Shown here in pieces: positions 1 to 33,720 of a DNA stretch of 33,720 nt (the first letter of the stretch is position 1; the number at the start of each line of letters is the position of its first letter). A program made the translations under genes and the position numbers. The notes under the pieces were generated by a model. It was not told the origin of the DNA and made no database searches. It saw only the letters and a list, made by a program, of their open reading frames with translations. This DNA is from a virus, in the IMG/VR virus record IMGVR_UViG_3300046462_000521, positions 1 through 33,720 of that record; one strand, written 5' to 3'.

Positions 1-33
1 CGCCCGTCACATTGGCGTTACCTAACCCCTCGC

Positions 34-49
34 CGCCGCTATAGCGGCG
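34..49. promoter_or_regulatory. perfect 16-bp palindrome upstream of the first gene
   Basis: CGCCGCTATAGCGGCG is its own reverse complement and lies about 37 bases before the first start codon. It could be an operator or a short RNA hairpin, and its TATAGC centre could serve as part of a -10 element. No convincing -35 was seen. The role is inference; the symmetry is direct. Confidence 0.4.
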
Positions 50-86
50 CATGTTGGGAGACCGATCTGGTACGGAGGATGGCGCT

Positions 87-428
87 GTGAGCGTCGCCCC
101 CGCATGGGCCGTCACCGCTTGGTTCGACGGAGAAAAATTCATCGTCGAACAGGCCGGCCAAACCTTCCACTTCGATCCATGCGAACCTGCACGGATCACC
201 GCCTTCCTCAAGACCCTCCACGCGCGCGGCGCCACGCTACGCACGTCATACGATGCGGAGGCGGAAGCGCGGCTGCGCTTCGCCGCATCGTGGCAGGAGA
301 AGGGCGCTGAAATTCGTGCTCGCGAAGATGCGCGCAAAGCACGGGAACATGAGGCGCTTTTGCGCCGCGCCTCCAAAGTACAGAAGCGAAGGGACGCGAT
401 TAAGCTATTAGCGGAGGTCGGGCTGTGA
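87..428 (+). CDS. hypothetical basic protein, 113 aa
   Basis: No family was recognised. I start it at GTG 87 because GGAGG (75-79) is correctly spaced there; an in-frame ATG at 51 has no such site. The N-terminal half reads like a small beta-rich fold (AWFDGEKFIVEQAGQTFHF). The C-terminal half, rich in Arg, Lys, Glu and Ala, looks like one long helix or coiled coil and could bind nucleic acid, which is inference only. It ends in LLAEVGL, a weak match to the Leu-x-x-Leu-Gly-Leu tail seen on other early proteins here. Its stop overlaps the next start (GTGA), so the two are probably translationally coupled. The coding call is fairly secure; the function is unknown. Confidence 0.65.
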   Translation: MSVAPAWAVTAWFDGEKFIVEQAGQTFHFDPCEPARITAFLKTLHARGATLRTSYDAEAEARLRFAASWQEKGAEIRAREDARKAREHEALLRRASKVQKRRDAIKLLAEVGL

Positions 429-679
429 AAACCGATACTAGAGGAAAACCTTACGCCTCTCTGGCGCAAACCAAAGCGGGTGATTTCCTACAGGCAGATA
501 GTGACTTCTACTCAGACCGAGCAGATGGTACCGACTTCCACTGCATAAGACCCGGACGCATCTGCAGGGTTGAATACCATGAGGCTGGCCTTTATGTTAC
601 CTGTGCTAAAGGTAAACATTTCTTGTCGGGCCAACTTCACGAGGACGACGACTCCCTTATAGGATTTTATTCGCCGTGA
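425..679 (+). CDS. hypothetical small protein, 84 aa
   Basis: No family was recognised. It begins at a GTG that overlaps the preceding stop (GTGA), with GGAGG at 414-418 as ribosome binding site, and ends in another GTGA overlap with the HNH-like gene. The product is acidic and aromatic-rich with three Cys (HCIRPGRICR and VTCAKGKH). The second half, CRVEYHEAGLYVTCAKGKHFLSG in essence, suggests a small beta-barrel such as an SH3-like fold, which is inference. The DNA is visibly AT-richer than its neighbours, as in several other small accessory genes of this phage. Coding is supported by the coupled overlaps on both sides. Confidence 0.6.
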   Translation: MKTDTRGKPYASLAQTKAGDFLQADSDFYSDRADGTDFHCIRPGRICRVEYHEAGLYVTCAKGKHFLSGQLHEDDDSLIGFYSP

Positions 680-1077
680 ACCGCGCTGCCACATTCACTC
701 TCGCAGCCCTCATCGCAGGGGGTTCGGCCTTCGCCCTCGTTGCCCGCGAAGATTTCCCTGACCCGACTCTCACGCCGGGTCAGGTTGCCTCTACCAACAT
801 CCATGAGATATGTGCCTGGGGATATTCTCAAGCCCATCGCGGCCCCTCACAGCGCGGCGCGGTCTTGCGCCGATATGGAATCACAGGCGTTTTCTACGGA
901 GAAATCGACCATCGTGTTCCGCTCTGTCTCGGCGGCGCGGATACCTTGGAGAACCTGTGGCCCCAATCAGACTTCAAAGCAAAGGACCGTCTCGAATGGG
1001 CAACGTGCCGGGCCGTCTGCCAAGGCCGAATGGACCTTGGCAAGGCACAACAGCTTTTTATGGGAGATTGGAGATGA
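676..1077 (+). CDS. secreted HNH-like nuclease-family protein, 133 aa
   Basis: The N-terminus is a good Sec signal peptide: Asn-Arg, then a hydrophobic run over about residues 4-23 ending near LVA, so export to the periplasm is predicted. The mature part carries EIDHRVPLCLGGADTLENLW (residues 76-95), the Asp-His ... Asn pattern of an HNH-like beta-beta-alpha metal nuclease core (D78, H79, N93). Cys46, Cys84, Cys111 and Cys115 could form disulfides, which fits export. Similar short DH-x-x-P-L-x-L-G-G proteins occur in bacteria and phages, often annotated only as hypothetical. It starts at GTG 676 overlapping the previous stop. A single-TM ORF follows 3 bases after its stop. Possible roles are degrading incoming or extracellular DNA, or a structural use of the fold; activity is not shown. 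Confidence 0.65.
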   Translation: MNRAATFTLAALIAGGSAFALVAREDFPDPTLTPGQVASTNIHEICAWGYSQAHRGPSQRGAVLRRYGITGVFYGEIDHRVPLCLGGADTLENLWPQSDFKAKDRLEWATCRAVCQGRMDLGKAQQLFMGDWR

Positions 1078-1080
1078 ACG

Positions 1081-1212
1081 ATGGCGGGAAAAGTTATCGG
1101 CTGGTCTGTAGCCGTGCTGATTGCGCTGTTTCTCGCCTACTGCGGCGGTATCGCGATAGATGCGGTTAGAGGGGAACTCGACACAACGCTATGGGAGATG
1201 GATCATGGTTGA
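1081..1212 (+). CDS. small single-TM membrane protein, 43 aa
   Basis: A short ORF begins ATGGCGGGAAAAG, with GGAG at 1070-1073 as a well-placed ribosome binding site. Residues 5-26 (VIGWSVAVLIALFLAYCGGIAI) form one hydrophobic helix preceded by a Lys. The tail is acidic (GELDTTLWEMDHG), predicting a bitopic inner-membrane peptide. It starts 3 bases after the HNH-like gene, and its stop overlaps the start of the next gene, which fits a coupled operon. Single-TM peptides in phages can be holin-like, superinfection-exclusion or lysis-accessory proteins; nothing here decides between these. TATGGGAGAT occurs just before it (1059-1068) and again near its end (1190-1199), possibly another junction duplication. 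Confidence 0.55.
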   Translation: MAGKVIGWSVAVLIALFLAYCGGIAIDAVRGELDTTLWEMDHG

Positions 1213-1927
1213 GATTAGCAATGCGGAGGCGAGCGCCAACATACTGCGCTTTGCCGAGGAGGGGCGGATTGTGCAAGGGCTTTGGCACGGCAGGCAGGGG
1301 CACGACGGGCGCGAAATCGCGTGCCTCTTGGGGGCGATCCACCCGAGCGTGACTAGCGCGGAGGAGTGTAATGGGAAGCTGATGCCGATGTGGCTGGCCA
1401 AGCTGACGCCGCTACTGTTCGACAGCATTCAGGCGGTTGAGATCGTGGCCGTGGCGCGGCGATATGGCGAGCTGGTGGCGCGCTGGGGCGGCCTCGCCCC
1501 CGAGGCATGGGAGCGGGTCAAAACCGCGTTCCTGATTCGGACGGTTGACGAGGCGATGGAGGCCGCGCGGCCGGTTTCCAAGAGGAAACCGTATTGGCCA
1601 GCGGTCGAGGCCGCCTGTAACAACACTAAATCCGCCCTCGAGAGCGGCGATAAGAAGGCCTTGAAGGCGGCGCGGGCGGCGCGGGCGGTGGAGGCGGCGG
1701 TGTGGGCGGTAGAGGCGGTGGAGGGGGCGGCGGCGGCGCGGGCGGTGTGGACGGCGGAAGAGGCGGCGGGGGCGGCGGAGGCGGAGGGGGCGGAGACGGA
1801 GGCGGTAGCGGTGTGGACGGCGGCGGCGGAGGGGGCGGGGGCGGCGGTGCAGGCGGAGACGGAGGCGGTGTTTTGCCTTCGCCTGTTCACGTTCATCCTA
1901 GACCGCATTGAGGCCGAGTGCCCATGA
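1205..1927 (+). CDS. protein with long Ala/Glu-rich low-complexity C-terminal region, 240 aa
   Basis: I start it at ATG 1205 because GGGAG at 1193-1197 is well spaced there; upstream in-frame starts lack a site. Residues 1-130 look globular (FAEEGRIVQGLWHG ... REIACLLGAIHPSV) and resemble, loosely, phage proteins that precede Ala-rich tails; I cannot name the family. From about residue 155 the protein is almost all Ala, Glu, Val, Arg, Gly and Trp in A-x-x-A patterns, probably an amphipathic helix, then ends in a hydrophobic stretch (FCLRLFTFILDRI). The DNA behind this is an extreme G-rich tract with in-frame repeats (1742-1870). It overlaps the previous gene by 8 bases and the next by ATGA. 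The call as a gene is firm; function unknown. Confidence 0.65.
   Translation: MVEISNAEASANILRFAEEGRIVQGLWHGRQGHDGREIACLLGAIHPSVTSAEECNGKLMPMWLAKLTPLLFDSIQAVEIVAVARRYGELVARWGGLAPEAWERVKTAFLIRTVDEAMEAARPVSKRKPYWPAVEAACNNTKSALESGDKKALKAARAARAVEAAVWAVEAVEGAAAARAVWTAEEAAGAAEAEGAETEAVAVWTAAAEGAGAAVQAETEAVFCLRLFTFILDRIEAECP
1742..1870 (+). repeat. G-rich two-copy tandem repeat (about 66 and 63 bp)
   Basis: GCGGTGTGGACGGCGG occurs at 1742-1757 and 1808-1823, and GGCGGAGACGGAGGCGGT at 1789-1806 and 1852-1869. Together they define two in-frame units, each encoding AVWTA...AETEAV. The wider tract 1660-1870 has almost no T and few A, with many GG and GGG runs. Confidence 0.8.
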
Positions 1928-2145
1928 CTCCCGACGAACAGGAGGCCCTCTCCCGCGCTCTCTCCAACGACATCATCATCACGTTGCAACTCTCCAGCGG
2001 CAACATCGCTGTTTTCAACAGCGCCCGCGCGCTATGCGGCATTGTAGCAGATTGGCGACAAGCGCGGCTGGTGTGGTACGCGCCGCCCAGGAACAGCCGA
2101 ACTGCAGCCGAACATCGTCCGACTTTAGAGGAGCTTGGGCTATGA
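1924..2145 (+). CDS. hypothetical protein ending in the LEELGL tail, 73 aa
   Basis: No family was recognised. ATG 1924 overlaps the preceding stop (ATGA), which favours it over GTG 1918. The N-terminal two thirds (DEQEALSRALSNDIIITLQLSSGNIAVFNSARALCG) suggest a helix followed by a strand pair. The end, AAEHRPTLEELGL, is the clearest example of a short C-terminal motif shared with other early proteins in this window. The last 29 bases before the stop region (2110-2138) are repeated at 2372-2400 after the next gene. The tail-coding sequence also contains GAGGAG, which serves as ribosome binding site for the next gene. Confidence 0.65.
   Translation: MTPDEQEALSRALSNDIIITLQLSSGNIAVFNSARALCGIVADWRQARLVWYAPPRNSRTAAEHRPTLEELGL
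2110..2138 (+). repeat. 29-bp direct repeat, copy 1 (other copy 2372-2400)
   Basis: Positions 2110-2138 are identical to 2372-2400; one mismatch follows, then three more identical bases. Copy 1 encodes the EHRPTLEELG tail of the gene ending at 2145 and carries a GAGGAG ribosome binding site. Confidence 0.9.
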
Positions 2146-2369
2146 CCGCCAAGGTTGTCAGGCTTGAAAATCCAGTTGACATCGTGGCAATGCTGCGCGG
2201 CGCGGCCGATCGGATCGAGGCGGGTGAGTATCCCGATCTGCAATTCATCACCGCTGTTTTTGTCAATCGAGACAGCAGCTTTATCACTTACGGGTGGGGC
2301 CAGATGTCCACTCTGGAAGCGATCGGCTCGCTGGCTCGGGCAATTCGGAGCGATCTGGTAGACGAATGA
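2142..2369 (+). CDS. hypothetical protein lying between direct repeats, 75 aa
   Basis: It starts at ATG 2142 (ATGA overlap) with GAGGAG at 2129-2134 upstream. The sequence (MTAKVVRLENPVDIVAMLRGAADRIEAGEY ... SSFITYGWGQMSTLEAIGSLARAIRSDLVDE) looks like a compact alpha/beta domain. Similar small proteins with a central beta hairpin and a final helix are common hypothetical genes in phages of Gram-negatives, but I cannot name the family. The gene lies exactly between the two copies of the 29-bp repeat, so it looks like an insertion between the preceding gene and the helicase. Its stop is followed at once by repeat copy 2, which supplies the helicase ribosome binding site. Confidence 0.65.
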   Translation: MTAKVVRLENPVDIVAMLRGAADRIEAGEYPDLQFITAVFVNRDSSFITYGWGQMSTLEAIGSLARAIRSDLVDE

Positions 2370-2371
2370 GA

Positions 2372-2400
2372 GAACATCGTCCGACTTTAGAGGAGCTTGG
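2372..2400 (+). repeat. 29-bp direct repeat, copy 2 (other copy 2110-2138)
   Basis: Same 29 bases as 2110-2138. Here the copy is non-coding or vestigial: read from ATG 2366 it would again spell MREHRPTLEELGL, but the frame runs on through the helicase gene. Its GAGGAG (2391-2396) serves as ribosome binding site for the helicase at 2406. Confidence 0.9.
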
Positions 2401-2405
2401 TCTAA

Positions 2406-3854
2406 ATGCGCGAGCCAACCCCCGAACAGGCGGCGATCCTCGCCGCCGCCGTCGGCACCACCGACAACCTTCTCGTCAACGCCCTCGCTGGCACCGGCAA
2501 AACCTCTACCATCGAGATGATCTGCGCCGCGATCCAGGGCATCCCTATCCTCTACCTCGCCTTCAACAAGCGCATCGTAGACGAGGCCGTCAAACGAATG
2601 CCCTCCCACGTCGAGTGTCGCACACAGAACTCCGTCGGCCACCGAGTCTGGGGCCAAGCGACTGGGCGCCGGCTTGTCGTTGCAGCTGACAAGATGCGAA
2701 CCATCGTCCGCGCCCTCATCAGCGAAATGCCGAAGGCTCACCAAGGTGCCTACTGGGGTGATTTCTCCGACATCCTGAAGTGGTGCCAGCGCGCCAAACG
2801 GGACGGCTACGTACCCAAACGATGGGTCGGCCCCTGCCAGCCAGTCATGGACTGGGAGGAGTTCACCGACAGATACGACGACGATATGCCGCATCGTGGC
2901 ATCTTGGACGACGCTCTCATGCGATCCATCAGCGCGGCCTACGAGGGTGGTATCGACTACGATGACCAGATCTACATGCCCGTCATCTTCGGCGGCCCCT
3001 GGCCCAGATTCCCGCTCGTCATCGTAGATGAGGCCCAGGACCTGTCCCCCCTCAATCACGCGATGCTGTATGAGCTGGTATCTAAACGCCTCATCGCCGT
3101 CGGCGATCCGTGGCAGTCCATCTACGCTTTCCGCGGCGCTGTCTGTAACGGCATGTCAGCCCTGCACGAGCGCTTCTCCATGACCGATCTCCCCCTCTCC
3201 GTCACCTTCCGCGTTCCCAAGACAGGAGTCGAACGTGCCCGATCCAGAGTACCGCATTTCGTTGCGGCCTTGGCTAATCCGGTCGGCGAGGTCACGACCC
3301 TCGCCGAGTGGTCCGCCGCCGACGTACCCGCCGAAGCCGCCATCATCTGCAGAAACAACGCCCCCCTCATCTCCTTGGCATTCAAACTTCTGCGCAGCGG
3401 TCGCGCTATTAAGTTGGTGGGAATGGATATTGGTGCTGGCTTGGTCCGCACTTTGCGCAAGCTCGGCCCTCTCGATCTTCACGGCGTGGCGCTGACCACC
3501 GCCATCTACGACTGGACCGAGCGCGAACTTCGCACCGCACGACGTTCAACCGGCGCGATCTACGACCGCCAGGAATGTCTCTACGCTCTCTGCGAGGGCC
3601 GCTCTTCTCTCGGCGATGCCATCGCCAACGCAGAGGATTTGTTCCGCCGCGAAGGTCCAATTCAGCTTCTCTCTGGCCACAAATCCAAGGGTCTCGAGTG
3701 GCCCGTCGTGTTCCACCTCGATCCGTGGCGCATTCCCTCAAAATTCGCACGCGCTGGCGAGGTGCTGGAACAGGAGCTAAACGTGAAATATGTGATCGAG
3801 ACGCGGTTCAAGGAGCGTCTCGTGCTGGTTAACCTGGAGGGGTGGAGACAATGA
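2406..3854 (+). CDS. SF1 (UvrD/Rep-like) DNA helicase, 482 aa
   Basis: Helicase motifs appear in order: Walker A NALAGTGKTS (25-34), AFNKR motif Ia (52-56), Walker B DEAQD (208-212), motif III VGDPWQSIYAFRGA (232-245), motif IV TFR (267-269), motif V GHKSKGLEW (424-432) and motif VI YVIETR (462-467). UvrD normally has YVALTR at the last site, so the arginine finger position is kept. This is the UvrD/Rep/PcrA superfamily in compact form: it lacks the large 1B/2B insertions of the 650-720 residue cellular enzymes. Probable role: 3'-5' unwinding in phage replication or recombination. The ribosome binding site is GAGGAG within the second 29-bp repeat. Its stop overlaps the next start (ATGA). Confidence 0.92.
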   Translation: MREPTPEQAAILAAAVGTTDNLLVNALAGTGKTSTIEMICAAIQGIPILYLAFNKRIVDEAVKRMPSHVECRTQNSVGHRVWGQATGRRLVVAADKMRTIVRALISEMPKAHQGAYWGDFSDILKWCQRAKRDGYVPKRWVGPCQPVMDWEEFTDRYDDDMPHRGILDDALMRSISAAYEGGIDYDDQIYMPVIFGGPWPRFPLVIVDEAQDLSPLNHAMLYELVSKRLIAVGDPWQSIYAFRGAVCNGMSALHERFSMTDLPLSVTFRVPKTGVERARSRVPHFVAALANPVGEVTTLAEWSAADVPAEAAIICRNNAPLISLAFKLLRSGRAIKLVGMDIGAGLVRTLRKLGPLDLHGVALTTAIYDWTERELRTARRSTGAIYDRQECLYALCEGRSSLGDAIANAEDLFRREGPIQLLSGHKSKGLEWPVVFHLDPWRIPSKFARAGEVLEQELNVKYVIETRFKERLVLVNLEGWRQ

Positions 3855-4216
3855 AAACTGAGACCGAGGCCGACGTGATGGAGCGGGCACACGAGATCAT
3901 TCGTTCGGCAGCGCCAAGGGCAGATTTCCTACCTGCCGCCATTGCCCGCGCTCTGACCGAGTACGGCGACCAGCGCGCCCGCGAGGCCCGCGACAGTCTG
4001 CGCGAGCAGGGCTACTGCGTGGCGTGCGGGGTCTATCATCGCGTCGGCAACTGCGAAGCGGTCGAGAACACGAGACGCGAGGCCCGCGCGGCGGCGATTG
4101 AGGAGGCAGCTCAGGTCGTCGAGGAGCATAGCAAGTCTCCAGTCGGCATAACGTGGGGCAAACTAGAGACCGCCATCCGTGCGCTCGTTTCGAGGTCCGA
4201 GGGACGGCAGCAATGA
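3851..4216 (+). CDS. hypothetical protein with Cys/His cluster, 121 aa
   Basis: It starts at ATG 3851, overlapping the helicase stop, with GGAGG at 3836-3840. The central YCVACGVYHRVGNC has C-x2-C-x3-H-x4-C spacing and could bind one zinc ion. The flanks are helical and rich in Ala, Arg and Glu (EYGDQRAREARDSLREQ and RREARAAAIEEAAQVVEEH), suggesting helices around a zinc knuckle. The final segment (WGKLETAIRALVSRSEG) resembles the C-terminal helix of many small phage proteins of unknown role. It is coupled to the next gene by ATGA. No specific function can be assigned. Confidence 0.65.
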   Translation: MKTETEADVMERAHEIIRSAAPRADFLPAAIARALTEYGDQRAREARDSLREQGYCVACGVYHRVGNCEAVENTRREARAAAIEEAAQVVEEHSKSPVGITWGKLETAIRALVSRSEGRQQ

Positions 4217-4443
4217 ACGTCGTCGAAGGTTACTGCCCTGCATGTGGGTGTTGGGCCATGCGCCGGCACGGCCTCGCCGGAACGACTGGCGTGACCGGCG
4301 TAATCTGCACTAACTGTGGCTCGGATAGGTACATGGTTGTTTCTGAGACCGTGTGTAATATTCCAAAGGTGGAGCAAGCGCAAGCTGCTGTCTATGACAT
4401 AGCACAAGCTATAAAAGCGGCCGTCGAAGGAGATGAGGGGTGA
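4213..4443 (+). CDS. small zinc-ribbon protein, 76 aa
   Basis: ATG 4213 overlaps the previous stop (ATGA). Two CxxC knuckles, CPACGCW near residue 8 and CTNCGSDRY near residue 34, are separated by about 23 residues containing a Gly/Thr-rich turn. This is the layout of a one-zinc ribbon of the kind used in nucleic acid or protein binding. The C-terminal 30 residues form a predicted helix (VEQAQAAVYDIAQAIKAAVEGDEG). It is the last gene of the first coupled block: a gene-free stretch with a promoter follows. The zinc-ribbon call is from motif spacing; the target is unknown. Confidence 0.7.
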   Translation: MNVVEGYCPACGCWAMRRHGLAGTTGVTGVICTNCGSDRYMVVSETVCNIPKVEQAQAAVYDIAQAIKAAVEGDEG

Positions 4444-4477
4444 GTTGGCGCCGCCCAACGAGACATGACGATTTTTA

Positions 4478-4506
4478 TTGACAACGTGTACACATTCGGG
4501 CATCAT
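4478..4506 (+). promoter_or_regulatory. sigma70-like promoter
   Basis: TTGACA (4478-4483) matches the -35 consensus exactly. After a 17-base spacer, CATCAT (4501-4506) matches four of six -10 positions. It lies in the only sizeable gene-free gap of the early region, 35 bases before the next start. The spacer holds the palindrome GTGTACAC (4486-4493), a possible operator. ATGACAACATCGTACA at 4514-4529 partly repeats the -35 region. Confidence 0.6.
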
Positions 4507-4540
4507 GTACCGGATGACAACATCGTACAGAGGACATCAG

Positions 4541-5041
4541 ATGACCGCAATCACTATCCAGGGCTACAAGTTCGAGGTTCCCGAAGGCGCGATCGCTTCC
4601 ATCGTCGTCGGCTATACCCTTCAGGAAGAGGGTGAGGTCCACGCGCTGCGCCAGACGAAGCTCGAAAACCTCCGCAATAACTTCGCAGCGAAGGTCAAGG
4701 CGAAACTGAACGGCGCCGAGACTATTCCCGACGACGATCTCGCTGCGCTCCAGTCCGAGTTCGGCGAATACGCCGTCGCGTACAAATTCGGCCTCCGTGC
4801 TCCCGGCGAAGCCCGTCAGAAGCTCGATCCGGTCACCCGCGAGATGCTCAAGCTCGCGAAGGACGATTTCGCCAAGGCGTATTACGCCAAGTACGGCGAG
4901 AAGGCTGACAAGGAACTCGTGGCGGCTCGTGGCGAGGAGCTGATGGACAAGCGGCGTGACGATTACCAGAAGCGCGCGCGTGCCATCCTGCGTCAACGCG
5001 AGCAGATCGCGACGGACACTCTAGAGACCCTTGGTCTCTAG
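4541..5041 (+). CDS. conserved-looking early protein with LETLGL tail, 166 aa
   Basis: I start it at ATG 4541 because AGAGGA (4529-4534) is well placed there and the promoter lies just upstream; an in-frame start at 4478 would sit on the -35 box. The N-terminus is a short beta unit (ITIQGYKFEVPEGAIASIVVGYTLQEEG). The remainder is highly charged and helical (LRQTKLENLRNNFAAKVKAKL ... DDFAKAYYAKYGEKADKELVAARGEELMDKRRDDYQKRARAIL), perhaps a coiled coil. It ends DTLETLGL, one of the shared tails. It is first after the promoter, has its own leader and is followed by a hairpin, so it may be highly expressed. A DNA-binding or structural accessory role in replication is possible; no family was recognised. 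Confidence 0.75.
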   Translation: MTAITIQGYKFEVPEGAIASIVVGYTLQEEGEVHALRQTKLENLRNNFAAKVKAKLNGAETIPDDDLAALQSEFGEYAVAYKFGLRAPGEARQKLDPVTREMLKLAKDDFAKAYYAKYGEKADKELVAARGEELMDKRRDDYQKRARAILRQREQIATDTLETLGL

Positions 5042-5076
5042 GGTTCGGCGGGGGTTTCCCCCAGGTTAACCCGTCG

Positions 5077-5108
5077 AGGGGCCAAGGCCCAACCCGGCCT
5101 TGGCCCCT
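5077..5108 (+). terminator. strong intergenic hairpin without U tract
   Basis: A perfect 13-bp inverted repeat (arms 5077-5089 and 5096-5108, first arm AGGGGCCAAGGCC) has a 6-base loop. It lies 36 bases after one gene and 13 before the next start. No T run follows, so it is more likely an mRNA-stabilising or processing structure, or an attenuator, than a simple intrinsic terminator. Confidence 0.55.
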
Positions 5109-5121
5109 AACGGAGGTTCAC

Positions 5122-5277
5122 ATGCCATCCAAATCTCCTAAGCAGGCCCGCCTTATGGCCGCTGCTGCCCACAATCCCGCCTTCGCCAAGAAAGTCGGCG
5201 TCCCCGCCAAAGTGGCGAAAGAGTTCAATCAGGCCGACAAGGGCACCGGCATCCTGCGTAAGCGGAGGAAGAAATGA
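5122..5277 (+). CDS. small basic phage protein, 51 aa
   Basis: ATG 5122 follows CGGAGG with good spacing. The product begins MPSKSPKQARLMAAAAHNP, continues AFAKKVGVPAKVAKEFNQAD and ends in a basic RKRRKK run. This S-x-x-Q-x-x-L-M-A-A-A-x-x-x-P-x-F-A-K-K-V-G pattern is a very widespread small phage protein of unknown function, recognised from general knowledge. The basic tail suggests nucleic-acid binding. Its stop overlaps the next start (ATGA). Confidence 0.8.
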   Translation: MPSKSPKQARLMAAAAHNPAFAKKVGVPAKVAKEFNQADKGTGILRKRRKK

Positions 5278-5543
5278 AGCTCTGGAAAATAAGCCAGACC
5301 GCCCATGAAGATTGGGATACCTATGACAGCGCCGTTGTGGCAGCAGCATCGGAGGATGCTGCTCGAGGAATTCATCCTGGAATGGGTGGTGACTGGGACA
5401 ACAACGCACGGTGTTGGGCCTCCGAGAGTAGCGGCTATGGCACCTGGTGTCGAACGCCAATCCTCGTCAAAGTCGAATTGATCGGGGAAGCCGTCGAAGA
5501 CACACCTACCGGCGTAATTGTTGCCAGTTTCCACGCCGGTTAA
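5274..5543 (+). CDS. conserved hypothetical phage protein, 89 aa
   Basis: ATG 5274 overlaps the previous stop, and the basic-tail coding sequence AGCGGAGGAAG supplies a ribosome binding site. The sequence (MKLWKISQTAHEDWDTYDSAVVAAASEDAARGIHPGM ... WCRTPILVKVELIGEAVEDTPTGVIVASFHAG) matches in layout a small protein often seen in phages of Proteobacteria: a first strand, a D-T-Y-D-S-A-V-V-A-A helix, a Trp-rich loop, then V-K-V-E-L-I-G-E-A and a final VIVASFHAG strand. No biochemical role is known to me. It is directly followed by the next ATG with no gap. Confidence 0.75.
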   Translation: MKLWKISQTAHEDWDTYDSAVVAAASEDAARGIHPGMGGDWDNNARCWASESSGYGTWCRTPILVKVELIGEAVEDTPTGVIVASFHAG

Positions 5544-5777
5544 ATGGCTCGCCGCGGCCGTCCCCCAAAGGGCTTCACCGTTGACACCGACTTGCCGGAG
5601 CTTCTTGAGATATGGAACCGCGCTACCGCCTCGCCCTCCGGCATCGCCATCGCGTCGTCGCGGCCAAACCGCCTCGCGCAGAAGCTGTACTACGCCCGGC
5701 GCGAGTGCGGCCACAACGCTTATGATGGCTGGACGGTAGTTGAACAGGAGGATGAGGTATGGATACAACCGCGCTGA
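5544..5777 (+). CDS. hypothetical protein with AT-hook-like N-terminus, 77 aa
   Basis: The start codon immediately follows the previous stop. The N-terminus MARRGRPPKGF contains R-G-R-P-P-K-G, close to the AT-hook core (Gly-Arg-Pro flanked by basic residues) that binds the minor groove. The middle segment (ELLEIWNRATASPSGIAIASSRPNRLAQKLYYARRE) reads like the small helical domain of phage proteins that often begin RGRP and contain a similar F/YxAR pattern. DNA binding is therefore a reasonable inference, not shown. The C-terminus (GWTVVEQEDEVWIQPR) looks like a beta hairpin. GAGGG near its stop (5776-5780) serves the following gene. Confidence 0.65.
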   Translation: MARRGRPPKGFTVDTDLPELLEIWNRATASPSGIAIASSRPNRLAQKLYYARRECGHNAYDGWTVVEQEDEVWIQPR

Positions 5778-5787
5778 GGGTCCCCTA

Positions 5788-5952
5788 ATGGAACGCCTAT
5801 CTCACCACCACATTCTCCTTTTCCACGGCGACTTCGACCGCCTCACCGAAATCTACCACATCAAGAAGCCCACCGTCGTAATTCGGGAACTCGTGCGTAA
5901 GCATATCGAGGCGGTTGAGGCTAGGCTCGCCGAGCGCGAAAATGCCGGCTGA
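5788..5952 (+). CDS. probable ribbon-helix-helix DNA-binding protein, 54 aa
   Basis: ATG 5788 has GAGGG 7 bases upstream (5776-5780). The sequence HHILLFHGDFDRLTEIYHIKKPTVVIRELVRKHIEAVEARL fits the ribbon-helix-helix plan: a short strand, helix A (DFDRLTEIYH), a turn and helix B (TVVIRELVRKHIEAV). The I-R-E-L-V-R signature is typical of Arc/CopG proteins. Such dimers usually repress phage or plasmid promoters. The GTGTACAC palindrome at 4486 and the palindromes at 34, 9622 and 30518 are candidate targets, which is speculation. It overlaps the following start by 11 bases. Confidence 0.6.
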   Translation: MERLSHHHILLFHGDFDRLTEIYHIKKPTVVIRELVRKHIEAVEARLAERENAG

Positions 5953-6214
5953 GCTGCCCTATCCGTGGGAGATAATCCGGCGGAACTTTCGCCGCGAGGT
6001 AGACATAATCGTGCGCGGAAGCCTCATTGCAGTGTATCCTCCCCGAAAGCACCCGCAGAAGGCCGTCGTAGGCCGGCACTATAGGAGACCACCATGCCCG
6101 ACGAAGTATCCACCATTGCCGAACTTTACGCTCGCGACCCCTTTGAACTCTCAGCTCTCGACATCGACCGCATCATCGAGTACTACGCGGCCCGTCGGAA
6201 AGAGTTCGCGCTGA
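5942..6214 (+). CDS. doubtful hypothetical ORF, 90 aa, C-terminal half overlapped
   Basis: From ATG 5942 the first 50 residues (MPAELPYPWEIIRRNFRRE, then VDIIVRGSLIAVYPPRKHP) look like a real basic protein and fill a gap that would otherwise be empty. From 6094 on, the frame overlaps the next gene and its Ser/Thr/Pro-rich translation looks like a shadow. It may be a genuine gene with a non-conserved tail, or a remnant truncated by the gene at 6094. The ribosome binding site is weak (GAG only). Confidence 0.4.
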   Translation: MPAELPYPWEIIRRNFRREVDIIVRGSLIAVYPPRKHPQKAVVGRHYRRPPCPTKYPPLPNFTLATPLNSQLSTSTASSSTTRPVGKSSR

Positions 6215-6276
6215 CCGGGAAGGGTGGTCCGCGGATCGAGAAGCCGCAAGCGTCACTCGACGATCTTGGCCTCTAA
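6094..6276 (+). CDS. small acidic protein with LDDLGL tail, 60 aa
   Basis: ATG 6094 has AGGAG (6083-6087) upstream. The product contains DPFELSALDIDRIIEYYAARRKEF, a helix-rich pattern I recognise from small phage proteins of unknown function (a D-P-x-x-L-T/S-x-x-D-I-D-x-I-I-E-Y-x-R core). It ends IEKPQASLDDLGL. Unlike the example at 2145, this tail is not shaped by an overlapping ribosome binding site, since AAGGAG lies after the stop. That suggests the tail is selected as protein sequence. Confidence 0.7.
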   Translation: MPDEVSTIAELYARDPFELSALDIDRIIEYYAARRKEFALTGKGGPRIEKPQASLDDLGL

Positions 6277-6285
6277 AAGGAGAAC

Positions 6286-6299
6286 CCCGACGTGGCTGA
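6286..6299 (+). repeat. direct repeat, copy 1 (other copy 6497-6510)
   Basis: CCCGACGTGGCTGA is identical at 6286-6299 and 6497-6510. With the bases upstream, including the GGAG ribosome binding site, about 22 of 26 positions match. Each copy carries the GTG start of the gene that follows it. Confidence 0.85.
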
Positions 6300-6510
6300 C
6301 CTGCTCACAGAACTAATCGAGTTCGATTACTCCGAGATTCCAGAAGAGCGCCGCCCCCGATCAGGAAATCATTGGCGCTGCAACGTCTGTGGGAAACATG
6401 CTGCTGATAAATATGGCATTATCGGGCCACATTCTTCTATGTGGGACGAAAGTTGCATGATGCACGCAGACGAAGTACCCCTCCTTATAGGAGGAGCCCG
6501 ACGTGGCTGA
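6292..6510 (+). CDS. hypothetical Cys/His protein lying between direct repeats, 72 aa
   Basis: GTG 6292 follows AAGGAG (6277-6282). WRCNVCGKHAADKYGIIGPHSS and the later CMMHADE supply C-x2-C and C-x2-H pairs about 22 residues apart, a plausible single-zinc knuckle. The gene is AT-richer than its neighbours. It sits between two copies of a junction sequence that contains the start codon of the following nuclease, so it looks inserted just ahead of the nuclease. Its own first residues (MAD) mirror those of the nuclease (MAE) because of that repeat. It overlaps the nuclease start by 8 bases. Confidence 0.6.
   Translation: MADLLTELIEFDYSEIPEERRPRSGNHWRCNVCGKHAADKYGIIGPHSSMWDESCMMHADEVPLLIGGARRG
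6497..6510 (+). repeat. direct repeat, copy 2 (other copy 6286-6299)
   Basis: Second copy of CCCGACGTGGCTGA. It holds the stop of the small gene (6508-6510) and the GTG start (6503) of the PD-(D/E)XK nuclease. Confidence 0.85.
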
Positions 6511-7387
6511 ATCCCCTTATCTCCCCGACGGCCGCCAGTGGGCATGGTCCGCATCCCACCTGTCCCTCGCCAAAGACTGCTGGCGCAAATACTTCTACGC
6601 AACGCGGCTGAACCTTCAGCGCCGCGACCTCTCGGTCGATCTGATCTTCGGTAAGCACTACGCGAAGGCGCTGGAAACGTACCACAAGCTGCGCCTGATT
6701 GAAGGGCTCGACCACGATGACGCCCTCCACAACGTCGTTTTCAGGGCCCTATGTGACACCGCCGGCTGGCACCCCGAACACAACTTCAAGACCCGTGAGA
6801 ACCTAATCCGCTCCATCATTTGGTACCTCGAACAGTTCAAGGACGACCCATGCAAAACCGTGGTCCTGGCGGACGGTCGGCCCGCCGTCGAACTCCCCTT
6901 TCGTTTTCAGCTCACCGCGGATTACGTCTTGTGCGGGCACCTCGACCGTATCGTGGAATACGCGGGTGGCTTGTACGTTCAGGATCAAAAGACGACTGGA
7001 GCCACGCTCGGTGGGTATTACTTCAAACGCTACAACCCCGACGTACAAATGTCGCTCTACAGCGTTGCCGCCAAGGTTGTATGGCATACGCCAGTCCAAG
7101 GCGTCATGATAGATGCGGCTCAAATCGCTGTCGGCTTCACAAGGTTCGAGCGTGGCTTCTCCTACCGCACCGATGAGCAGCTCGACGAGTGGACCGCCGA
7201 CACGCTGTACGTGATCGAGGATCAGGAGCGCGCCCGCGACGCGGGATGGCCTATGAATGACGCCGCCTGCCAGAAGTACGGTGGCTGTCAGTTCCTTGAA
7301 GTGTGCTCAAAGTCACCGCAGGTCCGTAAGGACTTCCTTGCGACAGGGTTTGTCGAGAGCGACTACTCTCCGTTGGAGGCACGCTGA
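6503..7387 (+). CDS. RecB/Cas4-type PD-(D/E)XK nuclease with putative 4Fe-4S cluster, 294 aa
   Basis: GTG 6503 follows GGAGGAG (6490-6496). Nuclease residues are in the expected order: Glu130, GHLDR with Asp148, the D-x-K pair Asp161/Lys163 (VQDQKT) and the RecB-type Gln182-x3-Tyr186 (QMSLY). Cys26 (KDCWRKY) and a C-terminal set, Cys256, Cys262 and Cys268 (C-x5-C-x5-C), match the one-plus-three cysteine layout of AddB and Cas4, which holds a 4Fe-4S cluster. The likely role is resecting or trimming DNA ends during phage recombination, working with the Sak4-like ATPase and SSB-like protein downstream. It ends SPLEAR, and the coding sequence for EAR plus stop is repeated 172 bases on. Confidence 0.88.
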   Translation: MAESPYLPDGRQWAWSASHLSLAKDCWRKYFYATRLNLQRRDLSVDLIFGKHYAKALETYHKLRLIEGLDHDDALHNVVFRALCDTAGWHPEHNFKTRENLIRSIIWYLEQFKDDPCKTVVLADGRPAVELPFRFQLTADYVLCGHLDRIVEYAGGLYVQDQKTTGATLGGYYFKRYNPDVQMSLYSVAAKVVWHTPVQGVMIDAAQIAVGFTRFERGFSYRTDEQLDEWTADTLYVIEDQERARDAGWPMNDAACQKYGGCQFLEVCSKSPQVRKDFLATGFVESDYSPLEAR

Positions 7388-7391
7388 CATG
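7376..7391 (+). repeat. 16-bp direct repeat, copy 1 (other copy 7548-7563)
   Basis: GAGGCACGCTGACATG spans the nuclease C-terminal EAR codons, its stop and the next ATG. It is identical to 7548-7563. Confidence 0.9.
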
Positions 7392-7559
7392 GACGAAGAA
7401 GCAGCTATCGTGATAGTTGGGTGGATGGTATGTATTCCATTCGCTGATCAAAATTATGCTGTAAAAGCGGCAGACGAAACAGGATTTATCTACCACCTTA
7501 GACCAATGTACAAGGACGGCTCTTTAGGAGAACCGAAATTTTCCAATGAGGCACGCTGA
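7389..7559 (+). CDS. hypothetical protein lying between direct repeats, 56 aa
   Basis: ATG 7389 uses GGAGG at 7375-7379. The product (MDEEAAIVIVGWMVCIPFA, then KAADETGFIYHLRPMYKDG and KFSNEAR) has a hydrophobic first strand or helix and a central Y-H-L-R segment; no family was recognised. It is AT-rich compared with the nuclease and ATPase on either side. Both ends lie in copies of a 16-bp sequence that includes stop and start codons, so the gene looks precisely inserted between nuclease and ATPase. Its last residues, EAR, repeat those of the nuclease for the same reason. Confidence 0.6.
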   Translation: MDEEAAIVIVGWMVCIPFADQNYAVKAADETGFIYHLRPMYKDGSLGEPKFSNEAR

Positions 7560-7563
7560 CATG
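7548..7563 (+). repeat. 16-bp direct repeat, copy 2 (other copy 7376-7391)
   Basis: Second copy of GAGGCACGCTGACATG. It provides GAGG as ribosome binding site and the ATG of the Sak4-like ATPase. Confidence 0.9.
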
Positions 7564-8355
7564 CCTAGCGCCGCCGACCACCAATCCGCCCACCTTCACA
7601 AGCTCCTTTACATCGGAGACTCAGGTACCGGCAAAACCACATCCCTCTTCTCGCTCCTCCAGGCTGGTTACCACCTTCGCATCTACGACTTTGACAACCT
7701 CCTTGACCCTTTGATCGCCCTGACACGTGGCCGCGCTCCCGAACTCCTGTCCCAAATCGAGTTCATGTCCTTCCGCGACCGCATGAAAGCGACTCCTTTG
7801 GGCCCCATAATCGACGGCCAGCCCAAAGCCTTCATCGAGTCCCTCCAAGCCTTCGACAAATGGGAGGACGGCTCCGACCCCTCCAAATGGGGCCCTCGCC
7901 ACATCGCGGTCGTGGACAGTCACACGACCCAGGCACGCGCAGCTTATTTCTGGGCGCGCGGGATGCAAGGGGCTGCGGGCCTACCCGAGGGCATCTCGTC
8001 GAAGGGCATCGAGCCCCGCGCCATCTTCTTCACTGCCCAACAGGCCGTGATGAACACCATCGCCCTCCTAACAGGCGAGCAATTCAACACCAACGTCATC
8101 GTCATAGCGCACGTCAAATATCTCGAACACAGCGGTAACACCAAGGGTTTCCCACTCTCGGTCGGTACCGCCATCTCGCCCGAAATCCCAACCTATTTCC
8201 CTTCGGTCGCCTTGGCGACGAAGTCGGCCTCCGGCAACCGTGTAATCCGCACGAGGTCTACCTTGATGATAGACCTCAAAGACCCCAAAACCTTCGACCC
8301 GACCTACGCAGATGAGCTGCCGATGGACACGGGCCTTGCGGAAATCTTCAAATGA
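7561..8355 (+). CDS. Sak4-like RecA-fold ATPase (phage recombinase), 264 aa
   Basis: I start it at ATG 7561 with GAGG at 7548-7551; the in-frame ATG at 7546 has no site. Walker A is GDSGTGKTT (19-27), Walker B IAVVDSH (about 115-121), and NVIVIAHVKYLEHSG is a typical sensor strand of the phage AAA_24/Sak4 group, minimal RecA-core proteins that promote single-strand annealing. A nuclease upstream and an SSB-like protein downstream fit the usual Sak4 gene neighbourhood. The length matches the family. Alternative reading: a generic phage P-loop ATP-binding protein without recombinase activity. A 57-residue ORF is coupled to it by ATGA. Confidence 0.82.
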   Translation: MPSAADHQSAHLHKLLYIGDSGTGKTTSLFSLLQAGYHLRIYDFDNLLDPLIALTRGRAPELLSQIEFMSFRDRMKATPLGPIIDGQPKAFIESLQAFDKWEDGSDPSKWGPRHIAVVDSHTTQARAAYFWARGMQGAAGLPEGISSKGIEPRAIFFTAQQAVMNTIALLTGEQFNTNVIVIAHVKYLEHSGNTKGFPLSVGTAISPEIPTYFPSVALATKSASGNRVIRTRSTLMIDLKDPKTFDPTYADELPMDTGLAEIFK

Positions 8356-8525
8356 CCATCCATGAATTTCTCCAGCTTAAGTGGAAGCCACCCAACGATC
8401 TCGACAAGATAGTTGGGTTGGTTCAAGCCCCCAACAAAGTCATAATTGTAACCGAGCTGTTCATTTATGGTTGTTGGGCTGCCAATGACGGCAAACCAGT
8501 TATATATCGACTAACCCCCTACTAA
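8352..8525 (+). CDS. hypothetical small protein, 57 aa
   Basis: ATG 8352 overlaps the ATPase stop (ATGA). The protein (MTIHEFLQLKWKPPNDLDKI, then VGLVQAPNKVIIVTELFIYG and a short end VIYRLTPY) is predicted to be mostly beta. It fills what would otherwise be a 217-base gap and is AT-richer than the ATPase, like other small accessory genes here. No family was recognised. The coupled start is the main support for its being real. Confidence 0.5.
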   Translation: MTIHEFLQLKWKPPNDLDKIVGLVQAPNKVIIVTELFIYGCWAANDGKPVIYRLTPY

Positions 8526-8535
8526 GAAGAAACCC

Positions 8536-8548
8536 CCGGCAACGCCGG
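8536..8548 (+). other. short intergenic hairpin
   Basis: CCGGC AAC GCCGG gives a 5-bp stem with a 3-base loop between the 57-residue ORF and the SSB-like gene. No T tract follows. It is weak and could be chance. Confidence 0.3.
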
Positions 8549-8572
8549 TTCCTCTTACCAACGGAGTTTTCC

Positions 8573-9031
8573 ATGCCCACCTTTGAAGAAATCGCCAACA
8601 TGCCTGCGGCTGACATCAAGCCCCCGCCGCTCCTTCCCCCTGGCACTTACCTCGTCGGCATCATCGGTATCCCCGAACTCGTCAAATCCACCCAGAAGCA
8701 GACCGATGGCGTCGCGTTCAAGCTGAAGTTCTTCCAGGCCCGTGACGACGTGGATCGCACGGCCCTTGCCGCTACCCTCGAAGGAGGCGGGCGCGCCCTC
8801 ACCGACTGTGAAATGACCGACACGTTCTGGGTCACCGACAAGTCGGCCTTCATGCTCAAGAACTTCCTCGTCGATGCAGTCGGAATCGACGACGGCAAGG
8901 GAAAGAAGCCGCTGAAGCAGATGTGGACGGAAGCAGCCGGACAGCAGTTCCTGGCCCACATCCGACACCGCCCTCGCACCGACGGCACCGGCCTCTTCGC
9001 CGAAATCGACAGCCGCGCCAAGGCGGTCTAA
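8573..9031 (+). CDS. probable single-stranded DNA-binding protein (DUF669/DUF2815-like), 152 aa
   Basis: ATG 8573 follows GGAG (8562-8565). The body starts PPGTYLVGIIGIPELVKSTQKQT and continues VAFKLKFFQARDDVD, the opening seen in phage OB-fold SSB-like proteins that sit next to Sak4 or RecT genes. It then has a polar loop, FWVTDKSAFMLKNFLVDAVGID and a final beta unit HIRHRPRTDGTGLFAEIDSRAKAV. The family call is by pattern and neighbourhood, not exact motif. There is no acidic SSB tail: it ends RAKAV. It has its own leader and is followed by a GNRA-loop hairpin, so it may be expressed well above its neighbours, as expected for an SSB. Confidence 0.65.
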   Translation: MPTFEEIANMPAADIKPPPLLPPGTYLVGIIGIPELVKSTQKQTDGVAFKLKFFQARDDVDRTALAATLEGGGRALTDCEMTDTFWVTDKSAFMLKNFLVDAVGIDDGKGKKPLKQMWTEAAGQQFLAHIRHRPRTDGTGLFAEIDSRAKAV

Positions 9032-9041
9032 CACCAACGGT

Positions 9042-9059
9042 AGGGGGCGAAAGCCCCCT
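9042..9059 (+). terminator. GNRA-tetraloop hairpin after the SSB-like gene
   Basis: AGGGGGC GAAA GCCCCCT is a 7-bp perfect stem closed by a stable GAAA tetraloop, 10 bases after the SSB-like stop and 15 before the next start. There is no U tract, so it may protect the upstream mRNA end or attenuate rather than fully terminate. Confidence 0.5.
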
Positions 9060-9074
9060 GCCAAGGGAGGTTCC

Positions 9075-10334
9075 ATGCCAAGCGGCACATTCTCATCCTG
9101 TCCTCTCGACTTCATCGCCATCCCGCCCCGACAGCGCCAACGGCCCAACTTCTTGGCAGGCCTCGACCGGCTCGCCGACTCCATATCCCGTCTCGGCCTT
9201 CTCCACCCCATCGTCATAACCCGCGAGCACGTCCTAATCGCCGGCGAGCGCCGTCTCGAAGCGTGCCGCTCTCTTGGCTGGACCAACATCCCGTTTCAGT
9301 ACGCCGACGAAACCGATCCGCGACTGCTGAAGTGTATGGAACTCGAAGAGAACACGCGTCGCAAAGACCTCACATGGCAAGAGATCAACGACGCGATGGC
9401 CGAGGCATACGCGATCTACAAGGAACTCGAGCCCGAGGCGACGCAGACGCAAATCGCCGAGCGGATGGGGGAGGATCAAGGGAACCTGTCAGCTCACTTA
9501 CTGGTGAAGGAGGAGCGAGCGCGCAATCCTGCACTCTCGCGCGAGGATACCTTTCGGACGGCGCGCGATCGTTCACAGGCAGCTGTGAAGCGGCGGGCCG
9601 CCGATGAGGATATGAACATTAATGGACCGTCCATGAATGGATATACACCCTCTGTGCTTTGCGAAAATTTTTTTAGCTGGGCCCCACAGTACAGCGGCCC
9701 CAAGTTCAACCTCCTTCACTGCGATTTTCCCTACGGCATAGATTCCCAAAATTCGGCCCAAAACGCCTCTGGCTACGACGACAGCATGACGGTTTATATG
9801 GAACTCATGAAGTGCCTCGCTGTCAATCTCGACAACTTCTGCACACCGTCAGCCCATATGATTTTCTGGTTTTCGCCCGGCCGTTATTCTCTAGTATGGG
9901 AGAACCTTAAGCTCCTTGACGGCTTCGTTTGGGACGAAGTTCCGCTCGTTTGGTTCAAATCAGATAACGCTGGCATAATCCCCGATCTCCGCCACCGACC
10001 ACGCCGTGTATACGAGACCGCCTTCTTTGGCTGGCGTGGAGGACGCGAACTCTTGCGCGTGCGCGCCAACACCTTCGCCGCACCGACAGAACGCCAGAGG
10101 CATCCCCATGAAAAATCCGAAGAAGCCCTCCGACACTTCTTCTCCATGTGCGTTGATTCCACAACGAGACTTCTCGATCCCACTTGCGGATCAGGTTCTG
10201 CGCTCCGTGCAGCGAAGAGTCTCGGGGCAAGCACCGTCCTCGGACTCGAGCGAGACGCCGGTTATGCCGACGAGGCCCGGCGCAGTCTCAGTGGGGGTGG
10301 GATCGGATTACGAGACGGTCAGGTTGACTCTTAA
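9075..10334 (+). CDS. ParB-like domain / DNA methyltransferase fusion, 419 aa
   Basis: ATG 9075 follows GGGAGG. Residues 10-100 form a ParB/Srx-type domain: PPRQRQR, LADSISRLGLLHPIVI and the GERRLEACRSLGW signature (57-69). A helical linker (100-175, TQTQIAERMGEDQGNLSAHLL) resembles the ParB helix-turn-helix. The C-terminal part is an amino-methyltransferase with DFPYG (217-221, the DPPY catalytic motif IV, second residue Phe instead of Pro), HPHEKSEE (343-350) and the AdoMet motif LLDPTCGSGSALRAAKSLGA (366-385) followed by GLERD. Catalytic motif before AdoMet motif indicates the beta class (N6-adenine or N4-cytosine). No restriction partner is adjacent, so it is probably an orphan phage modification enzyme. 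Confidence 0.88.
   Translation: MPSGTFSSCPLDFIAIPPRQRQRPNFLAGLDRLADSISRLGLLHPIVITREHVLIAGERRLEACRSLGWTNIPFQYADETDPRLLKCMELEENTRRKDLTWQEINDAMAEAYAIYKELEPEATQTQIAERMGEDQGNLSAHLLVKEERARNPALSREDTFRTARDRSQAAVKRRAADEDMNINGPSMNGYTPSVLCENFFSWAPQYSGPKFNLLHCDFPYGIDSQNSAQNASGYDDSMTVYMELMKCLAVNLDNFCTPSAHMIFWFSPGRYSLVWENLKLLDGFVWDEVPLVWFKSDNAGIIPDLRHRPRRVYETAFFGWRGGRELLRVRANTFAAPTERQRHPHEKSEEALRHFFSMCVDSTTRLLDPTCGSGSALRAAKSLGASTVLGLERDAGYADEARRSLSGGGIGLRDGQVDS
9622..9634. promoter_or_regulatory. 13-bp palindrome inside the methyltransferase gene
   Basis: ATGGAC C GTCCAT is a 6-bp inverted repeat with a 1-base centre, coding in the linker between ParB and methyltransferase domains. The same 13 bases occur in reverse orientation at 30529-30541, inside a larger palindrome. 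It may be a protein-binding site; function is inferred only. Confidence 0.45.
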
Positions 10335-10428
10335 CGGGCCTGATTTTGGATTAATGAAAGAGCTGATGCCCCGCGAGGCTGTACAGTTGGCGCACCGTAT
10401 CCTCCGCGAAGCTGTCATTCTCCTGTGA
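10264..10428 (+). CDS. hypothetical small protein, 54 aa
   Basis: The best start is ATG 10264, which overlaps the methyltransferase C-terminus by 71 bases; the frame is open further upstream and a GTG at 10291 is an alternative. The convincing part is GSDYETVRLTLNGPDFGLMKELMPREAVQLAHRILREAVILL: two strands followed by an amphipathic helix, after the methyltransferase stop. No family was recognised. Its stop overlaps the next start (GTGA), which supports translation. No clear ribosome binding site was seen. Confidence 0.5.
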   Translation: MPTRPGAVSVGVGSDYETVRLTLNGPDFGLMKELMPREAVQLAHRILREAVILL

Positions 10429-11480
10429 CCCGCATCGTCATCATCGGGGAAGCCTGGGGCCGTGACGAAGCTCCTCTGCGTCGCCCCTTCATCGGCGCAT
10501 CAGGGCGCCTCCTCAACCAGCTTCTCGAAGAGGCCGGCCTCCTCCCCTTGGGCAGCGCCCGCCGCATTTCGCCCGCTTACAGTAACTTCCTCCATCACGT
10601 CAGGGATGAAATCTATGACGCCGCAGGAATCCACCTTACGAACGTACTTAATCTCCACCCACCCGGTAACAAGATCGTCGATCTATGTGGTCCTCGATGG
10701 GGAAATTTTCCGCCTATCAGACCAGGAAAGTACCTTCGTGAAGAGTTCACTTCAGAGATCGATCGGCTGCAATCCGAACTCGTCGATCACAAGCCTAATC
10801 TTATTCTCGGACTTGGAGCAACTAGCGTATGGTTTGGGCTCGGCACTTCGCAGATTGGGCGCTTTCGGGGAGCGATTGCTCCCTCGAGTTATGGGAAATT
10901 TCTTCCAACATATCATCCAGCGTTCTTGCTTCGTGGAGCCTGGGACCTCCGACCTGTCGTAATCCAAGACCTTTTCAAAGCCGCCTACGAGGCCGATTTC
11001 CCCGAGGTCCGGCGTCCCGCCCGTACCATCTACGTCCCCGAGACCCTTGACGAGATAGAGTTCTGTCTGCGCGAGTGCGCGCTTGCGTCGCGCATCTCGA
11101 TTGACGTGGAGACGGTCGCCGACCAAATAACCTCCATCTCCTTCGCATGGTCGTCCACAGTATGCTGCGTCATTCCTATCTTCAAGGGCGGTTACTCGTA
11201 TTGGCCTCATGATGAGCCCGCCGTCTGGCGTTTCATCGCGCGCTTTTGCGCACTCCCTGCGCCGAAGGTGGGCCAGAACTTCATCTACGACATGCGGTTT
11301 TTGTGGGAGCGGTACGGTATCACAGTCCGCAACGTCGCCGACGACACAATGCTGCTGCACCACGCGCTGCAGCCCGAACTCCAGAAAGGTCTAGCTTTCT
11401 TGGGCAGTATCTACACCAACGAACCTTCCTGGAAACCACGCTACTCCAAGTCAGGGACGGTGAAACATGAAGATGCCTGA
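10425..11480 (+). CDS. UDG-like domain fused to a partial 3'-5' exonuclease domain of family A DNA polymerase, 351 aa
   Basis: GTG 10425 overlaps the previous stop. Residues 1-190 are of the uracil-DNA glycosylase superfamily, nearest family 4/5: IGEAWG (7-12, usually EAPG), PFIGASGRLLNQLL (21-34), LTNVLNLHPPGNK (71-83) and YHPAFLLR (163-170). The Fe-S cysteines of true family 4 enzymes are not evident. Residues 200-351 are the DnaQ-like proofreading domain: exo I SIDVET (225-230, D227 and E229) and exo II KVGQNFIYDMRFL (281-293, N285 and D289). The protein stops after KHEDA, before exo III, which is found at the start of the polymerase ORF 12102. The two proteins presumably assemble, or each has changed role. 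Confidence 0.85.
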   Translation: MTRIVIIGEAWGRDEAPLRRPFIGASGRLLNQLLEEAGLLPLGSARRISPAYSNFLHHVRDEIYDAAGIHLTNVLNLHPPGNKIVDLCGPRWGNFPPIRPGKYLREEFTSEIDRLQSELVDHKPNLILGLGATSVWFGLGTSQIGRFRGAIAPSSYGKFLPTYHPAFLLRGAWDLRPVVIQDLFKAAYEADFPEVRRPARTIYVPETLDEIEFCLRECALASRISIDVETVADQITSISFAWSSTVCCVIPIFKGGYSYWPHDEPAVWRFIARFCALPAPKVGQNFIYDMRFLWERYGITVRNVADDTMLLHHALQPELQKGLAFLGSIYTNEPSWKPRYSKSGTVKHEDA

Positions 11481-11673
11481 CACATTCACCCTTCAGGGGT
11501 TGATGGACGCCGAGGTATGGTGTCGAGACCCCCTCAACATAAACCATTGGCTCAACGTAGTCGGTACGAGAAAGGCAGGTCGCCGTGTCGAATACACCCC
11601 TCGTGATAGTCGAGAGCCCCTACAGCGGGGACGTTCCCCGGAACATGGAATACCTCCGAAAGTGTCTCCGTGA
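11467..11673 (+). CDS. doubtful small ORF between polymerase halves, 68 aa
   Basis: ATG 11467 overlaps the exonuclease stop by 14 bases. The first 40 residues (MKMPDTFTLQGLMDAEVWCR, then DPLNINHWLNVVGTRKAGR) look like a real, Trp-containing peptide and fill the gap 11481-11584. After 11585 it overlaps the next gene and reads as a low-quality basic tail. No family was recognised. It may be a short gene or a remnant. Its start lies in CATGAAGAT (11466-11474), which recurs at the start of the polymerase gene (12101-12109). Confidence 0.4.
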   Translation: MKMPDTFTLQGLMDAEVWCRDPLNINHWLNVVGTRKAGRRVEYTPRDSREPLQRGRSPEHGIPPKVSP

Positions 11674-11938
11674 CTGCATCATGCGGGGTGAGAGCCCTTA
11701 CGCCTCACACGGCCTGATTTCGGGTGCCCTTGACGAGGCGACGGAACGCCAGCGCGGCATCGAAGCCGGCTACGCATGGTGGCGGGTCGCCGACAAGGTA
11801 GTGTTCTACACAGATCTTGGTTGGTCTCGTGGGATGGCCGCCGCGATGGATCGGCTGCAGCGCCAGCCGACCTTCATGCAGGACGGCTACCCGAAGCTGC
11901 CGTTTGAGATAAGGAAACTGCCGTGCACGAACAAATAG
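11585..11938 (+). CDS. DUF7768-like protein, nucleoside 2-deoxyribosyltransferase superfamily, 117 aa
   Basis: It starts at GTG 11585. VIVESPYSGD (7-16) is the typical first strand and loop of nucleoside deoxyribosyltransferase-fold proteins found in phages. It is followed by RNMEYLRKCLRDCIMRGESPYASHG, then GIEAGYAWWRVADKVVFYTDLGWSRGMAAAMDRL, which holds the conserved G-I-E-A-G-x-A-W and Y-x-D-x-G-x-S-x-G-M segments. Family membership is from pattern memory. Possible roles are nucleotide or nucleotide-signal handling; many members are uncharacterised. It lies in the insertion that separates the polymerase halves and overlaps the next gene by 16 bases. Confidence 0.75.
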   Translation: MSNTPLVIVESPYSGDVPRNMEYLRKCLRDCIMRGESPYASHGLISGALDEATERQRGIEAGYAWWRVADKVVFYTDLGWSRGMAAAMDRLQRQPTFMQDGYPKLPFEIRKLPCTNK

Positions 11939-12105
11939 AAAGCTATGTTGGACTTGATGTTACAGAAGAAGAACAGCTTAAAAATATGTTAGCGATGTTA
12001 ACGCTGGACGCCCTTAAAAAACGAAATCTAATAACCTTCCGTGTTGTTGGTAAGGGTAAGGATAAATGGCGCCGTGCAGTAATTCGACTCGTAGTCGCCC
12101 CATGA
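11923..12105 (+). CDS. hypothetical AT-rich small gene between polymerase halves, 60 aa
   Basis: It starts at GTG 11923 inside the preceding gene (16-base overlap, AAGG-type site at 11912). The protein is helical then basic (MHEQIESYVGLDVTEEEQLK, a Leu/Met-rich helix, then RVVGKGKDKWRRAVIRLVVAP) and could bind nucleic acid. The DNA is clearly AT-richer than both flanking genes, a sign of separate origin. No family was recognised. Its stop overlaps the polymerase start (ATGA), so polymerase translation is coupled to it. Confidence 0.6.
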   Translation: MHEQIESYVGLDVTEEEQLKNMLAMLTLDALKKRNLITFRVVGKGKDKWRRAVIRLVVAP

Positions 12106-13646
12106 AGATCATCCAGACCTCCGACCTTACCCCTTCTCTCTACACCACCCTCATGCAAGAGTTCGATGTCCGCAACGGCATCGACACGATGGTCACCTAC
12201 GAAGTTCTCGAGGCCTTGCTCCCGCAGCTAACCCCCGTCACGGCCGCGACCTACGCCTTCTCCCGTTCTTTGCAGGGCCCTATCCTCGAAATGAATATGC
12301 GCGGCCTCCGTGTTGACGAGGAGCGCCGCCAACAAGTCCTCCAAGAGTATCGCCTCGGCGTCATCCGTCTCACCGACAACCTTAACCGCATCATCCGTGA
12401 GGGCATTGGCTGGCAGTTCGAGATAACCAAGAACCGCAAATATGGCTGGCCCTCTGACGACCAGCTCAAGACCCTGTTCTTCGACGTGCTCGGTATCCCC
12501 GAAATCCGTAAGCGCAACACGCAGGGCGAGATGACCCGTACGGTCGATCATGATGCCCTCGAAAAACTGGAAGGGTACTTCTATGCAGAGACTATCGTTC
12601 GACATATCATCTCTCTCCGAGAACTCGGAAAGAAGATTTCTTTCCTTTCAACTTCAATCGACTCCGATGGACGACTACGCACTAGCTTTAATATTGCAGG
12701 TACTACAACAGGACGACTTGCTTCTTCGTTTTCGGATTTCGGGACAGGAACCAATTTACAGAACGTCGAAAATCTCCTCCGATCCATCTTCGTCGCCGAC
12801 CCAGGATACAAATTCTGCAACATCGACCTCGAACAGTCCGACGCCCGCGCCGTCGGTGCCATCCATTGGAACTTGTTCCGCGATAGCCGCTATCTTGACG
12901 CTTGTGAATCAGGTGATCTTCACACTTCCACTGCCCGATCTGGATTTCCTGCGCTTAACTGGAGCGGCGATCGTAGTGCTGACCGGCAGCTTGCTGATAC
13001 TAAGTTTTACCGTGAATTTAGCTATCGTGATGCTAGCAAGCGATTGGGTCATGGAACGAATTACCAGGGGCAACCCGACAAAATGGCCCGTGCCACCCAC
13101 ATCCCCCTCGCCAACATAGTTGCCTTTCAGCGTGCCTACCTCGCCCAGTTTCCCGCCTTCCCGTTGTGGTGGGAATGGGTAGAGCACCAAGTCCGCGATG
13201 TCCGTCGCATCGTGTCGCTGACCGGCCGCCAGCGCTACTTCTTCGGGCACCCGCGCGACCCTGAAACGATCCGCAAAGCCGTCGCGTACGAGCCTCAATG
13301 CGTCACCGCCGACGTAATCGACCGCGGCCTCCTAGACGTGTGGCGCGGCAACTTCTGCCAGCTCCTCCTTCAAGTTCACGACTCCATTCTGTTCCAGTTT
13401 CCTGCCGACCGCGAGGACGAGATTGTGCCGAAGGCGTTGGCGCTCGTGGAGCAGACGTTCCACTTAAAAGACGGCCGCGACTTCGTGATACCCGCAGAGG
13501 CCAAAGTTGGATGGAATTGGTCAGACTTTCGGGCTGACCAACCAGACCCCGACGCACTAAGGAAATTCAATGACACAGACAGACCGCGGCTCCGCACCAG
13601 AAAACCACAAAGTGTGCTTGACAGACTCGGAGCGTGCATTAGCTAA
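12102..13646 (+). CDS. family A DNA polymerase, polymerase domain with exo III remnant, 514 aa
   Basis: I start it at ATG 12102 (ATGA coupled); an in-frame ATG at 12066 preceded by AAGGATAA is possible. Residues 18-42 (EFDVRNGIDTMVTYEVLEALLPQL) correspond to exo III and the end of the proofreading domain; Asp28 is kept but the usual Tyr four residues before it is Arg24. Polymerase motifs follow: TTTGRLASS (201-209), NLQN (218-221), motif A DLEQSDARA (242-250), motif B R309-DAS-K313-RLG-H317-GTN-Y321, and motif C VHDS (425-428). His317 occupies the O-helix site that is Phe762 in E. coli Pol I and Tyr526 in T7, and Ser replaces the Glu of HDE. It ends KPQSVLDRLGACIS and overlaps the next gene by 77 bases. 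Confidence 0.92.
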   Translation: MKIIQTSDLTPSLYTTLMQEFDVRNGIDTMVTYEVLEALLPQLTPVTAATYAFSRSLQGPILEMNMRGLRVDEERRQQVLQEYRLGVIRLTDNLNRIIREGIGWQFEITKNRKYGWPSDDQLKTLFFDVLGIPEIRKRNTQGEMTRTVDHDALEKLEGYFYAETIVRHIISLRELGKKISFLSTSIDSDGRLRTSFNIAGTTTGRLASSFSDFGTGTNLQNVENLLRSIFVADPGYKFCNIDLEQSDARAVGAIHWNLFRDSRYLDACESGDLHTSTARSGFPALNWSGDRSADRQLADTKFYREFSYRDASKRLGHGTNYQGQPDKMARATHIPLANIVAFQRAYLAQFPAFPLWWEWVEHQVRDVRRIVSLTGRQRYFFGHPRDPETIRKAVAYEPQCVTADVIDRGLLDVWRGNFCQLLLQVHDSILFQFPADREDEIVPKALALVEQTFHLKDGRDFVIPAEAKVGWNWSDFRADQPDPDALRKFNDTDRPRLRTRKPQSVLDRLGACIS

Positions 13647-13866
13647 ATTAGCTGCAGCCGTAATAAGTTGGCATGGCGGAGTAATGACCTTTGCCCAATA
13701 TGACGAAGCTATGTATAAAATAATGTATTTTGCCCCGCTGAACTGGGTATGTGGTTGGGGTAACGGTACACTCCATAAAATGAATAATGATAAGCTGTGT
13801 GTTTTTGCTGCATGTGCGATGAATCTCGTCACTCAACAAGGTTTTGTATATAGAATTGTTGAATAA
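13570..13866 (+). CDS. hypothetical protein overlapping the polymerase 3' end, 98 aa
   Basis: ATG 13570 has AAGGA (13559-13563) well placed upstream, inside the polymerase gene, so the 77-base overlap appears genuine. The product (SERALAKLAAAVISWHGGVMTFAQYDEAMYKIMYFAPLNWVCGWGNG ... FVYRIVE) looks like a small alpha/beta protein with Trp and Cys. No family was recognised. The part beyond the polymerase stop is AT-rich, as in other accessory genes here. It ends one base before the next ATG. Confidence 0.65.
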   Translation: MTQTDRGSAPENHKVCLTDSERALAKLAAAVISWHGGVMTFAQYDEAMYKIMYFAPLNWVCGWGNGTLHKMNNDKLCVFAACAMNLVTQQGFVYRIVE

Positions 13867-13867
13867 A

Positions 13868-15088
13868 ATGTCGGTCCATGTGTTACCCGTCGCACGAGAA
13901 GGCCGGAAACTTCAGTCATGGATCGCTGGCTTTCTTGAACTGACCGAGCCCCTATGGTCTACCGAACCGTTTCGGTTGTGGGCCGCCATATCGGCGGTCG
14001 GCGGTGCGCTAGAGCGCAAGGTATGGATACGGTCGCAGGGTCGTAACATATTCCCTAACCTTTACGTCTTTCTTGTCGGCCCTCCAGGCTCCGGAAAGAC
14101 CCTCGCCGTAGACGTATGCTCTGACTTGTGGGCCATGCTGCCCGACCACAAGCTCGCTCCGGTCAGCCTTTCCAAAGCATCTTTGATGGACGAGGTGGCC
14201 GCCGCCAGCCGCATAGAGCCGCAACTCGATCCATCCTCTTTCAACAGCCTTCTCGTCGCATCCAAGGAACTTGGTGCCCTAATCCCCAACTACGACTCCG
14301 ACTTCTTGAACGCCCTTACATTCCTCTACGACTGCATCAAGTACGACGAGAAGCGGCGCGGCAACAAAGAGTACCTCATCATCGAGCGCCCGCAGATAAA
14401 TCTCATCGGATGCACAACACCGAGTTACCTCCTTGACACGATGCCTGCCGGAGCTTGGGATCAAGGTTTCTTAGCCCGCGTCATCCTCGTCTACAAAGAC
14501 ATTGTGGGGGAACGCAAACTCAACCTCGACGAGGAGGAAACCCAAGTCAACCCCTCACTGATGCGCGCCCTTGAGCACGACATTCAAACAATCGGTAATC
14601 TAGTCGGCAAGATGAAATTTACGTCTGAGGCAGCGCGGCGGATTAGTGACTGGGCTGATGACAAGGAGGGCCGTCCAGCCCATCCACGCCTCCAGCACTA
14701 TGTCACGCGCCGTCCCGTTCACGCTATTAAGCTCTCGATAATCGCGTCAGCTGATCGCGGCAACGACCTTCTCATTACAGTCGAGGACGTTAACGCTGCG
14801 ATCGACTGGCTCACCGCCGCTGAGATCGAGATGCCAAACCTATTCCTGGCAATGAAAACTGGTGGTGACGCTAATGTGGTCGCCGAGCTTATGCACTACT
14901 GCATGAACCTTCATGTTCGTGCCGAACAGGGTGCAGTCCCGATGCACTATCTTTATGAGTTCTTGCAGAACCGCGTCCCGTCGTACCGAGTAAATGCTAT
15001 CATTGATATGATGGTAAGATCGGGCTCGATCAAGGTAGATGTTGAGAAGGGCGTGTCGATGGTGACACCAAGGCCGACGATCTACTGA
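13868..15088 (+). CDS. P-loop ATPase, DUF3987-type primase/helicase-like, 406 aa
   Basis: It starts at ATG 13868, directly after the previous stop; an upstream in-frame TTG at 13844 is less likely. Walker A GPPGSGKTLA (71-80) follows WAAISAVGGALERKVWI, the opening typical of DUF3987-like proteins in phages and mobile elements. Later segments include LLVASKELGALIP, INLIGCTTPSYLLDTMP (a Walker B/sensor-like strand) and GAWDQGFLARVILVY with the expected Arg. The C-terminal 80 residues look like a winged helix (AVPMHYLYEFLQNRVPSYRVNAIIDMMVRSGSIKV). Likely role: replication initiation or helicase loading with the polymerase just upstream; exact activity unknown. It is the last + strand gene and overlaps the converging virion gene by 7 bases. 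Confidence 0.78.
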   Translation: MSVHVLPVAREGRKLQSWIAGFLELTEPLWSTEPFRLWAAISAVGGALERKVWIRSQGRNIFPNLYVFLVGPPGSGKTLAVDVCSDLWAMLPDHKLAPVSLSKASLMDEVAAASRIEPQLDPSSFNSLLVASKELGALIPNYDSDFLNALTFLYDCIKYDEKRRGNKEYLIIERPQINLIGCTTPSYLLDTMPAGAWDQGFLARVILVYKDIVGERKLNLDEEETQVNPSLMRALEHDIQTIGNLVGKMKFTSEAARRISDWADDKEGRPAHPRLQHYVTRRPVHAIKLSIIASADRGNDLLITVEDVNAAIDWLTAAEIEMPNLFLAMKTGGDANVVAELMHYCMNLHVRAEQGAVPMHYLYEFLQNRVPSYRVNAIIDMMVRSGSIKVDVEKGVSMVTPRPTIY

Positions 15089-18000
15089 AACTTTCTAAGT
15101 TTCAATTCCTGCGCCTTTGCCCAAATGTCGTTGTCACTTCCCACCGACTGGATACCCAGTTCTATGCGGGCCGAGTGACGCGCCGTTCCGATAAGGCTAT
15201 CAATCATTTTCAACTGCATACCCAACGGTAATTGCCGCGTTGAGTCCCGCATAGCATCAAGCAGTTGTTTCGACAACTGCCCTGATCGTTGTTCCAGGTT
15301 GTGGAATTGATCTTCGGTCAGCCGAACCCCGCCTGCCATCGAGCGATCTAATCGTCCCGGTCCCACACCAATTTGAGCGAGCCATTGTGCCGTAGGATCA
15401 CCCGCGTAGCGGTTGAAGTTGACCCCCCGCGATGGGATAGGCTCTCCGAACATATCTGGTCTATTGGGAATGTCCCAACTCGTGACAGGCATACGCGCCC
15501 GCAAATCCTGAAACATCCCTGCCAGTCCCGGTTCCACTTCCTTCGAGTACGGATCGAGTATATGCCTATTCGCCTGCCCCAAGAACGAACTGTATGGAAT
15601 CGCCCCCAACGCGATACTGTTGAGGTAACGCGGCGCGTTGCGGCCAGGATCATGGATTGCGTCGTTGAGGTTTGCAACGTCTCGGAAAAAACCTTCATCA
15701 AGTACGGTTCGCAGCGTGGCTTGCATATATGCTACTGCCGCCTTTCCTAAGTCATCATCCTTTGTAAACTCTCGTGTCTCCCATAAGTCAGCTGCGAGTT
15801 GCAGCAGCTTGCTCGGGTATCCAAGTCCTGCTATAGGCACCTGCAAGTTTCCAATTGTCATGCTGTTGGGTTGATTATTAAGCAGCCATTCACTGCGTTT
15901 CTTAGGGTCCGTCGGGCCCGCCCCTGTGATACCCCCGCTAGCCGCCCAGAGCAGTCCACCCCCAAGCAGTCCAGTCCCAAAGATTACCTTTCCCCAAGCC
16001 TCATCAAAAGCCGCCCCGCTACCGCGCATCAGCAACTGATTCCGCATTTCCTGTGACCCAAAAGCCAGCGGCGTGCGCTTTACAATGGATTCCCGTATCT
16101 GCTCGAACGCGATTTTCGTAAACGGGAACATCAACTTAGCCATCACGTGAGAGTCGGTCCAACGCGCCAGCCCTGCTTGATATGTACCGAACTGCGTCTT
16201 GCGCTGGAACATGGAGGTATCCGCCACGTCACGCGCACGTGCCGTCATATCTGCTGTGGGATTGGTCCGAAGATCAGCTACGCGCTGCGCTAGTGCATCC
16301 CCTGACAACCCTTCATCTAGTCCTTGCCGCATCGTAAGTTCGTATAACGCCTGCGTATAGAACTGCACGCGTCCCATCTGATGAATGCCCGCCACAAATT
16401 TGAGAGGTTGCCCAAACGCTGTTGTGACGGCAGGGCCAAATGGCGAGTTGCCACCCCACGGATTAGAGGTAGTCGTGTCACCTGGTAGAGGTATTTGGTG
16501 GCCAGCGTGATATGCTTCAAGGGCCGGGCGCACGCCGTCCCATGCGCCGCGCGCCAATGATTCAAACCCGGCTCCGGCTTCCCGCATGTATGCCCGGTCG
16601 CCCGTCCCACCCAACGTACGCACCGCCCCCACCGCGCCCGATATGCCCGCTTCCACCGGCTGCAGCAACACCCGCAAGTTATTCCCGATCACATACCCCA
16701 CGTGCGTATATAGCCCCGATAGCCACGCGTTGATTGCCCACCATGTCACCGCCCGACCAATCGGCCCCATCGTCGGGGTTGTATTTTTAACCAGCTGATT
16801 CAGTTGTCGTGGTGTCGGCAGGTTCTTACCCTGCGCCGCCATCTGCAAAAGCTCGTCGTAGGACCGCCCCGTGTTGCGCTGCAACAGCGTATTCAAATCG
16901 GCGTTTGTATCCAGTGTCTTATTTAATTCACGAAGCGCTCTACCAGCGTGGCCCCATTCCGAGGTGGATTGCTTGATCTTGCCCATTATCATTTCAAGGC
17001 GCGTAATCGCCTTTGCCAACTCCAGCGGATTCCCGCTCTCTGACGCCTCTATCATACGTGCCCTGACATCTGCGGATGATTGCAGTATCAACCGTTGCGC
17101 CGACGCTATCTCCTCAGCCGTATATGCCTGTCCTATCCGATTAACTTCAAGCTGCGAAATATCCATCCCCAGCGAGTCGGCCAAGTCCAACAGCTGCGCC
17201 TGTGTTGCGCTGCCCTTCTGGTCACCTACCGAGTCTTTGTTGTACGTGGTCGCATCCCTGATGGCTTGGTCAACGTCTTGGGGGCTGTCGAGGGACTCGA
17301 GTTTGAACTCGCCGGACTTGCTGCGGAGTCGGGTTTCACCGCTTGCGGCGAAGGGCTCGTTTGGGCCGACGGGGACATTGCTTTCAGCCTTAAAAGTAGC
17401 TCCGCTTGGGCTGACCTCTGCAGGTTTTTCAAGAGGGTTCTCTCCATCGGCGACAGCCATTCTTCCATTGTCGCCTGATTCAGGTACGCTAGTTCCTGTC
17501 TCGTCGATTGGAGGCGTTCCTCCGGGCTTGGTCCCCCCTCCAGTTCGGGCGGCTCTAGCTCTACGTCGGGCATTTTCTATCTCCGGTCTAAGCATCGCGG
17601 CGACACGATCTCGTTCGGCAGCTTGCTCGTTAGCAAGTTTCAATATATCTTCTGGAGTAGCCGACGTAGCGCGTTCGCCGCGCGAGATCGCCGCGAGATC
17701 GGCCTCGTGAACATCAGCGAAGTTAGCCGATACGTTACGCTCCGGCGCGACCACTGTCTCATCGCGCGGCGTTGCCAGAAGGCGATCATAGACGCCTCGT
17801 ATCTCATCGCTAATCGGCGCGCGCAGTCGCGCCACTGTCTGGTAAATCGACGTGAGCCAGTCACGGAACTTTGCGAATACCCCCGCAAGGCGCGCTGTCG
17901 GCGCGACACCCTCCATCATGTACCGCTCAAACCCACGTGCTATCAGTTCATGATTCGCGCGCGTTGGCCGGTCTCCCTTCATCTGAAGCCATGCCTTCAC

Positions 18001-19353
18001 GGCGTTCACGTCAGCAATTAAGTCAGCTGGAGCCAGTGGATGCTGTGCATCTTTCAGAAGCTCCTCAAACCAACCATGCGCCATCTCGTGTAGAAACGTC
18101 GAGGCGTCAGCGCTCTGCATAAGCCGTATCGTGTTTGTCGAGAGTGTCAATGCACCGCGTTGTGAACCTTCTGCGCCCTCAATTGTCGGGGCATCACGGT
18201 CGTATAGTTCTCGTGCGCTGCCAAGCGCACCCTGGAACCGCGCAGCACGTGCCTCATAGTGGGCTTGTTGCAACGCGCCAGCGTAACGTGCCTCTTCGGC
18301 AGGGCGGCCCGCTGCCTGGAGGTCGCGTGCCACTTCGGCGGCGATGGTGGGGCGCCGCTGGAGAAGGTTGAGGACGTTAGGAGGCTCGGCTGCTGCCGCG
18401 GCAGGTGTCATTACAGATTCGGATACAGGTTCAAGAGCCGCTTGCAGCTCCGGCATTGCCGCCCGTGCGTCTCGATACGCCCCTGCTATTTCCGGCGATA
18501 CCTCTAGCAGCCGTTTATCTGTCGCCGCGATGACACTCTGCAATTCTGCTGGCGATTCTTCCAATGACTCTTTAATACTGTTAAGCGTATTGCGTTGATG
18601 CAACAGCGCGTCATACTCTTGAAATGCCTCAGGGGCAAGCCGCCGTGCTGCCTCATTGATGTCTGTTGCGGGCGTAAGCGTCGTCGGTTCCTCCGGCATC
18701 GCCGGTGAGATAACCTCCTGAGTCGGCGGGTGTTCCTGTGAGGGCGCAAATGCCTGTCGTGCAGTCTCGTTCGGAGACATACCCGGATAGCGCTCATCCG
18801 TTATCCCTAACTCGTGGGCCGTTCTAAGGGCCTGACTCATCGCAGGTGGATGCGGCGCAAGGCGTAACAGTCCACCTTCTGGTGAGGCCTCCATACCAGC
18901 CGAGGCGGCCCCGCCAACAGCCCCAACAAACCCACTCATCTCGGCCATGCCGCGCGCTACGGAATAAGGTCCGCGCAGCAACAAATCGGCTGCCATATAT
19001 GCAGGCCGAATTACCGTTTCATTAAACTCACGCAGCGTGCGCGTGGCCGCATCGGTGCCCTCTTTATGCGCATCAAGGAGACCTCGCTCCTTCATCCAGG
19101 CTTCGGCCTCGGGATCAATCTGACCGAGCGGCCGTGTACCCCAACCATTCCTAAACCCCATCTTAAACTTATCGAGGTCATGTTCTGGTTGGCTAAAAAG
19201 GAAGTCGTAGATCGACCCACCTAAACTCTTGTGTTCGTAAACAGAGCGTGGCCCAAGAAACTGATCTACAGTCTGTTCAGGCGGTGACACCGGCGTATTC
19301 TCATACGCCGCGCGCGGCCCCAAAAACTCATCTACAGTCGGTCGGTCGCTCAT
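15082..19353 (-). CDS. giant ejection protein with HEMAH metalloprotease motif, 1423 aa
   Basis: The largest gene in the window is the last of the virion operon, with an ATGA-type overlap with the gene upstream. Residues 5-19 and 27-41 hold two copies of T-V-D-E/Q-F-L-G-P-R-x-x-Y-E. STFLHEMAHGWFEELL (418-433) is a zincin HExxH motif (H422, E423, H426), followed by ARGFERYMMEGVAP ... FRDWLTSIYQ, a combination common in phage large polyvalent or DNA-ejection proteins. Hydrophobic stretches near residues 138-152 and in the C-terminal third (WWAINAWLSGLYTHVGYVIGN; VIFGTGLLGGGLLWAASGG) could insert in a membrane. Position and size match T7 gp16-type internal core proteins, which form a trans-envelope channel. 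The protease target is unknown. Confidence 0.8.
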   Translation of the reverse strand: MSDRPTVDEFLGPRAAYENTPVSPPEQTVDQFLGPRSVYEHKSLGGSIYDFLFSQPEHDLDKFKMGFRNGWGTRPLGQIDPEAEAWMKERGLLDAHKEGTDAATRTLREFNETVIRPAYMAADLLLRGPYSVARGMAEMSGFVGAVGGAASAGMEASPEGGLLRLAPHPPAMSQALRTAHELGITDERYPGMSPNETARQAFAPSQEHPPTQEVISPAMPEEPTTLTPATDINEAARRLAPEAFQEYDALLHQRNTLNSIKESLEESPAELQSVIAATDKRLLEVSPEIAGAYRDARAAMPELQAALEPVSESVMTPAAAAAEPPNVLNLLQRRPTIAAEVARDLQAAGRPAEEARYAGALQQAHYEARAARFQGALGSARELYDRDAPTIEGAEGSQRGALTLSTNTIRLMQSADASTFLHEMAHGWFEELLKDAQHPLAPADLIADVNAVKAWLQMKGDRPTRANHELIARGFERYMMEGVAPTARLAGVFAKFRDWLTSIYQTVARLRAPISDEIRGVYDRLLATPRDETVVAPERNVSANFADVHEADLAAISRGERATSATPEDILKLANEQAAERDRVAAMLRPEIENARRRARAARTGGGTKPGGTPPIDETGTSVPESGDNGRMAVADGENPLEKPAEVSPSGATFKAESNVPVGPNEPFAASGETRLRSKSGEFKLESLDSPQDVDQAIRDATTYNKDSVGDQKGSATQAQLLDLADSLGMDISQLEVNRIGQAYTAEEIASAQRLILQSSADVRARMIEASESGNPLELAKAITRLEMIMGKIKQSTSEWGHAGRALRELNKTLDTNADLNTLLQRNTGRSYDELLQMAAQGKNLPTPRQLNQLVKNTTPTMGPIGRAVTWWAINAWLSGLYTHVGYVIGNNLRVLLQPVEAGISGAVGAVRTLGGTGDRAYMREAGAGFESLARGAWDGVRPALEAYHAGHQIPLPGDTTTSNPWGGNSPFGPAVTTAFGQPLKFVAGIHQMGRVQFYTQALYELTMRQGLDEGLSGDALAQRVADLRTNPTADMTARARDVADTSMFQRKTQFGTYQAGLARWTDSHVMAKLMFPFTKIAFEQIRESIVKRTPLAFGSQEMRNQLLMRGSGAAFDEAWGKVIFGTGLLGGGLLWAASGGITGAGPTDPKKRSEWLLNNQPNSMTIGNLQVPIAGLGYPSKLLQLAADLWETREFTKDDDLGKAAVAYMQATLRTVLDEGFFRDVANLNDAIHDPGRNAPRYLNSIALGAIPYSSFLGQANRHILDPYSKEVEPGLAGMFQDLRARMPVTSWDIPNRPDMFGEPIPSRGVNFNRYAGDPTAQWLAQIGVGPGRLDRSMAGGVRLTEDQFHNLEQRSGQLSKQLLDAMRDSTRQLPLGMQLKMIDSLIGTARHSARIELGIQSVGSDNDIWAKAQELKLRKFQ
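15086..15104. terminator. hairpin at the convergent gene junction
   Basis: TGAAACTT TCT AAGTTTCA is a perfect 8-bp inverted repeat with a 3-base loop, exactly where + and - strand operons meet. It overlaps the + stop codon and the - gene's last codons. No long U tract follows on either strand, so any terminator activity would be weak or factor-assisted. Confidence 0.4.
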
Positions 19354-22196
19354 CTTACAGGCGCCTCCGGATTTGCCTTTATGCCACGCCGCAGCGCCTC
19401 AGCCTTCCCTAAGTCATAGTTCTTTATATCTTTCGGGGCATTTGTCCTAACCCAATCCTGTAGCTGCTTATCGGTCAGCTTGGTTAGATCAACCGGGCCG
19501 CCGTTTGGAGTGGGCGGCACCGTCATACGCTCAGTCATTGGACTCAGGTAATGTCCCGACTTAAGGTTTTCCTCTGCCCCAAGGAACTCCTTGCTGCTTG
19601 AGTCGAACAGTGGTCCCGTATCTTTACCGGCGTTCTGGTAATCCTCGATCTTTTTGTTCATATTCCTGATGAAGTTATACATACGAGCCAAGCGCGGTGG
19701 CACACCCGCATTTTTGGAGTCGTTGGCGTCCAACATATCTGAGCCCTCGCCCAAATGTGGCCCCATAATCTGGGGCCTTACCGCTTCCAACAGTTCCTTC
19801 TTGGTCTGCGCTAAAGTTTCGTTACCAGCAGCACGTCGTGTCAACAAATCAGTTTTTATAAACCCGTAGTCGTGCTCGTTTATTTGCTTAGCGAGATAAG
19901 CCTTTCGAGCAGACTCTGGTGTTGCCGGAAGGCGATCGGCATTATCTTCGGGAAGATCCATCCGACGCATTATCTCAACCGTGTTCGCCTTCGAGACGCT
20001 TTCTGGCGGGTCAACCATATTCGGCCTAAACAAAAAGGCCGTCATAGTCCGCTTGCCTTCAGCCGTCAGATAAGGATTGTTACCTATCTCATCAACAGTA
20101 ACTGGCGGCCCTTGCCCCGTCAACATACGGCGCTCAAGGTTGTTTTCTTCCTGGTCGTTGGCAGCCTTTGTCTGCTCATTGTGCAGCCGCGACGTGCGCT
20201 GCTGGTTCTGCCACTGCATATTCATCTGCTGACGCAGTGCCTTTACCGCCGCCGTACGGCGCACCACATCATCAGCAGGCACAGTATCCATTATGTGTTG
20301 GAGACCTTGCGCCATTCCCGGTACTTGCGAGTCGGGTAACTCGCCTTGTTCAAGTGGCGGCAGCGGAAAATCGAGCTTCGGGATGGGCTTCAATAAGACA
20401 TCAGGACCAGCAGCGACTGGCGTGACTGCAGGAGTTGGCGAAGCCGCCACGGGCGCTGCGGACTGTGCCCGTGCAACTTGCGCCATCAGCGCCCCCGGAT
20501 TCTTTGCATGTATTCCGTCATCCGCCACATTCGACGGTCCAATGTCTCCCGCAAACGCCACCCCATTAGATTGCGCCAGCTGCGCCAGCTGCGCGTTGCG
20601 CCCCTGCAAAAACGGCGCAGTTCCCACTCCAAGCAGCGTCACACTCTTAGCACCAGCATCTTTCAATCGTTTGATTTGGTTGTCGATATGTGCCAACTCG
20701 TTGTTGTTGAGCGGTCCAGGATCAGTGATGTTTGATGCACCCGACGACAGTACTGCATTGGAATCTTTGATCTTCGAGTCGGGCGTGTGTTCGAGCAGAT
20801 TCTCAATCGCGCCGGGAGCCCATCCTGCGACCGCCGTGCTGTCATCCTTACGGTCGAAGTTGTGCTCGACACCACCAACGCCCGCCTTGCGGATCAGGTG
20901 CGCCGCGATGCTATCACCGAAAGCGGTGTACGAAGTTCCACCAGCAGGCGGTTTCGATGATCTGCCACTATCAAGTGCTTTTGAGCCGACTCCTGTAAAC
21001 CCCGTTATCCCAAGAGCCTTAGCACCGTTCCATTCCCCCCAGCCATTCCGGGCGATATATCTTGCAGCGTATTTTATCGTCTCATCTTCATTTTTGGGGT
21101 CAAGCGGATCAAGTCCTGTGTCAGCTTGGAATTTATTCCCAACGCCGCCGCCTGTATAGAGTTGGAACGCGCCGCCTGACTTGCCGCCATCCCCCAAGAA
21201 CACGCCGAGTCCTTCTGCACCAGCAACTTTGACTGCAAGTTTAGGATCAATTCCAGCAGCTGCAAACTCACGTTCTATTACAGGTATTTTGTTTCGTGGG
21301 TCTGACAACGCACCGCCAGCCGACAGCTGTGACCCGTCAATAAGCCCTGCATCAATCTGCGCTTGCACCGCTGCCGCCTGAGTTCGATACCGTTGATGCA
21401 ACTGATTATACTCATCTCCGATCAGTGCATCACGGTTCTTGTCCAGATAATCCATCGCGGCCGCTGGGTTTTTCTGCGAGATTCCTTCTACCTTCATCTT
21501 CACATAGTCGCCGCGAATTTTCTGCTGCATCGCGTTGACTGCATCAGGGCTATTCTGCGTCCCTTTGAGACGCAGCTCTTCCATCCCGGCATCCATCTGC
21601 TTAGCGATGTATGCGCTTTCGGCTGCCGAATCATCGGTTGCAATCGCTTGTGCAAGTCCTGTTGTGGCGTTCTGATATTTTGCCTTATTAGTCTCGCCCT
21701 GATATACTTTGAACTGTTGATCGTAATGCCTACCAGCCTCTTCCAGTGCAAAGGCGTGTAACCGTCGTGTTTCAGCATCAAATTGTACCTGTTGACGAGG
21801 GTTCTGTAGAGTGCTGCGTATATCATTTCGTAATTTTGATAACGCAGTAGATACTTCAGGAAAAGCCTTTATGGCATCTTCTCCGCTTTTTCCCATAAAT
21901 CCGGTATCACCTGTTTCCGGATCGCCGGTAAATAACTTGGTTTTACCCTCCATATATTTATTAGATGCTACGTCCGACGCCACTTGATTGATAAGTTCCT
22001 GTCGGCGGATAACCTCTGCTGACAGCGTGTCCGCCGCCGTCCCCACAGTGTGCCCAAGTTGGCTCTCCGCCGCACCCACCTGCGCACCAAAGGCTTCAGG
22101 TCGCGCCTGAATATCTTGATACCTTGACGGAACCCCGACGTTCGGTTCTACAGACGGTATCGGGTTGTATGGGAGACTTCCAGCGAGTACGGGCAT
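19350..22196 (-). CDS. ejection protein with lytic transglycosylase and SGNH-esterase domains, 948 aa
   Basis: I start it at ATG 22196, in a TGATG overlap with the previous stop. The N-terminal 290 residues are long helices (gp15/gp14-like core region). A transglycosylase-like domain follows: KVAGAEGLGVF with candidate catalytic Glu328, then KSGGAFQLYTGGG and NGWGEWNGAKALGITGF. Next comes an SGNH/GDSL hydrolase pattern: AFGDSIAAHL (Ser429), SSGASN (Asn489) and DDGIHAK (Asp560, His563), with a VTLLGVG strand between. The C-terminal 370 residues are helical and charged. The two hydrolytic domains suggest local cutting and de-esterification of peptidoglycan or an envelope polysaccharide during DNA entry. 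Domain calls are from motifs; substrates are inferred. Confidence 0.78.
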   Translation of the reverse strand: MPVLAGSLPYNPIPSVEPNVGVPSRYQDIQARPEAFGAQVGAAESQLGHTVGTAADTLSAEVIRRQELINQVASDVASNKYMEGKTKLFTGDPETGDTGFMGKSGEDAIKAFPEVSTALSKLRNDIRSTLQNPRQQVQFDAETRRLHAFALEEAGRHYDQQFKVYQGETNKAKYQNATTGLAQAIATDDSAAESAYIAKQMDAGMEELRLKGTQNSPDAVNAMQQKIRGDYVKMKVEGISQKNPAAAMDYLDKNRDALIGDEYNQLHQRYRTQAAAVQAQIDAGLIDGSQLSAGGALSDPRNKIPVIEREFAAAGIDPKLAVKVAGAEGLGVFLGDGGKSGGAFQLYTGGGVGNKFQADTGLDPLDPKNEDETIKYAARYIARNGWGEWNGAKALGITGFTGVGSKALDSGRSSKPPAGGTSYTAFGDSIAAHLIRKAGVGGVEHNFDRKDDSTAVAGWAPGAIENLLEHTPDSKIKDSNAVLSSGASNITDPGPLNNNELAHIDNQIKRLKDAGAKSVTLLGVGTAPFLQGRNAQLAQLAQSNGVAFAGDIGPSNVADDGIHAKNPGALMAQVARAQSAAPVAASPTPAVTPVAAGPDVLLKPIPKLDFPLPPLEQGELPDSQVPGMAQGLQHIMDTVPADDVVRRTAAVKALRQQMNMQWQNQQRTSRLHNEQTKAANDQEENNLERRMLTGQGPPVTVDEIGNNPYLTAEGKRTMTAFLFRPNMVDPPESVSKANTVEIMRRMDLPEDNADRLPATPESARKAYLAKQINEHDYGFIKTDLLTRRAAGNETLAQTKKELLEAVRPQIMGPHLGEGSDMLDANDSKNAGVPPRLARMYNFIRNMNKKIEDYQNAGKDTGPLFDSSSKEFLGAEENLKSGHYLSPMTERMTVPPTPNGGPVDLTKLTDKQLQDWVRTNAPKDIKNYDLGKAEALRRGIKANPEAPVR

Positions 22197-22735
22197 CAGA
22201 ACACATTCACCCCTTCTGTCTGGTATCGAAGCCACTTATCTGAGAACGACGATGCGCCACCAAGCAGCGAACTACCCGCTCCGATCACCCCTGCTGTCAT
22301 AGCGTTCTTCGCTGTCATGGTATCAAGCTGCGATTGTGCCTCGAAGTTTGATGCCTGCGCCGTATAGGCGCGCGTCTGCGCGAGTGCATTGGACATCACC
22401 GTTTCGGTATCGAGTCGTCCGACGTTCGCAGCCCCTTCCCGCACCGTCACAGGCGATCCAACTCCTGTGTCGATACCACTTGCTCCTTGCCCCGCCTCAA
22501 TAGCGCCAAGAACCGCCTTGTTCTTCATGTCCTGGCGTTGCGCGCCCACGCCACCAGCCGCCGCCGAATACTGCGCGTTTTGCTGCGCGATTATCTCGTT
22601 ATTGCGCGCAACACCAGCCTGATACCGCGCCGCATTGGATTGGGCTATTCCGGACGTGATAGCGCCAGCGGCACCTACGCCAGCACTAAGTGCTGAACCA
22701 GCTAGAGCAATTGTTCCAAGGGATACAGGGTCCAT
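22196..22735 (-). CDS. internal virion protein, T7 gp14-like, 179 aa
   Basis: It starts at ATG 22735 with GGAG upstream (TTG 22741 is less likely). The N-terminus is hydrophobic and Gly/Ala-rich (MDPVSLGTIALAGSALSAGV, then GAAGAITSGIAQSNAARYQAG), followed by an Ala/Gln-rich helix (ARNNEIIAQQNAQYSAAAGG). That is the usual layout of the small ejection protein that inserts into the outer membrane (gp14 type). A second Gly/Ser-rich hydrophobic segment (AGVIGAGSSLLGGASSF) lies near the C-terminus. Its place between the gp13-like and large ejection proteins agrees. The call is from composition and synteny rather than conserved residues. Confidence 0.7.
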   Translation of the reverse strand: MDPVSLGTIALAGSALSAGVGAAGAITSGIAQSNAARYQAGVARNNEIIAQQNAQYSAAAGGVGAQRQDMKNKAVLGAIEAGQGASGIDTGVGSPVTVREGAANVGRLDTETVMSNALAQTRAYTAQASNFEAQSQLDTMTAKNAMTAGVIGAGSSLLGGASSFSDKWLRYQTEGVNVF

Positions 22736-22741
22736 TAACAA

Positions 22742-23167
22742 TTACTCCAGATGAAACGTCATGAGCCCATCTTGCGGAGCATCAAGACTAAACCCGAGCC
22801 ACTCTAACCACCTAACCGAACACTCAAAATCTACCAACACGACTCCATGCAGGCTCTTAAAATGCTGCCGCAACAACGTCAGGGCTTCACGAGAATGCCG
22901 CAAAAACGTCACTGGAATATCCGCGATATGGCGTGATCCGAGTAGCCAAACCAAGGCTGTATCATCAAGTACGCCAGCGCAGCGAGCGCCGTACATAACA
23001 ACAGGCCGACTATCCACAAGTCCTGTATAGCACACAAGACTGCGCGCCACTTCTTGTGTGATGATATGTTCTGGCAAGTCGCCGATTTTGGCACGCTCAT
23101 GCTCCCGCAGGTTTTCACAGATCTCCCTTACGTGCGCCAGCGTCGTTTCTACGATCTCCACCTTCAC
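22742..23167 (-). CDS. GNAT-fold phage protein, T7 gp13 / DUF2833-like, 141 aa
   Basis: I start it at GTG 23167, which overlaps the stop of tube protein B (GTGA) and has GGGAG 7 bases upstream. The sequence follows the DUF2833/T7 gp13 plan: IVETTLAHVREICENLRE, then PVVMYGARCAGVLDDTALVWLLGS, a helix with FLRHSREALTLLRQHF, and HGVVLVDFECSVRWLEWLGFSL. The last resembles the final strand and helix of N-acetyltransferase folds. In T7 the homolog is an internal protein needed for assembly of the core; enzymatic activity is not established. Position before the gp14-like gene agrees with T7 order. Confidence 0.62.
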   Translation of the reverse strand: MKVEIVETTLAHVREICENLREHERAKIGDLPEHIITQEVARSLVCYTGLVDSRPVVMYGARCAGVLDDTALVWLLGSRHIADIPVTFLRHSREALTLLRQHFKSLHGVVLVDFECSVRWLEWLGFSLDAPQDGLMTFHLE

Positions 23168-25824
23168 ATCACATCTCCCTGCGCCACCTCGGGGATAATT
23201 GCGAGAACTGTCGCCGGCAACGGATAATCCTGCTGAACACAAACCGACCCGACCACGTTGAAAGAGGGATCAAGCACTATACGCTGATCTCCAAAAGTTA
23301 GTCCAGCAATGCTGGTTGTCGGCCAATATTCTCCTGGATCGGTTGACGAGGTGCCTTTCTTCCACTCACGCAGCGTCAAGAATGTCGTGCCGTACTTCAC
23401 GCGCGCCGCATCCTTCACTCTGATGGTCGCCGCAGTTACTTTCTTGCGTTTACCCTGTATGGTAGCCTCACCGGCGTCGAGATAAAGGGTCTGCAACTGA
23501 CACTGATACAGAAGCCCGACCACCACCGAAGAGGCAGCTGTTGTCAACGTGATTGCGCCGGCACTGACTGTAAAGGGGCCTTGCACCGCACCATCAGCGA
23601 GCGCGTAAACCTGAAATCCATTCAGATGCGCTAACCCGCTCACTGTGGTAACTATCGGGTCGATGCGCCAAAGCCCATCAAACGCCCCAAGCAGCGGCGG
23701 CCAAGAAGGGAAGTTCGGGTCAATAGCTGCCGTTACCACAGTCGAGCTTGTATAACCCGTAATAACAGCTTTTGCTCCACCAAGACTGCGTATAACCTTA
23801 GTTCCAACATCCCCTGACGAGAAACTAGCACTTCCCGCTGTAAACGTGGCCGTTCCCGTCGGCTGTGAAACGGTAAGCGTACGGGCCGACACCCAATTAG
23901 CTACAGTACTAAGCGCCGCATCAAGACACCAGCAATCCTCAATCGAATTGTACTGCTTGTCAACCATACGCTCTACAAACCGCGTTCCCCCGCGGTTCAC
24001 TACCAAATATACAGCATCTATGCTCCCTTCATGAACAACAGCTACATCTTCTATTATCCCGTTGGTGTCGTGGTGTGCCCACCCCAAGACTTCCTGCTCT
24101 TTGAAATACGTCAATGAGAGTGCTGAACCGTCGTCGCGCCGCGCCCAAACTATCTTTGTAGGACTGTCTTGATACGCCCATGCCGAGATAGTATGTGGGT
24201 AAAACAGATGATTGGAAAACGCCGTTATGTCTGTTCCCGTGTATATGTTAACGAAGAAGTTATATTGCAAATCGCGAACCACCGATGACCCCAGTTGAAC
24301 GTAGAGTATATCATAATTGATAACTATGGGATGAATGTCAGCACTGCCGTAGTACGATTGCGGAACTATAACAGCGTTCGACGGTGTAACAACAGCCGGA
24401 CTCGATGGCGATGACGAGCCGCCCGTCAGTTGCACAATCCCTGAATTAGTCCCGATAACAAGGCCGCCGGGCATTGTCTGGAGCCACAAGATGTCACCGA
24501 CCTGCGAAGCAGCTATCGTGAAGGCGTATGAGTCGTTATCTACGGTCGGGTTTGAGAAGGTGAAGTCGGCGAACTTTCCAGGGCGGCTGCCCCATAACGT
24601 ACTCGGAAAGTTGAGGCTTGATGCGTAGATTTGCCGCTGCTGGAATAGCCCAACCACATCAGGATCCAGCCCACTCGTAGCACCTATTGACAGCGTGGCC
24701 GTGAAAGTCGTACCTCCGCCAGCTGCAGCTACCGTGGGCGCTGTGTAGTCATGACCTGGGTTCCTGATATATATTCCTATTATCGAGCCTACACCACCAG
24801 CTGTGTTATTGCTTATTATAGGAAAGAGCTCTGCGCCCGCGCCCGTCGCGTCGGTTACGTTGAGTGAAGTTCCACTGACCGGCCAGTCAGCGGTGGATGC
24901 ACTTATGGCAAATCCGGTGATCTTCCCTGGCGTGAACGGATCGTCGAAGGTTGGAGGCGCCTTGGTAAAATCCGCTACTATGTTGCTGTCTGTAAACGAA
25001 GGGCCGTATGAGAAGCCCGCAAAGCCAAACTGTGACTCGAGGCCGGGCACTTTTGCACCAGGGGCGGGCAGCGCCTTATACACCTTGTAAAAACGCGCCC
25101 CAGCTACCGCGTTCCAAAAGATACTCGCAGTTCCCTGCGTCGTGGCTATATCTATACCTGTCGTACCTCCATAATTCGACGGCAAGCTCTCATTGCCGTT
25201 CATATCAACAGATGTTACAACGTACAGATAGGTTGTGTTTTGCGGGTCGGGAGACCCTGCTGGCAGCCCTGAAATCGTCACACCACTTATCGTGGGCGGG
25301 CCTATCACAGGCGTAACGGACACTGGGGTTAGTGTCCAGTTTGTGTCGGTTATCCGTGATAAAACCTGCCGTTTATAGCCGTGTCGAGTTATCCACATTT
25401 GATCGGCTATCTGCGAAAAATGCAGGAACGGCAGGTCGGCCTCCGCGTAGGGCGTGTCGATTGTGTATGGGGAACCTGTGAGGATAATAAATCCGGCGTT
25501 GCTGGAGTTCGGATACGGCGGGGTGCCAGGATTTTTGATAAACCGCATCTTGCCCGCCGACAGAACGAGCATATAGGTTTGACCGATCGTGGCTGAGAAC
25601 TGAAACGGGATAAGGCGGACCTGCCCTGTCGTGGCAGCCTGCCCCATATACTGTGTGCCGGGTCGTGAGCTTGCGCCGCCCTTGTAATCCACGTAAAAAT
25701 TGCGCATGATCGCGGCGGCCTGATGGAACTTCGCGAGATCAGTCCGCCCGTAGAGACTGGGCGAAATCTCGCCCGCCGCAAACGTGTTCTGGATCAGGGA
25801 TACTGGGGCTTCACGGTCGGGCAT
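23164..25824 (-). CDS. tail tube protein B (nozzle), T7 gp12-like, 886 aa
   Basis: The N-terminus SLIQNTFAAGEISPSLYGRTDLAKFHQAA, with NFYVDYKGGASSRPGTQYMG after it, is the hallmark of the podophage nozzle family (often annotated tail tubular protein B): G-E-x-S-P-x-L-x-G-R-x-D, then R-P-G-T. The long beta-rich body contains RLIPFQFS, SNRPGKF-type segments (LWGSRPGKFADFTF), SYYGSADIHPIVI with VQLGSSVVRDLQY, and IVWARRDDGSALSLTYFKEQEVLGWAHHDTNGIIEDVAVV, all regular features of the family. Ig-like or bacterial-adhesin-like insertions appear around 180-280 and 640-760. It starts immediately after the stop of the adaptor paralog and probably hexamerises below it. Confidence 0.88.
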   Translation of the reverse strand: MPDREAPVSLIQNTFAAGEISPSLYGRTDLAKFHQAAAIMRNFYVDYKGGASSRPGTQYMGQAATTGQVRLIPFQFSATIGQTYMLVLSAGKMRFIKNPGTPPYPNSSNAGFIILTGSPYTIDTPYAEADLPFLHFSQIADQMWITRHGYKRQVLSRITDTNWTLTPVSVTPVIGPPTISGVTISGLPAGSPDPQNTTYLYVVTSVDMNGNESLPSNYGGTTGIDIATTQGTASIFWNAVAGARFYKVYKALPAPGAKVPGLESQFGFAGFSYGPSFTDSNIVADFTKAPPTFDDPFTPGKITGFAISASTADWPVSGTSLNVTDATGAGAELFPIISNNTAGGVGSIIGIYIRNPGHDYTAPTVAAAGGGTTFTATLSIGATSGLDPDVVGLFQQRQIYASSLNFPSTLWGSRPGKFADFTFSNPTVDNDSYAFTIAASQVGDILWLQTMPGGLVIGTNSGIVQLTGGSSSPSSPAVVTPSNAVIVPQSYYGSADIHPIVINYDILYVQLGSSVVRDLQYNFFVNIYTGTDITAFSNHLFYPHTISAWAYQDSPTKIVWARRDDGSALSLTYFKEQEVLGWAHHDTNGIIEDVAVVHEGSIDAVYLVVNRGGTRFVERMVDKQYNSIEDCWCLDAALSTVANWVSARTLTVSQPTGTATFTAGSASFSSGDVGTKVIRSLGGAKAVITGYTSSTVVTAAIDPNFPSWPPLLGAFDGLWRIDPIVTTVSGLAHLNGFQVYALADGAVQGPFTVSAGAITLTTAASSVVVGLLYQCQLQTLYLDAGEATIQGKRKKVTAATIRVKDAARVKYGTTFLTLREWKKGTSSTDPGEYWPTTSIAGLTFGDQRIVLDPSFNVVGSVCVQQDYPLPATVLAIIPEVAQGDVM

Positions 25825-26619
25825 CTAGTACGCCCCACCCGCATCCTCGACAAACGGCATCGACGCCCAAGGCATCCACAACGTTCCCGGACCCGACCAA
25901 GCCGCCCCTGCCGTCCGCGCCCTTATCCAGTCTGGTGTGTGATCCGCTATTGTCCAGCCTTCATCACCGTCACGTACTCGCGCAGCGTCAAGCGCACCCT
26001 TCGCTATCGAGATGTTGTCGGCGCGCACAATGCGCGCCTCTCTCTTATCCTTGATAACCGCCATCGCAAGCCGCGCTGCCAATACCGCCACCATGGCCTG
26101 CTCGAAGAGGGGGTCCCAGGCATCAGGATACATCATCATGCCAGTGTAAACAAGCGATGCTGTGAGCTGGTTCGTGAGGATTACACGAGTCTGTTCCGGA
26201 TCGTGCCCTTCGATCTGATCCCATTGAGATTCGATCGGGTTGGGTATACTGAAAGAGGCGACAAGGAACGGCGCAGGTGACGCCCATGTAAGGATGTTGC
26301 CCACCACTGTCTGATCGGTGCGCGGCACAAATCTCGCGTGAACACAGTCTGTAGGCCATTCGTACATATAGGACCACGGCCCGGGCACACCTGTGAAGGC
26401 GGCGTTGATCCCAGTCACATCCCCTATCATAACCAGCTTTTCTTGCTTTCGCGCAAAGTTCCAATGCGCCGCGCTCAACAACTGGCGCAGCGTCGGGTCA
26501 TAAATCCGCAATGCGGCCATCGCCGCGTCCGTACCCTCACTCAGATCGCCAACGTCATATTCATCGAACCCGCACTCGTCAAGCGCGCGGTTCACAAGAT
26601 CAACTGGGAGGGTTGGCAT
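25825..26619 (-). CDS. tail tube protein A / adaptor paralog 3, 264 aa
   Basis: The N-terminus LPVDLVNRALDECGFDEYDV, then GDLSEGTDAAMAALRIYDPTLRQLLSAAHWNFARK, has the gp11-type adaptor pattern: N-x-A-L-x-x-x-G, an acidic E-G-T, then Y-x-x-x-x-R-x-L-L ... W-x-F-A. WSYMYEWPTDCVHARFV is the typical Y-x-Y-P/W-P-x-D-C segment. A C-terminal helix (EQAMVAVLAARLAMAVIKDKREARI) is followed by a Trp-rich extension (WTIADHTPDWIRARTAG) absent from the other two copies. It is the longest and best family match of three tandem copies. Its start overlaps the preceding gene by 20 bases. Adaptor rings of this type join portal to nozzle. Confidence 0.75.
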   Translation of the reverse strand: MPTLPVDLVNRALDECGFDEYDVGDLSEGTDAAMAALRIYDPTLRQLLSAAHWNFARKQEKLVMIGDVTGINAAFTGVPGPWSYMYEWPTDCVHARFVPRTDQTVVGNILTWASPAPFLVASFSIPNPIESQWDQIEGHDPEQTRVILTNQLTASLVYTGMMMYPDAWDPLFEQAMVAVLAARLAMAVIKDKREARIVRADNISIAKGALDAARVRDGDEGWTIADHTPDWIRARTAGAAWSGPGTLWMPWASMPFVEDAGGAY

Positions 26620-27184
26620 TTTGCTGCTGCCCTTTCTGCCGCGCCAGTTCTGGTGCTAACTCGACCGCGAACTTCTTCGCAAGTGCGTCCACAATGATTT
26701 CTGTGAAGTCGTTGTGCCAATTATCTGGATCAAGAACCGCCGCTATGTAGGTTATGATGGCATCAGGGTCGTTGCAGAGAATCGTCCGCGCGTTGTTCGC
26801 CGGGTCGAAATGGAGTCTATACGACCGAAAAGTGGGACGCCATTCTGGCAAGAACGCCGGCCTGGTCTTTACCTGAAGCGGTATCACACAATCAGCAGGA
26901 TATTGATACTCATACAGCCAAGGCAACTCTGGATGAATAGCGCCATCCCACGGAACCGTGTAATTTGCCGTGCCGTTAATGATATTAGGAGCGCTTTTCA
27001 TCAGCGCAAGAATCCCATCACGCCGCGCCCACGCCGGTTTCAGCGTATGGAAGAAATAATCTCGGGTCTGCTGCCACTGGTCAAGCGCCACCCGCGCCGC
27101 TACACTACCCTCGGCAATGTTGCCGATATGACGCTTATACCCGATCAAGTCCAGAGCTTGGTTGCAGACCGCCTCGATGGTCAT
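26600..27184 (-). CDS. tail tube protein A / adaptor paralog 2, 194 aa
   Basis: It has the same plan as its neighbours: AVCNQALDLIGYKRHIGNIA, then EGSVAARVALDQWQQTRDYFFHTLKPAWARR, WLYEYQYPADCVIPLQV and a late helix (DWHN-like segment NWHNDFTEIIVDALAKKFAVEL). The start overlaps the previous stop (ATGA). The spacing of N-x-A-L ... E-G-S ... R-D-x-x-x-x-x-L-x-x-x-W and the Y-x-Y-P-A-D-C block identify it as a homolog of the copies on either side. It may be a second ring component of the connector or neck. The exact role of each copy is inference. Confidence 0.72.
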   Translation of the reverse strand: MTIEAVCNQALDLIGYKRHIGNIAEGSVAARVALDQWQQTRDYFFHTLKPAWARRDGILALMKSAPNIINGTANYTVPWDGAIHPELPWLYEYQYPADCVIPLQVKTRPAFLPEWRPTFRSYRLHFDPANNARTILCNDPDAIITYIAAVLDPDNWHNDFTEIIVDALAKKFAVELAPELARQKGQQQNANPPS

Positions 27185-27726
27185 GAGTCCCTCATGTTAG
27201 CAATACCGGCGAAGCTCAACGCCTCCGATAACTTCTCCCTTGACGCCTCAATCCGATTTTCGAGTGCAAACGCCAGGGCACTACCAAGCAGCCGCGTATA
27301 CGCCTCAGTAAAGATCGAGTCCCAAAAATCTTCGAGAACCTCGACGGTCGCAAGAACACTAGATGCCGCGACCCGCGTTACGATCTGCCGCACTCCAGGT
27401 ACAAGACTAGTCGCCATTACGTTCCATTCAACCGGATGCGGGTCTAACGGGTTGTAATCGGCTGGAATAACTTGCCGTACCCGAATAATGTTAGGGTATT
27501 GATAAGCGAACAACCACGCCGGGGGCGGATTCCCTGCCATAGCTACCAGTGGAATTTGGAGCATCGACCAATCATAATCACCCTCGTACAAGAGGAAGTT
27601 ACGAAGTGGTACGTAGAGAAGGTTTGCGTACAGCGCTTCCGTCGAACCATCCGTCATCGACGAAATCTGAGATCGCGAGCCGATCTGAGCAAGCGCCCGA
27701 TTGGTTACATCAACGCTTGTTGTCAT
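27181..27726 (-). CDS. tail tube protein A / adaptor paralog 1, 181 aa
   Basis: The start overlaps the spike stop (ATGA). VDVTNRALAQIGSRSQISSM, then TDGSTEALYANLLYVPLRNFLLYEGDYDWS aligns with the openings of the next two genes (N-R-A-L-x-x-I-G, D-G-S, Y-x-x-L-R-N-x-L-L). WLFAYQYPNIIRVRQVIP corresponds to their Y-x-Y-P block but lacks its Cys. The C-terminal helix (FWDSIFTEAYTRLLGSALAFALENRIE) again matches. It is the first of three consecutive gp11-like genes. The family call is good; whether it is the main adaptor is uncertain. Confidence 0.72.
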   Translation of the reverse strand: MTTSVDVTNRALAQIGSRSQISSMTDGSTEALYANLLYVPLRNFLLYEGDYDWSMLQIPLVAMAGNPPPAWLFAYQYPNIIRVRQVIPADYNPLDPHPVEWNVMATSLVPGVRQIVTRVAASSVLATVEVLEDFWDSIFTEAYTRLLGSALAFALENRIEASREKLSEALSFAGIANMRDS

Positions 27727-29336
27727 GGGAACCCCGAAACGCCAGTGCAGATGTAGCTGATTCTATACGTTCCCGGCGTTGTCAAAGAGCCTGCGCCCGT
27801 TGACCAGTTAAAGTTCGATTCTGTAACTGAATGATTTGCAAGAAAATGCGTAGTGGTCGCTGGCCACGCCTGGGGATTGGGAAAGCTCGCGGCCCCATCC
27901 GGCCGTAAGATACATACACTGTCATACTGCCCCACATTGTCGCCATAGGTCAAGTTTATCGTGCCCGTACTAGCTGGAGCGGCTCCCGTCACGACGGTAA
28001 AGTTTCCGGAGCGGCTAGTCGATCCAGAACCTATAGTAACTACCGCGCCCGTCCCGAAACCAGTCACAGCAACTGTGGGCTTACCCAACGGCGAATAGAG
28101 GCCACCATCTTGATCCCAACCAGCCGAACTTCCGGGAAAGAAAGTAGAAAGGCCGCCGATTGTCTCAATCGTACTATTGCTCTGCGCCTTATACCGTATG
28201 CCTGTAACGGCACCGCAGCCTGAAAAACTTACGAAGTTAGAGCTCTCATAGATGACGCCGTTCTGTCCAACCTGTGCAAACGCACCGCTAAAACCAGGAG
28301 TCCCCACACACGACACCACTTTAGCTACTTCGGTAAATTCAATGTGCCCGCCTAGGATAGCGGCTTCGTGGTTCACGGCGCTACCTGAGATGGTGTAATT
28401 TGAGTTTACGATGATTGTGGAACCGAACTCAGCGTGCATGTGATCCGCTGCAGTCGTGGTAAAATTTACGTCGTCGTTGATACTGATGATCCCGCCACTC
28501 TGTGGGAAAACGGCGTTTCCTCCTGACGAGCCAATCGTCATCTTAGCGATACCCAAGTAACAACCATGCCCTGCGACTAAAGTTTCTCCCGCAGAGGTCA
28601 CGGTCGTTGTGCCGGAAGAAGCACCTGTGATAAGGATATACTCCGGAACGACTGAGCCAATAGCTGTACCTGCGGCCGGCCCTGAACACGAGATCGTACC
28701 TGAGTACGTACCTGCAGCAAGGCTTATGGTTATCTGGTTAGCCTTGCCGTTGTAAAGTGTGAGGGCATGATTGAGTGCATATTGCGCGGTTAGGCATGGA
28801 GCCCCAACCAAACAATCCCCTGTATCGGTTCCACCTGTAGTGACGAATAGAGTTGTTGGCGCGTTCAGTACCGACAAGCCGCTATCCTGTACCAGTGTGC
28901 CGCTGGTGTTGTTGAAAGTTAGGATATGCCCGATAGTTGAGCTGTTCGGACCAAGTATGTTGCCCTGCCCGGTGCCAGGATAGTCAGAAAGGCTGCCATT
29001 CACGTTAAACGTGAGGGGCAGCGTCGAGGCGCCGCCGAAAGACCCCCACGTCACAAGTCCGTGACTCGCATCAATACCAAGACATAGCTGATGATATCCT
29101 GCTGTAGTCAGGGCATCATTTATGCACATGCCTTTGCCTGAGGCATCTGTTACGCTGAACGGGTTAAGTCCTTTACCGAGGTTATCTCCCAGGACTCCTC
29201 CAGGATCACCAACCGCATGATCCTGTGTCCAGCGCGATATACTGCCGGGAGTTACCGCGCCGTTCTGTCGAACAGCCTGTTGCCCCCACGAGGCGCTGGT
29301 CCAAAACAACGCCAGGAGAAAAGCTAGCCGTTTCAC
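27723..29336 (-). CDS. beta-helix tail spike or fibre with signal peptide, 537 aa
   Basis: It starts at GTG 29336 overlapping the previous stop (GTGA). The first 19 residues (MKRLAFLLALFWTSASWGQ) are a textbook Sec signal peptide with a likely cut after SWG. The next part, NGAVTPGSISRWTQDHAVGDPGG ... GKGMCINDALTTAGYHQLCLGID, is a repeat-like head region I associate with virion appendage proteins of alphaproteobacterial phages. The centre (LTAQYALNHALTLYNGKANQITISLAAGTYSG, then repeating G-x-x-I/V stretches) has the composition of a right-handed parallel beta-helix of the pectate-lyase type. The C-terminus is a compact beta unit. It sits between virion genes, so it is presumably the receptor-binding protein. 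A signal peptide on a virion protein is unusual. Confidence 0.75.
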   Translation of the reverse strand: MKRLAFLLALFWTSASWGQQAVRQNGAVTPGSISRWTQDHAVGDPGGVLGDNLGKGLNPFSVTDASGKGMCINDALTTAGYHQLCLGIDASHGLVTWGSFGGASTLPLTFNVNGSLSDYPGTGQGNILGPNSSTIGHILTFNNTSGTLVQDSGLSVLNAPTTLFVTTGGTDTGDCLVGAPCLTAQYALNHALTLYNGKANQITISLAAGTYSGTISCSGPAAGTAIGSVVPEYILITGASSGTTTVTSAGETLVAGHGCYLGIAKMTIGSSGGNAVFPQSGGIISINDDVNFTTTAADHMHAEFGSTIIVNSNYTISGSAVNHEAAILGGHIEFTEVAKVVSCVGTPGFSGAFAQVGQNGVIYESSNFVSFSGCGAVTGIRYKAQSNSTIETIGGLSTFFPGSSAGWDQDGGLYSPLGKPTVAVTGFGTGAVVTIGSGSTSRSGNFTVVTGAAPASTGTINLTYGDNVGQYDSVCILRPDGAASFPNPQAWPATTTHFLANHSVTESNFNWSTGAGSLTTPGTYRISYICTGVSGFP

Positions 29337-29674
29337 TTCTTCATCCTCGCTGGCGCCCCGTCAGGCTTCGGTTCGCGACGGCGCGTATTAAACCCTGGTA
29401 CGAAGTCCTTCTCCCACCCGTCCTCAAGATTCATATCTTCGATAGGATTCATCGAGGCTTCGTTAGTGGCAAGACGCGCCTGCTCAAGACCTATCATGGC
29501 CTCAGCTTCCTCATCAAGGGGCTCCATCTCGAGTGTCGGCCACTTCACTTTGTAGGGTGTGCCATCGCCGACGATGGTGCCTTTCTGCTCACCGAGCTGA
29601 TCGTTCTCTTTATCGCCGGGCAGCCAATGATCGCCTTCGAGATAATGTGCGGATAAGAGACGGTACTTAGCCAT
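29333..29674 (-). CDS. small virion-region protein, paralog B, 113 aa
   Basis: ATG 29674 has AAGGAG upstream. It opens MAKYRLLSAHYLEGDHWLPGD and carries TLEMEPLDEEAEAMIG, matching the MARYRLLAPHVIDG ... DMDPLDDDAVSRV of the gene before it, so the two are tandem paralogs. The N-terminal Y-R-L-L segment plus an M-x-P-L-D-x-x-A block is a common layout in small phage proteins that sit between capsid and tail genes. The C-terminus is basic (RRREPKPDGAPARMKK). Role unknown; a minor head or neck component is possible. It overlaps the spike start by 4 bases. Confidence 0.65.
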   Translation of the reverse strand: MAKYRLLSAHYLEGDHWLPGDKENDQLGEQKGTIVGDGTPYKVKWPTLEMEPLDEEAEAMIGLEQARLATNEASMNPIEDMNLEDGWEKDFVPGFNTRRREPKPDGAPARMKK

Positions 29675-29675
29675 G

Positions 29676-30086
29676 TCAGGCTCCTTTGACGTAGGGTATC
29701 AGCGGGTCATTCGGAGATACCGAACCTGTATGAGGCGCCCAATAGTGATCTGGCGGCGCACATGGCATGTTCGGCTCTGAGCAACACCCTGACGGAATCT
29801 CACGTGTGGGATGAGGCTGTGGCGGGTTCCACGTCATCGGCCGCCCCATATTCTCAGGTCGGTTCAAAAGAACCGGGGAGCCGTCGATGTGACGGCCCCC
29901 CGGCAACGACTCGGCCGTAATCGCCATGCGCCAGTCCCAACACCGCATCGACTTAACGCGGCTGACTGCATCATCATCGAGCGGGTCCATATCGGGAGTT
30001 GGCAACAGATCTCCATCTACCACAGCCCCCGACAGCAGGTAGACTCCATCTATCACGTGCGGCGCAAGAAGGCGATAACGGGCCAA
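29676..30086 (-). CDS. small virion-region protein, paralog A, 136 aa
   Basis: It starts at TTG 30086, chosen because GAGGAG lies 7 bases upstream and the first residues MARYRLLAPH align with the ATG start of the paralog that follows. After the conserved opening and the DMDPLDDDAV block comes a segment with DWRMAITAESLPGG, then a Pro/Cys-rich tail (GCCSEPNMPCAPPDHYW) not shared with its neighbour. The tail could be disulfide-bonded or metal-binding, which is inference. Function unknown. Confidence 0.62.
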   Translation of the reverse strand: MARYRLLAPHVIDGVYLLSGAVVDGDLLPTPDMDPLDDDAVSRVKSMRCWDWRMAITAESLPGGRHIDGSPVLLNRPENMGRPMTWNPPQPHPTREIPSGCCSEPNMPCAPPDHYWAPHTGSVSPNDPLIPYVKGA

Positions 30087-30101
30087 GTCGTGTCTCCTCA
30101 G

Positions 30102-30503
30102 TTAGGGTTTCGCGACGGGTTTCGGTGTGGCGGGCTCGGGGCCAGCGTCCTGTTTGAGCTGAGCCAGCTCCCGTTCCTGCATCGGCGTTCGGGAAGGCAA
30201 GCCCTCCAGAAGCGCGATTCGGTCCAGCACATCTTGTGGAACGGCCACCTCGCGCCGTCCCTTGATAGGCCAGTCCACACCACGCTCCTTCGCCTGCTCC
30301 GCGCTCACCGGCTCCGCAGCTCGTTCGGCGGCTTGTGCCTCTTCGAGCGCCTTGCGCTGTGCAGCTCGCAGCGCCATTTCAGCCTCGAAGTTCTTCACCG
30401 CCTCGTTTTCGTCAGGGACCGACACCGGCTGTGGTACGATAAAGACCGGAGCAGGTGCCGGCGCGTCCGGTGTGGCCGCTGCAGCTGGTTTTGTGGTTTC
30501 CAT
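30102..30503 (-). CDS. Pro/Ala-rich helical virion-region protein, 133 aa
   Basis: I start it at ATG 30503 because AAGGAG is 7 bases upstream; an in-frame upstream start would lie across the palindrome at 30518-30552. The N-terminal 35 residues are Pro/Ala-rich and probably disordered (PDAPAPAPVFIVPQP). Residues 36-75 form a charged helix (NFEAEMALRAAQRKALEEAQAAERAAE), and the C-terminus has a second helix (PMQERELAQLKQDAG) and a Pro tail. No family was recognised. Its place between cement protein and the small paralog pair suggests a minor capsid or head-completion component. Confidence 0.65.
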   Translation of the reverse strand: METTKPAAAATPDAPAPAPVFIVPQPVSVPDENEAVKNFEAEMALRAAQRKALEEAQAAERAAEPVSAEQAKERGVDWPIKGRREVAVPQDVLDRIALLEGLPSRTPMQERELAQLKQDAGPEPATPKPVAKP

Positions 30504-30517
30504 GGTTGCTCTCCTTC

Positions 30518-30552
30518 GATGTACATGAATGGACGGTCCATACGTGTACATC
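30518..30552. promoter_or_regulatory. 35-bp hyphenated palindrome between virion genes
   Basis: Outer arms GATGTACA (30518-30525) and TGTACATC (30545-30552) and inner arms ATGGAC (30529-30534) and GTCCAT (30536-30541) are all perfect complements, separated by mismatched 3-base steps around a single central base. It fills most of the gap between the cement gene stop and the next ribosome binding site. It could fold as an mRNA hairpin or bind a dimeric protein. The inner 13 bases recur at 9622-9634. Confidence 0.6.
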
Positions 30553-31048
30553 AGTTGTTAATAGTGATACCCGGCGGATAGCTGATTTGGTCCTGCCGAT
30601 CCAGCACAATCGCGCCGAATATCGTCCCTGTCGAATGGGTTCCGGCCGTGACGTACTGCAGCCGCAAGAACCGCGGCAATGCCTGTGCTGCCGTGGGTGC
30701 AAGCTCGGTCGGCAACAAAATGCGTGGCAGGTCGATTGCGAGGAGCAACCGGCCAGCGACCAGCACCGCTTCGAGCAATGTCCCTGTCGTAATCATCGTT
30801 GTGTACGAACCAGGGTTCCCGGTTCCGTCATCCGGGGCACCCTGAATCTGTACCTCCAACGACGTACCCACGGTGAACGTCGCTGTGACAAGGATGAGGA
30901 CTTTGAGCGCCGGATCATCCCCGATGCCCATATCACGGGCATTAAGGAGGTCGAGCACATTCGTGCTCTGCTGCGTCCCGGTAGTGGGAGTATCCACATT
31001 GACGGCGCCTGCCGTGCCTGTGAATTGAAGGGCTCCATCTAAGATCAT
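30551..31048 (-). CDS. capsid cement/decoration protein, Bbp16-like, 165 aa
   Basis: ATG 31048 has AGGAG 8 bases upstream. The sequence opens MILDGALQFTGTAGAVNVDT, includes STNVLDLLNARDMGIGDDPALKVLILVTATFTVGTSLEVQIQGAPD and ends YVTAGTHSTGTIFGAIVLDRQDQISYPPGI. This pattern (a strand, N-V-L-D-L-x-x-A-R-D-x-G, then a jelly-roll-like beta domain) matches the Bbp16-type proteins that follow the capsid gene in BPP-1-like podophages, where the equivalent protein cements capsomers. Position directly after the major capsid gene agrees. The call is by family memory. Confidence 0.72.
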   Translation of the reverse strand: MILDGALQFTGTAGAVNVDTPTTGTQQSTNVLDLLNARDMGIGDDPALKVLILVTATFTVGTSLEVQIQGAPDDGTGNPGSYTTMITTGTLLEAVLVAGRLLLAIDLPRILLPTELAPTAAQALPRFLRLQYVTAGTHSTGTIFGAIVLDRQDQISYPPGITINN

Positions 31049-31073
31049 GACCTATCTCCTCTTTGCGCGGCGG

Positions 31074-32117
31074 TTAGGTGATACGGGCTTCGGTGTTCAG
31101 GATCGCGTCAACAGTACGGATCGGAACTCCACGGAAGGTCGTTACAACCTGTCCTTGGAACTCTTCCATCCGCAGCAAGACGTTCGTCTTGTTCATCGCC
31201 TGCAAATCCAAGTAAGTACGAAGCACACGATTGCAGTAGATGACTGTGCGGCCCATTTGTCCCTGAATCGTTGGGGCATCCGAAGTCTGCACACCAGACA
31301 TCATTGGCGAGGCTGTCGGGAGACGATACAGCCCACGAACAAGGCCATTGATCAGATTTGCTGCCGACGCACCGTTCAGCAACGTAACGTCGATGTTACA
31401 CAGCCGCACGGTATAACGCCAATCCCGAAGGGTGAGACCGATCTCCCATTTGAAGTGGTCTCGATAAGCCTGATACGTGTTCAGGGCGGCATCTTGGACC
31501 GGCCATTCACCCATATCGCGGTGCTGCAACCCGGTAATCTTCCCCTTCGGGAAAATGCCGTGTAGCGTCTGAGCACCCCACGTCGCGATCCACAGCGATG
31601 TATTCGTAGAGCCGGTCCCGCCCATGTCGATAACCTGTACGGCGGTCTGTGCCGTCGCAGCCGTTACCGTGTTGTAGCGCGGGGCAAGACCCATGAACCG
31701 TTCCGGGTTCACGCCAGTATTCCCGTACACCAAGGTGGTCGCCACCTGCTGGTTCATACCTTCCAGAAAGGCCGTGACCTCCGACATACGGAACTCGGCG
31801 GTGTTTCCATTCAGATCGGCGATGTCTTTATCGACGACCGAATAGACCTCCAAGTTTCCGCAGGTATCCACGATCGGCGCTGTCGTGGATTTGGCGTTCG
31901 GCACGCCATAGTTCAACAGGCGCCACGTTGCCTGTGGGAGACCTGTCCGCACCGTGGTTTTATGCCCGGTCGGCAGATTGCCCTCGACCACCAACATGTC
32001 GAGCAGAATCTCGTTTGTCTGCGAGAGCAGCTCGACAATACTGGCGATTTTGTAATCATCGTCAAGTCGTTTCGCCCAGTCCGCGTAGGTCAGGGCGGTT
32101 GCACCAAGAGTTGCCAT
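31074..32117 (-). CDS. major capsid protein, epsilon15 gp7 / BPP-1 type, 347 aa
   Basis: ATG 32117 has AAGGAG 7 bases upstream. Distinctive blocks are TYADWAKRLDDDYKIASIVE, LLDMLVVEGNLPTGHKTTVRTGLPQATWRLLN, DLNGNTAEFRMSEVTAFLEGMNQQVATTLVYGNT, NPERFMGLAPRYN and YRDHFKWEIGLTLRDWRYTVRLCNID. I recognise these from the gp7-like capsid proteins of podophages, which adopt the HK97 fold. It lies between scaffold and cement protein as expected and is full length for the group (about 330-350 residues). No protease-processed delta domain is evident, consistent with a separate scaffold. Confidence 0.9.
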   Translation of the reverse strand: MATLGATALTYADWAKRLDDDYKIASIVELLSQTNEILLDMLVVEGNLPTGHKTTVRTGLPQATWRLLNYGVPNAKSTTAPIVDTCGNLEVYSVVDKDIADLNGNTAEFRMSEVTAFLEGMNQQVATTLVYGNTGVNPERFMGLAPRYNTVTAATAQTAVQVIDMGGTGSTNTSLWIATWGAQTLHGIFPKGKITGLQHRDMGEWPVQDAALNTYQAYRDHFKWEIGLTLRDWRYTVRLCNIDVTLLNGASAANLINGLVRGLYRLPTASPMMSGVQTSDAPTIQGQMGRTVIYCNRVLRTYLDLQAMNKTNVLLRMEEFQGQVVTTFRGVPIRTVDAILNTEARIT

Positions 32118-32128
32118 TTAACGTCTCC

Positions 32129-32797
32129 TTAGAGCTTCGGACCTCCGGTGTGGGGCCCATCTTGACCGTAGATCGCCTGAGCAAGGCCCGGACGAGTGTT
32201 ACTCAGTGAGCCGTCTTTGCTACGAGCGGCTGGGTCGCCCGAAACCGATCCGCCCTCTGATAGGCGCTGCGCCCACCGATAAAGAGTGCGAACTACTGCC
32301 GGGTTGTTTCCAGCTCCCGTAAGATTGAGGGCTTCACGGAACTTCGGGTCTGAAAGCTCTGCGTTATCAAGCACCTTTGATACTGTCTGCTTGACCTCAT
32401 CGAGTTTAGCCCCGCCGATTTCAGGGTCACCTTTTATCTCGGTGACCCAGTCCGTCTGCTGTTTATCCCATCCACCATAGAGTTTGTCCATGTTCGTTTT
32501 CATGGCGGTCGCCGCAAGTTCGACCATCTTCTGTGCTTGCGGTCCAGTTAGACCCGGAATCTCTTTCGCGATGTTCTTGAACTCATCGAACTGTTCGCCA
32601 GCCTCGAACCCCTCAGGAAGCGTGAGCTTTTCCGGGTCGAAGGCGTCGGGTGGCGGCGTGTCGCCACCGAGCAGCGAAGCGTCCGGCTTCTGATCGTCGT
32701 CCGCCGTGCTAGGCGGCGTCGGCTCCGCTGGTATCGTCGATACTCCCCCGCTCTGTGTCGGTCCCGGCGGAGTCTGAATCGGGGCTGGATCTGACAT
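32129..32797 (-). CDS. capsid scaffolding protein, 222 aa
   Basis: It lies directly upstream of the capsid gene in transcription order. The first 70 residues are Pro/Asp/Gly-rich and probably disordered. The middle is helical, with GPQAQKMVELAATAMKTNMDKLYGGWDKQQTDWVTEIKGDPEIGG, a pattern seen in phage scaffolds and capsid assembly proteins (a W-x-x-x-x-K-x-D-P-E-x-G-G block). A second helix (NPAVVRTLYRWAQRLSEGG) precedes a disordered end (QDGPHTGGPKL). The 5' 89 bases overlap the gene before it in another frame. The family call rests on composition, motif and position. Confidence 0.75.
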   Translation of the reverse strand: MSDPAPIQTPPGPTQSGGVSTIPAEPTPPSTADDDQKPDASLLGGDTPPPDAFDPEKLTLPEGFEAGEQFDEFKNIAKEIPGLTGPQAQKMVELAATAMKTNMDKLYGGWDKQQTDWVTEIKGDPEIGGAKLDEVKQTVSKVLDNAELSDPKFREALNLTGAGNNPAVVRTLYRWAQRLSEGGSVSGDPAARSKDGSLSNTRPGLAQAIYGQDGPHTGGPKL

Positions 32798-33074
32798 TGT
32801 GCTCTCTCAACATTGTTAGGTACAGGTCGGGGGCAGCTTCCGTGAGGTCTGCACCGAGGCGCAAACCGATGTTCCGTTCGCCTTCAGCGAAGGCCATTGT
32901 GAGGGCGTTGTGGGCGAAGGATGTGGAGTATATGTGGCAGGACGCAAGGAGGTCATAGATGTACTCACGGCCGCTAGGCTCAGCCATAAATCGGGCCAGA
33001 CGCTCAAGCTGATCGCGTCGCTTGATGCGCGCTTCGCGGCGCTGCTGTCTGACAATGCGTGGTTCATCTGACAT
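32709..33074 (-). CDS. Bbp19-like phage protein, 121 aa
   Basis: The start follows the portal stop closely, with AGGA upstream. RRDQLERLARFMAEPSGREYIYDLLASCHIYSTSF, followed by MAFAEGERNIGLRLGADL, is the characteristic pattern of the Bbp19-type domain of BPP-1-like phages, a short helical protein between portal and scaffold whose function is not known to me. Its last 29 residues (Ser/Asp-rich) are encoded in the 89-base overlap with the scaffold, where both frames give low-complexity disordered sequence. That probably explains how the overlap is tolerated. Confidence 0.78.
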   Translation of the reverse strand: MSDEPRIVRQQRREARIKRRDQLERLARFMAEPSGREYIYDLLASCHIYSTSFAHNALTMAFAEGERNIGLRLGADLTEAAPDLYLTMLREHNVRSSPDSDSAGTDTERGSIDDTSGADAA

Positions 33075-33075
33075 C

Positions 33076-33720
33076 TCATCCTACGTTTTCGTTGCCGAGG
33101 ATCATTTGCAGTGCATTCTTCCCGCCGCCCACGTCGGTATTTGATAGTGTCTCAGCACCCTGCGCCGCCCCCATTGCGGCCTGCCCGGCTTGTGCCATTT
33201 GCTGCGCCTGTTCGCGCTGCGCTGCGATAGCCTGCGCATCTTTGGTTGGCACGATTATCTTCGGTGACACGCCGAGGGCATCACCGTACTCGTCCATCGT
33301 TTCGTAGGCGTCGAGCTTGTCCAGCACCGTGGGCACGACGCCGGCCAGCGAACCGGCAAATCCCCAAATCTTCTCTATGGCAGCTGTCGCGAGCCCGCGC
33401 TGCGCCATCGCCAACATAGAGATGTAATCTACTTGGATGTGAGTGGGGAGGCCGCGAAGTTTCGCTGGAGGTGGGGGCAAGAGACGCCCTCTCCACATAA
33501 TTCCCCAGACTCGGTCGATAGCCTTGCTAAGCCCTTCACCAAGTATTCGCTCAAGCACCGGACCGAGCAATACCAGTTTCTCTTCGCGTCTGGCATCAAT
33601 CTCAGTGGCCGTCCGCACAGTTTGCAGGTCAGTAATGCCTGTGAAGAGATCGTTGTGGAAGGTGATCTTGAGGCGCTGCTGGATTTCACGAATATCCTCC
33701 TTCATCTCACCTATCGGGGG
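33076..33720 (-). CDS. portal / head-to-tail connector protein, C-terminal part (cut by window end)
   Basis: The frame is open to the window edge; upstream residues PPIGE precede MKEDIREIQQRL, so only about the last 214 residues are seen. RTATEIDARREEKLVLLGPVLERILGEGLSKAIDRVWGIMWR is the typical wing/stem region of the T7-type head-to-tail connector family. AYETMDEYGDALGVSPKIIVPTKDAQAIAAQREQAQQ, followed by Ala/Gln-rich sequence, is its usual C-terminal barrel. Twelve copies normally form the portal ring through which DNA passes. It is the first visible gene of the virion operon; terminase would be expected beyond it. Confidence 0.9.
   Translation of the reverse strand, partial: PPIGEMKEDIREIQQRLKITFHNDLFTGITDLQTVRTATEIDARREEKLVLLGPVLERILGEGLSKAIDRVWGIMWRGRLLPPPPAKLRGLPTHIQVDYISMLAMAQRGLATAAIEKIWGFAGSLAGVVPTVLDKLDAYETMDEYGDALGVSPKIIVPTKDAQAIAAQREQAQQMAQAGQAAMGAAQGAETLSNTDVGGGKNALQMILGNENVG

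Follow-up and report, generated by a model that had tools for sequence, protein, structure and literature searches.

A 75-residue gene between two copies of a gene junction in an IMG/VR phage record and its probable gain as a single-gene cassette

Genes and direct repeats at the B locus

The stretch of DNA analysed here, referred to as the window, is the IMG/VR virus record IMGVR_UViG_3300046462_000521 over its full 33,720 bp. Two small genes, designated A and B, precede a UvrD/PcrA-like helicase gene on the same strand, and B is enclosed by two direct repeats, R1 and R2 (Table 1). An earlier note, made from the sequence, had described an identity of 29 bases between positions 2110-2138 and 2372-2400, which proved exact and which extends to 33 bp with one mismatch. 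The chance expectation for exact 29-bp repeat pairs in the window is 2.6e-9, as calculated from base composition, and the record holds these two copies of the repeat and no others. The first copy had been read as a coding tail plus ribosome binding site, and indeed R1 provides the last 11 codons of A (EHRPTLEELGL), with GAGGAG inside them sitting 8 nt before the ATG of B, while A and B overlap as ATGA (4 nt). The second copy lies, as had been proposed, between the small gene and the helicase, beginning 2 nt past the B stop and having its GAGGAG 10 nt before the helicase ATG at 2406. With a gap of only 2 nt on one side of B and an overlap of 4 nt on the other, there is zero intergenic space outside R2 for the promoter and terminator of its own that a moron would bring.

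Table 1. Features of the B locus and of a second junction duplication in the window
Feature	Position	Strand	Remarks
Gene A, 73 aa, C-terminal tail EHRPTLEELGL from R1	1924..2145	+	Homologues in other phage contigs
R1, end of gene A with Shine-Dalgarno GAGGAG (2128-2133), up to the ATGA overlap with B	2110..2142	+	
Gene B, 75 aa, putative inserted gene	2142..2369	+	Alone in the unrelated phage contig G006, ~95% DNA identity
R2, putative duplicated A tail and ribosome binding site GAGGAG (2390-2395), running into the helicase	2372..2404	+	
Point where gene C is missing from the window	2405..2405	+	C is 75 aa in G001/G002, L003:3771-3998
UvrD/PcrA-like helicase	2406..3854	+	phrog_1967, UvrD-helicase domain
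PD-(D/E)XK exonuclease, upstream gene of the second case, ends EAR*	6503..7387	+	
Second case, repeat copy 1, GAGGCACGCTGACATG: exonuclease end and mini-gene start codon	7376..7391	+	
Second mini-gene, 56 aa, between duplicated junctions	7389..7559	+	
Second case, repeat copy 2, closing with the next gene's start codon	7548..7563	+	
Sak4-like annealing protein or ATPase, candidate recombinase	7561..8355	+	phrog_124

No Pfam or PHROG family was found for gene A. For gene B, the Pfam and NCBIfam searches were empty, the sole PHROG match was weak and to a family of unknown function, and no similarity to nucleases or transposases was found; B thus has none of the HNH, GIY-YIG or similar nucleases that mark an intergenic homing endonuclease. 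Inverted ends were not seen at B in the repeat analysis of the window, which leaves B with neither the transposase gene nor the terminal inverted repeats of a transposon that duplicates its target site. Among cultured phages, none matched the region by DNA and none encoded A, the lone match to B being a weak one in Pam1 (E 0.05), and the prokaryote genomes searched for A and B gave no matches. A shorter pattern of the repeat core had matches mostly in unrelated phages.

Directly upstream, inside the ORF at 1205-1927, the window contains a GC-rich near-periodic repeat of ~9 bp units (1660-1880) that encodes an Ala/Glu/Val-rich stretch. The matching place in a close relative (G001, below) has GC-rich repeats too, and its end is not alignable.

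Relatives with and without gene B

The same two copies of the repeat are present in two other IMG/VR contigs, 3300046836_000506 (G001) and 3300046517_001318 (G002), so the repeat pair is not an assembly accident of the window record. The 29 bp occur in three records only, namely the window and these two among 2.9 million viral contigs, and twice in each. Compared with the window, the G001 and G002 proteins are 97% (A), 95% (B) and 95% (helicase) identical. In both contigs R2 leads into another 75-aa gene, C, seen in G001 and G002 only in the search for C, and the helicase comes after it. The link from R2 to C is an intact TATGA stop/start overlap, of the same kind as the link from A to B, and R2 itself is a closed 13-codon frame (ATG-SEHRPTLEELGL-TGA) whose start overlaps B and whose end overlaps C. 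In the window, the R2 identity is followed by GGTCTAAATGCGCG; the TGA is gone and C is missing. The earlier expectation that removal of B and one repeat would restore a clean junction is accordingly borne out in G001 and G002 and fails in the window itself, because there the A frame would read GGT CTA AAT GCG... and run stop-free to 2689.

In G001 and G002, C separates copy 2 from the helicase, and for this reason the junction that was duplicated was most likely A|C rather than A|helicase. The simplest order of events would be an arrangement A-C-helicase, insertion of B together with a copy of the A tail, and loss of C in the window lineage. The direction of the change in C is one that we infer, and gain of C in the G001/G002 lineage is a possible alternative. 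All contigs with B next to A carry both repeats; a close relative with A joined directly to C and without B was not found, and the exact empty site is therefore likewise one that we infer.

Across the four copies in the window (next bases at 2139 and 2401) and the equivalents in L003, the 29 bp are invariant and the base that follows them is G, T, C and A. The lineages holding these copies are 4-7% apart (A 4%, B 5%, helicase 7%), and constraint or gene conversion could be the cause of the invariance.

Gene A was also found without B, in L033, L005, L007, L048, L050, L051 and L053; with helicases at roughly 50-60% protein identity, these contigs do not offer an exact empty site. A single A tail was present in the six junctions that were inspected (L033, L005, L007, L050, L051 and L053), which shows that relatives lacking B normally have one tail. 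The earlier note had predicted for such genomes a single repeat copy that joins the upstream gene directly to the helicase. The single copy is what all six have; the direct join is found in L053 (G009) only, where A meets the helicase in a GTGA overlap, and the other five have a different small gene after the A tail.

Gene B recurs at ~95% DNA identity in a further contig, 3300046477_000356 (G006), where it has 4 differences over 228 bp from the G001 copy and 11 from that of the window. The similarity of the window to G006 at B is limited to 2138-2373 (94.9%, blastn). In G006 no relative of the helicase and no A were found, the repeat is absent beside B on both sides, and the flanks are unrelated to the window; the neighbours are a small lipoprotein-like gene on one side and on the other, beyond one or two small genes, a terminase-like gene, a label given by eye. 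Since B occurs there without either repeat, the repeat is to be ascribed to the recipient junction and not to B, which moves as one gene. At the left edge of B, the contexts of G006, window R1 and G001 R2 have CTATGA in common. At the right edge, G006 reads GAATGAGCGA|GATG and G001 reads GAATGAGCGA|ACATCG, with A's own tail reading CAGCCGA|ACATCG.

Other duplicated junctions and a recurrent C-terminal motif

A second case is present in the window, where a 56-aa gene lies between 16-bp repeats formed by the end of the exonuclease gene and a start codon (Table 1). The slot of this gene is occupied by different small genes in G001 and L072 and is empty in L063, and no relative of the 56-aa gene was found in viral contigs. 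Similar arrangements include a 66-aa gene between 32-bp repeats in G003, a 109-aa gene between copies of another DLGL-type tail in G007, a 49-aa gene with the same junction-repeat architecture in G010 and a 109-aa gene between 24-bp repeats in G006. In L008-L010, an HNH gene (L008:3516-3959) lies between 11-bp junction copies directly upstream of the helicase; the 11-bp sequence is single in L011 and L012, which represent the empty site of this insertion. When inserts were compared with their neighbours in 7 gene sets, two of which are the B locus, no clear tandem paralogy was found apart from partial similarity in G006 and, in the Ala-rich proteins of G003, a weak signal (z 3.1).

The sequences around the starts of neighbouring genes had an exact stretch of at least 16 bp in common 8 times vs 0.10 expected, and those of next-but-one genes 1 time vs 0.09 expected. 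The test covered 1,219 neighbouring same-strand pairs in 28 non-redundant contigs, with the expectation taken from distant pairs of the same contigs and gene starts called by a simple in-house script; the contigs had been gathered via the helicase, A, B and the repeat core, and the presence of repeats was not a criterion. Both window cases are among the 8 pairs, and an earlier run on a larger, overlapping contig set gave the same picture. The enrichment between neighbours suggests a common and searchable pattern; as it is confined to neighbours, it speaks against a dispersed consensus for ribosome binding sites such as the start-associated sequences (SAS) of mycobacteriophages.

Two further arrangements were observed in these contigs. 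L033 has an HNH endonuclease gene (L033:3432-3905) directly upstream of the helicase, whose 5' end is duplicated. In L094, a similar junction sequence (around TGACTGGGAAGGATGGATGATGAGC) stands before three consecutive gene starts (~7005, 7451 and 7750), the last of them exonuclease-like.

The repeat also encodes a conserved C-terminal motif, [LIVMF]x[DE][LM]G[LIVM]. In 34 ORFs the motif ends within two residues of the C-terminus (32 contig sets), compared with a mean of 1.6 for permuted motifs, the highest permuted count of 33 coming probably from an order nearly identical to the motif itself; a handful of the 34 are biased, their contigs having been fetched by the repeat core, and the A homologues had been collected by similarity. 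Apparently unrelated proteins with the motif remain, such as the 60-aa protein at 6094-6276 of the window (SLDDLGL), which has look-alikes in G003, G004, G005 and G012, and in G016 the motif occurs on four different proteins. Pro/Lys-rich stretches are often found upstream of it, as in docking tails, and the shared C-terminus looks like a docking tail for a partner. Small proteins of the window (1924-2145 and 6094-6276) and of G003, G004, G005, G007, G008, G009, G016 and others follow the consensus (S/T/D)LxDLGL(L). The DLGL tail was considered as a candidate sliding-clamp binding motif, of the kind at the C-terminus of E. coli Pol IV, but the glutamine of that motif is missing from the tails.

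Proposed origin of the duplicated junction

The earlier proposal that an accessory gene was inserted with duplication of the junction is supported by B without repeats in G006 and by single tails where B is absent, and needs the correction that the junction was most likely A|C. Here it is proposed that B is probably a horizontally acquired single-gene cassette, that the A|C junction was copied as B was joined to it through short matches, and that C was later lost. The recipient would have been an early operon of closely packed genes, where the 3' end of A overlaps the following gene's start and carries the ribosome binding site for it. DNA of a B-carrying phage may have been joined at A|C via a few shared bases, CTATGA at the start of B and, on the right, CGA after the B stop, where the donor would read ATGAGCGA. 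If the right join was made ~30 bp back, by re-entry at the CGA inside the A tail, then tail, ribosome binding site and start would be copied again before C, giving a duplication of 30-33 bp. Subsequent loss of C in the window lineage would have placed R2 directly before the helicase.

The gain of B with a copied junction is well supported. The copying could have occurred by template switching, or by annealing through a recombinase of the phage itself, at matches of 3-6 bp. Among the genes of the phage are those for an exonuclease and a Sak4-like protein. Divergence is tolerated by Rad52-like phage recombinases, although the same study found recombination without homology to be much rarer (PMC3945230). 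At 6 and 3 bp the microhomologies are short, and the stop/start overlap itself partly dictates CTATGA. That R1 and R2 are identical over 29 bp in each of the two lineages is as compatible with recent homogenisation or with constraint as with duplication. The upstream C-terminus and the downstream ribosome binding site may be retained together only where an insertion repeats the junction, and this would account for the survival of insertions of this type. More tentatively, junction duplication might serve phages with overlapping genes as a general way to acquire single small genes, since a downstream ribosome binding site inside an upstream coding tail would make only junction-copying insertions viable. 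If so, direct repeats over a stop, ribosome binding site and start would mark recent single-gene gains and help to find and order them.

An unlikely alternative is that R is a pre-existing linker, of the short conserved boundary or start-associated type, which several junctions of this phage population share, and that B was exchanged between two phages through ordinary homologous recombination at such linkers, with no duplication. Linker models have been published for phage mosaicism, and the 29 bp that are the same in four copies of two diverged lineages, with a different next base in each, would fit one. Short conserved boundary sequences and relaxed phage recombination have both been invoked for module exchange at gene borders, with phage recombinases as candidate agents (PMC3029335, PMC3945230), and the present reading shares with these models the exchange at gene borders and the candidate agents. 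However, boundary-sequence models require a linker common to both partners, whereas the B copy in G006 has none. The 29-bp sequence is also confined to three records, just twice in each, and sharing of start sequences is found between neighbours, not genome-wide. The SAS of Cluster K mycobacteriophages are repeats with a Shine-Dalgarno core just before gene starts, located in the non-structural half of the genome (PMC3203893), and R resembles them in core and position; however, they are 13 bp long with 11-19 copies genome-wide, whereas the window has two adjacent 33-bp copies that correspond to the coding tail of one gene, and no further copies before other starts in the record.

Transposition or homing with a long target-site duplication is very improbable. 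It would account for direct repeats that flank a unit, and the HNH genes at the 5' end of the helicase in L008-L010 and L033 also leave duplications; yet B, at 75 aa, has no nuclease or transposase similarity, inverted ends are missing, and the length of the duplication varies by case (11, 16, 24, 32 and 33 bp). There is even less to favour R2 being a gene itself, a free copy of the docking tail that various small proteins of this phage group have in common, encoded by the 13-codon ORF (MSEHRPTLEELGL) of G001 and G002. This ORF starts and stops in ATGA overlaps, and its product would be the C-terminal motif whose 34 matches far exceed the permuted mean, but R2 of the window no longer stops after the tail, a separate ORF was not demonstrated for the duplicated tail of G007, and the motif is absent from most other junction duplications. 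Tandem duplication of a repeat-plus-gene unit, with the two genes diverged beyond recognition, would explain R upstream of both B and C in G001 and G002, but is largely refuted by the lack of similarity between B and C, by the general lack of clear paralogy between other inserts and their neighbours, save the partial one in G006, and by the presence of B elsewhere without R.

Two published mycobacteriophage insertions, the nearest precedents, are events of the same kind as that of B. In Island3, gene 68 is an 85-residue gene between two genes, absent from the relative Brujita, and its end is a copy of ~50 bp (18 codons) at the 3' end of the preceding gene (PMC3029335). As in the window, a small extra gene stands between two genes and the upstream 3' end is repeated; in Island3, however, the copy forms an in-frame tail on the inserted gene, whereas R2 follows the B stop. 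Gain and loss were left open for Island3, whereas here the repeat-free B in another phage supports gain. In LRRHood, genes 43-46 constitute an insertion relative to Cali between 29-bp direct repeats, of which relatives have one copy, one repeat lying within the 3' end of the gene before the insertion and the other ahead of the gene after it (PMC3029335). The placement of the repeats is that of R1 and R2, although the LRRHood insertion comprises four genes and 1.35 kb, with the phage exchange partner unknown, and that of the window a single 75-aa gene. The B locus has the features of this kind of insertion, namely direct repeats of tens of bp immediately flanking the insert, a repeat that is the 3' end of the upstream gene, and a single copy in relatives lacking the extra gene, these relatives having helicases ~50-60% identical.

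Relative to these precedents, the evidence for direction is better here, the genome holds a second case, and the count across contigs suggests that such duplications are common. The gain of single genes in tightly overlapping operons, with the neighbours left intact, is an open part of the debate on mosaicism, in which homologous linkers are set against random joining; at the B locus, the insert can be delimited to the base on either side, and the inserted gene is found elsewhere without repeats.

Elsewhere in the window, a single ORF (10425-11480) combines a uracil-DNA glycosylase domain with a PolA-type 3'-5' exonuclease domain, and a family A polymerase is encoded in a separate ORF (12066-13646).

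Follow-up and report, generated by a model that had tools for sequence, protein, structure and literature searches.

Short repeats carrying translation start signals flank small genes at the gene junctions of a phage genome

The DNA analysed here, referred to below as the window, is a 33,720-base IMG/VR virus record taken over its full length. Its replication region occupies the + strand in the left half and includes genes for a UvrD-like helicase, a PD-(D/E)XK exonuclease, a Sak4-like AAA protein, a ParB/methyltransferase, a family A DNA polymerase and a primase (Pfam/PHROG assignments); a tail gene is encoded on the - strand. Among cultured phages, the closest one found is the Caulobacter phage Kuura, with 33.5% identity in the nuclease and 34.6% in the polymerase. 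Table 1 lists the features considered.

Table 1. Repeat copies, mini-genes and neighbouring genes (window coordinates, except in the last row).
Feature	Position	Strand	Remarks
Third case, repeat copy 1	2110..2142	+	Last 11 codons of upstream gene (EHRPTLEELGL), with mini-gene RBS
Third mini-gene, 75 aa	2142..2369	+	
Third case, repeat copy 2	2372..2404	+	Immediately 5' of helicase start
UvrD-like helicase gene	2406..3854	+	Pfam/PHROG
Counter-example mini-gene	5274..5543	+	Absent in G001; without long junction repeat
Upstream gene, 60 aa	6094..6276	+	C-terminus ..DDLGL; homologues precede nuclease in 46 listed loci
Junction repeat copy 1	6278..6299	+	RBS, GTG start and codons 2-3 of 72-aa mini-gene
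Mini-gene, 72 aa, Cys/His-rich (CxxC ... CxxH)	6292..6510	+	Homologues in G001/G002 only
Junction repeat copy 2	6489..6510	+	RBS, GTG and codons 2-3 of nuclease, with mini-gene stop
PD-(D/E)XK (exo)nuclease, downstream core gene	6503..7387	+	PF12705, E 8e-16
Second case, repeat copy 1	7376..7391	+	Nuclease tail (EAR stop), RBS, mini-gene ATG
Second mini-gene, 56 aa	7389..7559	+	This phage only; C-terminus ..NEAR, like nuclease ..LEAR
Second case, repeat copy 2	7548..7563	+	Mini-gene stop, RBS region, ATG of Sak4-like gene
AAA/Sak4-like single-strand annealing protein gene	7561..8355	+	Pfam/PHROG
Counter-example mini-gene	8352..8525	+	Absent in G001; without long junction repeat
Counter-example mini-gene	11923..12105	+	Different gene in G001; without long junction repeat
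G001-side differences	21107-21334, 25691-25879, 27224-27451, 30286-30669 (127 aa)		G001 coordinates; without repeat of at least 12 nt

At the junction leading into the nuclease gene, the 14-mer CCCGACGTGGCTGA occurs at 6286-6299 and again at 6497-6510, with no third site in the window when two mismatches are allowed. The original prediction had reported this identity; it is exact and the pair is unique in the window. The surrounding similarity, put there at about 22 bases of 26, was likewise correct: 20 of 22 nt are identical over the full block (6278-6299 vs 6489-6510) and 23 of 27 in a longer comparison kept in register (6273-6299 vs 6484-6510). So was the placing of a 72-residue Cys/His gene ahead of a PD-(D/E)XK nuclease, the open reading frame at 6292-6510 (with C30, C33, C55 and H58 among its Cys/His residues) being followed by a gene matching PF12705. 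The block begins at the RBS, past the stop of the upstream gene (6276), and leaves the 3′ end of that gene outside the repeat. The stop codon of the mini-gene (TGA, 6508-6510) falls within copy 2, inside GTGGCTGA and in a different frame from the nuclease.

The 72-aa product matches nothing in Pfam or PHROG and has no homologue among 50,697 phage records; 502 pattern matches in bacterial genome contigs yielded no confirmed case. Its homologues are confined to two sister sequences, G001 and G002, both of which carry the mini-gene with both junction copies. An Rfam scan of the window gave no RNA element match. The left copy of the window equals the right copy of G001 at all 22 positions, so the mismatches now seen within the window are most simply later changes, and the two copies of the block were probably once identical.

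Two further mini-genes of the window are flanked in the same manner. Copies are identical at 16 of 16 positions in the second case (7376-7391 vs 7548-7563) and at 32 of 33 in the third (2110-2142 vs 2372-2404), and in both the repeat includes the 3′ end of the upstream gene. The three blocks have no sequence relation to one another, and none of the three mini-genes was found beside another junction in 264 loci. In G001, the helicase-side copy 2 together with the ATG preceding it makes up a 13-residue open reading frame (MSEHRPTLEELGL) lying between two mini-genes (G001 21073-21110). A GGCGG-rich tract of 9/12-nt repeats is present within a long open reading frame at 1645-1880 of the window; its G001 counterpart (about 20260-20530) is a different repeat-rich sequence.

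Matches of this kind might arise by convergence, the genes of one genome having similar ribosome binding sites and first codons, and the blocks do sit on the RBS and start. Each junction was scored by matching the segment from -40 to +20 around a gene's start to the corresponding segment of the following gene, with a register tolerance of 4 nt. The null paired each gene with non-adjacent genes from its genome, partners up to two genes away being left out. Genes were called with a simple, purpose-written and unbenchmarked program; those of less than 100 codons were classed as small, and pairs entered the comparison if they were at most 60 nt apart and had no overlap above 30 nt. Stretches with 40-mers common to an earlier sequence were masked and low-complexity matches down-scored. 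The first set comprised 107 sequences from the family to which the window belongs, one of uncultured bacterial viruses (1.44 Mb, of which 1.29 Mb non-duplicate), loci duplicating whole records being left out.

Among 1096 small-gene pairs of this set, 15 share at least 12 nt, against 0.61 expected from 30,320 non-adjacent pairs, 17 of which reach that length (Poisson 3e-16). The corresponding figures are 30 against 4.05 at a threshold of at least 10 nt and 8 against 0.14 at 14 nt or more. The 774 large-gene pairs give 6 at 10 nt or longer (expected about 3.1), 1 at 12 nt or longer (expected 0.85) and none from 14 nt upwards. Within the window alone, 3 of 13 small-gene junction pairs have a match of at least 12 nt in register, vs 0 of 521 non-adjacent pairs. 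With the lineage of the window removed, 10 of 1061 pairs still match and 10 genomes have a match (null mean 0.57, maximum 4 in 2000 draws). A second family set (set 3; 76 loci, 0.71 Mb of new sequence) gave 6 matches of at least 12 nt in 498 small pairs against 0.70 expected, 4 of the 6 coming from one contig, L273; without it, 2 were observed against 0.66 expected. L273 is a 14-kb contig in which four mini-genes (2110-11722) have four different 13-16-nt junction repeats, and thus resembles the window in its abundance of such junctions. When both family sets are pooled, matches of at least 12 nt fall from 24 of 1925 with the next gene to 4 of 1827 one gene further and 0 of 1386 seven genes further.

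A further set, made up mostly of unrelated phages plus Kuura (set 2; 81 loci, 1.41 Mb), gave no small-gene effect at 12 nt or more (0 of 412 pairs vs 0.19 expected), a result that differs from that of the first family set (Fisher p = 0.016). Large genes of this set had 4 matches of at least 12 nt in 886 pairs vs 0.56 expected (in L188, L152, L201 and L185). A local excess of exact repeats in the spacing spectrum is also present in the unrelated set; being nonspecific, it was not relied on.

The comparison with shuffled junctions that accompanied the original prediction thus comes out in its favour for this family: repeats of at least 12 nt at adjacent small-gene junctions exceed those at non-adjacent ones by about 24-fold, and those at large-gene junctions do not. 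An excess restricted to small genes and ending at the neighbour is not explained by shared RBS and start context. The blocks moreover extend into gene tails and N-terminal codons. Convergence is, on these grounds, highly improbable.

Use of one regulatory start motif at several genes of the genome would be another way to obtain repeats at starts. Such a motif is known from cluster K mycobacteriophages, whose start-associated sequences (SAS) are described in the part of PMC3203893 drawn on here as a 13-bp, AGGAG-containing motif with 11-19 copies in each genome, placed 3-7 bp upstream of starts. The present repeats resemble SAS in being located at the RBS and start of non-structural genes. SAS, however, are spread genome-wide with no tie to neighbouring pairs, whereas the three repeats of the window differ from one another and the 14-mer is limited to its own pair. 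Of the readings considered, a shared motif is the least probable.

Repeat blocks were found in other members of the family as well. In L223 the slot ahead of the nuclease, occupied in the window by the gene at 6292-6510, holds an unrelated mini-gene with a 20/20 repeat around it. Elsewhere the copies agree at 22 of 23 (L087), 27 of 29 (L028), 16 of 16 (L023), 24 of 26 (L030), 19 of 21 (L084), 17 of 17 (L112), 18 of 19 (L055) and 14 of 14 positions (L104); over all cases block length ranges from 13 to about 38 nt. Some blocks include the last codons of the upstream gene, giving shared ends such as EETP (L023), KDTP (L087) and EAR (window). Others extend past the start into coding sequence, giving the mini-gene the same N-terminal residues as the downstream gene (MTSHL in L112, MTSDPT in L055, MTDE in L104). 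In L112, the homologue of the mini-gene in L071 starts 11 residues later, which fits a copying of the N-terminal codons from the neighbouring gene. A possible resemblance of the L087 mini-gene to DUF551 found no Pfam match, and the case for its copied tail comes from the nucleotide repeat.

It had been proposed that both RBS and start are regenerated for the downstream gene. This holds for 6278-6299/6489-6510, where the block carries both, but is too broad as a rule: the repeats of L112, L055, L104, L062 and L069 have their first base no more than 2 nt from the start codon and thus duplicate the start and not the RBS. We examined 18 events, hand-picked from the longest repeats (at least 13 nt), with window/G001 duplicates counted once, L028 and L087 included from the exact-repeat scan and the shorter L245 event (below) left out. 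A whole start codon is inside copy 1 in 14 of the 18, and a whole stop codon is inside copy 2 in 14 of the 18, the latter being partly expected because mini-genes end near the next start.

Several familiar mechanisms were considered. Tandem gene duplication was rejected since none of the 30 small-gene pairs with matches of at least 10 nt showed blastp homology between mini-gene and neighbour (L245 lay outside this check). The 13-38-nt spread in block length and the lack of a transposase match in the mini-genes scanned speak against a transposon generating target-site duplications, and the lack of a Pfam/PHROG nuclease match in these mini-genes against insertion by a homing endonuclease or intron.

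One junction is available in both states. In L234 the upstream and downstream genes are immediate neighbours, with a single junction copy and no mini-gene; in its near relative L245 a 74-aa mini-gene occupies this junction with a copy on either side. The flanks are 92% and 87% identical, on the L234 side 16 nt are common to both BLAST hits, and the L245 copies share, in register, AAGGAAGACT, one further A and the ATG. The site is likewise empty in L097, L262 and L288. In this pair a single junction copy has become two around a derived mini-gene.

For the mini-gene at 6292-6510, the loci searched provided no close empty relative but only outgroups, with about 30-55% identity in the upstream protein, so the direction of change at this site is inferred from outgroups. 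Its slot is occupied to very different extents: the gap between upstream gene and nuclease is 45 nt or less in 11, 46-110 nt in 10 and more than 110 nt in 25 of 46 listed loci, and that between nuclease and Sak4-like gene falls in these same classes in 23, 17 and 121 of 161 listed loci, several rows in these counts being one contig entered twice. Both junctions of the exonuclease gene (6276-6503 and 7387-7561) are hypervariable slots of the family, with different small genes in different phages.

The same repeats could be read in terms of loss. Direct repeats of 13-38 nt would allow a precise deletion restoring the junction, and old mini-genes might keep such repeats wherever looping-out is possible, their presence reflecting a pending deletion instead of a gain. 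From the 6292-6510 junction by itself, gain and loss look the same. Against loss, the mini-genes are private to one lineage, sisters and outgroups being empty or having other genes at these positions. We consider this reading very unlikely.

Not all changes in mini-gene content leave a repeat. Eight mini-gene differences were resolved between the window and G001 (the differing window regions 1080-1924 and 3854-4460 lie outside these eight, not being resolved into genes), and a repeat of at least 12 nt is associated with one, that at 7389-7559 of the window. Over 21.5 kb G001 and G002 share 99.98% identity, but a whole mini-gene (75 aa, G001 27224-27451, in L042) at the start of the ParB/methyltransferase gene is present in only one of the two; here there is a resemblance in RBS and start, and the long repeat is absent. 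Junction duplication is therefore one outcome among several. The original prediction of a recurring process by which accessory genes enter at translation junctions stands in part. It is borne out by the excess over non-adjacent junctions for small genes only, by the locality of that excess, by the unrelated nature of the mini-genes, L223 included, and by the L245/L234 pair. It does not extend to junction duplication as the main entry route, given one instance in eight G001 differences, nor to the unrelated phage set, in which small genes had no effect.

The interpretation that we consider reasonably probable is that the three mini-genes of the window are accessory genes inserted by events that duplicated a short stretch of the junction together with the translation start region. 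Insertion at a gene junction would duplicate 13 to about 38 nt including this region; one copy would then drive the new gene and the other would stay before the old downstream gene, leaving both neighbours intact. The duplication would arise in the insertion event itself and not be carried in by a donor. That block length varies (13-38 nt) argues against a transposase and points towards a possible origin in homology-poor recombination or in template switching during replication. The exonuclease, Sak4-like protein and helicase of the phage could assist and are candidates by virtue of their presence. Selection would retain insertions that left the tails and starts of the neighbours undamaged. 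With genes abutting or overlapping, an insertion that duplicates nothing disrupts the tail of one gene or the start of another, whereas a duplicating one spares both, so selection would enrich for events at start codons whatever the enzyme. Since stop and start are often both contained in the block, its two copies can turn an open stretch inserted between them into a complete gene.

Alternatively, the repeat could be the site and not the product of recombination. A donor phage or circle with the mini-gene and the same junction would recombine at the pre-existing boundary, a single crossover gaining the mini-gene (or removing it elsewhere). Donors are plausible as the core genes are common across the family, and genes for an exonuclease and a Sak4-like annealing protein are present in the phage. 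This is also the published reading of the mycobacteriophages Island3 and Brujita, where, according to the parts of PMC3029335 drawn on here, a 60-bp end is shared and the Brujita copy is a recombinant of both. Such an exchange shifts the question to the donor, in which a two-copy mini-gene must first have arisen, and the mini-genes of the window were beside no other junction in the 264 loci. We regard recombination with a donor as a less likely possibility and retain insertion with duplication as the preferred reading.

Individual cases with this anatomy are on record. In the sections of Pope et al. (2011, PMC3029335) considered here, Island3 gene 68 is an 85-aa orphan following a core gene; a stretch at its 3′ end (60 bp, 18 residues) is common with the upstream gene, and Brujita, a near-identical phage without the insert, has one copy. 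The 72-aa mini-gene is similar in lacking relatives outside G001/G002, in lying between two core genes and in having end repeats beyond chance. Island3 is a single instance, and its repeat, placed at the 3′ end of each gene, is longer. The blocks described here measure 13-38 nt and have the next start at their centre; they recur from junction to junction with unlike sequences and were measured against a null. That at 6278-6299 starts after the upstream stop. Genes 43-46 of LRRHood, as compared with Cali in the same sections, are foreign genes set between 29-bp direct repeats at a gene junction, relatives being single-copy; that insert is a four-gene, 1.35-kb block, whereas those found here are single mini-genes. 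Short conserved boundary sequences have also been proposed as recombination sites at mosaic phage junctions (work cited in those sections). They are common to different phages at one boundary, whereas the present repeats stand twice in a single genome, to the left and right of a new gene. The anatomy itself is thus known from single cases, Island3 gene 68 and the LRRHood block as presented by Pope et al. No description of a recurrent, small-gene-specific junction duplication was found in openly licensed papers; as far as literature searches among these show, what is new is the statistical comparison with non-adjacent junctions, the confinement of the effect to small genes and their neighbours, and the location of both start and stop within the copies.

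Phage genomes constantly gain small genes of unknown function, and the question is how these enter a near-gapless genome without damage to the neighbours. With a measurable signature confined to small genes and neighbouring junctions, recent gains can be dated and the mechanism can be put to the test. For annotation it carries a warning, since codons at either end of a mini-gene may be copies derived from a neighbour. We offer, tentatively, the wider idea that junction duplication might be a general route of gene capture or gene birth in compact phage genomes: open DNA caught between duplicated stop-RBS-start junctions would be translated at once, with copy 1 providing the start and copy 2 the stop, neighbours unharmed and later loss made precise by the repeats. 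Small genes lying between two copies of a start signal fit a way of adding genes to a packed genome that leaves its neighbours unbroken.
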